DNA of 42,434 nt from Pseudomonadota bacterium (GTDB taxonomy: Bacteria > SZUA-182 > DTGQ01), in the NCBI GenBank assembly GCA_030625085.1, contig DAOURK010000025.1, positions 1-42,434 of the forward strand, read 5' to 3'. Positions 1 through 42,434 of the stretch are shown piece after piece (the stretch's first letter is position 1; each line of letters opens with the position of its first letter). Under the pieces are notes generated by a model. That model was not told where the DNA came from. It saw nothing but the letters and a program-made list of their open reading frames with translations, and made no database searches. Made by a program: the position numbers and the translations under genes.

Positions 1-2
1 TG

Positions 3-113
3 AATAGAAATTCTAAACAAAAAAAAATGATAAAAAAAATTCAAAAAATTATCAAAGATGTATATTTTCCAGAAAAGTTGATAGATATCTTTAAATTTAG
101 ATTAACTGCTTAA
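3..113 (+). CDS. 3' end of an unidentified gene (partial)
   Basis: An open frame enters from the left edge and stops with TAA at 111-113, giving at least 36 residues. It is very Lys/Ile-rich and ends with the residues FKFRLTA. No motif is recognisable. It lies on the same strand as the integrated-element genes that follow, so it is probably the tail of an element gene, but it could be chance in AT-rich sequence. Confidence 0.3.
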   Translation, partial: NRNSKQKKMIKKIQKIIKDVYFPEKLIDIFKFRLTA

Positions 114-231
114 AATCCAACGGGAGTTTTTTTCTATAGGGGAATAAGGTTCTTACCGTGGTGGCGCTGGGACAGGTAAAGCTGGCCGCTCAAAAATTAT
201 TAGAACTTAAGGAATGATTTTTTTTGGCTAT

Positions 232-255
232 GGTTGTCTAATATCAAAGACAACC
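232..255 (+). terminator. Perfect 8-bp inverted repeat before the first HTH gene
   Basis: GGTTGTCT (232-239) and AGACAACC (248-255) form a perfect stem with an 8-nt loop and are followed by TTTT. It lies 37 bp before the start of the HTH gene at 293. It could be a weak intrinsic terminator of an upstream gene or an operator bound by the small regulator itself. The sequence alone does not decide. Confidence 0.4.
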
Positions 256-292
256 TTTTACATTACCCGAACCAAAAAGGAGGCAGTAAGCG

Positions 293-487
293 ATGAGTAA
301 ATATAATTTCGCACTTCATAGGGCTATCAAGGAAAAGGGGATAACCGCAAGAGATTTATCCGGGCTTGTTGGGGACAGTGAAACCATAATTTCGAAAATT
401 GTAAACGGAAAATACCCGGTTTCAGATCTAAGAAAAATCGCTTATGCGAAGGCCTTAAGAAAAAAGGTGTCTGATTTATTTGACTGA
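293..487 (+). CDS. Small Cro/CI-type helix-turn-helix regulator
   Basis: This 64-residue protein is essentially one Xre/Cro-type HTH domain. Residues 17-40 carry the pattern TARDLSGLVGDSETIISKIV, with the usual turn and recognition helix, followed by a short C-terminal helix ending VSDLFD. Proteins of this size act as DNA-binding dimers controlling lysogeny or transfer genes of mobile elements. The start is well supported by AGGAGG about 9 nt upstream. It sits at the head of the integrated element, next to an inverted repeat (232-255) that could be its operator. The target genes are unknown. Confidence 0.7.
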   Translation: MSKYNFALHRAIKEKGITARDLSGLVGDSETIISKIVNGKYPVSDLRKIAYAKALRKKVSDLFD

Positions 488-526
488 TAATTTACAGCAG
501 CTTACGGCCCGAGCTTGACAATCTCA

Positions 527-577
527 GCAAGTAAGGTATTAATTTGTATAGTTTACTTAAATTAACTTACTTCTTGC
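527..577. promoter_or_regulatory. Long imperfect palindrome in the HTH-HTH gap
   Basis: AGTAAG-gta-TTAATTT (530-545) pairs with AAATTAACTTACT (559-571), a 13-bp match with a 3-nt bulge. The flanking GCA/TGC can extend it. The element lies between the two small HTH genes, where a phage-like operator or a terminator would be expected. Confidence 0.35.
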
Positions 578-867
578 CATTTTCTCTTGCCGATGGATTG
601 ATCATGCCCTGTTTTATCCGGGTGAAAAGCTAATCACTATATTAGAATAATTATTTTTCTCTATTTAAAATTGAACAAAGTATAGGCTAAAATTTTTATT
701 TAGAAAGTAAGAAACCCGTCCATAATGACTTTGCCCGAGTCCGGACGGGCTCCTTAGACGAAATGAGGCTTTGTATTTAAGGATAGATTTCTACCCCTTC
801 CCCTTTTCGTCTTTGATTATTTAAAATTTTTATCTTTTTGTCAATCTAAATTAAACGGGGGTTTGTA
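578..867. other. Non-coding gap with a GC-rich hairpin
   Basis: No convincing reading frame lies between the two HTH genes. CCCGTCC (715-721) and GGACGGG (743-749) can form a 7-bp stem, the only GC-rich block in an otherwise AT-rich gap. It could terminate transcription or be a regulatory RNA structure. No clear near-consensus promoter was found. Confidence 0.3.
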
Positions 868-1071
868 ATGTTAGAAAATTTAAGGCTTGCGATTTGGAAA
901 CGTACAACTCGGACAGGAGAAACACAAGGCAAAATAGGACTTAAGGCACAAATTGTTGAAACTCGGCTATCGTTAATGATAAGAGGCAAAGTTGAGCCCA
1001 CAAAAGAGGAACGTAAAGCTTTAAGTGCCGTCCTGGGTATCCCTGAAAAAGATCTTTTTGCTATAGGCTAG
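868..1071 (+). CDS. Second small HTH DNA-binding protein
   Basis: This is a 67-residue basic protein with an Xre-like arrangement: an N-terminal helix, a region around residues 20-45 resembling the HTH (TQGKIGLKAQIVETRLSLMI), and a C-terminal segment ending VLGIPEKDLFAIG. That ending is typical of small phage Cro-like regulators, and the DLF near the C-terminus is shared with the HTH protein at 293. The gene is 17 bp upstream of the replication gene and probably cotranscribed with it, so it may control replication of the element. The HTH is less clear than in the first regulator. Confidence 0.55.
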   Translation: MLENLRLAIWKRTTRTGETQGKIGLKAQIVETRLSLMIRGKVEPTKEERKALSAVLGIPEKDLFAIG

Positions 1072-1088
1072 ATAAAAGGAGGGGTTTG

Positions 1089-1856
1089 ATGTATAGAGGG
1101 TATGTGAGTATTTGGCGAAAGCTCCGTAAATCTTTTCTCTGGGAAGATAAACCTTTTGCGATGGGACAGGCCTTCATCGATTTAATACTGTTGGCTAACC
1201 ATCAGGATAAAGAGGTCTTTTTTCATAGGAGGGTGGAAAAATGCATGAGGGGCCAGGTTATTACTTCGATTTTAAAATTGTCAAAATATTGGGGGTGGAG
1301 CCAAGGTAAAGTAAAAAGATTTTTAGATTTATGCCAAAAAACGGAGAAGTTAAAGTACACCATAAAGAAGAAGAGATTTATAAAAATAACCCTCTGTAAT
1401 TATTACATTTACCAAACCAATCAAAAAAAAGACGGAGAAGATAAATTTACAAAAACAGAGAAGAGACGGAGAAGAGACGGAGAAGAGACGGAGATAAACA
1501 ATAACTATAATAACTATAAAAAGAATATATATAGTCTGAAAAATGAAAATGAAAAATATCTTTTTGATAAATGGAATTCATTAAAGATTACCCGGCACAG
1601 AGAGTTTGAGAAATTTAAGCCGTGTTTAACGGCAAAGCTTAATCATTACTCTAAAGCCGAAATAGAACAAGGATTTCAGAATTACGCAATTATTCTTGCC
1701 AGCGATAAACACTATTTTTCTCACAGATGGACACTCTATGACTTTTTAACCCGAAAAAATGGGTTCGATAAATTTTTGCCGGCTAACAACCCATTTGAAA
1801 CTTTTAAAAATTTTACCAACAAGGAAAAAAATACCAATGACGACGGCTATCGTTGA
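1089..1856 (+). CDS. Phage/plasmid-type replication initiation protein
   Basis: The protein has about 255 residues. The N-terminal 100 residues (YVSIWRKLRKSFLWEDKPFA..., then MRGQVITSILKLSKYWGWSQGKVKRFLDL) match the winged-helix layout common at the start of phage replication proteins, where a helix-turn-helix follows a GQV-type start. A charged low-complexity linker (about 115-150) joins a C-terminal segment with HYSKAEIEQGFQNYA and HYFSHRWTLYDFLTRKNGFDKFL, as seen in DnaD/RepO-like helicase loaders. It overlaps the primase-helicase gene by 20 nt, consistent with loading that enzyme at the element origin. ATG 1089 was preferred to TTG 1086 because AGGAGGGG ends about 4 nt before it. The linker is encoded by 11-bp tandem repeats. 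Confidence 0.65.
   Translation: MYRGYVSIWRKLRKSFLWEDKPFAMGQAFIDLILLANHQDKEVFFHRRVEKCMRGQVITSILKLSKYWGWSQGKVKRFLDLCQKTEKLKYTIKKKRFIKITLCNYYIYQTNQKKDGEDKFTKTEKRRRRDGEETEINNNYNNYKKNIYSLKNENEKYLFDKWNSLKITRHREFEKFKPCLTAKLNHYSKAEIEQGFQNYAIILASDKHYFSHRWTLYDFLTRKNGFDKFLPANNPFETFKNFTNKEKNTNDDGYR
1458..1494 (+). repeat. 11-bp tandem repeat inside the replication gene
   Basis: Three perfect head-to-tail copies of GAGAAGAGACG (1458-1468, 1469-1479, 1480-1490) are followed by GAGA. A related GACGGAGAAG lies at 1431. As 11 is not a multiple of three, each copy is read in a different frame and encodes the Arg/Glu-rich linker. Gain or loss of one unit would frameshift the protein. Confidence 0.8.
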
Positions 1857-3552
1857 TAATCCGGTAAGTTATATTGAATCAACAGGCATTCCCTACAAGA
1901 TACATGGAACTGAAATTATTTTACAGTATTGTCCATATTGTGAAGGTCCGGACAAAAATGGGTATGATCATTTCTATTTAAATACAGAGAAAAAGACCTT
2001 TTATTGCCACAAATGCGGCTGTAAAGGGAACCTCTATCGGTTTAAATTGGACAGGGGAGATATTTCACCTGTTACCAAGGCCAAGAAAATCGAATATAAG
2101 AGGCCAAAAGAAAACAAAGAGCTTACTTTTGATACAGGTAAATTTTATCGATGGTATCACAAAGAAAGAGGTATTAAGCCGGAAATTCTCGCAAAGTTCA
2201 AAGTAGGATTTAAACAGCCAGATAGCCAGATAATCATTGTTTATCAGTATTATAATGAAAATAATGTTCTTATTAACAGAAAATATCGCACACTTGATAA
2301 AAAGAAAATCTGGACAGAGATGGCGGCTGAAAAGAATTTCTATGGCCTTCAGTTTATCGACTTCACCAAACCTCATCTTTTTATCGTCTCAGGCGAAGAC
2401 GATCAACACACGCTCATACAGTTAGGGTTTAATAACGTTCTCTCCGTTCCTTACGGTGATCTAAATTATTCACCGGCGATGCATAAAATAATAAATCGAT
2501 TTTCGGAAATTTATTTGTTTTTTGATAATGACCCATCCGGCCAGGCCGGGGCGCGAAAATTTGCCGGAAAAGCGGGTTTGGCAAAGTGTCAGAATGTAAT
2601 TTTACCGTTTAAAAATGCCAGGGAATGTATTTTACAGGGTCTCGGGTATGATGATTTTATTAAAGAATTAAGTGAGGCTCAATACTTTAAGCACGAGGAA
2701 ATCATTAAGGCCAGCGATTATAAAACCGACTATATGAAATTTATTAATAACTCGAAAAATTTTATAGGCCGGCCAATTAGAATACCTAATTTTAATCGGA
2801 TTGTCGGGGGGATAAGGCTTTCAGAATTAACAGTTTTAATTGGGCATACGGGCCGAGGCAAATCAACCATTGCTTGTAACTTTTTGAGATGGGCTGAAGA
2901 GGTGGGTTTTAGTTGTATGATTATGAGCTTTGAAAATAAACTCAGTTCGGTTATAACCAAACTGATTGAAATTTATTCTGAAGAACGTATTAGGATATTT
3001 GATGCGATCGAGGAGCGATATAAATTATTACAAAGTGACGCCTGGATAGAGCAACAGTATGACAGATTGAACCGGAGAGAAATCTATTTTCTAAATAAGA
3101 GCAAACACGCCAAAGACGGGTATTATAGCCTTCAGAGGCTGGAGAATATTATTGATTATGCCACTAAATTTTATAACGTGAATGTATTTGTTATTGATCA
3201 TTTACATTATTTTTTAAAAATAAGTGATGCTCGAAACCCCGTCATGAAAATTGATGAGGCCATGAGACAGATTAAGCAGTGGACTGAGAAATATAATATC
3301 CATATTCTGCTCTTGGTCCATCCTAGCATGATAAAGGATAATAAGGGAAATCTTGTTAAATTGGGGCTTAATTCCGGGAAAGGGGCCAGTTCAATTAGCC
3401 AGGAGACGGATAATTTTTGGGTTATTTCTCGCAAGGATGATGCGGGGAAATATTATTCCAAATTGGAAGTTTTAAAAAACAGGGATATAGGAAAAACTGG
3501 TACCATATCTTTTAGGGTTTTAGATAATCTAAATACTTATTTAGCGGAATAA
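1837..3552 (+). CDS. Bifunctional DNA primase-helicase (T7 gp4-like)
   Basis: The protein has 571 residues in three parts. A CHC2-like zinc finger has Cys at about 32, 35, 57 and 60 (YCPYC...YCHKC). A Toprim domain has the acidic segment SGEDD near 190 and FFDNDPSG near 228. A RecA-like helicase domain has Walker A GHTGRGKST near 335, SFEN near 368, Walker B-like VFVIDHLHYF and LLLVHPS near 490. This order is that of phage T7 gp4 and Twinkle-type enzymes, which unwind DNA 5' to 3' and prime the lagging strand. ATG 1837 follows AAGGA at 1821 and gives a short overlap with the replication gene. An earlier in-frame ATG at 1759 would add 26 unlike residues. It implies the element can replicate autonomously. 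Confidence 0.85.
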   Translation: MTTAIVDNPVSYIESTGIPYKIHGTEIILQYCPYCEGPDKNGYDHFYLNTEKKTFYCHKCGCKGNLYRFKLDRGDISPVTKAKKIEYKRPKENKELTFDTGKFYRWYHKERGIKPEILAKFKVGFKQPDSQIIIVYQYYNENNVLINRKYRTLDKKKIWTEMAAEKNFYGLQFIDFTKPHLFIVSGEDDQHTLIQLGFNNVLSVPYGDLNYSPAMHKIINRFSEIYLFFDNDPSGQAGARKFAGKAGLAKCQNVILPFKNARECILQGLGYDDFIKELSEAQYFKHEEIIKASDYKTDYMKFINNSKNFIGRPIRIPNFNRIVGGIRLSELTVLIGHTGRGKSTIACNFLRWAEEVGFSCMIMSFENKLSSVITKLIEIYSEERIRIFDAIEERYKLLQSDAWIEQQYDRLNRREIYFLNKSKHAKDGYYSLQRLENIIDYATKFYNVNVFVIDHLHYFLKISDARNPVMKIDEAMRQIKQWTEKYNIHILLLVHPSMIKDNKGNLVKLGLNSGKGASSISQETDNFWVISRKDDAGKYYSKLEVLKNRDIGKTGTISFRVLDNLNTYLAE

Positions 3553-3568
3553 AAGGATGGTGATTCGG

Positions 3569-4129
3569 ATGGCTATAAATGATATCGAATACCAGATTTT
3601 GCCATTGGTTGATGCAATCAACAGCACAGGCATGTTCCAGACTTTTTCATCATGCGGGGGGCACTTTACGAAGATCGGAAAGAATGATATTTATGCCGAC
3701 TTTGGTTGCGCTGAAGTAAAAGAATACCCTAACGTTAAATTTAGAGCGGCACGCGGTATCAGTAACGATGATGCGGACAATTTTCTTACCAGGTTATCGG
3801 GAGTAGCGAAAGATATTTTTTTTGACCCAAAATGCGGGGTAATACTTTTTGCTGTAGGAAAAAAATACCTGCCTACCAATCTTGGAGGGCCTTATTATAT
3901 TTTAGAATTTCGTCCGTTCCCCCGCTGTCAGGATGTCCGGAAAGCCGTAGATGATGCATTTTTTTGTGTGGCACAGATCATTAGAGCCGGTATTAACCGA
4001 AATTTTCCCGGTGTGTGCCAGGCCAACGGCAACCTAAAAATTGTCAGTAGTCCGTCCGGGTCGATACTTGCCCCTGCTACAGGTTTTATACCAGTTGGCC
4101 TAGCTGAAAGCATTAAGGAGATATACTAA
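3569..4129 (+). CDS. Unknown element protein with SCGGH motif
   Basis: This 186-residue protein begins with a predicted helix and then TFSSCGGHF near residues 25-33. Ser-Cys-x-Gly-His motifs of this kind occur in TYW3-like proteins and in small uncharacterised phage proteins, where Cys and His may bind metal or act catalytically. Further Cys lie near 47, 87, 119 and 134. The middle part (ILFAVGKKYLPTNLGGPYYILEFRPFP) looks like beta strands. There is no signal peptide or membrane segment. ATG 3569 has better spacing from AAAGGA (3552) than ATG 3557. The gene starts 16 nt after the primase-helicase stop and is probably cotranscribed. Real gene, function unknown. Confidence 0.6.
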   Translation: MAINDIEYQILPLVDAINSTGMFQTFSSCGGHFTKIGKNDIYADFGCAEVKEYPNVKFRAARGISNDDADNFLTRLSGVAKDIFFDPKCGVILFAVGKKYLPTNLGGPYYILEFRPFPRCQDVRKAVDDAFFCVAQIIRAGINRNFPGVCQANGNLKIVSSPSGSILAPATGFIPVGLAESIKEIY

Positions 4130-4178
4130 AATTGACCATGATTGAACGTGTTGCAAAACATAATAGGAGGATACACAC

Positions 4179-4373
4179 ATGGAAAAGAGATATTTAACCC
4201 TTCCCGAGACAGCAGAATTGTTAAGTATACCGGAAAAATCATTGCGGGCTATGGTAGCACCTTCAAGCCAAAATAAGTTCAAAATAAACGGGCAAATGGT
4301 TAAGCCGGCGAGGATCAACAAGAGATTGCGTTTCGACAGGAAAGAAATAGAAAATTTAATGGCCAGCAATTAA
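4179..4373 (+). CDS. Excisionase-like MerR/HTH_17 DNA-binding protein
   Basis: This 64-residue protein starts KRYLTLPETAELLSIPEKSLRAMV, the classic HTH_17 pattern in which a turn after LLSIPEKSL begins the recognition helix. It ends RLRFDRKEIENLMA, the wing and final helix typical of Xis-type proteins. Such proteins bend DNA at attachment sites and bias the integrase toward excision. GGAGG about 8 nt upstream supports the start. It lies 69 bp upstream of the integrase, the usual xis-int order. A role as a plain transcription factor is possible. Confidence 0.7.
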   Translation: MEKRYLTLPETAELLSIPEKSLRAMVAPSSQNKFKINGQMVKPARINKRLRFDRKEIENLMASN

Positions 4374-4442
4374 ATTTATTGAAATCCCTTTATCGTATGC
4401 TAATATAGGTTTAATCTAATTACAACGATGAGAGGAAAAGCT

Positions 4443-5627
4443 ATGGCAATTTTTCAGCAGTGTCCAATCTGTAGATTAAAGCAAAAAAATGCTTTAAAAA
4501 AGTGCAGGAAATGTGGTGAAGACCTGGTAAAAGCAAAGAGATCCCAAAGGGTTAAATATTGGATTGCCTACCCGATCCCCGGGGGGAAATATAAATGGCA
4601 GTGTATTGGGACTTCACTCTCCCAAGCGCGGGATGCGGATGGAAAGATCAGGGCCGAGAAGAGGGAAAATCCCTTTTTTGATGTTAAAAATAATCGGTTA
4701 ACCTTTCAGGAATTAACAGATTGGTATTTGAATTTGCAAAAGGTTAAAAAGAAAAAATATTTCCCTACGTTAACCTATCGTCTGAACAAATGGAATATGC
4801 TCTTTGGTGATACGATAATCACCCATATTAAAAAATCGGATATTGACAATCATCAGGAAATGAGGGTTGACGCGGGATGGGCTGCCAGTACAATTGATCA
4901 GGAAATCGGAGCTGTTAAGACGATGATACAGGCCGCTATTGATGATGATAAGATTGATGCAAATATTATTAAACCATTTCGGAAAATCGAAAGGCTGTTA
5001 AAAGCTAATTCAAACGCACGAGACAGAATAATTACTATTGATGAATTTTACCGGCTTTTGGAAACAGTCCCGGATTATACGCAAGGGATCATTTCTCTTG
5101 GTTTTTTTGGCGGAATGAGACTGGGAGAGATTCTGGAACTGACCTGGGATAAGGTTTTCCTTGGCCATGAGATCCCGCATATCAAGCTTGAAAAGGATGA
5201 TACCAAAGAAGGCAAAGGAAAAGTCATCCCTCTTGCAACCGGAATTAAAGGGAACCCATATGAAATCTTAAAAGCGATTCCGCGAGGCTTGCATGATGAT
5301 CATGTATTTTTATATCAGGGAAAGCCTGTGAGTAGGATCAGGGATGGATTTAAAAAAGCATGTGATGATATCGGGCTGGTATATGGTCGGTTTGTGAAAG
5401 GCGGTTTTATATTTCACGATTTACGGCATTGCTTTAGCACCTACATGCGCCGAGCCGGTAATAGTGAAACAACGATCATGAAAATTATGGGCCATTCCCC
5501 CGGTAAAGGGCTTGAGATGCATTTCAGATATAGCACATTCGAGTTAGATGATTTAAAGGTTGCAATTGAGAATTTGGAAAATTATTTTACTGCAATATTA
5601 CCCAATATTAACCATGGGAAACCTTAA
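4443..5627 (+). CDS. Tyrosine recombinase (integrase) with N-terminal zinc ribbon
   Basis: The protein has 394 residues. The N-terminus carries CPIC (about 7-10) and CRKCG (about 21-25), a four-Cys zinc ribbon. A SAM-like core-binding domain follows at about 85-175. The catalytic domain has the Arg of GFFGGMRLGEILEL, HDLRH (HxxR), MGHS and a candidate nucleophile Tyr in FRYST near the C-terminus, so all four signatures are present. It catalyses site-specific integration and excision. ATG 4443 follows AGAGGA with 7-nt spacing; ATG 4428 lacks a ribosome site. The stop lies 64 bp from the 3' end of tRNA-Leu, the usual arrangement for tRNA-targeted elements. Confidence 0.92.
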   Translation: MAIFQQCPICRLKQKNALKKCRKCGEDLVKAKRSQRVKYWIAYPIPGGKYKWQCIGTSLSQARDADGKIRAEKRENPFFDVKNNRLTFQELTDWYLNLQKVKKKKYFPTLTYRLNKWNMLFGDTIITHIKKSDIDNHQEMRVDAGWAASTIDQEIGAVKTMIQAAIDDDKIDANIIKPFRKIERLLKANSNARDRIITIDEFYRLLETVPDYTQGIISLGFFGGMRLGEILELTWDKVFLGHEIPHIKLEKDDTKEGKGKVIPLATGIKGNPYEILKAIPRGLHDDHVFLYQGKPVSRIRDGFKKACDDIGLVYGRFVKGGFIFHDLRHCFSTYMRRAGNSETTIMKIMGHSPGKGLEMHFRYSTFELDDLKVAIENLENYFTAILPNINHGKP

Positions 5628-5656
5628 TGAATATTAACCAAATATTAACCATGGGG
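5594..5656 (+). repeat. Short direct repeats between integrase and tRNA (candidate integrase arm sites)
   Basis: Four copies of AATATTA(A)CC occur: 5594 (AATATTACCC), 5604 (AATATTAACCATGGG), 5630 and 5641 (AATATTAACCATGGGG). The last two are in tandem with 11-bp periodicity. The repeats straddle the 3' end of the integrase gene and stop about 36 bp before the tRNA. Integrase arm-binding sites are short direct repeats near attachment cores, so this is the likely role, unproven. Confidence 0.5.
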
Positions 5657-5691
5657 TGTTTTTTAAATTCTTAAATTCCCCGCAAAGCAAG

Positions 5692-5776
5692 TGCCGAAGG
5701 GGGGACTCGAACCCCCACAGAACTACGTTCTACTAGACCCTGAATCTAGCGCGTCTGCCAATTCCGCCACTTCGGC
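5692..5776 (-). tRNA. tRNA-Leu (CAG anticodon)
   Basis: Read on the minus strand, the acceptor stem GCCGAAG pairs with CTTCGGC, with discriminator A at 5692. The D-arm follows, then anticodon stem CTAGA/TCTAG with loop TTCAGGG (anticodon CAG, 5740-5742). A long class II variable arm (TAGAACGTAGTTCTGT) and T-arm GGGGG-TTCGAGT-CCCCC complete it. CCA is not encoded. The long variable arm and anticodon identify leucine. Its 3' end faces the integrase and is the probable attachment site; the core would lie within the T-arm/acceptor sequence. Confidence 0.97.
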
Positions 5777-6065
5777 ATATAGCATATAGGCAGGTGATTA
5801 AGCTCACTGCCGGAGCTATTTTAACCATTCTTTATTTTATTTGTCAATAAAGAATTCGCGAGGACGAGTTCGGCAATTTAGTGAAGCGAGTTTAGAAGCT
5901 TAAAAAAGACGACCGTCTAGCGAAGAGAATTTTTGCCGACTAAGCTCATAATTTTCATAATGAGAATTGCTGCGTAAACAGGATAGCACGTTTGCCATTT
6001 TTTATCCGAATATTTATCGATATTAGCTGTACAGGATTTAAATTTTTATGCTATTATTTATTATT
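5777..6065. other. Non-coding gap upstream of the tRNA
   Basis: No convincing reading frame is present. The stretch contains AT-rich sequence and a segment rich in gaagcgag/agcgaagag-like words. A tRNA promoter would be expected on the minus strand close to 5780-5830, but I could not identify clear hexamers. Confidence 0.3.
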
Positions 6066-6168
6066 TGATGCAATCGTAAAAAGTCAAATTTATAAAAACA
6101 GTATCCAATAGAATCAGGTAGTTATAATAGTTGAAATGGTTAATTCGGGACTTTTTACGAAATTATCA
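6066..6168. repeat. MITE-like repeat, family B copy 1
   Basis: An 87-bp core (6074-6160) begins TCGTAAAAAGTC and ends with its exact inverted complement GACTTTTTACGA. Flanking TGAT/ATCA words extend the inverted ends to about 20 bp. A second copy of the same length lies in opposite orientation at 38428-38514. No coding capacity. The form is that of a small non-autonomous transposable element, but no transposase with matching ends is in the window. Confidence 0.75.
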
Positions 6169-6228
6169 TTATTTTACTCTGCCTAAATTTTACCTTTGCA
6201 ACTTAATAAAATATCGGGAGGCTGATAA

Positions 6229-6876
6229 ATGGGTATATTCTCTCCAAAAAGCCCAAAATTTATAGACATGATAGACCTTTATCTGCAAAAGGGTTCCGAG
6301 TGCATGGAAGTCTTTCAAAAGGCCCTTTTGATCTATATGGAAAAGGGAGACTGTCAAGACTTCCAACAATTAGTTGAGCAAATCAATCAGGCTGAATCAT
6401 CGGCCGACGGCCTGCGACGCCAATTAGAGCTTACCCTTTATGAGAAAGCCTTGATTCCGGAATCCCGTGGAGACCTTTTGGGCATTATGGAAGCAGTAGA
6501 TAAAATCCCGAACAAGGCCCAAACGGTTGTTTTTCTCCTGGACACAGAAGGATTGCACATTCCCGATTGCTTTAAGCCGGATTTTCGACAAATTGTGCAT
6601 ATCAATTTTCAGACCTTTGAAACAGTTTGCCGTGCAGTTAAGGCCATTTTTTTGAGTATCAAAGAAGTGCGAAAATTTACTGATGAAATTAACCGCAAAG
6701 AGAGCAGTTCCGATCTCATCGAGAGAGAATTGATCCGAAAGGTTTTTCGGAGTCAAATTCCCATAGGAGAAAAAATTTTGTTAAAAGAGCTGATTATCGA
6801 ATTGGGAAACATATCCGACAAGGCGGAAGATGCTGCCGATCGATTAAGTATCATGGCCGCCAAAAGGCTCATATAG
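6229..6876 (+). CDS. PhoU-like/DUF47 accessory protein of Pit transporter
   Basis: This 215-residue soluble protein is predicted almost all alpha-helical, with the PhoU-like repeat pattern of acidic helices: EQINQAESSADGLRRQLELTLYEKALIPESRGDLLGIMEAVDKIPNKA in the first half and INRKESSSDLIERELIRKVF...ELGNISDKAEDAADRLSIM in the second. The paired ExxxxD signatures bind metal clusters in this family. Members partner with Pit-type phosphate permeases and are thought to modulate them. GGGAGG upstream supports the start. The permease gene begins 4 bp after its stop, indicating cotranscription. Confidence 0.88.
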   Translation: MGIFSPKSPKFIDMIDLYLQKGSECMEVFQKALLIYMEKGDCQDFQQLVEQINQAESSADGLRRQLELTLYEKALIPESRGDLLGIMEAVDKIPNKAQTVVFLLDTEGLHIPDCFKPDFRQIVHINFQTFETVCRAVKAIFLSIKEVRKFTDEINRKESSSDLIERELIRKVFRSQIPIGEKILLKELIIELGNISDKAEDAADRLSIMAAKRLI

Positions 6877-6880
6877 ACTG

Positions 6881-7801
6881 ATGATTGAACTTTCAGCCGG
6901 ACTTGTTTTAGGATGGGCCCTGGGGATAAATGATACGGCCAAAACATTCGGGGCAGCAGTCTCCGCGCAGATGATCTCTTACCGGATAGCCGCTTTTTTG
7001 TCGGCCGTTTTTATTATTCTGGGGGCTTTTATAAACGGCAGCAGGGGGCTGGAAACCCTGGGCAGTTTAACCGCCCAGACAAACAAAAGTGCTTTTATTG
7101 TTTGCCTGGCTGCAGCAGCCACGATTACCATTTTAACCCTCATTCATCTTCCGGTGTCCACCTCTCATGCCGTAGTTGGAGGCATTTTAGCTATTGGATT
7201 TTTGCAGGGCCACGTTGATTTGGGGGCTTTGCAAAAGGTAATAGTGTGCTGGATCTTAACCCCAATAGGCGGAATATTTACTGGGGGCCTTTTTTTTATC
7301 ATTTTCGGCCAAATACTGAGCCGTCTGAATCTTCATTTTCTCAGATACGATTGGCTCATGCGAAGATTGCTTTTTCTGGGAGGGTGTTATGGGGCGTATG
7401 CCATTGGGGCCAATAATGTGGCTAATGTAACCGGTGTATTTTTTAAGGCCGGAATGTTGAACATGTATCAGGCTATCCTGTTGGGAGGAGTGAGTATAGC
7501 CCTTGGGTCCTTAACCTTCAGTAAAGGCGTAATGCGAACCCTGTCCAGCCGGATCTTTTCGCTGGATGCCTTTTCCGCTTTTGTGCTGATCTTTTCCGAG
7601 GCTTTGACCCTGCATATCTTTGCCTTGGTCGGGGTCCCGGTTTCCATTACTCAAGCCGCCATTGGGGCTGTTCTGGGTATTGGTTTGGTTAAAAATTTTA
7701 AAGTAATTACGCGAAGCACCCTTTATAAGGTTTTCGTAGGTTGGATGCTCACTCCCTGCCTGTCCTTTTTATTTTCCTTTTTTTTATATCGAGGATTTTA
7801 G
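6881..7801 (+). CDS. Low-affinity inorganic phosphate transporter (Pit family)
   Basis: This 306-residue integral membrane protein has about 8-10 hydrophobic segments. Two inverted signature repeats mark the PiT/PHO-4 family: GWALGINDTAKTFGAAV near residues 11-27 and AYAIGANNVANVTGVFF near 170-190. VSTSHAVVGG (about 91) and VSITQAAIG (about 263) are paired with them. The family symports phosphate (usually as metal-phosphate) with H+ or Na+. Coupled to the PhoU-like gene before it. The next gene is convergent. Confidence 0.9.
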   Translation: MIELSAGLVLGWALGINDTAKTFGAAVSAQMISYRIAAFLSAVFIILGAFINGSRGLETLGSLTAQTNKSAFIVCLAAAATITILTLIHLPVSTSHAVVGGILAIGFLQGHVDLGALQKVIVCWILTPIGGIFTGGLFFIIFGQILSRLNLHFLRYDWLMRRLLFLGGCYGAYAIGANNVANVTGVFFKAGMLNMYQAILLGGVSIALGSLTFSKGVMRTLSSRIFSLDAFSAFVLIFSEALTLHIFALVGVPVSITQAAIGAVLGIGLVKNFKVITRSTLYKVFVGWMLTPCLSFLFSFFLYRGF

Positions 7802-7882
7802 TATCTTATTTCTGAATTTCGTGCTTTTTGTGGTAGAGAATTTTTAAAACCTTTTTGGTTCCGGCTTGTCCGGGTTAGGAGG

Positions 7883-9871
7883 TTATTTTTTATCCAGCAA
7901 CTCTCTCACCTTTATTAAAAGCCTCTGGGGAGAAACCGGTTTAGAGATAAGGTCAACTCCTCCCCCATTAAAAATTCCTGTTCTATTGATTATATTGTGA
8001 TCATACCCGCTCATAAAAAGCGCCTTAATATCGGGTCTTATCTTTTTTATTTCTTCATAGGCATCTTTTCCATTCATTTTCGGCATGATTACATCAAATA
8101 AAAGAAACTGAATTTTTTCCATATTTTCCTTAAACTTTTTTACCGCATCCTCTCCGTTTATAGCCTCTATTACCTTATATCCATATCGTCTGAATAAATC
8201 TTTTGAAAGGTTTTTAACCGGTTCATCATCCTCGGCTATCAGCAAGGTCTCTGTTCCCCCTTTGGGCAGGAGTGAAGATTTTGCTTTTTTACCTTCAATC
8301 TTCGCCTCAATTATGGGCAGATATATTCTAAACTGTGTTCCTTTCCCCGGTTGGCTGCTAACGTCAATATATCCATTATGCTGTTTAATAACTCCATATA
8401 CCGTTGAAAGCCCAAGGCCTGTGCCTTTCCCAACCTCCTTGGTAGTAAAAAAGGGATCAAATATTCTTTCCTGGGTTTTGTTATCCATTCCCATACCTGT
8501 ATCTTCAACTTTTATCAAGGCATAACGGCTCGCCCTTTCATCTTTATTTATATGATCATCACTGATATATTTTTCCTCCAGGTTCACAGATTCCGTGGTT
8601 ATGGTTAAAACTCCCCCATCAGGCATGGCATCCCTGGCATTGGTAGCAAAATTAAACAGGATATGATCTATTTGTCCGGCATCAGCCAGAACAATAAGGT
8701 CTTCTTTTGCCAAGGTAACCTTAAATTCTATATTATCATCAATAAGTCTGAGCAAAATTTTCTTTGTGCTCTTGATAATCTTATTAAGATTTACCGGATT
8801 GAAGGTTATGTTCTGTTTTCGACTAAAGGCAAGAAGGCTTTTGGTAAGATTAGCCGCCCGCTGAGCAGCGTCAAGGATATTATCAACACCTTCCCTCAAT
8901 GGGCTGTTTTTGGTTATCTCCATCTGTAAAAGACTTGCATGTCCTATTATAGCCGTTAAAATATTATTAAAGTCATGGGCGATACCACCGGCCAAAGTCC
9001 CGATAGCCTCCATCTTCTGGGCATGATTCAGTTGTCTTTGAAGCTGCTTTTTTTCCGACTCCCTTCTCTTTAATGCCTCAGACATATCATTAAAGGCCTT
9101 GGCCAGTTTTCCTATTTCATCCCGCGTCTCAACAGGCACCTTTTCAACAGCCCCTCCCCTGCCAACAGCTTTAACCACCTCGGTCAATTTTTTAAGAGGT
9201 CTTGTTATCTCATGAGCAAGAAAAAAAGTAACTACAACCCCTAAAAAGAAAAAAATAATCCCCAGTACAATACTGTTGTTCAGCAAACTCTTTACTTTGC
9301 TATTCAGCCCTTCCTTATCAAGCTTTATACTAACAAATCCAATTATAGCGCTCTTTTCCCGGCGCGCATCCTCTTGAAATAAAATTGAGTCCTCTGTAAA
9401 ATACGTTGCCTCTGATATTACCGGTGCCCAAAAGTCCAAATCGTCCTTATTCTCCACGTTAAGGGGATGTTGCACCTCTTTGAGCCTTGTGAATATTTGA
9501 TTCAGCTTTTGACCCCCCCGGCGCCCATTTCCCCCCCGGGCCTTTATTTTCTTCTTTTGCTTATATAATAACCTTCCCTGCAGATTAAACACTGAGGCGC
9601 AAAGGACATCCCCTTGTTGTAAAACCCCTTCAATAGGGCCCTTGAGCAGGGAAATGTTTTCCGAAAACACCCCAATCCTGGAATTATGGGCTAGAAGACC
9701 GGTTAAAATTGTACCTGCTCTTATCAATTTATCTTTTTGGCATTTATTCACAAATTGAATAAAAAAGGTGGTGAAGCTAACAGAGATGATTATGATAAAA
9801 ACAGTAAATACAGCAAAAATTTTAAAACTAAATTTTTCAGGAAATCCTTTTAACAAATTAAAAAACTTCAT
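7883..9871 (-). CDS. Membrane-bound hybrid sensor histidine kinase
   Basis: The protein has about 662 residues. TM1 lies at about 14-36, a periplasmic sensor domain at about 37-200 with an Arg/Gly-rich insert (ARGGNGRRGG), TM2 at about 200-222, then HAMP. The HisKA H-box GGIAHDFNNIL has phospho-acceptor His299. The HATPase domain has NARDAMPDGG, VEDTGMGM and GKGTGLGLSTVYG. The C-terminal receiver domain has LLFDVIMP with phospho-acceptor Asp593. There is no output domain, so a partner regulator must act in trans. ATG 9871 follows GAGAGG; TTG 9883 would overlap the upstream stop. It lies 8 bp downstream of the binding-protein gene, suggesting that protein supplies its signal. The sensed ligand is unknown. 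Confidence 0.88.
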   Translation of the reverse strand: MKFFNLLKGFPEKFSFKIFAVFTVFIIIISVSFTTFFIQFVNKCQKDKLIRAGTILTGLLAHNSRIGVFSENISLLKGPIEGVLQQGDVLCASVFNLQGRLLYKQKKKIKARGGNGRRGGQKLNQIFTRLKEVQHPLNVENKDDLDFWAPVISEATYFTEDSILFQEDARREKSAIIGFVSIKLDKEGLNSKVKSLLNNSIVLGIIFFFLGVVVTFFLAHEITRPLKKLTEVVKAVGRGGAVEKVPVETRDEIGKLAKAFNDMSEALKRRESEKKQLQRQLNHAQKMEAIGTLAGGIAHDFNNILTAIIGHASLLQMEITKNSPLREGVDNILDAAQRAANLTKSLLAFSRKQNITFNPVNLNKIIKSTKKILLRLIDDNIEFKVTLAKEDLIVLADAGQIDHILFNFATNARDAMPDGGVLTITTESVNLEEKYISDDHINKDERASRYALIKVEDTGMGMDNKTQERIFDPFFTTKEVGKGTGLGLSTVYGVIKQHNGYIDVSSQPGKGTQFRIYLPIIEAKIEGKKAKSSLLPKGGTETLLIAEDDEPVKNLSKDLFRRYGYKVIEAINGEDAVKKFKENMEKIQFLLFDVIMPKMNGKDAYEEIKKIRPDIKALFMSGYDHNIINRTGIFNGGGVDLISKPVSPQRLLIKVRELLDKK

Positions 9872-9879
9872 GTAACCTC

Positions 9880-10824
9880 TCAATACACCATTCTTGTTTT
9901 GTGGACAACGTAATCATCCATATCCGTTATATTCAAACTATGCGCTATCTTATGAGAAAATTTTATTCCCAAATTGTCTGCCGCCTTCAGATTGATTGAT
10001 AATTGTATCTCCCCTGCCCTGGCTGCTGAGACGGCCCTCACATCTTTTCCCGATAAAATTTTATTGACCATCCTGGCGGCTTGCTCACCTAACTTAGCAG
10101 CATCAATGTTTAATGACATAAAAGCGCCCATTTCAACATACTTATCTGAAAAAGATAATATAGGTATTTTATTTTCAATGGAAAAAAGCAACAAGAACTC
10201 AACCATTTCAGAACAGATAACGCTTGTATCCGGCAGCATCCAAAAAGCATCTATATTACTCTTCATATTTTTTATCGCTATTACAGAGGGGACTTGTGCG
10301 GGATGAGTAACTTGGCCGGTCATCAATTCAAGGTCCCTTTTTTCAGCAACTTGCCGTGCCTTTTTTATAAAAGGACCTGTTTTCTCCGGATCAAATAAAA
10401 GGCCTATTGTTTTTAAACCGGGCATAACTTTTTGAAAAACAGCTATCTGTTTTTCAGCAGATACACGCATACTTACCCCGGTGAAATTCTTTTGTCCGGA
10501 AGAAATTATAGATTCAGGATTCAGCACCATAAGATAAACAACGGGTATATGGGTAATCTCTTTAACTCTTGAAAGGGCCTCTTTACCAATGGTCAAAATT
10601 ATATCGGGTTTGATTTCTCTAATTCTATCCTTTATATTCAGGCCATTTAATTCTGAAACAATAAGGTTTTTTATTGAACAAGGACAGCTTTTTTTAAATC
10701 CCCGCAAAGCATCTTCGTATGGTTTGATCTTCATGCTTTGGAGAACCAAAACATTTTGGTATCCCTCGGTTAAACCAGGGAGAAGTAATAAAATAATCAG
10801 TAATAAAAAGATTTTTTTTATCAT
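9880..10824 (-). CDS. Periplasmic binding protein (TrpX/COG2984-like) without transporter
   Basis: This 314-residue protein has a clear signal peptide (MIKKIFLLLIILLLLPGLTEG) followed by two Rossmann-like lobes. PDIILTIGKEALSRVKEITHIPVVYLMVLNPE and GLLFDPEKTGPFIKKARQVAEKRDLEL are the hallmarks of the ABC_sub_bind family, which includes amino-acid-binding TrpX-like proteins. No permease or ATPase is nearby. It is instead coupled to a hybrid histidine kinase, so a role as periplasmic co-sensor is more likely than uptake. The mature N-terminal part carries a CPC motif (Cys47, Cys49), unusual for the family as far as I recall and a possible metal ligand. ATG 10824 starts the signal peptide; an upstream in-frame extension to 10917 would run back through its own predicted promoter. 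Confidence 0.75.
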   Translation of the reverse strand: MIKKIFLLLIILLLLPGLTEGYQNVLVLQSMKIKPYEDALRGFKKSCPCSIKNLIVSELNGLNIKDRIREIKPDIILTIGKEALSRVKEITHIPVVYLMVLNPESIISSGQKNFTGVSMRVSAEKQIAVFQKVMPGLKTIGLLFDPEKTGPFIKKARQVAEKRDLELMTGQVTHPAQVPSVIAIKNMKSNIDAFWMLPDTSVICSEMVEFLLLFSIENKIPILSFSDKYVEMGAFMSLNIDAAKLGEQAARMVNKILSGKDVRAVSAARAGEIQLSINLKAADNLGIKFSHKIAHSLNITDMDDYVVHKTRMVY

Positions 10825-10839
10825 TTTAGAATAAAAATA

Positions 10840-10866
10840 TTGACAAAAAACAATATGTTCTATAAT
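10840..10866 (+). promoter_or_regulatory. Predicted sigma-70 promoter for the TonB receptor operon
   Basis: Perfect hexamers TTGACA (10840-10845) and TATAAT (10861-10866) are separated by 15 bp, shorter than the ideal 17. Short spacing often makes a promoter activator-dependent. It would drive the receptor gene at 10966 and probably the peptide gene. Confidence 0.55.
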
Positions 10867-10916
10867 CTCTAGGCTGATAATGTTTAGTATATGAACATAT
10901 TTATTATAGATGTTCA
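10852..10916. promoter_or_regulatory. Candidate operator: repeated TGTTC/GAACA half-sites
   Basis: AATATGTTC (10852-10860) is the inverted complement of GAACATATT (10893-10901). TGAACA (10892-10897) is also inverted against TGTTCA (10911-10916). The half-sites abut the plus-strand -10 box and bracket the minus-strand -10 box, so one regulator could control both divergent transcripts. Confidence 0.45.
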
Positions 10917-10931
10917 AAAAAGAAATCGCAA
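10903..10931 (-). promoter_or_regulatory. Predicted promoter for binding protein/kinase operon
   Basis: On the minus strand TTGCGA (10931-10926) and TATAAT (10908-10903) are separated by 17 bp. Transcription would begin near 10895 and reach the binding-protein ATG at 10824. It is divergent from, and adjacent to, the receptor promoter. Confidence 0.45.
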
Positions 10932-10965
10932 CTATTATTTTTATTAAATAATAAGAAAAATCTTT

Positions 10966-12870
10966 ATGAATAATTATTTTTTGAAAAGGGGCATCTTCTT
11001 TCTTTGTTTAATGCTCATCCTACCCTGTTTTTGCCAAAGGGCAAACGCCCACCCTGAAGAGGAAATTTCATTACTCCGCATGTACTATTCCGAAGAAGCC
11101 CTTGTGGTAACACCTTCAAGAAATCCAAAACCAATATCTCAGATAGCTGAAAATATCACCGTAATCACTTTAGACGAAATAGAGGCCATGAATGCCCATA
11201 CCCTGAACGATGTTCTCAAAAATATCCCCGGAGTGCAGATAAAATTAAGGGGCGGCCCTGGTAGTACAGGAGACTTACATATTCAAGGTTCTGAATTCAA
11301 CCATGTCCTTTTAATGATTGACGGGATTGCTATTAATAATCTGGCCAGCGGCTTTGCCGATATTGGGGCGTTTCCTGTTCAGAATATCGGGAGAATAGAA
11401 ATAATAAAGGGTCCTGCCTCTTCCTCATGGGGATCGTCTCTTGGGGGAGTAATAAATGTCATAATCAAGTCGGCCGGCATTATGGAAAAACCGTGGGGCT
11501 CCATATTTCAATCAGGTGGTGAAAAAAAGACCCTGGACTCAAGGGTTGAATTATCGGATAAAGCAGGGAATTTAGGTTATTACCTCTCTGCAGGGAATCT
11601 ATTTAGTGATGGACTGAGGCCGACTAACTCCTTTAAAGGGAAAAACCTTTATACGAAATTAAGATGGGATCTAGCAGATTCGACAACCCTCATATTCTCT
11701 TTGGGGTATAATGAGGGGGCACGAGAGGAAGCTCAATTTCGCACTATTCTCTTTCCCGGAGCTCCTGAGGATTATATAGTTGACAGTAATGACTTTGAGT
11801 ATCTTTTCTCCACCTTGAGGCTAAATTATTTTCTCAATAGTAAATTCGATTTAACTCTTTCTTTCCAGACCTCAAAGCAAGAGGTAATAAAATTTACTCA
11901 TCTGCTGAGCACAGGCCTTGAACTGGGAAAGGATACCTATGACGTTTCAATTTATGGCGGAACCTTTCTGCTTAAAGGGAAATATCGCTATCATAATATA
12001 GTGCTCGGCGCTGACTTTGAACATGGAAAACTGAAATCAAATGCCATCGTAGATAAAAAACAGGAACGTGAAAAAAAAGCCATCTTTGTAAATGATACGA
12101 TAATAATTAACAAAGTTTCCTTCATACCCGGCATCAGATATGATCATATCAGTATCCACGATGAATTCCTGAGTCCAAGCCTTGGAATAAGCTATAGGGC
12201 GGGTGAAAAGACTATTCTTAGGGGATATATGGCCAAGGGTTTCAGCACCATACCTCTTAGTAAAATCTACATTGATGACCCCAGGTTCGTGGTTAATAAC
12301 GATCTAAAGGTTGAGAAGGTCTTCTCAATTCAGGCCGGTATAGAATCAACCTCCCTCAAATATATCTGGCTCAAATCCTCTTTCTTTAAGCACAATATTA
12401 GTGCTGCTTATGCCAATGCACCCTGGCCTGAAGATCCATCTAAAATTACAGCGGTTAACCAAAAAAAGCAAAGAAGGCAGGGTTTTGAGATAGAAATAAA
12501 GACAGCACCTTTCTTTAATACTTCCCTTCTGACCGGTTATGTTTTAATTGATGCTAAAAACATGGATACAGGGGAAAGATTAGCGGATGTTCCAAGGTAC
12601 ACCTATGATATCGGCCTTCAACACGATAATAAAAAATCCTTTCAAGCTTCCCTTAAAGGGCATTATCTTCGCTACGAGGACCCAGCCGGTATACAAAAAA
12701 CCAATTTTGTCTGGGACCTTTATCTCACGAAAAAAAATCATCAAAGTGGGAATAAAGCTTTAAAACTTTTCCTTTCCGGCCACAATATTTTTGACGGCCA
12801 ACAATATCTTTGGGAGGAGTATAAGAATCCGGGAAGATGGATAGAGGCCGGCCTAAGATGTAACTATTAG
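10966..12870 (+). CDS. TonB-dependent outer-membrane receptor
   Basis: The protein has 634 residues. A signal peptide covers about 1-28 and a TonB-box-like EEALVVTPSRNP follows at about 44-55. The plug domain includes ITVITLDEIEAMNAHTLNDVLKNIPGVQI, LLMIDGIAINN and IEIIKGPASSSWGSSLGGVINVI, standard receptor-plug signatures. The rest is a beta-barrel of alternating aromatic strands, ending in Tyr as outer-membrane barrels usually end in an aromatic residue. The plug resembles vitamin B12/siderophore receptors of the BtuB/CirA kind, but substrate cannot be read from sequence. The peptide gene follows 77 bp downstream on the same strand, which suggests the receptor retrieves the mature peptide or its metal complex. 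Confidence 0.9.
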   Translation: MNNYFLKRGIFFLCLMLILPCFCQRANAHPEEEISLLRMYYSEEALVVTPSRNPKPISQIAENITVITLDEIEAMNAHTLNDVLKNIPGVQIKLRGGPGSTGDLHIQGSEFNHVLLMIDGIAINNLASGFADIGAFPVQNIGRIEIIKGPASSSWGSSLGGVINVIIKSAGIMEKPWGSIFQSGGEKKTLDSRVELSDKAGNLGYYLSAGNLFSDGLRPTNSFKGKNLYTKLRWDLADSTTLIFSLGYNEGAREEAQFRTILFPGAPEDYIVDSNDFEYLFSTLRLNYFLNSKFDLTLSFQTSKQEVIKFTHLLSTGLELGKDTYDVSIYGGTFLLKGKYRYHNIVLGADFEHGKLKSNAIVDKKQEREKKAIFVNDTIIINKVSFIPGIRYDHISIHDEFLSPSLGISYRAGEKTILRGYMAKGFSTIPLSKIYIDDPRFVVNNDLKVEKVFSIQAGIESTSLKYIWLKSSFFKHNISAAYANAPWPEDPSKITAVNQKKQRRQGFEIEIKTAPFFNTSLLTGYVLIDAKNMDTGERLADVPRYTYDIGLQHDNKKSFQASLKGHYLRYEDPAGIQKTNFVWDLYLTKKNHQSGNKALKLFLSGHNIFDGQQYLWEEYKNPGRWIEAGLRCNY

Positions 12871-12902
12871 ATAATAGGAGGATTTATTAAAAGCCATAAA
12901 AG

Positions 12903-12917
12903 GTCTCCTTTGGAGAT
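12903..12917 (+). other. Small hairpin upstream of the peptide gene
   Basis: TCTCC and GGAGA form a tight 5-bp stem with a TTT loop in the short leader between the receptor stop and the peptide start. Its role is unclear; it could stabilise a processed peptide mRNA. Confidence 0.3.
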
Positions 12918-12947
12918 AGGGCGCACCTTTAATCAGGGGGTGAAATT

Positions 12948-13073
12948 ATGAAAAAGAAAAATATGCATGAGAAAAAAAGGAATAAAAAGAAAATTATAAT
13001 CCTCGACACTGGCCTTGGAGATAATATTATTCCTAGGATGTGCTGCTGGGGGCCTTTTTATCGCTATAGATAA
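12948..13073 (+). CDS. Putative RiPP precursor peptide with Cys-Cys-Trp core
   Basis: A 41-residue open frame starts ATG 12948, with AGGGGG 7 nt upstream. The first 15 residues are Lys-rich (MKKKNMHEKKRNKKK), then IIILDTGLGDNIIP, and the C-terminus is RMCCWGPFYRYR. A charged leader, a short hydrophobic conserved-looking stretch and a Cys/aromatic-rich C-terminal core match precursors processed by radical SAM/SPASM maturases, and such a maturase lies just downstream. The layout resembles the geopeptide and selenobiotic families described from genome mining; from memory, so the exact family needs checking. Cys32 and Cys33 are both encoded by TGC, with no in-frame TGA. No protease or exporter gene is adjacent. 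Confidence 0.75.
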   Translation: MKKKNMHEKKRNKKKIIILDTGLGDNIIPRMCCWGPFYRYR

Positions 13074-13089
13074 AAGCCTTTTTAGCTAA

Positions 13090-13127
13090 TTCGGAGTATT
13101 TTTTCCGAACATTATTTTCTTTTAATT
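13090..13127 (+). terminator. Weak hairpin/T-rich terminator after the peptide gene
   Basis: TTCGGA (13090-13095) and TCCGAA (13104-13109) form a 6-bp stem with an 8-nt loop, followed by a T-rich run. It lies 16 bp after the peptide stop. A leaky terminator here would raise peptide over maturase expression. Confidence 0.4.
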
Positions 13128-13536
13128 TTTTGACCACAAGAGAATAAGGTTAGTAAAAATCCGACCCTGTCTTCAAAGGGGCCTCCTAAGCAATTCCATT
13201 ACAAAGCGAAGGGTTTATACTATCTCAGGCAGAGGGAATAAGCATAGGAAAGGAAGTAGGAAGTCGCCCTTCAAATTACGAATTATGAATTACAAATTAC
13301 TGATTGGCCGGCAAGCCGCATAAAAAATAAAAATTTCTATGCTAACAAGTTTTTATACCAACTTGCAATCAAACGATGAAAAAGTCATTGCGCTGAATAA
13401 AGCGCCACGGCATTTATAATCTTAGATCGTTCACTGCGTTGGCAATGATAATAAATTATTATTGGATGCCATTTGGTAATGAATTACCCCCCCCGCAAGC
13501 AGTGGAGTATCTATAAAGGAAATGCTCATTTTCAAT
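13128..13536. other. Repeat-rich non-coding gap between peptide and maturase
   Basis: No supported gene. TCATTGC (13385-13391) and GCAATGA (13442-13448) are the inverted ends of a 64-bp degenerate palindromic repeat of the kind dispersed in many genomes. The word aaaataaaaatttct (near 13325) recurs near 18628. A C-tract lies near 13487. The gap seems to have grown by repeat insertion. Confidence 0.4.
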
Positions 13537-13563
13537 CGCCGCAAGCGGCGGGGAATTTACCCC
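13537..13563 (+). promoter_or_regulatory. Double hairpin just upstream of the maturase ribosome site
   Basis: CGCCGC/GCGGCG (13537-13550) and GGGG-AATTTA-CCCC (13550-13563) are adjacent stems ending 10 bp before the AAAGGA of the maturase gene. They could protect a processed transcript or modulate translation. Confidence 0.35.
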
Positions 13564-13585
13564 AAAGGGATTAAAGGATATGGAT

Positions 13586-14917
13586 ATGCAGATGTCCACA
13601 TATACTAAAATATTTCCCTATCGAGAAAAACCCGGCTATGCCCTCCTTTATTCCACCAAAAGGGCATCAACCATCCTGGTTGATGAATCCCTTGTAAGAT
13701 CAATAGAGGAGGGAAGGCTTTCAGCCTCTGATAAGGAAACCCTTTTCAGTCTCGGCTTTCTTGTGCCTGATACAGACAAGGAAAAAAAGGAGATGCTCAG
13801 CCTTTTTGATGAGGCCAATAGAAAAAACAATAGATTCAGTGCCCTCCTTGTGATGAATCTTGACTGTAACCTTGACTGTAAATACTGTTATGAAGGCGGG
13901 ATGAAAGGCAAGCATTATATGTCTCTGGAAACCGCGGACATCCTGATCGATTATATTGAAAAGCAGCATCTTTCCAATGAAAAGGACGTTTCCCTTGATT
14001 TTTATGGAGGCGAGCCCCTACTCAGTTTTGAACAAATCAAGTATATTTCAAAAAAATTGAAGCTCTCAGCAGAAAAAAAAGGGCGGAACTGCTACTTTGG
14101 CCTGGTGACCAACGGCACAATGTTGACCGGAAAAAGGGCTGAGGAACTGGCCCCATTGGGCCTTAAAGAAGCCAAGATAACCATTGACGGCCCGAGGAAA
14201 AACCATAACCTATTCAGGCCTTTTAAATCTGGCTTAGGAAGCTTTGATCACATCATTAAAAATATCAAAGAAGCCTGTGATTTCATCAAAATCCAGATAG
14301 GCGGAAATTTCACTCGCGAAAATTACAGGGTCTTTCCCCAACTTCTTGATTACTTTCTGAAAACAGGTATCACTCCTGATAAAATATCTATGGTAAAGTT
14401 TGACCCTGCGAGCGAAACAATGGAGAAATGCGGACTCCCCGATTTTAACGAGGGATGTAATTCTATTAATGAGCCATGGCTCTTTGAAGCCAGCATCTTT
14501 CTAAGGGATGAAATATTAAAGAGGGGCTTTTACACACCCAAGCTAAGACCAGCTAGCTGTATGATAGAGTCCAAGGATGATATTGTGATTAATTTTGAGG
14601 GCACCCTTTATAAATGTCCTGCTCTTTTAGGCAAGAAAAACTTTGCGGTTGGTAATTTAAAAACAGAAATAAGAGACTATAGGAAATCTTATAAGCTTGA
14701 TTTTTGGAAAAAACAGGAATGCCTTGACTGTGCATATCTTCCCTTATGCTTTGGCGGGTGCAGATATATGAAACTGCTGCAAAAGGGAAAGATTGATGAT
14801 GTTGATTGCAGAAAGCCTTATCTTGATGCCACCCTGGAGACTTTCATCAAACAGGAAATAAAATATGGGCTGAAAACTGCCGGAACTTATAGCATGTACC
14901 ATTTGACTTTGCGGTAA
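13586..14917 (+). CDS. Radical SAM/SPASM peptide maturase (geopeptide-like)
   Basis: The protein has about 443 residues. The N-terminal 80 residues (YTKIFPYREKPGYALLYSTK..., LFSLGFLVPD) resemble the leader-binding winged-helix region of SPASM maturases. The radical SAM core has CNLDCKYC (Cys94, 98, 101) for the SAM-binding cluster, DFYGGEPLL and VTNGTML. The C-terminal SPASM domain has Cys in YKCPAL (about 343), ECLDCAYLPLCFGGC (about 378-391) and DC (about 404) for auxiliary clusters. Such enzymes install thioether, C-C or other links in RiPP precursors. ATG 13586 has 7-nt spacing from AAAGGA; 13580 is too close. An IS inserted in the original TAG stop has replaced the end with nine IS-encoded residues (YSMYHLTLR). 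Confidence 0.85.
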   Translation: MQMSTYTKIFPYREKPGYALLYSTKRASTILVDESLVRSIEEGRLSASDKETLFSLGFLVPDTDKEKKEMLSLFDEANRKNNRFSALLVMNLDCNLDCKYCYEGGMKGKHYMSLETADILIDYIEKQHLSNEKDVSLDFYGGEPLLSFEQIKYISKKLKLSAEKKGRNCYFGLVTNGTMLTGKRAEELAPLGLKEAKITIDGPRKNHNLFRPFKSGLGSFDHIIKNIKEACDFIKIQIGGNFTRENYRVFPQLLDYFLKTGITPDKISMVKFDPASETMEKCGLPDFNEGCNSINEPWLFEASIFLRDEILKRGFYTPKLRPASCMIESKDDIVINFEGTLYKCPALLGKKNFAVGNLKTEIRDYRKSYKLDFWKKQECLDCAYLPLCFGGCRYMKLLQKGKIDDVDCRKPYLDATLETFIKQEIKYGLKTAGTYSMYHLTLR

Positions 14918-16292
14918 AAAACAGTTATATTTATCGTATGGCACAACAAGGTAAAGCGCTTTCGCATGGGCAAAGATTTTCAATAATAACCTTAAAGAAG
15001 TCTTATGATGAAGAAAAGAAAGCGGGACCAACAGTACCTACCAAAGATTCAATCGGCCGAGTTACACGAGGCCTTGATATTGGGAGAAGGACTGTTGAAA
15101 AGATTCTTTCAGATTACAATAAAAATGGAAAAAATCTTATTGAGGTGCCACCTAAACCCCGGGGCAAACCACCTTTAAGAATCAGTGGTGACTTGACACC
15201 TCATATATGTCATCATATTCGTTCCGTGAATATACACGGAGGGCATATAAGTGTTCGAAATCTTCGTGCATGGCTTTTGCAGGAGTTTGACACCGACATT
15301 CCACTTATGACGCTTTGGCGAGCATTACGAAGGATAGGCTTTAGTTACGGCAAGAACAAGCGTCGCTCCGCCTTGAAAGAACGAGATTACGTTATTACTG
15401 CACGACGAAAATATCTACGAGAAAAAATATCGAATCGACATACTCGACGTAGCGAAGTGTATCTTGACGAAACATATATCAATAAAAACCATTCTAACGA
15501 TAATACATGGTTTCTTGACGCTGACGGTCCGTGGGTAAATAAGCCATCAGGCAAAGGGCCTCGTCTTATTATCGTGCATGCAATCACTGCAGAAGGATGG
15601 GTAGAGGGTGCGGAATTGGTATTTCAAGCAAAAACCTGTACTGGTGATTATCATGGTCAGATGAATTACGAAAATTTTTCAAAATGGTTCACCGAACAAC
15701 TGCTGCCCAACATACCAGCCGCATCAACCATAATAATGGATAATGCCAAATATCATAATATTTTGTCAGATGATACATTCCCGACACCACGGAGTACGAA
15801 AGGAGATTTACAGGCATGGTTGGAAAACAATCACCCCGAGTTTGGCTACCACACTGATCCTTCCAGGTTAAAACCGGAGCTGTATGAAATTTGTAAAAAA
15901 ATTGCTCCACCACCTGAATTCAAGCTTGACCGAATAGCTGAAGAACAAGGCCATCGAATCCTACGTACACCGCAATACCATTGTGAGCTTCAACCGATCG
16001 AGTCGTGTTGGGGGACCGTTAAAAATTACTGTCGGGATCATTGTGAATTTTCGATGAGCAGTCTTCAAAAACACTTACCAATTGGATTTTCGAAAGTGAC
16101 TCGATCAACCTGTCAAAAACTTATTGAAAAGGTACGCAAACAAGAAGATGCCTTCTGGAAGGAAGATGCAGATATAGATGCACAGGAAATGATTGAAGAG
16201 AGAAAATACAAATCCGAAGCATGTTATATTAATGCAGAGGATGAAGATGATTTCGAGTAAATAATTACCGCAAAGTCGTCTGGTACATGCTA
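14890..16292 (+). mobile_element. IS630-type insertion sequence, complete
   Basis: A 1403-bp element with 28-bp terminal inverted repeats. The left end 14890-14917 starts TAGCATGTACC and ends GACTTTGCGGTAA; the complement of 16265-16292 agrees at 25 of 28 positions. It is flanked by TA at 14888-14889 and 16293-16294, the TA target duplication typical of IS630/Tc1-mariner elements. It carries one intact transposase gene. It sits between the maturase and a truncated AAA gene. Confidence 0.92.
14938..16260 (+). CDS. IS630-type DDE transposase
   Basis: This 440-residue protein has an N-terminal helix-turn-helix region (SIGRVTRGLDIGRRTVEKILSDYNKNG, about 38-62) and a second winged-helix part with PLMTLWRALRRIGFSYGKNKRRSALKERD. 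The DDE_3 catalytic domain follows: YLDETYINK (Asp177), IIMDNAKYHN (Asp268) and PIESCWGTVKN (Glu355). The Asp268-Glu355 spacing, 86 intervening residues, is far longer than the roughly 34 usual for IS630; an insertion including GDLQAWLENNHPEFGYH explains it. All catalytic residues and both ends are present, so the element may still be active. Confidence 0.9.
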   Translation: MAQQGKALSHGQRFSIITLKKSYDEEKKAGPTVPTKDSIGRVTRGLDIGRRTVEKILSDYNKNGKNLIEVPPKPRGKPPLRISGDLTPHICHHIRSVNIHGGHISVRNLRAWLLQEFDTDIPLMTLWRALRRIGFSYGKNKRRSALKERDYVITARRKYLREKISNRHTRRSEVYLDETYINKNHSNDNTWFLDADGPWVNKPSGKGPRLIIVHAITAEGWVEGAELVFQAKTCTGDYHGQMNYENFSKWFTEQLLPNIPAASTIIMDNAKYHNILSDDTFPTPRSTKGDLQAWLENNHPEFGYHTDPSRLKPELYEICKKIAPPPEFKLDRIAEEQGHRILRTPQYHCELQPIESCWGTVKNYCRDHCEFSMSSLQKHLPIGFSKVTRSTCQKLIEKVRKQEDAFWKEDADIDAQEMIEERKYKSEACYINAEDEDDFE

Positions 16293-16294
16293 TA

Positions 16295-17005
16295 GTGTCT
16301 ATTGAAAATTTAGCCGAAACAAGAGCTAATTTAGAAAAAAGGCTGATTTTTGGATCTTATCCTGAGGTAATTATTGCTAAATCCGATAGTCAAAGGCAGG
16401 AATATTTACATGAGATAGTATCTTCATATTTATATAAAGATATTCTGGAAATGAATGGCATTAAAAAATCTAAAAAACTCATTCAACTGCTTCAATTATT
16501 GGCTTTTCAAATCGGCAAAGAAGTTTCTTTAACTGAATTGGGCAAGCAATTGGCTATGAGTAAAAATACAGTAGAAAGATATTTAGACTTATTGGAGCAA
16601 GTTTTTGTCATTATAAATATTCGGGGGCTTAGCCGTAATTTACGAAAAGAAATTACCAAGATGTCACGCTATTATTTTTACGATAATGGTATTCGTAATG
16701 CCCTTATTAATAATTTTAATTTACTTCACCTGAGGAATGATAAGGGTGAATTGTGGGAGAATTATATTATTGTTGAAAGGATTAAAAAACAACATTATCA
16801 GGGGATATGGTCAAATAATTATTTTTGGCGCACCTATAATCAAAAAGAAATCGATTGGGTAGAGGAAAGAGAAGGCAATCTATTTGGCTATGAAATTAAG
16901 TGGGGTAAGGGCAGTGTTAGAGAACCGAAAGAATGGAAGGAAAGTTATGATAATGCCTCATTCCAATTAATTAATCAGGATAATTATCTACATTTTATAA
17001 TCTAG
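16295..17005 (+). pseudogene. Truncated AAA ATPase (AAA_14/DUF4143), N-terminus lost
   Basis: The readable frame of 236 residues corresponds to the C-terminal part of AAA_14-DUF4143 ATPases: FGSYPEVIIAKSDSQRQEYLHEIVSSYLYKDIL, a winged-helix VSLTELGKQLAMSKNTVERYLDLLEQVFVI, FYDNGIRNALI, LWENYIIVERI and a C-terminal nuclease-like half (EIDWVEEREGNLFGYEIKW). Family members are about 400 residues with Walker A and B motifs upstream. Here they are absent because the frame begins at the IS630 right end. GTG 16295 has no ribosome site. It is probably a dead remnant, although a DUF4143-only protein cannot be excluded. Confidence 0.8.
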
Positions 17006-17119
17006 GCAAGGTATCCTGCAGTTATGCAGTTTAAAAATCAATGTGTTGCTAGTAAAAAAATAATTTCCTTAGAAATGTTATCAACATGATAGGTCACGGG
17101 GAGTTTATAAAATCTAAAA

Positions 17120-17161
17120 GGGTAGAATCAATAATTTTAATTGGTTCTGCCCTCTTTTTTT
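17120..17161 (+). terminator. Strong intrinsic terminator
   Basis: GGGTAGAATCAA pairs with TTGGTTCTGCCC (12 pairs, two of them G-U) around a 9-10 nt loop, followed by TCTTTTTTT. It closes the transcript that once carried the AAA gene. Confidence 0.85.
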
Positions 17162-17339
17162 ATACCTAAACCGGACGATAGAATCAATAAATTTGTTGTC
17201 CATTTCTTATTTTTGAAATTAATATAGCCTTCGATTTTTTATTCCTTAATCACCCAAATGGGGGATTCTTATCCCTCGTAAATCTGGTATTATACTCATA
17301 ATGGATGAGATTTATATCAACTTGTAAGGAGGAATATCA

Positions 17340-17669
17340 ATGAAAGATAAATCGGAACCATCTCTTAACGCCATGCAAGAGCAACACCCCGAAATCATGC
17401 AAGCATTTCATAAACTACATGAGGAAGCCACCAAAGAAGGTGTCTTAAGTGCCCAGGTCAAGGAGTTAATGGTAATAGCTATATCGGTCGCACTTCGCTG
17501 TGAACGCTGTATTCGTTTTCATACTCAGACAGCAATAAAAATGGGGATATCAAAAGAAGAAATTTTAGAAGCGGCAGGGGTCGCTATATTAATGGCAGGT
17601 GGCCCTGCTGTTGCTTACACTTCAATTCTTTGTGAAGTATTAGATGAAGTAGATGAATTGGGCGCTTAG
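17340..17669 (+). CDS. Carboxymuconolactone decarboxylase family protein (AhpD-like)
   Basis: This 109-residue all-helical protein has the family redox motif CERCIRFH at about 57-64 (CxxC followed three residues later by His) and the helix GISKEEILEAAGVAILMAGGPAVAY. AhpD-like members use the Cys pair for disulfide exchange and peroxide defence; others are decarboxylases, so the reaction is not fixed by sequence. GGAGG 8-9 nt upstream supports the start. It lies 56 bp before the Fe-S gene and is probably in one operon with it. Confidence 0.85.
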   Translation: MKDKSEPSLNAMQEQHPEIMQAFHKLHEEATKEGVLSAQVKELMVIAISVALRCERCIRFHTQTAIKMGISKEEILEAAGVAILMAGGPAVAYTSILCEVLDEVDELGA

Positions 17670-17725
17670 TTTTTGAAGAAATTTTTAAGATGCTTCTTTG
17701 GGCGCTTAACTAAGGAGATAATTCA

Positions 17726-18229
17726 ATGTCTGAACAATTGATTCAAAGTTTCGATATGAACTTAGCCACACCTGAATGCTTTCCAGTGGTTGACTGGTAT
17801 CGTGCGGGTGTGCAGTTACATGATGACATCACTGAGGTACTCCCATACCTGAATGCTGAACTCAAAAGTGCTGATTACGACCATGGCGCAAAAATTCTGC
17901 TGTGGATGAGCGACAATAAAAAATACGCATTCAGGCCATGTGAGATTGTTGTTGCGCCTGTTGAAAGTAGGGAAGAAGCTCAGAGACTGGTCAATGATAT
18001 AATTAGCATCGTAAACGATATTTGGATTCGAAGAAACGAGATAGAGCCAAACTTTGAAGGTAAAAAACCACCTCCGAATGTGTTGGACATCTATAAAATC
18101 TTACCAAAGACAAATTGCAAGGAATGTGGATTTACCTGCATGGCTTTTGCGAGCGCCTTAAGGGCAGATTCGACAAAATTATCACTTTGTCCTTATTTGT
18201 CAGAACAAGATTATTATAAATTAATATAA
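17726..18229 (+). CDS. Protein with C-terminal 4Fe-4S domain (PF04060-like)
   Basis: The protein has 167 residues. The C-terminal 40 carry LPKTNCKECGFTCMAFASALRADSTKLSLCPYL, the CxxCGxxxC...C pattern of the small Fe-S domain found in corrinoid acetyl-CoA pathway proteins, RnfB and similar proteins. The N-terminal 110 residues (SFDMNLATPECFPVVDWYRAGVQLH, HGAKILLWMSDNKKYAFRPCEIVVAPVESREEAQRLVNDIISIVNDIW) are not recognised. It is soluble, with no signal peptide. AAGGAG gives a good ribosome site. A role in electron transfer or in corrinoid-linked metabolism is inferred from the domain only. Confidence 0.7.
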   Translation: MSEQLIQSFDMNLATPECFPVVDWYRAGVQLHDDITEVLPYLNAELKSADYDHGAKILLWMSDNKKYAFRPCEIVVAPVESREEAQRLVNDIISIVNDIWIRRNEIEPNFEGKKPPPNVLDIYKILPKTNCKECGFTCMAFASALRADSTKLSLCPYLSEQDYYKLI

Positions 18230-18353
18230 GGAGAAAAAGGTGGATTATTGCTAATGAATGAAAAATTTATTTTTACGATAAGCTTTAAGGGATAAATCTA
18301 TTTAGAGAGGAAATTTTTTGATGTTTTTTATTTGTTCCCACTTATGAATTAAG

Positions 18354-18416
18354 GCAAATTTTTTTTATCATAAGTCATTGACGTTCAATATTTCAAAGAT
18401 AAAGGTGTGCGTCAGG
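18354..18416 (+). repeat. Family C conserved block, copy 1 (upstream of prepilin promoter)
   Basis: About 63 bp from GCAAATTTTTT through TCATTGAC, CAATATTTC and GTGTGCGTCAGG. It is roughly 80% identical, in the same orientation, to 20952-21012. It ends 21 bp before a predicted -35 box, as does copy 2, so it may be a shared regulator-binding region. GTCAGGGCT is repeated in tandem immediately downstream. Confidence 0.6.
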
Positions 18417-18437
18417 GCTGTCAGGGCTGTCCTTTTC

Positions 18438-18467
18438 TTGACAATAACCTAATGATGGTGATATATG
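18438..18467 (+). promoter_or_regulatory. Predicted promoter for the prepilin genes
   Basis: TTGACA (18438-18443) lies 17-18 bp upstream of ATATATG (18461-18467). The palindrome ATGTTT-A-AAACAT (18465-18477) overlaps the expected start. The leader to the prepilin gene would be about 380 nt and includes repeat A. Confidence 0.4.
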
Positions 18468-18576
18468 TTTAAAACATACAATATATTAAATGGAAAGGGG
18501 GGTTGAGATTAAAAGCACCAAAAATGTAATCAAAACAAATATGATTATACTTTTCTTGTTATATTTTTTATAAATT

Positions 18577-18592
18577 CCCTGCTGGTGCAGGG
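18577..18592. repeat. Small hairpin CCCTGC-TGGT-GCAGGG
   Basis: A perfect 6-bp stem with a 4-nt loop in the long prepilin leader, flanked by AATTC and ATGACA. This is the kind of short dispersed palindrome common in repeat-rich genomes. Function unknown. Confidence 0.45.
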
Positions 18593-18659
18593 ATGACAGA
18601 TTGAAAGGCTGAGAAGTCATATACATAAAATAAAAATTTCTAGGCATCCTTCATTTTCC

Positions 18660-18790
18660 AGTTTACACTTTTTGTCATTTCGAACACATTCATTACGTTC
18701 AGTGTAAACTCCGTGAGAAATCTTTAAACATGCGGCATATAAGATTTCTCGTCGTTCCACTCCTCGAAATGACAATAAAAAGTGTAAACT
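18660..18790. repeat. Palindromic repeat, family A copy 1
   Basis: A 131-bp imperfect palindrome. The outer arms are AGTTTACACTTTTTGTCATT and the inverted AAAAAGTGTAAACT; inner arms are GTCATTTCGA/TCGAAATGAC and GAGAAATCT/AGATTTCTC. Copy 2 is at 38232-38339. No coding capacity. It lies in the 5' leader of the prepilin gene, ending 66 bp before its start. Confidence 0.75.
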
Positions 18791-18856
18791 ACTCATTGTG
18801 TTTTATGAAAGATGCCAATTTCTATACAATAAAATTATTAAATCAGGAGAAAATAT

Positions 18857-19282
18857 ATGTTTAATTTGAGGAGAGGAGAAAAAGGTTTTACCCTCGTTGA
18901 AATTATGGTTGTGCTTGTCATTTTAGGTGTACTGGCAACAATCTCAGTTCCGGTGTATACAGGTTATGTGCGTAAGGCAAGAATCAGTGAGGCTATTTCT
19001 AATGTAGGGGCCTATGCCAATGCTATGCGAATCTATAAAATGGAGCATGCAGAGTATCCACCTTCAACCCAAACGCTTAACGTTAGTATTGATGAATACT
19101 ATTTCGGTATTACATGGGTACTTAGCTTTGATAAGCTAACTGCAACAATGACGATAACGCCTAAGACCACGAGTGACATACCTGTAGCAGACACAGGAAC
19201 ATATATATTAGATAAAGACTATAAAGGTGCTTGGTCAGGTGTCCTAGTCGAAAAATATGCCAGCTACCTTAAGCGTAGCTAA
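18857..19282 (+). CDS. Type IV prepilin (major-pilin-like)
   Basis: This 141-residue protein has a class III leader: cleavage after Gly10 (RRGEKG/FTLVEIMVVLVILGVLATISVP), with Glu at mature position 5 and the hydrophobic N-terminal helix of pilins. The mature protein continues with the alpha-helix YVRKARISEAISNVGAYANAMRIYKMEHAEYP, which is the T4P/pseudopilin layout. There is no C-terminal disulfide pair. It could be the major subunit of this pilus, being the first and best-conserved prepilin, with AGGAGA ribosome site. A prepilin peptidase is not in the window. Confidence 0.88.
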   Translation: MFNLRRGEKGFTLVEIMVVLVILGVLATISVPVYTGYVRKARISEAISNVGAYANAMRIYKMEHAEYPPSTQTLNVSIDEYYFGITWVLSFDKLTATMTITPKTTSDIPVADTGTYILDKDYKGAWSGVLVEKYASYLKRS

Positions 19283-19376
19283 GCGTACCACTACTTTAAA
19301 AACCGATTTTAATCTATATCAAAATATATTAATAAAATATATTTTAAATAAATTACACCGTGTAAAAAAAAATTAG

Positions 19377-19802
19377 ATGACCGATCATAATGATCTAGTA
19401 TGTTTTCAAGACATGAATCCCTTAGACTGCCGAGGATTAAGCCTTATTGAGATTATGGTTTCGGTAATGATCCTCTTAATTACTATTGCCGGATTTATGA
19501 CTACCTATTCTTATTTCAGCAGACAAGTCACTAAATCTCAACAAAAACGTTCTGCTACGCGGTTTGCGCAAAAAACATTAGAAGAATATATGGCAGACCC
19601 TAATTTTTTACAAAAAGGGCCCATTACCAACAAGGATATTACTATTGATTCACAACGAAATCTTAAAGGCACATTAGAAATAAAATTTTTTCCTGAAGAG
19701 ATCATTTCGGACTCGAAGTGGAGAGAAATTGAATGCGGAATCCACTGGACAGATGGCAATGTTTCTCTTAATGTTTCTCTTACTACCATCTGGGGAAAAT
19801 AA
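19377..19802 (+). CDS. Minor prepilin, PilV/MshO-like
   Basis: This 141-residue protein has an unusually long 20-residue leader with cleavage predicted after Gly20 (NPLDCRG/LSLIEIMVSVMILLITIAGFMTTYSYF) and Glu at mature position 5. The following segment (RFAQKTLEEYMAD) is typical of PilV-like minor pseudopilins that prime fibre assembly. The first mature residue is Leu instead of the usual Phe/Met. It abuts the next prepilin gene with no gap, so the two are cotranslated. Confidence 0.78.
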   Translation: MTDHNDLVCFQDMNPLDCRGLSLIEIMVSVMILLITIAGFMTTYSYFSRQVTKSQQKRSATRFAQKTLEEYMADPNFLQKGPITNKDITIDSQRNLKGTLEIKFFPEEIISDSKWREIECGIHWTDGNVSLNVSLTTIWGK

Positions 19803-20552
19803 ATGGGGCCATCTGTGTATTTTTGGTTAAGAGACAAACCCTCACTATCCAGAGGATTTACCTTAACCGAACTTCTTATGGCCATGATGATCACCGCTAT
19901 CTTATTTGTTATCTTAGGCAACTTCCTGACCAATTTCTACCAAAATCGAGAGGCTCATAAAGTAATGATGGAACTTCAGGAACAAACCCACTATGGTATG
20001 GAACGGATAATCAATGGCTATAATAGGGGGGAACACCAAGAGCCGCATGCAAATCCTCGATATGGTGGTATTCTCTGGGCATCCAAATATTATACTGATC
20101 CTAATAAAATTTTTATAGATGATGATGCAAGAGAGGGTGCGAGGGGAATAGTGGAATGTGACCCCTCTCCAGATAATGTCTTTAAAAGTATCTTTTTCCC
20201 CGATTATACCCAAGACCCAAATGAACGTGATTGCTACTTAGGTGTAAAAAATTACATTGGTTATGTGCAGAAAGATAATACCCTTTACCAACTTCATCTA
20301 TTTCAAGACCCGAATAAAAAGCACCCGCCGCCAACCCAAGTTATCCCTTATCTTGTTGGAAGTCGGGGGTATAAGCAAAATCCATATACCGTTGAGGTCA
20401 AATTTTTGCGAGGTATTGACCCAAATCATCCTCCTAAAGGAATAGACCCCAAGGTGGTAGATCCAAATCAAGTAGTCTCAATTCACCTGAAGATGACGAA
20501 AGATAAATTAAATTTTGGATTAAATTCAACAGTTACCTTAAGGAATTATTGA
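19803..20552 (+). CDS. Minor prepilin, PilW-like
   Basis: This 249-residue protein has leader cleavage predicted after Gly18 (KPSLSRG/FTLTELLMAMMITAILFVILGNFL), with Glu at mature position 5, then a large beta-rich C-terminal region. Length and order (after a PilV-like gene) fit PilW/PilJ minor pilins placed at the fibre tip. Its ATG follows the preceding stop directly. The C-terminal domain, rich in Asp-Pro-Asn (DPN/DPK) words, is not recognised. Confidence 0.75.
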   Translation: MGPSVYFWLRDKPSLSRGFTLTELLMAMMITAILFVILGNFLTNFYQNREAHKVMMELQEQTHYGMERIINGYNRGEHQEPHANPRYGGILWASKYYTDPNKIFIDDDAREGARGIVECDPSPDNVFKSIFFPDYTQDPNERDCYLGVKNYIGYVQKDNTLYQLHLFQDPNKKHPPPTQVIPYLVGSRGYKQNPYTVEVKFLRGIDPNHPPKGIDPKVVDPNQVVSIHLKMTKDKLNFGLNSTVTLRNY

Positions 20553-20951
20553 TCCTAACAACTAAACATTGCCATAGGATGATAATAAACATGGGGTAAG
20601 CTCTTCATCTATTTATTTTCAACTTTGAAATCATTACTGGATAAACCTGAAAACCGGAAGACATGTTTTAAAACTACAAAAAAAATTTCTCTACGATTTA
20701 ATTACCCTAACCGAGATAATAAAAAGAGCCCCTTTCTCAGCCACTGGGTGAAGCAAAAAATTAATGGGATCAAAGATGGCTGAATATACAATTAGATTAT
20801 AGCATGTAATTTCATTATTATTATATAGATATAAATCCATATAAAAAATTTAGCGAATTATATATTCAAAATTATAATCTTACAGCTATGACGCATGAAT
20901 TTTAGTTGCTGTCATATCAAGGGTTGGCAGGTAATCTGTAAAAAAAATTTC
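20553..20951. other. Non-coding gap after the prepilin genes
   Basis: No supported gene. The perfect inverted repeat TCAGCCA (20737-20743)/TGGCTGA (20777-20783) encloses GGGTGAAGCAAAA, faintly like part of a c-di-GMP riboswitch but without its other conserved elements. The remainder is AT-rich. Confidence 0.35.
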
Positions 20952-21012
20952 GCAAATTTTTTAATCATAGGTCATTGACAGCCAATATTTCGGGATAAAG
21001 ATGTGCGTCAGG
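20952..21012 (+). repeat. Family C conserved block, copy 2 (upstream of pilus assembly promoter)
   Basis: About 61 bp sharing GCAAATTTTTT, TCATTGAC, CAATATTTC, ATAAAG and GTGCGTCAGG with 18354-18416. It ends 19 bp before the -35 of the promoter at 21032. Confidence 0.6.
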
Positions 21013-21031
21013 TGATAATCTTAACTTCACA

Positions 21032-21060
21032 TTGCCTTTTTGAATGGGTAATGGTATAAT
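21032..21060 (+). promoter_or_regulatory. Predicted sigma-70 promoter of the pilus assembly operon
   Basis: TTGCCT (21032-21037) and a perfect TATAAT (21055-21060) with 17-bp spacing lie 48 bp before the ExeA-like start. Downstream genes follow with gaps under about 35 bp, so this promoter may drive 21108-31942. Confidence 0.65.
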
Positions 21061-21107
21061 AGGATTGATAATTTATTGTAAAATATCAAACTATTTGTAG
21101 GGATAAG

Positions 21108-22022
21108 ATGGAATATTATTCAATAATCGGGCTCAAAAAAGAACCTTTTTCTAATTCTCCGGATCCAAGTTTTTTTTATTATTCCCCGGAATATCAGGAA
21201 TGCTTGCAGCGGCTTGAAATTTCCATTCGCCTTCGAAGGGGATTAAATATTATTCTCGGCAATATTGGAACAGGGAAAACCACTATTAGTCGTATTCTGC
21301 TTAATATGTTTAAAAAGGAAAAAAATCACTTTTTGTTTCGTTTGATTTTAGATCCATCCTTTCGCTCGGAGTTTCAATTTTTATCTTGCCTAATCAATAC
21401 ATTCAATATTGAGACTCACGTTCAGTCTACCCTCGGGTATAAAGAAGCTTTACAAAACTACCTTTTTCAAAAAGGGGTCCACGAAAAAAAAATTATTGTT
21501 CTTCTCATTGATGAAGGGCAAAAGCTCACCTCCCCATATATTGAAATTTTGCGAAATTTGTTAAATTTTGAAACAAATGAATATAAACTGTTACAATTAA
21601 TTATCCTTGCTCAGATGGAATTTTTAGATGTTGTGGCTGATCATAAAAATTTTATGGATAGAGTAAATGTTAGCTATACTATTAAACCATTAAATCTGGA
21701 AGAGACCAAGGCACTCATCCGTCATCGCCTTACTGTCGCAGAATTGCCGCCGGAGAAAACCTTATTTAATGATGAAGCGATCCAATATATTTTCTTACAA
21801 ACTCATGGATATCCTAGAAAAATCATTCAATTCTGTCATCATGCGTTAGTTCTGACCATAATCCATAAAAAACAGGTTGTAGATCTAAATATTGTTCAAG
21901 ATATACAAAAAAAGGGCATTTTTATTGATGATGAGATCGTCCGGCTCAAAAAAAACCTTCAAGCGCTTTATAAGAATTATTCTCAAATGCAATCACATTT
22001 ATATTCAACGAACAAAAGTTAA
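21108..22022 (+). CDS. ExeA/MshM-like AAA ATPase
   Basis: The 304-residue protein has Walker A GNIGTGKTT at 51-59, Walker B VLLIDEGQKL at about 131-140 and the family start FSNSPDPSFFYYSPEYQECLQRL. It lacks the C-terminal peptidoglycan-binding domain of full-length GspA/ExeA, and so resembles MshM of MSHA pili. Such ATPases help secretin assembly across the cell wall. Its place directly before PilM/MshI-like genes matches the MSHA order. Confidence 0.85.
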   Translation: MEYYSIIGLKKEPFSNSPDPSFFYYSPEYQECLQRLEISIRLRRGLNIILGNIGTGKTTISRILLNMFKKEKNHFLFRLILDPSFRSEFQFLSCLINTFNIETHVQSTLGYKEALQNYLFQKGVHEKKIIVLLIDEGQKLTSPYIEILRNLLNFETNEYKLLQLIILAQMEFLDVVADHKNFMDRVNVSYTIKPLNLEETKALIRHRLTVAELPPEKTLFNDEAIQYIFLQTHGYPRKIIQFCHHALVLTIIHKKQVVDLNIVQDIQKKGIFIDDEIVRLKKNLQALYKNYSQMQSHLYSTNKS

Positions 22023-22054
22023 TTAAAATAGCCATAATCAAGGATAAAAACGGG

Positions 22055-23473
22055 TTGAAAAAAGAAGAAGAACTTGCCTCAACAAATAAACTTTTACAAA
22101 TTATTAGGGGAGATACTGAATCCCAAAAAGGGGAAAAGCCGGAAAAAAATCTAAACTTTGCCGATTCTCCGCCTTCCGATAATAAAACCTCTATAGAAGC
22201 TCCCCTGGGGGGAGAAAATGTACCTCCACAAAAGGTTGATGATTTTCATCCTCCGTTAAAAAAAGATGTAAATCATAAAATAAAAAAGAACATAAACCAT
22301 GAGAAGGATCATGATGATCCTCCTCAAACGCAAACCCATATAGAGGATCAATTTTCAAAAATCAATGATCAGCAAAAAACTAAAAACACTCCTAATAAAA
22401 ATATATATTTTAATGCCTCAAATAGTTCAAAAAAGGAAAAACAAATACTTTATAAAAGTCATGGGGAATTGAGGGGGAATATCAATTCTTATTTGGGATT
22501 GGATATAGGTACCCGATCTATAAAATTTGTTCAAATCCAACATAAATTAAATAAACAAAATCTTATCTCCTGGGGGATCATCGAAATCCCTCCAATAATT
22601 GAAAAAGAGAAAAAAAAACCTCGGGTTACTATTTTAAAAAATTTACTCGAGGGGATTTCTAATTCTCGCATAAAAGTTATCAGTTCTATCGGAGGGCCAT
22701 CGGTAATCGTAAGACACATTAAGTTCCCCCCCCTTTCCGATAAAGAAATTGAAGAATCTATTAAATGGGAATCTAAAACTTACATCCCCTTTCCTTTACG
22801 AGAGGTAAATATTGATTACCAAATTCTTAGAAGGTCCCCTAAAAATAAACAAGTAGATATTCTCTTGGTGGCTGTAACGAAAAAACTTCTCAAAGAGCAT
22901 TTGGAAAGTCTGCACTATATCCAAGTTAATCCCCATATAGTAGACATTAACTCCCTTGCCTTGGTAAATTGCTATACTATGAACAATGAGCATAAAGAGG
23001 AACGAGCTACTGTTTTACTGGATATAGGGGCTTCAACAACCATTTTAAATATCTATAAAAAAAATGATTTTTTTTTCACAAGGGACATTCCCATTGCAGG
23101 CGATGTATTTACCAGCCATATTCAAGAAAAAAACCATTTAAACTATGAGGAAGCTGAAAATAGTAAGCGGGATAAAGGGTTTCCTCTCAATACCATCAAA
23201 CCTGCCTTAGATAATTTAATTAAAGAAATACGTCGTTCACTCATTTATTATGATAACCAAACTATGCGCAGAGGATTCAGCCGGGTCATTCTCAGTGGTG
23301 GAAGCTCTCGGTTCTCCGGACTCGCCGGCTATCTTTCAGAAGAGCTCGGTTTAAAAGTAAACTTTGCCAACCCACTGCGATCAATCAACATTGACCCCAA
23401 AAAATTTTCATTAGAAGAGCTTGATCTTTTTGCCCCACATATAGCTCTTGCTATTGGACTAACTAACAAATAA
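22055..23473 (+). CDS. pilM: PilM/MshI-like actin-fold pilus assembly protein
   Basis: This 472-residue protein has an actin-like fold starting near residue 146 (YLGLDIGTRSIKFVQI) with SSIGGPSVIVRHIKFPPLSDKEIEESIKWESKTYIPFP, VLLDIGASTTILNIY and RVILSGGSSRFSGLAGYLSEELG, all PilM signatures. It forms the cytoplasmic ring that binds the PilN N-terminus. The first 140 or so residues are an unusual hydrophilic, Pro/Lys/Asp-rich disordered extension absent from typical 350-residue PilM. The start is TTG 22055 after AAGGAT; no good internal ATG precedes the fold. PilN follows 4 bp downstream. Confidence 0.88.
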   Translation: MKKEEELASTNKLLQIIRGDTESQKGEKPEKNLNFADSPPSDNKTSIEAPLGGENVPPQKVDDFHPPLKKDVNHKIKKNINHEKDHDDPPQTQTHIEDQFSKINDQQKTKNTPNKNIYFNASNSSKKEKQILYKSHGELRGNINSYLGLDIGTRSIKFVQIQHKLNKQNLISWGIIEIPPIIEKEKKKPRVTILKNLLEGISNSRIKVISSIGGPSVIVRHIKFPPLSDKEIEESIKWESKTYIPFPLREVNIDYQILRRSPKNKQVDILLVAVTKKLLKEHLESLHYIQVNPHIVDINSLALVNCYTMNNEHKEERATVLLDIGASTTILNIYKKNDFFFTRDIPIAGDVFTSHIQEKNHLNYEEAENSKRDKGFPLNTIKPALDNLIKEIRRSLIYYDNQTMRRGFSRVILSGGSSRFSGLAGYLSEELGLKVNFANPLRSINIDPKKFSLEELDLFAPHIALAIGLTNK

Positions 23474-23477
23474 AATT

Positions 23478-24080
23478 ATGAATACTACATTTAACATTAA
23501 TATCCTGGCGCCGGGTAAAAAAAAGAAGAAATATCCGGCCTCAAACATGATACTCCTCTTTATGTTACCTCTTATCATTTGGATGCTCGTAGCAGGAGGA
23601 CTCTATTTTTTTTACTATCTGCCCACTTATAAAGTAAGACAAAAACAGCAACAAAATCTGCAAAATTTAAGTTATGAAGAGGCTCGTTTAAAGACCCTAC
23701 ACCGCAAACTCGAAAAGCAACAAACTATGTATCTTGTCGCTTCAAGAGAAAGCATCGATTGGAGCTCTAAATTAATATCTTTTAGCTTAATGATCCCCAA
23801 AGACATTTGGATAAGCAGACTTCTTTTTGTTAAGGATGAAAAATCTAAAAACAAATTACGTTTATTAGATATCTATGGCCAGACTATTTCCATGTCCCAT
23901 AAAGAGTCTTTGGATAAAATTGCAGTCTTCATTGAAAAAATGAACAAAGAGGCAGCTTTTCGCAAAGAATTTTCTCCTTTAGAATTCAATTATTCTCAAC
24001 TACTGGATGCAGAAAACCGCCTCATGAATTTCAAGCTTTCCTCATCGGCGAAATTTGCTCAAAGGACAGATAAACACTAA
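23478..24080 (+). CDS. pilN: PilN-like inner-membrane assembly protein
   Basis: The 200-residue protein starts MNTTFNINILAPG, the short cytoplasmic peptide that docks on PilM (usual form INLLP). A transmembrane helix follows at about 24-47, then a coiled coil and a periplasmic ferredoxin-like domain (SFSLMIPKDIWISRLLF, LLDIYGQTISMSHKESLDKIAVFIEKMN). PilN with PilO aligns the platform under the secretin. The stop overlaps the next ATG by one base (TAATG), implying translational coupling. Confidence 0.82.
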   Translation: MNTTFNINILAPGKKKKKYPASNMILLFMLPLIIWMLVAGGLYFFYYLPTYKVRQKQQQNLQNLSYEEARLKTLHRKLEKQQTMYLVASRESIDWSSKLISFSLMIPKDIWISRLLFVKDEKSKNKLRLLDIYGQTISMSHKESLDKIAVFIEKMNKEAAFRKEFSPLEFNYSQLLDAENRLMNFKLSSSAKFAQRTDKH

Positions 24081-25063
24081 TGGATACATTTACCCCAAAA
24101 ACAATATTAATGATTACTCTCGGAGGATGTCTCCTCATCTGCAGTTTATTTTTTTATCTGTTCTATATTCCTAATCGTAAATTAATTGACAAAAATATCA
24201 CCGATATGAAAGAAGTACGGCAAAAAATCCGTGTAAAATCCTCCCAAGTAACAAAACTTCAAAACGAAATCATATCCTTTGATTCTCCTCATATTTACCT
24301 GAACTATTTTAACAGATTACAGTTATTAGAATCCGAGCGTATCCCCCATTTTTTAAAAGAACTGACCGTAGAAGCAAATAAACTGGGCATCAAATTTATT
24401 TCTGTGGACCCTCAACCTTCTAAAAAAAACACCTTCTATCAAAAATATGTTTTTAGGGTTGAAGTACAAGCTGCCCAGTATTCACAAATGCTCCGTTTTT
24501 TACATTGCATAGAAAACAAATTAAAATTAAATATTGATGAACTGTCTATTCAGCAAGATGTTGAGAGCTCCAACCAATTGCGCGCAAAAATATCTCTTAA
24601 TACATTGGAAACCCATGACAGTCTTTTAAAAAATTTTTATACTATCACTCAAGTAAAAGACTTTTATCAAGACCCCAATTGGCCACATAAGAGAATAAAA
24701 GCTCCCGGTTCGCGTTTCAATGAATCTGAAAAAAAATTTTTAATGGCCCAAGCCATAAAACGCAATCCTTTCGACCGCAGTTTAATGCTGTCATCTTCAC
24801 TACTCAAAAGGGACAAAGCTCTCCAGGTTAAAAAAAATGATACAGAACTTGTATTAAGTGCTATTATGGATTTTCAGGGAGAGCGGATAGCCATCCTTGG
24901 TAATGATCAAGTCAAAAAAGGGGAGATATTAAAAAATACCCAAGTAGGTAATCGATATATAGATATGAAAGTTCTCAGAATTGAAGAAAATTCTATAACT
25001 CTGGGAGATGGGCAAAATAAATATATCTTTAAACTACCTGATAATCCCATTACCTTCAGATAG
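24080..25063 (+). CDS. PilO-like protein with PilP-like C-terminus
   Basis: The protein has 327 residues. A transmembrane helix lies at about 8-30, then a coiled coil and PilO-type domain (FLKELTVEANKLGIKFISVDPQPSKKN...YVFRVEVQAAQYSQMLRFLHCIENK), to about 180. The last 100 residues carry KRNPFDRS, LSAIMDFQGERIAILGNDQVKKGEIL and KVLRIEENSITLGDGQNKYIFKL, the beta-barrel pattern of PilP/MshK/GspC homology domains that bind the secretin. Normally PilO and PilP are separate genes. No lipobox is present, which fits a fused protein anchored through the PilO helix. Confidence 0.75.
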   Translation: MDTFTPKTILMITLGGCLLICSLFFYLFYIPNRKLIDKNITDMKEVRQKIRVKSSQVTKLQNEIISFDSPHIYLNYFNRLQLLESERIPHFLKELTVEANKLGIKFISVDPQPSKKNTFYQKYVFRVEVQAAQYSQMLRFLHCIENKLKLNIDELSIQQDVESSNQLRAKISLNTLETHDSLLKNFYTITQVKDFYQDPNWPHKRIKAPGSRFNESEKKFLMAQAIKRNPFDRSLMLSSSLLKRDKALQVKKNDTELVLSAIMDFQGERIAILGNDQVKKGEILKNTQVGNRYIDMKVLRIEENSITLGDGQNKYIFKLPDNPITFR

Positions 25064-25077
25064 ATAGGGAGATTTAT

Positions 25078-26679
25078 ATGAAGCGTCAGGGAACAAAATT
25101 TAGCCAATGGCTATTATGCATAATAGTTTTCCTCATTCTTTTTCCAATTTTTTTCTTTCCTTACTTTTCATCAGCAGCAAGAAGAAGCCCTTATACCATT
25201 GATGCCCTAGACCATGATTTTCCTTACTTGAATTGTTCTATGCGTGTAATTGATGCCGACGTCAGGGATGTATTACTGGCCTTCGCCAATAAATACGAAT
25301 TAAATATTATTATGAGTGAAGAGGTGAAAGGGGCTATTAGCATCATTATTAATAATATTCCTGTTAAAGAAGCCTTTAAAAATATTTTACAATATTCGGA
25401 CTTGGGATATATAAAAGAAAAAAATGTTTACCGCATTAAGCCGATTGAAATATTGTTAAAAGAAAAAAAATTACATAATAAAACAGCAGATCTTACTACA
25501 GAGATCATTTTTTTAAAACATGCTAATGCACAAAGATTAGCGCCAAAATTTTTGAAATTTAAATCAGATTTACCTGAAGCCCTTATTGATGCCGATAAAT
25601 GGACTAACTCGCTAATTATTAAGGATACACCAAAAAAAATAGAGGAAATCAAAAAAATAATCAGACAATTGGATATCCCTACTCAGGCTGGAGAAAAAGA
25701 ATTTTCAAAGGAATCCTCTAAAATTATTAAACTCCATTATATCAATTGCCAAGATGTGGCTAAAATACAGACTTTAAGGGAAAAAATCAGCACCCACCCA
25801 CAGACTAACTCAGTCATCATTACTGATATAATAGAAAATATTCCCCAGTTAGCCGCCATTATTCAAGGCCTAGACAAACCAATCCGCCAAATCTTGATTG
25901 AAGCTAAAATTGTGGAAACAAATAAAAGCTTCAGTAACTTTTTTGGTATACAATGGGGTGGGCATTATTCGGCCGGTCCGCCATCAGGGAAAAACTTCCC
26001 CTCCGTGTCAATAGGAGGGGCTTTGGGAGGCAGCGATAATTACGCGGTAAATTTGCCTGTCCCGAGTGACCCTTATGGAAGCTTGAATTTTGTAGTAGGG
26101 CATTTGAAGGATAAGGGGGCTCTTAATGTCAGACTGTCGGCCATGGAGGATAGCGGTAATGGACGCATTATTTCCCAGCCGCGGATCATGACCCTGGATA
26201 ATACAAAAGCAACAATTAGTAGTGGTGAAACCATTCAGCTGCCGGCGTCTTCTTCTGAGACAAACATTACTACTGGTGATGCGAAGCAGGAAGAAGGAAC
26301 TTCCGAAATAGAAGCAAAAACCGAATTGGTGGTTACACCCCATATTATTCTAGATGACCAAATTAAACTCAAACTTGACATTAAACGTGATACACCCGAC
26401 TTCACCCGAACCATTAATAACGTTCCAGTTATCATTACTCGAGAGGCTAACACCGAATTAATTATTAGTGACGGCGAGACGGCTGTTATTGGAGGATTGG
26501 CCATTACCGGGACCACCACCCAAAATAAAAGTATCCCCTTATTGAGCCGAATTCCTGTGCTCGGGTGGTTATTTAAAAGTAAGGCCAAAACTTCTGAATA
26601 TGGAGAATTGTTGGTTTTTATTACCCCTCATATTATACAACCACCGGATTACGCCCAATCAGAAGAAAAAAGAAGGTAA
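25078..26679 (+). CDS. Secretin (PilQ/MshL-like)
   Basis: The 533-residue protein has an N-terminal signal segment (about 10-36). A secretin/TonB short N-terminal domain (MRVIDADVRDVLLAFANKYELNIIMSEEVKGAISI) comes next, then N1-like domains (TTEIIFLKHANAQRLAPKF..., NSLIIKDTPKKIEEIKKIIRQLDIP). The secretin core follows: ILIEAKIVETNKSFSNFFGIQWGG, GRIISQPRIMTLDN and VIGGLAITGTTTQNKSIPLLSRIPVLGWLFK. It forms the outer-membrane pore for the pilus. It lacks the AMIN domains of classical PilQ (usually about 700 residues), again fitting MSHA-type MshL. A pilotin is not obvious, though the lipoprotein at 30032 could serve. Confidence 0.88.
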   Translation: MKRQGTKFSQWLLCIIVFLILFPIFFFPYFSSAARRSPYTIDALDHDFPYLNCSMRVIDADVRDVLLAFANKYELNIIMSEEVKGAISIIINNIPVKEAFKNILQYSDLGYIKEKNVYRIKPIEILLKEKKLHNKTADLTTEIIFLKHANAQRLAPKFLKFKSDLPEALIDADKWTNSLIIKDTPKKIEEIKKIIRQLDIPTQAGEKEFSKESSKIIKLHYINCQDVAKIQTLREKISTHPQTNSVIITDIIENIPQLAAIIQGLDKPIRQILIEAKIVETNKSFSNFFGIQWGGHYSAGPPSGKNFPSVSIGGALGGSDNYAVNLPVPSDPYGSLNFVVGHLKDKGALNVRLSAMEDSGNGRIISQPRIMTLDNTKATISSGETIQLPASSSETNITTGDAKQEEGTSEIEAKTELVVTPHIILDDQIKLKLDIKRDTPDFTRTINNVPVIITREANTELIISDGETAVIGGLAITGTTTQNKSIPLLSRIPVLGWLFKSKAKTSEYGELLVFITPHIIQPPDYAQSEEKRR

Positions 26680-26691
26680 GGGTATAGTATT

Positions 26692-28422
26692 ATGTCCAAA
26701 GGATACCTCCAAGAGCATGAATCACTCGGTAATCTTTTGATTAAAAACAATTTAATTACCAAGGGACAACTGGAAGAGGCTTATCACAAACATAAACATA
26801 CGAATGAGCGCTTAGGTGATATCCTGGTAAACATGGACTTAATCTCTGCGGAAGACCTTCTGAAAACTCTCGCCGAACAGCTCCATATTGAATATATTGC
26901 AGGTGAGGGTTTTAAGCAGATTAAGCCTGAGATCGCCCAACTAATCCCGGAATCAATTGCCAGAAAATATTTAGCTCTTACTTTATATAAAGAAAAATCC
27001 CAAATTAAGGTAGCCATGTCGGACCCCTTTGATTTGGTAGCCATTGATGATATTCAAAAAATCACCAAACTTGAGATCAAACCGGCTATCGCCTCTAAAC
27101 GCGATATTGAAGATGCTATTAATCTTTTTTATAAAAAGCGAGAGGAAACCCAAATATTAGAAGTCTTAAAGGACCTGCAAGAGCAACACTTGGAAATCCA
27201 AGAACAAGCCGAAGAAGAGAAAATCGATCTTGAGTCTCTGAAAAGACAGGTTGAAGACGCCCCAATTGTTAAATTAGTAGACTATATTATAAGTAACGCC
27301 ATATCAAAAAGAGCCAGCGATATCCATATTGAACCTACTGAAAAAAAATTAACCATTCGTTATCGTATCGATGGTGTTTTACATGAGGTCCTAACTCCTC
27401 CCAAACAATTGCAATCGGCCATTATTTGCCGCATTAAAATTTTATCAAATCTTGATATAGCCGAACGTCGTCTTCCTCAGGATGGACGATTTACCATTAA
27501 ATTTGGTCAACGCGAAATCGATCTCCGTGTATCGAGTATTCCTACTATCTTCGGGGAAAAAATAGTTCTGCGGCTCCTTGAAAAAAGCACCTTTAATTTT
27601 CGGTTAGAAGAACTGGGACTCGATAGTAATCAGCTAAAAATTTTTAAACATCATATCTATTTGCCCTATGGTATGATTCTTCTAACCGGTCCAACGGGAA
27701 GCGGAAAATCAACAACACTCTATTCCATACTCTCCAGAATACAATCTCCTGAACAAAATATTATTACTATTGAAGACCCGGTTGAATATCAAATTGATGG
27801 GATTAACCAAATTCAAGCCAATTTTAAAATCGGCTTAACCTTTGCTAAAGGATTACGATCAATTCTACGACAAGACCCTGATACAGTTATGGTAGGCGAA
27901 ATCCGGGACCAGGAAACTGCTGAAATGGCCATTCGATCCGCTCTTACCGGACACCTAGTTTTTAGCACGCTTCACACCAATGATGCAGTCGGCAGCCTGG
28001 TGCGATTAATTAATATGGGCATTGAGCCCTTTCTTGTCTGCAGTTCATTGTCCCTGGCAGTTGCTCAAAGATTAGTGCGTCGTATTTGCCCTCATTGCAA
28101 GGAAGCGTATACTCCCAGTGAAACCCTGCTTGAAAGTTTAGGCCTACAACCCGATCGTAATGAACACATTTTTTTTTACCGGGGACGAGGCTGTGAAAAA
28201 TGTAATAATACAGGATATTATTCCAGGATTGGCCTCTTCGAAATATTAGTAATCAATCAATCAATCCGAAACCTGGTTTTACAAAATGCCTTACCCGATA
28301 CAATAAAAAGAAAGGCTTTAGAAAATGGAATGACTCCCCTTTTAGAAAGCGGGCTTCATAAGGTCATTCAAGGAATTACTTCTATAGAAGAAATTTTAAA
28401 AACCTGCATTGAGGAAGAATAA
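26692..28422 (+). CDS. Pilus assembly ATPase (GspE/PilB/MshE family)
   Basis: This 576-residue protein has an N-terminal MshEN-like domain (LGNLLIKNNLITKGQLEEAYHKHK...LGDILVNMDLISAEDLLKTLAEQL), which in relatives binds c-di-GMP. The ATPase core has Walker A GPTGSGKST (about 333-341), the Asp box ITIEDPVEYQIDGINQIQ, Walker B DPDTVMVGEIRD and the His box HLVFSTLHTNDAVG. A four-Cys zinc site (CPHC about 467, CEKC about 501) is typical of assembly, not retraction, ATPases. It energises pilin polymerisation. No PilT-like retraction ATPase is in the window. Confidence 0.92.
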   Translation: MSKGYLQEHESLGNLLIKNNLITKGQLEEAYHKHKHTNERLGDILVNMDLISAEDLLKTLAEQLHIEYIAGEGFKQIKPEIAQLIPESIARKYLALTLYKEKSQIKVAMSDPFDLVAIDDIQKITKLEIKPAIASKRDIEDAINLFYKKREETQILEVLKDLQEQHLEIQEQAEEEKIDLESLKRQVEDAPIVKLVDYIISNAISKRASDIHIEPTEKKLTIRYRIDGVLHEVLTPPKQLQSAIICRIKILSNLDIAERRLPQDGRFTIKFGQREIDLRVSSIPTIFGEKIVLRLLEKSTFNFRLEELGLDSNQLKIFKHHIYLPYGMILLTGPTGSGKSTTLYSILSRIQSPEQNIITIEDPVEYQIDGINQIQANFKIGLTFAKGLRSILRQDPDTVMVGEIRDQETAEMAIRSALTGHLVFSTLHTNDAVGSLVRLINMGIEPFLVCSSLSLAVAQRLVRRICPHCKEAYTPSETLLESLGLQPDRNEHIFFYRGRGCEKCNNTGYYSRIGLFEILVINQSIRNLVLQNALPDTIKRKALENGMTPLLESGLHKVIQGITSIEEILKTCIEEE

Positions 28423-28428
28423 AGGCTT

Positions 28429-29670
28429 ATGCCCCTTTTTCAATACAAAGCCAAGCGATTTGACGGCAAGACTATTACGGGAGTTGTTGAACTTGAAGAT
28501 GAGTTGACCCTCATTGATCGTCTGCATCAAAAAAAAGCAGTCCTCATATCAGTTAAAGAGTTAGAAAGCAATCAGGCAATACCCAAGGCGCGCCCCCTGG
28601 AAAAACTACAAAAAAAATTAAAAAAAGTTTTTAGCCGGGTTACCCACAGTGAAATTCTGCTCTTTACCCATCAGTTAACTGCCATGTTTGGAGCTGGTGT
28701 TCCTTTATCACGATGCTTTGAATCATTGAGCAGGGATTTAAAAAATAAAAAACTGCAGGACATTGTCTCTGATATTAATCGTGACATTGAAACTGGAGAT
28801 GACCTGTCGGAAGCATTGGCCAAACATCCCCATGTTTTCAACAAATTATATATTAATATGATCCATGCCGGCGAGGCAAGCGGGACACTTTCGCTCATTC
28901 TTAGTCAGTTAGCTTTTTATCTGCAAAATACTATGCATATTCGCGGTAAATTAAAGGCGGCCTTAACCTATCCCCTTGTTCTCATCTCCTTTGCTTTACT
29001 GATCACTCTCGGGATGTTGATTTTTATAATACCCCAATTCAGCCAAATGTACAGCCGGCTCAATACTTCTTTGCCCCTCCCAACGCGAATAATGATGAAC
29101 ATCAGTACCAGTATTCAGCATGGATATCTTTTCTATGTGATAATTTTTTTCGTATTATGGCTGTTTTTATGTATCCTTTTACAGACTAATCGAGGACAAT
29201 TCCTTTGGGATAAAATGAAGCTTCGCATCCCTATATTCGGGACCCTCATTTTCAAAGGAATATTTATCCAATTTTCCAGGACCCTTTCCATACTGTTAAA
29301 AAGCGGTCTGCCTATTATCCAATCTATCAAAATTGTTTCCGAATCAATCTCAAATACCTATATTGAAAAAAAAATCGAGGCCTGCTCTCTTAAAATACAA
29401 AGAGGGGCCACTATATCAGAAGCCTTTAGTGAGAGCAAAATCTTCCCGGAACTTATGATCCAAATGATTTCTTCAGGAGAAGAATCAGGGACATTATCTT
29501 CTATGCTGGCCAAAATTGCCGATTTCTATCAAGAACAAATTGATACGGCGGTGGCAACGCTAGGTTCTCTTATTGAGCCAATAATGATTGTGGTTATAGG
29601 CCTGATTGTCGGCTCAATGGCTATATCCGTCTTTTTACCTATCTTCCAAATGGGCGGAGCAATTCATTAA
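28429..29670 (+). CDS. Pilus platform protein (GspF/PilC/MshG family)
   Basis: The 413-residue inner-membrane protein starts MPLFQYKAKRFDGKTITGVVE, the family start. Two homologous T2SSF domains follow: ILLFTHQLTAMFGAGVPLSRCFESL...MIHAGEASGTL and FSRTLSILLKSGLPIIQSIKIVSESI...MISSGEESGTLSSMLAKIADFY. Transmembrane helices lie near 180-200, 230-250 and 380-405. It is the rotary platform linking the ATPase to the growing fibre. It begins 6 bp after the ATPase stop. Confidence 0.92.
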   Translation: MPLFQYKAKRFDGKTITGVVELEDELTLIDRLHQKKAVLISVKELESNQAIPKARPLEKLQKKLKKVFSRVTHSEILLFTHQLTAMFGAGVPLSRCFESLSRDLKNKKLQDIVSDINRDIETGDDLSEALAKHPHVFNKLYINMIHAGEASGTLSLILSQLAFYLQNTMHIRGKLKAALTYPLVLISFALLITLGMLIFIIPQFSQMYSRLNTSLPLPTRIMMNISTSIQHGYLFYVIIFFVLWLFLCILLQTNRGQFLWDKMKLRIPIFGTLIFKGIFIQFSRTLSILLKSGLPIIQSIKIVSESISNTYIEKKIEACSLKIQRGATISEAFSESKIFPELMIQMISSGEESGTLSSMLAKIADFYQEQIDTAVATLGSLIEPIMIVVIGLIVGSMAISVFLPIFQMGGAIH

Positions 29671-29703
29671 TTTGCCAAAATTCATCAAAGGATATATAAT
29701 TGT

Positions 29704-29997
29704 ATGGTAGAAATTCGAAAATATACCGTTAAATCCAAAAAGATCAATTTAAAGGTTGCCATAGTTACTCAGGACACTAAAATTATAGGGACCATTCATA
29801 TCCCCGGTGGAAGACTTACTGATTTTCTGAATGATAAAGGAACCGGAGAGGCTGAATTATTTATTCCTATAACCGACGCTTCCATCTATGCCAAAGGTTC
29901 GGATACCATGCTCTATTTCACAAACTTTCTCAGCATAAACAAACAACATATTACCTTCATTTTCCCATTGGAAGATGATTCAGAGATAAAAAAATAG
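29704..29997 (+). CDS. Small conserved beta-rich protein in the pilus operon
   Basis: This 97-residue soluble protein has no signal peptide. It has a run of beta strands around the motif KIIGTIHIPGGRLTDFLND, with FIPITDASIYAKGSDTMLYF and FLSINKQHITFIFPL after it. I recall the GGRLTDFLN-type motif from an uncharacterised family (possibly DUF6812) found beside MSHA/pilus genes, but cannot confirm it here. Its position between the platform gene and a periplasmic TPR protein on the same strand suggests a cytoplasmic accessory or regulatory role. Confidence 0.6.
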   Translation: MVEIRKYTVKSKKINLKVAIVTQDTKIIGTIHIPGGRLTDFLNDKGTGEAELFIPITDASIYAKGSDTMLYFTNFLSINKQHITFIFPLEDDSEIKK

Positions 29998-30031
29998 ATT
30001 AAAATCAGCTATAAGAAGGGGAGAAAAGTTT

Positions 30032-30865
30032 ATGAAAAAAATAGTACCTTACTTTTTAGTAATATTACCCGTAATTTTTTTATTTTTTATATCAATTTCC
30101 TGTACAAATACTAAAATATCCGAACAAATACAAATGGATATTAATGATTTACAAAATCAATTACTTGTCTATCGAAAAAAACAAAATCAAATGACCGTCA
30201 TACTAGAACAATTACATAGTGAGTTTCTTTTAAACAATGATAAATTCTTGCATCTTGAAAATAGATTACTCAATATTGAAAATTCATATGAATCAATAAT
30301 GAGTCAAACCCCAAAAATACAACCGGCCGAAAACGATCCAATCGCTAAAAAATCCTTTCCAGCCAGAGATTTCGAGATTTCTTCCCTCGAACAAAATCAA
30401 GATTCTCCTAAGAACAATTCTCAAAAATTCATATCTCCCATAACAAAACCGATCAACCACACCTATGATGCCGATAATCTTTACGATCAATCTTTAACTG
30501 ACCTTAAAAAAAATAATATTGAATCGGCTATCAGTGGATTTCAGGAGTTTTTAAAGCTCTTCCCCGGCAGCCAACTCGCTGATAATGCCGAATATTGGCT
30601 AGCTGAGTGCTTTTATAAACAACAAAAATTTGACCTGGCTATAAAACACTTTCAAATGGTAATTGATAGATTTCCTGAGGGAAACAAAGCGCCTGCGGCA
30701 ACACTCAAATTAGGATACACATATTGTAACATTGGCGATTATAATAAATCCCTTGCTTATTTAAAAACTATTATGGAAAAATATCCCGATAGCCAAGAAA
30801 TGATTCTGGCCAAAAAAAAGACTAACGAAATCATATCCATGCTCAGCAATATTAATCATAAGTAA
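30032..30865 (+). CDS. Lipoprotein with coiled coil and TPR (YbgF/CpoB-like)
   Basis: The 277-residue protein has a signal peptide with lipobox-like ISISC (lipidated Cys about 24). It continues with an N-terminal coiled coil (IQMDINDLQNQLLVYRKKQNQMTVILEQLHSEF) and a disordered linker. Three C-terminal TPR units follow: LYDQSLTDLKKNNIESAISGFQEFLKLFPGSQLADNAEYWLAECFYKQQKFDLAIKHF and successors. This is the YbgF/CpoB layout. In a tol operon it would coordinate cell-wall constriction, but here it follows pilus genes. An alternative is a pilotin-like or MshN-like TPR protein that stabilises the secretin. Confidence 0.75.
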   Translation: MKKIVPYFLVILPVIFLFFISISCTNTKISEQIQMDINDLQNQLLVYRKKQNQMTVILEQLHSEFLLNNDKFLHLENRLLNIENSYESIMSQTPKIQPAENDPIAKKSFPARDFEISSLEQNQDSPKNNSQKFISPITKPINHTYDADNLYDQSLTDLKKNNIESAISGFQEFLKLFPGSQLADNAEYWLAECFYKQQKFDLAIKHFQMVIDRFPEGNKAPAATLKLGYTYCNIGDYNKSLAYLKTIMEKYPDSQEMILAKKKTNEIISMLSNINHK

Positions 30866-30883
30866 AATATAAGGAGCTTCTCC

Positions 30884-31942
30884 ATGGCCAAGGAAAATAA
30901 AAATTTTGGGTTCTTATTTTTTTTATTTATTTGTCTTTTTTTTACCTCAATGCTTTATACTTCTCAAATCCGGGCTGAAAAAATTCCTTCAGTTTACATT
31001 GTAAAAGAAGGAGATACCTTATGGAGTATATCGAACCGATTTTTCAATGACCCCTTTCATTGGCCTAACCTTTGGAAAAGTAATAAATACATTCAAGATC
31101 CGCAATGGATTTATCCCGGGAAACCGCTCTTATTGAAAGAAAAAAAATTGGTCCCCATCAAAATTAAATATCCTGTACACGTGGTGAAAGCTACCAGACC
31201 AGAACCTGTAACCCCTCCACCACCACCCTCGCCGCCAGAATATATAACCGATCGTGATCGAATTGATTCCTGTGGATATATTCTTTCAGAAAAAGAATTT
31301 CAAGCCAGGGAACAGCGTGAAAAATGGGGGACTATTATTGACGGCAAGGAAAAGAAAATTAGTTATAGTTTTCCTGATCTAATTTATATTAACATGGGGC
31401 AACAAGAGGTTTCACCAGGAGATAAATTCACGGCATTTCGTTCGGCAGACACTATTTCTCATCCCACTACAGATAAAAAAATAGGGTATTTAATCCATAT
31501 TTTAGGGATACTTCAGGTACAGGAGGTTTTTGATGAAATTGCCTTGGTAAAAATTATCAAATCATTTTCAGAAATCCATCTTCATGATAGAATTACAACT
31601 TACCGGAAAACTCCTCTTCCGGTTCGTCAGGAAACAAGAAAAAATAGTCAGGGAATGCTTATAGCAAGCAAAGACGGCCGTATTAACCTGGCCGAAAATA
31701 ATATTGTCTTTTTAGATATGGGCAAAAAACACCATATACAGCCGGGAAATTATTTTTACATATACCGACAAGATTCAATTTCAGGGGAAAATAAAACAAG
31801 AAAAAACTTCCCGCAGGTAACGGTAAATGATGTTATTGGGGAATTAGTTGTTCTTAAGACTGAAGAAGATACCTGTACCGCCTTAATCACCAAAAGTAAA
31901 GATATTATTCTTGTGGGATATCAATTTTCCGCCAATCCCTAA
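30884..31942 (+). CDS. Exported LysM peptidoglycan-binding protein
   Basis: The 352-residue protein has a signal peptide (about 10-31) and one LysM domain at about 36-87 (VYIVKEGDTLWSISNRFFNDPFHWPNLWKSN...IYPGKPLLL). The variant WPNLWKSN...DPQWIYPG is common in secreted LysM proteins of Desulfobacterota-like bacteria. A Pro-rich linker (about 110-122) leads to two beta-rich repeats (YINMGQQEVSPGDKFTAFR, VFLDMGKKHHIQPGNYFYIYR), each like a Gly-Asp turn barrel. It probably tethers the assembly machine to peptidoglycan. Last gene of the plus-strand run; a convergent gene begins 19 bp on. Confidence 0.8.
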   Translation: MAKENKNFGFLFFLFICLFFTSMLYTSQIRAEKIPSVYIVKEGDTLWSISNRFFNDPFHWPNLWKSNKYIQDPQWIYPGKPLLLKEKKLVPIKIKYPVHVVKATRPEPVTPPPPPSPPEYITDRDRIDSCGYILSEKEFQAREQREKWGTIIDGKEKKISYSFPDLIYINMGQQEVSPGDKFTAFRSADTISHPTTDKKIGYLIHILGILQVQEVFDEIALVKIIKSFSEIHLHDRITTYRKTPLPVRQETRKNSQGMLIASKDGRINLAENNIVFLDMGKKHHIQPGNYFYIYRQDSISGENKTRKNFPQVTVNDVIGELVVLKTEEDTCTALITKSKDIILVGYQFSANP

Positions 31943-31961
31943 TGAAGGGGAAATAGGTACT

Positions 31962-33947
31962 TTATATTTTTTCAACATTCCCTTTTGGCTCATTTTTTAA
32001 TAAAGCAGTATATTTTTTTGTGTCTTTTACCACCTTTATAAAGATATCAACAATAGCCGGATCAAACTGCGTGCCGGCACATCTGCGAAGCTCGTGCACT
32101 GCTTCATCGACACTTTGAGCACCGCGATAAGGCCGATCTGAAGTCATAGCGTCAAAAGCATCAGCCACACCCAATATACGGGTTTCGATGGAAACCTGGG
32201 TAGGCCCTAAGCCCTCAGGGTAACCATGTCCGTCATACCTTTCATGATGGGATTTAATTCCCTCCCGCACGTCTTTTAAAAAATTAATATGATCGATAAT
32301 TTTACTGCCGATAAGAGAATGCTCCTGAATAATAGCTTTTTCATCAGGGGAGAGCGACATATTTTTATGCAAAATATTGAGACTGACCCCAATTTTGCCG
32401 ACATCATGTAAAATACTGGCATGGCGAAGGATCTCTTGGCTCTTTTCAGAAAGACTAAGTTCACGGGCAATCAATAAACTTAATTCAGTTACACGTTCAG
32501 AATGGCCAAAAGTGTAAGGATCTTTGGCTTCAATAGTGTTCACCAAAGCGCGAATGGTATCAAAATAACTTTTTTTCAATTCATTATATAAATTAAAATT
32601 TTCCACCGCTACTGCGGCCTCACTGGCAATGGTAGTCAGTAATTCCAAATCCTCAATGCTAAAGGGAGTTTTCGATCGTTTATCAATCATACCAATAATA
32701 CCAATTATCTGATCCTTTGCATACAAAGGCACATACAATATTGATCGGGGCATGGAGGCGAGTGATTTTTCATGAAATCTGGTCTCGCGAGAAAAATCCG
32801 GAATCAACAAAGCCTTTCCATTGGTAAAAACATGCTGAGCAATTTTTTTATCTAACGCCTTTTCTCCATGATCAATCTCGGAGGGAAAAACCTGATTCAG
32901 TTTTAAGAATTTCTTCTCTCGATTTAAAATAGATAAAAATCCGGACGATCCATCTAAAATATTCACCGCCATCTTAAGTATAGAAGCCAATAATTGATCC
33001 AGATCCAAGACAGAACCAATTTCTTTAGCCAGATTATTCAAAGTGGTTAATATATCAATAGTTCTTTCTAATTGGATATTTTTTTCTTCGATCTGGCGCT
33101 TATATTTCAATTCTTCTTCTGCACGCACCAAGGCCTGCTCACGCCGAAGGTCTCTTTCATGCAACTCACTAATCTCTGAAATCATATAATTGAAAGTATG
33201 ACCCAGTTTTCCCAACTCGTCAGTGGTATCTAAAAGCACCCGGGCATCCCAATTGCCGAGCCTAACAATATTCATTACTTCCATCAAAGAATGAACCGGC
33301 CTGGCTACCAATTTTAAAAGCAAAAAATAAACTGAAATACCAATCAAAAAAATGGTTACCATAGATGAAAGAATAATAAAAAACCTATTGGCCATCAAAG
33401 GGACCCTCATCCAGCTAATCGATACCTGAACATCTAAAATACCCATAATATCCGCACGGCTCTGGTGACAAGTATAACAGCTACTTTTACCGACTATTGG
33501 TTTGAGCATAGAAATTTTGGTGTAATCCTTATCAATTTCAATTAATTCCTTTTTCCCCTGGCTAATAAAAGACAGGTCTATATTGGGAAGAGATTCCCCC
33601 ACCTCACTTTGGTCCGCAGAAGAAAGAATTTTTTTCTGTTGGCTGAGTATCCTGATTTTTTGCATATCCACTTCATTAGCTATATTAATTAATAAATCCC
33701 GAGCATCTTCATGTTTCCCTATCAACATCGAATGAACGATACTATTTTCAATAGTTTGGGTTAAAATAACGATACGTCTTCTGGCTCCTTCTAAAAAATA
33801 TCCCGTTTGCGTAACTAAACTGATATAAGCAGAAATACTCATCCAGATAGTGACAATGAGAATAGCAAAAAAAATGATCTTAAATTGAAGCTTTTGACGA
33901 AATCGTTGAAATAGATAATCTGATAAAAATTTTCTCTTTTTTTTCAT
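31962..33947 (-). CDS. HAMP-GAF-HD-GYP c-di-GMP phosphodiesterase with periplasmic CxxCH motif
   Basis: The 661-residue protein has TM1 at about 21-43 and a periplasmic sensor at about 44-187 containing SCYTCHQSRAD (Cys157, Cys160, His161), a c-type heme attachment motif. TM2 lies at about 188-213, HAMP at about 212-262, a coiled coil, then GAF at about 300-450. HD-GYP follows, with GHSERV, HASILHDVGKIGVS, EHSLIGSKII, HHERYDGHGYPEGL and RILGVADAFDAMTSDRPYR, so the metal-binding and GYP residues are intact. HD-GYP enzymes hydrolyse c-di-GMP. The likely signal is redox state or a gas such as NO or O2 at the heme. Next to a pilus locus whose ATPase has an MshEN-like domain, it may control pilus activity. 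Confidence 0.88.
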   Translation of the reverse strand: MKKKRKFLSDYLFQRFRQKLQFKIIFFAILIVTIWMSISAYISLVTQTGYFLEGARRRIVILTQTIENSIVHSMLIGKHEDARDLLINIANEVDMQKIRILSQQKKILSSADQSEVGESLPNIDLSFISQGKKELIEIDKDYTKISMLKPIVGKSSCYTCHQSRADIMGILDVQVSISWMRVPLMANRFFIILSSMVTIFLIGISVYFLLLKLVARPVHSLMEVMNIVRLGNWDARVLLDTTDELGKLGHTFNYMISEISELHERDLRREQALVRAEEELKYKRQIEEKNIQLERTIDILTTLNNLAKEIGSVLDLDQLLASILKMAVNILDGSSGFLSILNREKKFLKLNQVFPSEIDHGEKALDKKIAQHVFTNGKALLIPDFSRETRFHEKSLASMPRSILYVPLYAKDQIIGIIGMIDKRSKTPFSIEDLELLTTIASEAAVAVENFNLYNELKKSYFDTIRALVNTIEAKDPYTFGHSERVTELSLLIARELSLSEKSQEILRHASILHDVGKIGVSLNILHKNMSLSPDEKAIIQEHSLIGSKIIDHINFLKDVREGIKSHHERYDGHGYPEGLGPTQVSIETRILGVADAFDAMTSDRPYRGAQSVDEAVHELRRCAGTQFDPAIVDIFIKVVKDTKKYTALLKNEPKGNVEKI

Positions 33948-33984
33948 GTAATTCTTTAACCTTTTAGTAACAACACAATACTAT

Positions 33985-36012
33985 CTAACATACCCAACAT
34001 CTTACCCAGTGATCTTTTTCCCTTTTGACCAACTCCGGTTCCTTTTTCCTACACTTTTCTTCAGCGTAAGCGCACCGCGGATGAAATCGACATCCGGGGG
34101 GAAGATGGATGGGAGAGGGAACATCCCCCTTTAAAAGTGCGGCACGGCCTCGCAAGGAGGGATTGCTGACCGGATTAGAATAAAGAAGACCACGGGTATA
34201 GGGATGAATAGCATTTTTAACCAATTCCCTGGCCGGCAACTGTTCCACTATTTGTCCGAGATACATAACAGCGATATGATTACAAATATATTCTACCACA
34301 GCCAGGTTATGGGCAATAAATAAATAAGAAAGGTGGTTCTCCTCTTGCAATTTTTCCAGTAAATTCATAATTTGGGCCTGTATGGAAACATCCAAGGCGG
34401 ATACAACTTCATCACAAACAATAAATTTAGGATTTAAGGCCAGGGCCCGGGCAATACCTATCCGTTGACGTTGTCCTCCGGAAAATTCATGAGGGTATCG
34501 CTTAATATAAGAAGGTGATAATCCAACCTTAGCGAACAAATTTTCAACCAACTCTTTTCGCTCACGTCCCTTAGCGATTCCATGGGTGGTCAAGGCCTCC
34601 CCGACAATATTCCCCACAGTCATACGTGGATTCAAAGAGGAATAGGGGTCTTGAAAAATAATCTGCATTTTTTGCCGCATCCGGCGAAGTGAACTGCTCT
34701 TCAAGGAAAAAATCGAAGCTCCTTCAAAAAAGACATCTCCTTGTGTAGCATCTATAAGTCGCAGGATGGTTCGGCCGACTGTAGTTTTTCCACACCCGGA
34801 CTCTCCAACAAGGCCAAGAGTTTCGCCCTCTTTGATGCTCAAAGATACCCCGTCAACGGCTTTTAGCCAGGCTTGTGTCCGGCCCCAAAAATTTCTTTTT
34901 ACCGAAAAAAATTTTTTAAGTTCTTTAATCTCCATTAATGCTCCGGTGGCAGAAGCCGATTCAGCCACCTGAGCCCTATCCGAACGTTCACGATCCCCTT
35001 TTCCAGGGTTATAAACCGGCTGATTACTACTCTTATCAATAACTCTCCAACAGGCCACTAATCGGCCTGAATCAATCGACTCTAAGGCAGGTTCAAGCTC
35101 GCGGCATTTTTGATCGGCATAGGGGCACCGGGGCCAAAACTTACACCCTGTAGGAAAATTTAAAGGATTAGGTACCTGCCCACGAATAGCTTGTAATTTC
35201 CTTTCCCTATCCCCCAGATTCGGCAAAGACTCAAAAAGGCCGATGGTATAGGGATGAAGAGGCTGCTCAAACAATTTCTCCACTGAAGCGTATTCTACCA
35301 CCTTAGAGGCATACATAACAGCCACCTGATGGGCCATTTCAGCGATCACTCCCAAATCATGAGTAATAAGCAAAATCGACATGCCCATTTCTTTTTGCAG
35401 ATCGTATAATAAATTAATAATCTGAGCCTGCATGGTCACATCCAAGGCTGTGGTAGGCTCATCAGCAATCAGCACCTTTGGGCCGCAGGCAATAGCCATT
35501 CCTATCATGACCCTCTGTTTCATGCCTCCGGACATCTGATGGGGATACTCATTAATCCGCATTTCCGGCATAGGTATCCCAACCTTATATAAAAGTTCCA
35601 GGGTAAATTCTTTGGCCTCAGCCCGGCTGGTTTTTCGATGAATCATCAGGGGCTCCATGATCTGATCCCCTATGGTAAAAACCGGATTAAGGGAGGTCAT
35701 GGGTTCCTGGAAAATCATACCAATGCTATTCCCCCTGATTTGTTGCAACTCACGCTCAGACAAACGAATGAGGTCCCTGCCTTGAAATTGTATTTGTCCG
35801 CCGGCAATCTTGCCGGGAGGTGATTTAATCAATTGCATAATGGACAATGAGGTAACAGTTTTCCCACAGCCCGATTCTCCAATAAGCCCCAGGGTTTTAC
35901 CTTGAGATAGGGACAGATCAACCCCATCAACTGCTCTTACTTCACCATGAGAGGTCCGAAAATAGGTTTTGAGGCCTTTAACCTCTAAAATAACTTGTTC
36001 ATTCCCTACCAT
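33985..36012 (-). CDS. Fused oligopeptide ABC transporter ATPase (DppD-DppF type)
   Basis: The 675-residue protein contains two complete ABC modules of the peptide/nickel family in tandem. NBD1 has GESGCGKT, MSGGMKQR and LIADEPTTALDV. NBD2 has GESGCGKT, FSGGQRQR and FIVCDEVVSALDV. Each is followed by the oligopeptide-type C-terminal segment with Cys (CKFWPRCPYADQKC; CRFHPRCAYAEEKC), which can hold an Fe-S cluster. The single chain replaces the separate OppD and OppF ATPases. Start chosen at ATG 36012 (VILEVKGLKTYF follows); TTG 36027 adds five residues. Confidence 0.9.
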   Translation of the reverse strand: MVGNEQVILEVKGLKTYFRTSHGEVRAVDGVDLSLSQGKTLGLIGESGCGKTVTSLSIMQLIKSPPGKIAGGQIQFQGRDLIRLSERELQQIRGNSIGMIFQEPMTSLNPVFTIGDQIMEPLMIHRKTSRAEAKEFTLELLYKVGIPMPEMRINEYPHQMSGGMKQRVMIGMAIACGPKVLIADEPTTALDVTMQAQIINLLYDLQKEMGMSILLITHDLGVIAEMAHQVAVMYASKVVEYASVEKLFEQPLHPYTIGLFESLPNLGDRERKLQAIRGQVPNPLNFPTGCKFWPRCPYADQKCRELEPALESIDSGRLVACWRVIDKSSNQPVYNPGKGDRERSDRAQVAESASATGALMEIKELKKFFSVKRNFWGRTQAWLKAVDGVSLSIKEGETLGLVGESGCGKTTVGRTILRLIDATQGDVFFEGASIFSLKSSSLRRMRQKMQIIFQDPYSSLNPRMTVGNIVGEALTTHGIAKGRERKELVENLFAKVGLSPSYIKRYPHEFSGGQRQRIGIARALALNPKFIVCDEVVSALDVSIQAQIMNLLEKLQEENHLSYLFIAHNLAVVEYICNHIAVMYLGQIVEQLPARELVKNAIHPYTRGLLYSNPVSNPSLRGRAALLKGDVPSPIHLPPGCRFHPRCAYAEEKCRKKEPELVKREKDHWVRCWVC

Positions 36013-36183
36013 CACATCATTTCTCAATTATTAGAAAATTATTACTTAAACACAAAAATATTTGCCTATGGCAATGTTTTTATGCTGAAATAATTATTAA
36101 AAAGAATTTCCCTTCTGCACGTAGCGCAGAGCTTTTAGCCCTGTCAAAAAATGCCTTTATTAAAATTCAAGGCGCCATGTTAG
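36013..36183. other. Gap between transporter ATPase and permease genes
   Basis: 170 bp without a gene, unusual inside an Opp operon. It contains GTAGCGCAGAGCTTTTAGCCC near 36120-36142, not part of any recognised structure. No promoter was identified. Confidence 0.3.
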
Positions 36184-37152
36184 TTATTGTTCCCGCAATT
36201 TGGGATTTAAGGCATCGCGCAACCCTTCCCCAAATAAATTAAAGGCTAAGACCGTGAGTAAAATGGCCGTCCCTGAAACAATAAATAACCAGGGAGCATC
36301 AAAAATAAATTCTTTTCCATCAGCTAATATATTCCCCCAGGAGGCGTCTGGAGGAGGAACACCGAAACCCAAAAAACTTAAGCCCGATTCTGTTAAAATA
36401 GCACTGGCCACGCCAATAGTGGCTGAAACCAAAATCGGCGCCAGAGCATTAGGCACCATATGTTCAAACATGATTTTACATTTTGAAAGGCCCAAAGCCT
36501 CGGCCGCTACTACAAAATCTTGTTTGCGCAAAGCAAGAAATTCAGCCCGAACAAACCGGGCTATTCCAGGCCAACTGGTCAAGCCAATCACAACCATTAT
36601 ATTCCAGATGCTAGCCGGCAAAAGGGCCACAATAGTCAAAATGAGAAAAAATGAAGGAAAACAGAGCATAATATCTACAGCCCGCATAATGACCGAATCT
36701 ACGTATCCCCCATAATAACCGGCCAAGGCCCCAAGGATAATTCCAATCAGCACCGAAATACCTACTGATATAAACCCCACCAGCAATGATACATGTGCCC
36801 CTTGAAGCGTCCGTGCCAACACATCTCGGCCCAATTTATCAGTTCCTAATAAATATATACCAAACAGCGGCCGATCTTCTGGGGCTAACACCTGTCTATT
36901 GGCCTTGCTTAGGGGTGGTTTCAAGGTGTCCACCAGGCGGACCTGCTCGGGGTCCATGATCGGGTTTTTGCCCAAGGTTAGCTTTGTGCCGGCTATAGCA
37001 ATAATAAAAAACAAAATTAATAAGATTAATCCCCATAAGGCTAAGGTATTCTCCCTTAATTGATGCCAAAAATCTTGTATTCTGCTCATTTGTGGAGGAA
37101 GCCCACTCTCATCAGAATAACGACCTGGGGGTTTTATATTTTTTTCAGTCAT
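36184..37152 (-). CDS. Oligopeptide ABC transporter permease (OppC/DppC)
   Basis: The 322-residue protein has an N-terminal cytoplasmic tail, TM1 (ALWGLILLILFFIIAIAG) and the OppC-specific periplasmic loop with PEDRPLFGIYLLGTDKLGRDVLARTLQGAHVSL. A five-helix binding-protein-dependent transport domain follows, with the EAA loop (VVAAEALGLSKCKIMFEHMVPNALAPI) that docks on the ATPase. ATG 37152 follows GGAGGGG. An upstream TTG (37185) overlapping the OppB stop has no ribosome site. Membrane partner of the permease at 37182. Confidence 0.9.
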   Translation of the reverse strand: MTEKNIKPPGRYSDESGLPPQMSRIQDFWHQLRENTLALWGLILLILFFIIAIAGTKLTLGKNPIMDPEQVRLVDTLKPPLSKANRQVLAPEDRPLFGIYLLGTDKLGRDVLARTLQGAHVSLLVGFISVGISVLIGIILGALAGYYGGYVDSVIMRAVDIMLCFPSFFLILTIVALLPASIWNIMVVIGLTSWPGIARFVRAEFLALRKQDFVVAAEALGLSKCKIMFEHMVPNALAPILVSATIGVASAILTESGLSFLGFGVPPPDASWGNILADGKEFIFDAPWLFIVSGTAILLTVLAFNLFGEGLRDALNPKLREQ

Positions 37153-37181
37153 ATCTCTTTCCCCCTCCACACCATGGTTGC

Positions 37182-38159
37182 TCAATCCTTTCGTTCGCCG
37201 TAGATGGAGATCCTCGGGTCCGCCACCATATAAAGAAGATCAGAAACAAAAGTACCTAATAAAACCAGACAAGCGGCAACAAAATTTAAACCCAGGATTA
37301 CCGGATAATCGCGGGCTAAAATGGCCTCATACCCCAACCGCCCCATACCAGGCCAGGCAAAAATTGATTCAATGATCACCGAGCCACCAATCAAGCCGGG
37401 AATAATTAAGCCAAACATAGTGATAAAGGGAAGCAGTGCATTTCGTAAAGCATGTTTATAGTAAACTATATCCTTCGGCAATCCCTTAGCCTGGGCGGTC
37501 CGCACATAATCCTGTTCGATTACCTCCAGCATTTGTCCACGAACATACCGAGAAAGAATGGCAATCCCGGCTATAGCGCTTAAAACAGAGGGAAGCACTA
37601 CATGCCAGATCCGATCATTTATTAGATACCAGAGACCGGCTGACTCCCTACCAAAGGTTTGGATTCCTATTACCGGAACATTAAAAACTTTCACCATAAA
37701 AATAATCATTATATAAGCCAGGAAAAAAGAAGGCAGTGAAATGAATAAATAGGAGAAAAAGGTTGTTGATCGATCAAAAAAAGATTGCCGGTGTATAGCC
37801 GCATGAATACCTAAGGGAAAAGCCAAAGACCAGGTAAGAAGGGTCCCTACGATAAACAAGGGAAGACTATTCAGAAATCGTTCATAAATTTTTTTTAAGA
37901 CCGGTTGATTATCTTTGTATGATTTTAAGGTATTGGTGAATAATTTTTTATAAAATAAATAATATTGTGTATATAAGGGTTTATCCAAGTCAAAGGCCTT
38001 ACGCAATCGCTCGACATCTTCTTTGGTAAATTTGGGATTCATCGGATCGACTTCAGATGGGTCCCCGGGTGCCAACATGACCACCCCAAAAGAAATTATC
38101 GAGATAAAAAAAAGCGTGATAAGTTTTTCAACCAAGTTTCTCCCAAAAAACGAAGCCAC
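37182..38159 (-). CDS. Oligopeptide ABC transporter permease (OppB/DppB)
   Basis: The 325-residue protein has TM1 (KLITLFFISIISFGVVMLAPGDP), the OppB N-terminal signature with LRKAFDLDKPLYTQYYLFYKKLF, and a multi-helix transport domain with EAA loop (VRTAQAKGLPKDIVYYKHALRNALLPFI). The start is GTG 38159 preceded by AAGGGGGG. It is the first permease of the operon. The substrate-binding gene lies upstream, separated by a 470-bp gap full of repeats that may disrupt cotranscription. Confidence 0.9.
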   Translation of the reverse strand: MASFFGRNLVEKLITLFFISIISFGVVMLAPGDPSEVDPMNPKFTKEDVERLRKAFDLDKPLYTQYYLFYKKLFTNTLKSYKDNQPVLKKIYERFLNSLPLFIVGTLLTWSLAFPLGIHAAIHRQSFFDRSTTFFSYLFISLPSFFLAYIMIIFMVKVFNVPVIGIQTFGRESAGLWYLINDRIWHVVLPSVLSAIAGIAILSRYVRGQMLEVIEQDYVRTAQAKGLPKDIVYYKHALRNALLPFITMFGLIIPGLIGGSVIIESIFAWPGMGRLGYEAILARDYPVILGLNFVAACLVLLGTFVSDLLYMVADPRISIYGERKD

Positions 38160-38231
38160 GTTCCCCCCTTACTAATAAAATTTCGCACCTAAATTCTTCA
38201 TAACCTCGGAAGCTGTCCGAAAAAGCCTTTT

Positions 38232-38339
38232 TTTGTCATTTCGACCACATTCACTACGTTCAGTATAAACTCGGGGAGAAATCTGAAAATTTATTCTTTT
38301 CAATATGATAAGATTTCTCGCTCCGCTCGAAATGACAAG
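38232..38339. repeat. Palindromic repeat, family A copy 2
   Basis: A 108-bp imperfect palindrome with arms GTCATTTCGA/TCGAAATGAC and GAGAAATCT/AGATTTCTC, matching 18673-18775 in the same orientation and sharing the asymmetric stretch CACATTCA(T/C)TACGTTCAGT. It lacks the outer TTTACAC arms of copy 1. Confidence 0.75.
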
Positions 38340-38419
38340 GTTAATAAGTTGCTGGGCAACCTCCTCGGCTCATTACCACAAAAATCACAGAGCCAAAAAA
38401 AACAGTGCTCTTTCAAGAT

Positions 38420-38523
38420 TGATAATCTCGTAAAAAGTCCCAAATCAACCATTTCAACTATTATAACTATCTGATTTTATTAGACACTATTTTTATAAAT
38501 TGGACTTTTTACAATTGCATCAA
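38420..38523. repeat. MITE-like repeat, family B copy 2
   Basis: The 87-bp core (38428-38514) is an inverted copy of 6074-6160. Ends are TCGTAAAAAGTC and GACTTTTTACAA, with shared flanks (TGATAATC; TTGCATCA). It lies in the gap between binding protein and permease genes. Confidence 0.75.
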
Positions 38524-38632
38524 GATTAAATTTATAATGCCTTATTACCAAAAGTCGGGATTTGGATGACCAAGCCGATTAATTTAATAAAATTGCTCTG
38601 TGTAGTGCAGGGTGTTGGCCCCGCTAAATCCC

Positions 38633-40771
38633 TTACCCTGTATCAAACCCCGGGGTAAAGGTTGGCACATCGGGAAATTTAATCCAATTATTAAAGTAAA
38701 AACTATAACTACCCGTTTTGGTGGGGGTAATTTTTTTTATAATCTCCGATCCATCTTCACCTTTTTCCAAAATAGCAATCTTTTTATCCAGCAAAGCAGT
38801 CCATTTCGCAACATATAAAAAGGTATACGGCTGATCATCAAATATAATTTCATGCAGCCTGCGGCATAATTGAATCTGTTTTTGCTCATTATATTCCTGG
38901 CGAATTCTTACTATTAAATCATCTGCTATAGGGTTTTTGTAGTTGACGAAATTCAGTTGATAATCCCCTGTCTGACTGGAATGCCAAATTTGATATAAAT
39001 CAGGATCAATCCCCATACTCCATCCCAATACCAGCGCATCAAAGTTGCCCACATTCACATGCTTTTGTAAAAAAACAGACCATTCTATACGATCAGCAGC
39101 GACTTTTATGCCCAGTTTTTTCCAGGCATTCTGGGCAATTATTAAAATAGCTTCCCTGTAAGGATTGCCATTGTTGGTAATCAGGGTAAACTCAAAATAT
39201 TTCCCATCCTTGCGTAAAAGACCATCCGCATCCCGGTCCCATCCTGCTTCATGTAAAAGTTCCAGGGCTTTTTCTACATTATATGGCACCGGTTTTACCT
39301 GCGGATTATAATAATCGGTTTGCTTAAGAAAAGGACCCGTGGTTACTTCCCCTTCTCCATACAACACATATTCAATGATCTCAGGAATATTAAGGGCCAT
39401 AGTCAAGGCCTTACGCACTCGTTTATCCTGAAAAAGCTCCCGTCGTAAATTATAGCCGATATAGCTGTAACTATAAGAAAGACCTGAAAAATTCTGGAAC
39501 CTGGGATCTAATTTGAGCCGATTTACTTGATGGGCCCGGGCCCCATAGTTGTCGACAGCTCCCGCATAAAACTCCAACTCCTGGGTAAGCATATCAGGGA
39601 TAACCCGGTAAATAAATTCATGATAATGGGGAGGGCCTTCCCAGTAATCTTCGTTCCTCACTAACTTGATATATTGATCCGAGCGCCACTCAGAAAACTT
39701 AAATGGGCCTGCGCCAACAGGTCGAGTTTTGTTAAAATCACTTTGCCTCAGGTTAAGTTCTAAAGGCTCAAGGCCCTTCTCACCGGCTTCCTGAGCTAAA
39801 CAATCTTTATTAAGCAGGTGTTCGGGCAAAATCCCGATACTCCAGGCGTTGAGGGCAGGCTGAAATAAACGCTTATAAATAATTTTTACCTGATAAGGAT
39901 TAAGTATCTCCAGGCCTTTTATCGGTTCAAAATCGGATATACGAGGCGAGCGATTAGCCGGATTCATTATCGCCTGATAAGTAAAGAGTACATCACGGCC
40001 GTCAAACTCATGCCCATCAGAAAAACGTACGCCCTGTCGCAGATGAAAAATAATAACAGGATTATGTTCTACTGCCGGGAGATATTGTCTGAGATAGTCG
40101 GCTTGACGTTCAGCAAAACGAGTATCCGAAATTGTTAAAAAAGGCGCCAATCGTTCCTGATCAAAATAACCCTTCCCCAGAACTGTTTCTAATTTATAAA
40201 AAAAATCCTGATCCACTTCATGTAAAACAACCTTGATTCGAGGTGGATGCTGGATACTGATTTTTACCTTTACCTCTTTCGTCTTTCCTTCACTATCCGG
40301 TATCTGCTCAGAAATAATTCGCTCTTCCATTGCCGGCGGAATAATTTCAATTCGTTTAATATTACTTAAAAATGCTGGAGATTCTGCAGAGGGGTCGACC
40401 GACATAATTGTTTCTCTCACCATTTGCGGTGTTTCTACCCCCTTGCTTATTCGGGCAAAATTCTCATTAAAGTAAAAATAAACCTCTTCGTAAATCTCCC
40501 AGTTTTCGGCAAGTCTGCCCCTTAGTTTGAGGTCCTCATCCCGATCGATTAATCCCTCGAATATCTTTTCGCAGATTTCACTACTGGCCGTATCGGCGTT
40601 AAGAATGGGGTTAAGAATGGAAGCATCTCCAATCGAAGCAGTAATGTATTGAGTGAGCCGCTTTGGGTTTCCTTTGCTTTGATTATCATAATTAGGGACC
40701 CAGAAATATGATTGTAAAAGAATGGCCAAAACCAAAAGAGGAAAAAAAACTAAAATTTTTTTGGTAAGCAT
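38633..40771 (-). CDS. Oligopeptide/dipeptide-binding protein (SBP_bac_5), enlarged
   Basis: The 712-residue protein has an N-terminal hydrophobic export/anchor segment (about 4-24) without a lipobox Cys. Family-5 signatures include SILNPILNADTASSEICEKIFEGLIDRDEDLKLRGRLAENWE, FHLRQGVRFSDGHEFDGRDVLFTYQAIMNP, GPFKFSEWRSDQYIKLVRNEDYW and YIGYNLRRELFQDKRVRKALTMALN. Usual length is 500-550 residues. Here about 140 extra residues (about 97-240) sit between strands that normally adjoin. It delivers peptides, or possibly nickel or a heme-like ligand, to the OppBC permease. It is uncertain whether it is released or membrane-anchored. Confidence 0.87.
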   Translation of the reverse strand: MLTKKILVFFPLLVLAILLQSYFWVPNYDNQSKGNPKRLTQYITASIGDASILNPILNADTASSEICEKIFEGLIDRDEDLKLRGRLAENWEIYEEVYFYFNENFARISKGVETPQMVRETIMSVDPSAESPAFLSNIKRIEIIPPAMEERIISEQIPDSEGKTKEVKVKISIQHPPRIKVVLHEVDQDFFYKLETVLGKGYFDQERLAPFLTISDTRFAERQADYLRQYLPAVEHNPVIIFHLRQGVRFSDGHEFDGRDVLFTYQAIMNPANRSPRISDFEPIKGLEILNPYQVKIIYKRLFQPALNAWSIGILPEHLLNKDCLAQEAGEKGLEPLELNLRQSDFNKTRPVGAGPFKFSEWRSDQYIKLVRNEDYWEGPPHYHEFIYRVIPDMLTQELEFYAGAVDNYGARAHQVNRLKLDPRFQNFSGLSYSYSYIGYNLRRELFQDKRVRKALTMALNIPEIIEYVLYGEGEVTTGPFLKQTDYYNPQVKPVPYNVEKALELLHEAGWDRDADGLLRKDGKYFEFTLITNNGNPYREAILIIAQNAWKKLGIKVAADRIEWSVFLQKHVNVGNFDALVLGWSMGIDPDLYQIWHSSQTGDYQLNFVNYKNPIADDLIVRIRQEYNEQKQIQLCRRLHEIIFDDQPYTFLYVAKWTALLDKKIAILEKGEDGSEIIKKITPTKTGSYSFYFNNWIKFPDVPTFTPGFDTG

Positions 40772-41287
40772 ATTGTTATTCTTTACCTTTTAACTACTCA
40801 ACAAAAAATATCTCATTTTACTCATAATTTTTTTTAATTTGAAACACCACAGCCCCTCATGGCTTCATTCTAGATAAGTTAAGCCCAAAAGTCAACGTTA
40901 CAATTCATTCACTGCACTTCCCGGTATTCGTCTCCACCTATCGCTTCTCTTTGATTTTTGTTCTGAATACTAACCATATAATACTTTGAAAAATAACATT
41001 TTCATAATTCGTAGCGGCTCAGAGAGCCATGAGTGTTTGATTTGAAATTGACTTTCATATTGAAACCGCCCAGACAACTACTCATGACCAGAAAACAAAT
41101 GAGGATTAAACAGAAAACTATTTAGGCTAAATCTGAATAACACTATCCGGTTATGTACGGATATTTTAGATCAAACTGAACATAATTCAGGCTAAATGGC
41201 ACTATAGAGCAACGAAAGGCTTACATACCAACAAATAGTAAAGAAAACCCTAGCCCTTATTGTGTAGTCGCCCCTAGCGAGGCACTA
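40772..41287. other. Non-coding gap between binding protein and SecG
   Basis: No supported gene on either strand. The only internal pattern is AGGCTAAAT, repeated near 41126 and 41189. No tRNA was found beside secG, although many bacteria have a tRNA-Leu there. Confidence 0.35.
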
Positions 41288-41680
41288 TTACGGAAAGGGA
41301 GGGGTTTCAGAAGCAGGGGCCCCTTCTCGTGTTCCAGCCGGTTTTTGGGACTGTTCCTGAGATCCGACAGGAATTTCTACAGGCACTGCTCCAGGGATCG
41401 TGCTTTCTATGGGGGGAACCGAAGTGGCATCACCGATCAGTGATTTTTGTTGCTTTGATGATAAAATAGCTAGAGATAAAGAGGTAACCATAAAGATCAC
41501 AGCACAAGTGATCGTAACCTTTTCCAAAAAACCGCCTGCACCCTGGCTTCCAAAAGCTGTTTGGCTTGCTCCGCCACCAAATACAGCCCCCATTTCAGCC
41601 CCCTTACTAGATTGAGAGATAACTACCAAAATCATTACCAAAGAAACTATCAAATGAATTATAATTAACCCACGATACAT
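41288..41680 (-). CDS. secG: Protein translocase subunit SecG
   Basis: This 130-residue protein has the canonical SecG layout. TM1 (GLIIIHLIVSLVMILVVI) is followed by the cytoplasmic loop SQSSKGAEMGAVFGGGASQTAFGSQGAGGFLEK and TM2 (TITCAVIFMVTSLSLAILSS). A Pro/Glu/Gln-rich tail of about 55 residues follows, as often seen in this subunit. It assists SecYE during SecA-driven export. AAGGAA upstream supports the start. The tpiA gene, a frequent neighbour, is not within the window. Confidence 0.93.
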   Translation of the reverse strand: MYRGLIIIHLIVSLVMILVVISQSSKGAEMGAVFGGGASQTAFGSQGAGGFLEKVTITCAVIFMVTSLSLAILSSKQQKSLIGDATSVPPIESTIPGAVPVEIPVGSQEQSQKPAGTREGAPASETPPFP

Positions 41681-41890
41681 AATTTTTGTTCCTTCCTCGT
41701 TTTAAATTTTCAACAAATTAAGAATTTATACACTGCACGCTTTTATAGTTTCTAAATTATATCGCCATAATAACAAATTTCGCCATGTTTTTCTAGGAGA
41801 TTTTTTGGATATCTTGACAATATACCAATTTTGATCATTAAAATTCAACAACATCAATACGTTATTCCTAAAAAGGGTGGTCAAAACACC

Positions 41891-41907
41891 GTCACCAAAT
41901 CGTCACC
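41891..41907 (+). repeat. Tandem GTCACC sites near a putative element edge
   Basis: GTCACC at 41891 and 41902 are spaced 11 bp, one helical turn, with ACCAAAT between. The layout parallels the AATATTAACC repeats beside the integrase at 5594-5656 (ACCAAAT then ACC). A recombinase or regulator site is possible. Confidence 0.3.
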
Positions 41908-41927
41908 AAAAGGAGAATAATCTATCT

Positions 41928-42071
41928 ATGAAATCAACCCGGTTCCAAAACAAAATTTTATCAGTGATTACCGAAAATTGCAATTTCCCAATTTCACCTA
42001 TAAACCTTGTCAAGGCGCGGTTGATGGTTTTTAACGCCAAACCATTACTGAACAAAGGCTTTTCGGTATAA
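41928..42071 (+). CDS. Possible small ORF at the edge of a second mobile element
   Basis: A 47-residue frame with AAGGAG about 12 nt before ATG 41928. The product (KSTRFQNKILSVITENCNF...LLNKGFSV) has no recognised motif. Spacing to the ribosome site is long. It precedes the phage-type HTH gene on the same strand. It may be real but support is thin. Confidence 0.25.
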   Translation: MKSTRFQNKILSVITENCNFPISPINLVKARLMVFNAKPLLNKGFSV

Positions 42072-42117
42072 TACGATACTGAGAGCGTCTATTTTTAATG
42101 AAAGAAAATGAAAGAAA

Positions 42118-42434
42118 ATGAAAGCTTTTTCGGTAAAAAAAACTAAAGCGCTTGTTGCTCTGCTTTCTACTAAAACTTTAGCGGAAGCGGCGGAATCCCT
42201 TAAAATCGGTGAGGTCACGTTATGGCGATGGATGCAGGACGGAGCCTTTAAAAAAGTCTATATGGAGGCTAAAAAGCAGGCGGTAGCGCAGGCCATTAAC
42301 CAATTACAACAGGCAACAGGCGATGCCGTCGAGACCTTACGCAGTGTAATGACAGATGAAGAAGCGCCTTGCAATAGCAGGGTAACGGCGGCAAAGGCTG
42401 TTTTGGAGATGGCTTTTAAGGGTTTTGAAATCGA
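42118..42434 (+). CDS. Phage-type HTH protein, truncated at window end
   Basis: At least 105 residues are visible. The N-terminal HTH (ALVALLSTKTLAEAAESLKIGEVTLWRWMQDGAFKKVYMEAKKQAVAQAINQLQQATGDAVETL) is the homeodomain-like type seen in small phage DNA-binding and terminase small subunit-like proteins. The helix LLSTKTLAEAAESL-IGEVTLWRWM is the DNA reader. ATG 42118 is the only one of three closely spaced ATGs (42098, 42108, 42118, produced by a tandem AAAGAAAATG repeat) that opens this frame. It suggests a second mobile element starts beyond secG. Confidence 0.65.
   Translation, partial: MKAFSVKKTKALVALLSTKTLAEAAESLKIGEVTLWRWMQDGAFKKVYMEAKKQAVAQAINQLQQATGDAVETLRSVMTDEEAPCNSRVTAAKAVLEMAFKGFEI

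Follow-up and report, generated by a model that had tools for sequence, protein, structure and literature searches.

The window, by which we mean the whole stretch of 42,434 nucleotides that was analysed, contains at positions 7883 to 14917 what looks, from its sequence, like a geopeptide-type RiPP cassette, and the same genes are found together in dozens of related bacteria. The features are:

7883 to 9883, minus strand: hybrid histidine kinase (Pfam: sensor region, HAMP, HisKA, HATPase_c and receiver; likely start ATG at 9871)
9880 to 10824, minus strand: stand-alone periplasmic binding protein, PF04392 (Pfam, 1.1e-35), with a signal peptide from start analysis
10825 to 10965, no strand: divergent promoter region between binding protein and receptor, from the sequence
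10966 to 12870, plus strand: TonB-dependent outer-membrane receptor (Plug, PF07715, 7.4e-22)
12948 to 13073, plus strand: precursor peptide MKKKNMHEKKRNKKKIIILDTGLGDNIIPRMCCWGPFYRYR with the leader motif IIILDTG, preceded by an AGGGGG ribosome-binding site
13041 to 13070, plus strand: core CCWGPFYRYR of the aromatic subtype, from an alignment of 12 precursors
13273 to 13575, no strand: short interspersed repeats of at least three kinds between precursor and maturase (43 matches in the same genome)
13580 to 14917, plus strand: radical SAM/SPASM geopeptide maturase (TIGR04280, 636 bits, cut-off 400)

All five genes are uninterrupted and lie at the coordinates given in an initial annotation, which had placed a kinase, a binding protein, a TonB receptor, a 41-residue frame and a radical SAM enzyme here. 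Precursor and maturase are separated by 506 nt in the window versus about 60 nt in most relatives, mostly because short repeats, each present in several to dozens of copies in the genome, fill most of the gap. An IS630-like transposase (14938-16260; 82.9 bits against a curated cut-off of 100) begins 21 nt 3′ of the maturase stop. Outside the cassette, a PhoU-like (DUF47) gene is paired with a PiT-type phosphate/sulfate transporter (6229-7801), and a primase/helicase-like protein (1759-3552) and a tyrosine recombinase (4428-5627) next to a tRNA-Leu (5691-5776) probably belong to an integrated element (1086-5776). Genes for a pseudopilin, PilM/N/O-like proteins, a secretin, a PilB/GspE-type ATPase and a GspF-like protein (18857-29670) make up a cluster for either type IV pili or type II secretion. 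Carriage on a plasmid was considered and rejected, as no match was found.

The maturase matches the model for the geopeptide radical SAM maturase (TIGR04280) over 427 of its 428 positions and far above the cut-off, so that the guess of a geopeptide system in the initial annotation was correct. The suspicion that the maturase and precursor types might already be known was likewise borne out, since the pair is named in NCBIfam (TIGR04280/TIGR04229). A search of the window's genome with TIGR04280 gave 12 matches, of which just one, the window maturase, lies above the cut-off. The radical SAM motif CX3CX2C is present (C96, C100 and C103), and the SPASM motifs are complete, with C327, G341 and C346 in CX9-15GX4C, C381, C384, C390 and C394 in CX2CX5CX3C, and C410. 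For comparison, about 120 loci were sampled from two groups, the family of the window genome itself and another class, presumed from the family name to be that of Geobacter; they were gathered by whole-genome searches, and a scan of genome contigs yielded a single relative. The three radical SAM cysteines and the SPASM cysteines 327, 346, 381, 384, 390, 394 and 410 are invariant in 87 maturase relatives, and C293 is kept in 86. Three maturases (L011-L013; 27-32% identical) fall below the TIGR04280 cut-off, and within their short flanks neither a precursor nor cassette partners were detected. The best solved relative of the window maturase, 5wgg, bears the deposited name radical SAM domain protein, and we take it to be the thioether-forming CteB; the next-best NCBIfam families are maturases of Cys-rich peptides. 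Both matches support a cysteine chemistry and resemble what is seen for the thioether-forming SPASM maturases CteB and PapB with their Cys-rich substrates. The window maturase is nevertheless far under the cut-off of the PapB ranthipeptide model (NF047865; 150.7 bits, cut-off 340), and a thioether product is putative.

The initial annotation took the 41-residue frame for the precursor, and the comparison agrees with this. We defined the precursor pattern as a leader [ILV]xVL[DE]xG followed by CC and then 3-22 further residues, located upstream of the maturase on its strand. A same-strand frame with leader motif and CC precedes 81/89 related maturases, whereas the strict pattern has no match in 796 kb of flanking DNA, and a chance ORF was therefore rejected as an explanation. 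Among 89 distinct precursors the core, counted from CC to the C-terminus, is mostly 9-12 residues long and has Arg or Lys near its end in 70. Asp or Glu is found in 4/89 cores and His in 1/89, and besides the Cys pair nothing chelator-like is conserved. A natural variant (L063) keeps the arrangement and has a precursor with a single Cys, ICFGSYFIVRG. Sigma-54 promoters were found upstream of 7/81 precursors, against 1.6 expected, and are not a general feature.

The window precursor and 11 relatives form an aromatic-core subtype, CC-x3-[FY]-x2-[FYW]-R, which is missed by the geopeptide precursor model and is new here. CC-x3-[FY]-x2-[FYW] is present in all 12 precursors, and Arg comes next in 10. 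The initial annotation had suggested a search against RiPP and TIGRFAM models, which was positive for the maturase and negative for the precursor: TIGR04229 (cut-off 30 bits) does not match the window precursor at E<=10, and it gives 11.5 bits for the aromatic precursor of L051 and 40 bits for a Geobacter-type precursor (L059). The cassette thus shares with the known geopeptides the leader-CC precursor architecture and a maturase well above cut-off, and differs in its unrecognised aromatic core. It also differs in layout. In the known geopeptide layout, receptor, binding protein and kinase diverge together from the peptide genes; in the window the receptor shares the strand of the maturase, and only binding protein and kinase diverge. 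The same holds for the other loci of the aromatic subtype (family relatives L009 and L019, plus L051, L054, L057, L074, L099, L103 and L111), in which the receptor is on the maturase's strand and binding protein and kinase are divergent wherever the full locus is visible. In a set of 75 cassettes, the aromatic motif occurs in 7/7 with the receptor on the maturase strand versus 2/68 others. The exact arrangement, kinase and binding protein divergent from receptor, precursor and maturase, recurs in L051, L054, L099, L103 and L111, where the outer flanking genes are unrelated. Two of these loci carry a second aromatic-type precursor just 3′ of the maturase (L099 at 10435, L103 at 5579), and the relative L019 has a second aromatic-subtype cassette (639-1939) with an interrupted maturase frame and an intact receptor and precursor.

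The five-gene neighbourhood, on whose linkage the initial annotation had laid most weight, is conserved across genomes. Among 48 cassettes whose flanks extend for 8 kb or more on each side, the TonB receptor and the PF04392 binding protein are both present in 48/48 (the latter as 42 clustered ORFs and 6 found by tblastn), while a histidine kinase within 12 kb and a precursor are each present in 45/48. Receptor and binding protein are less than 300 bp apart in 56/67, and binding protein and kinase are on one strand and less than 300 bp apart in 37/56; several loci of the Geobacter type have their kinase away from the binding protein. As kinases are abundant, the kinase link is weaker than that between receptor and binding protein, and the argument for it lies in adjacency and not in presence. 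TIGR04280 maturases were found in 102/277 genomes of the presumed Geobacter class. Maturase homologues do co-occur with the receptor: 98 of the 277 genomes have a maturase and a cassette-type receptor, 4 a maturase only, 11 a receptor only and 164 neither (Fisher p about 2e-56, kinship ignored). A survey of 10 genomes gave 2-6 PF04392 binding proteins and 1-9 Plug-domain receptors per genome, which makes chance linkage in the cassette negligible. In at least three complete genomes (G568, G541 and G547) the sole Plug-domain receptor detected is that of the cassette, which suggests that this system is what TonB transport serves in these genomes, and in G645 both receptors are cassette receptors. 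In the cluster list, of which a few representatives were profiled, no family of exporters, permeases, proteases or immunity proteins reached four loci. A dedicated exporter in the cassette was rejected, as none recurs across loci and no C39-type peptide exporter/peptidase is recognisable in the window's genome.

The longest ORF of the binding protein reaches 10917, and ATG 10824 is the likely start, giving the signal peptide MIKKIFLLLIILLLLPG; the ORF overlaps that of the kinase by 4 nt. The protein scores 123.7 bits with PF04392 (threshold 25.9) and 91.7 bits with the TrpX tryptophan binding protein model (NF041285), under its cut-off of 390. At the equivalent place in L051, L054, L099 and L111 lie kinases that are 44-50% identical to the window kinase. 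Upstream of receptors, strong Fur-like sites are not enriched, and best matches in receptor promoters are distributed much as in shuffled sequence, apart from a slight excess at 12/19 positions only. Fur regulation was rejected on these grounds.

The nearest solved relative of the receptor is BtuB, over the N-terminal part only, and the receptor scores 120.6 bits with the vitamin B12 receptor model TIGR01779, under its cut-off of 599.7. To relate receptor and peptide, we compared 108 cassettes, using 105 pairs with maturases 75-99% identical and shuffling within maturase clusters. Given maturase identity, receptor identity follows core identity with a partial rank correlation of 0.45, which 0/1000 permutations reach; at >80% maturase identity 4/1000 do, and at >85% the permutation test is without power (251/1000). 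Binding protein and core show no such covariation (-0.17). The pair L065/L067 illustrates this, with identities of 87% for the maturase, 91% for the binding protein, 70% for the leader, 56% for the receptor and 33% for the core, and the pair L171/L065 behaves alike. The receptors of L065/L067 differ mostly at alignment columns 240-400, presumably the barrel and ligand-binding loops. The pair L061/L070, with its low receptor identity, had been considered as a receptor swap and was dropped as lead example, since L070 has two precursors and is ambiguous. Since it is the receptor and not the binding protein whose identity tracks the core, recognition of the peptide probably lies with the receptor, and the receptor link in the initial annotation is strengthened by this covariation, which is new here. 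Such a pattern would follow from a division of labour in which the variable core is read by the receptor, leader and Cys pair are read by the maturase, and the binding protein recognises a feature that does not vary. In part the covariation reflects co-inheritance.

A further 15 loci (L140, L142-L155) have a receptor and a binding protein, with a kinase nearby in most, and no precursor or maturase in the sequence examined; L146 is on a short contig. Several of these receivers come from different species of one genus, each of which also has a full cassette. Such recurrent, putatively receiver-only modules are new here. In L138 (7709-13072) a truncated maturase lies beside an intact precursor, receptor, binding protein and kinase.

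The gene set, the conservation of the precursor, the intact catalytic cysteines, the co-occurrence, the covariation of receptor and core and the producer-less receivers are read directly from sequence, and from them we infer how the cassette may modify, export, take up and sense its peptide. The maturase would bind the leader through the IIILDTG motif and form a cysteine-based, probably thioether, crosslink in the core of 9-12 residues that starts with Cys-Cys. The leader would then be removed, and the short product could exit the cell via an unlinked exporter. The TonB-dependent receptor would recognise the product, set specificity and bring it into the periplasm, where the binding protein, for which the cassette encodes no partner ABC permease, might present it to the hybrid kinase. 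A PAS/sigma-54 activator is encoded near the kinase in many relatives and was found in 25 loci. The layout of binding protein and kinase, and the layout only, is reminiscent of LuxP/LuxQ-type sensing, in which a periplasmic binding protein acts with a hybrid kinase; here too the binding protein is presumed to signal through a hybrid kinase, whereas the ligand is thought to be a peptide that needs an outer-membrane receptor. As no permease recurs and the binding protein goes with a kinase, sensing is favoured over nutrition. On balance we lean, by a little, towards a geopeptide RiPP cassette that combines a producer (precursor and SPASM maturase) with its own receiver, and that senses both its own and its neighbours' peptide and does not import it as food. 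The more specific proposal of a radical-SAM-modified, hypervariable pheromone with a co-diversifying TonB receptor, a binding protein and a histidine kinase, overheard by receiver-only non-producers, is put forward tentatively, as we would not quite expect it to hold in full.

The main rival of sensing is a peptide metallophore, a reading that we consider unlikely. The modified Cys-Cys peptide would chelate a metal outside the cell, receptor and binding protein would recover the complex and the kinase would report metal status. The precedent is methanobactin, whose operon (MbnA, MbnBC, MbnT, MbnE, MbnM) likewise encodes a RiPP together with a dedicated TonB receptor and a binding protein of the periplasm (PMC7558416). 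The window instead has a radical SAM/SPASM maturase in place of MbnBC and a histidine kinase in addition, its binding protein is of PF04392 and not OppA-like, no MbnM-like efflux pump was seen in the cassette, and MbnB and MbnC are absent among the five genes, all of which match other families in Pfam and NCBIfam. The invariance of the Cys pair speaks for a chelator, producer-less receivers fit xenophore piracy, and the combination of hypervariable cores and matching receptors would recall competition of the pyoverdine type. On the other hand, the scarcity of acidic residues (4/89) and His (1/89) in the cores disfavours metal binding, L063 has a single Cys, no inner-membrane permease recurs, and strong Fur-like sites show no clear excess, Fur being the sole metal regulator examined. 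The proposal of the initial annotation that the peptide binds metal through its Cys pair is so far unsupported. A narrow-spectrum antibacterial peptide that enters relatives through the receptor, with the sensor controlling production, would account for variable cores that covary with the receptor and could make targets of receptor-only strains. We regard it as improbable, since neither an immunity gene nor an exporter recurs, and the receptor stays beside the producer genes or, in non-producers, with binding protein and kinase.

Still less probable is a cofactor, for which the peptide would be trimmed to a diffusible compound that leaks from cells, serves as a public good and is taken back up through the receptor. 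PQQ (PqqA-F, PqqU, PqqT) is made in this way from a precursor peptide, recaptured through the TonB-dependent PqqU and bound by a periplasmic protein, and many genomes hold the receptor only, 23% of PqqU carriers making PQQ (PMC12124388). Such a route would need no exporter. A cofactor would, however, be expected to have a fixed core, whereas the cores here are hypervariable; the window receptor scores 31.7 bits with the PqqU model (NF041535), under its cut-off of 1200; and PqqU is generally without synteny to the PQQ genes, unlike the tightly syntenic cassette with its sensor kinase. Methanobactin and PQQ are the best functional comparisons, and neither has this combination of maturase and sensor. 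Least probable of all the readings, in our view, is that the receiver responds to some unrelated ligand and owes its tie to the peptide genes to a shared regulon only. Receivers without producers and a binding protein that does not covary with the core would be compatible with this, whereas a receptor that follows the core while maturase and binding protein stay constant would not be expected.

We found no paper on geopeptides in our literature search. Named in NCBIfam, they are now tied to a dedicated receptor and sensor, and the covariation yields a prediction of receptor-peptide specificity. If the preferred signalling interpretation is true, the cassette would represent a peptide pheromone system gated by TonB, whose hosts, as far as they can be judged from the family name, appear to be metal-reducing bacteria of soils and sediments. 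In one locus (L059, 8177-15515) a single receptor stands next to a tandem array in which two maturases are accompanied by several precursors, whose leaders are nearly identical and whose cores differ.
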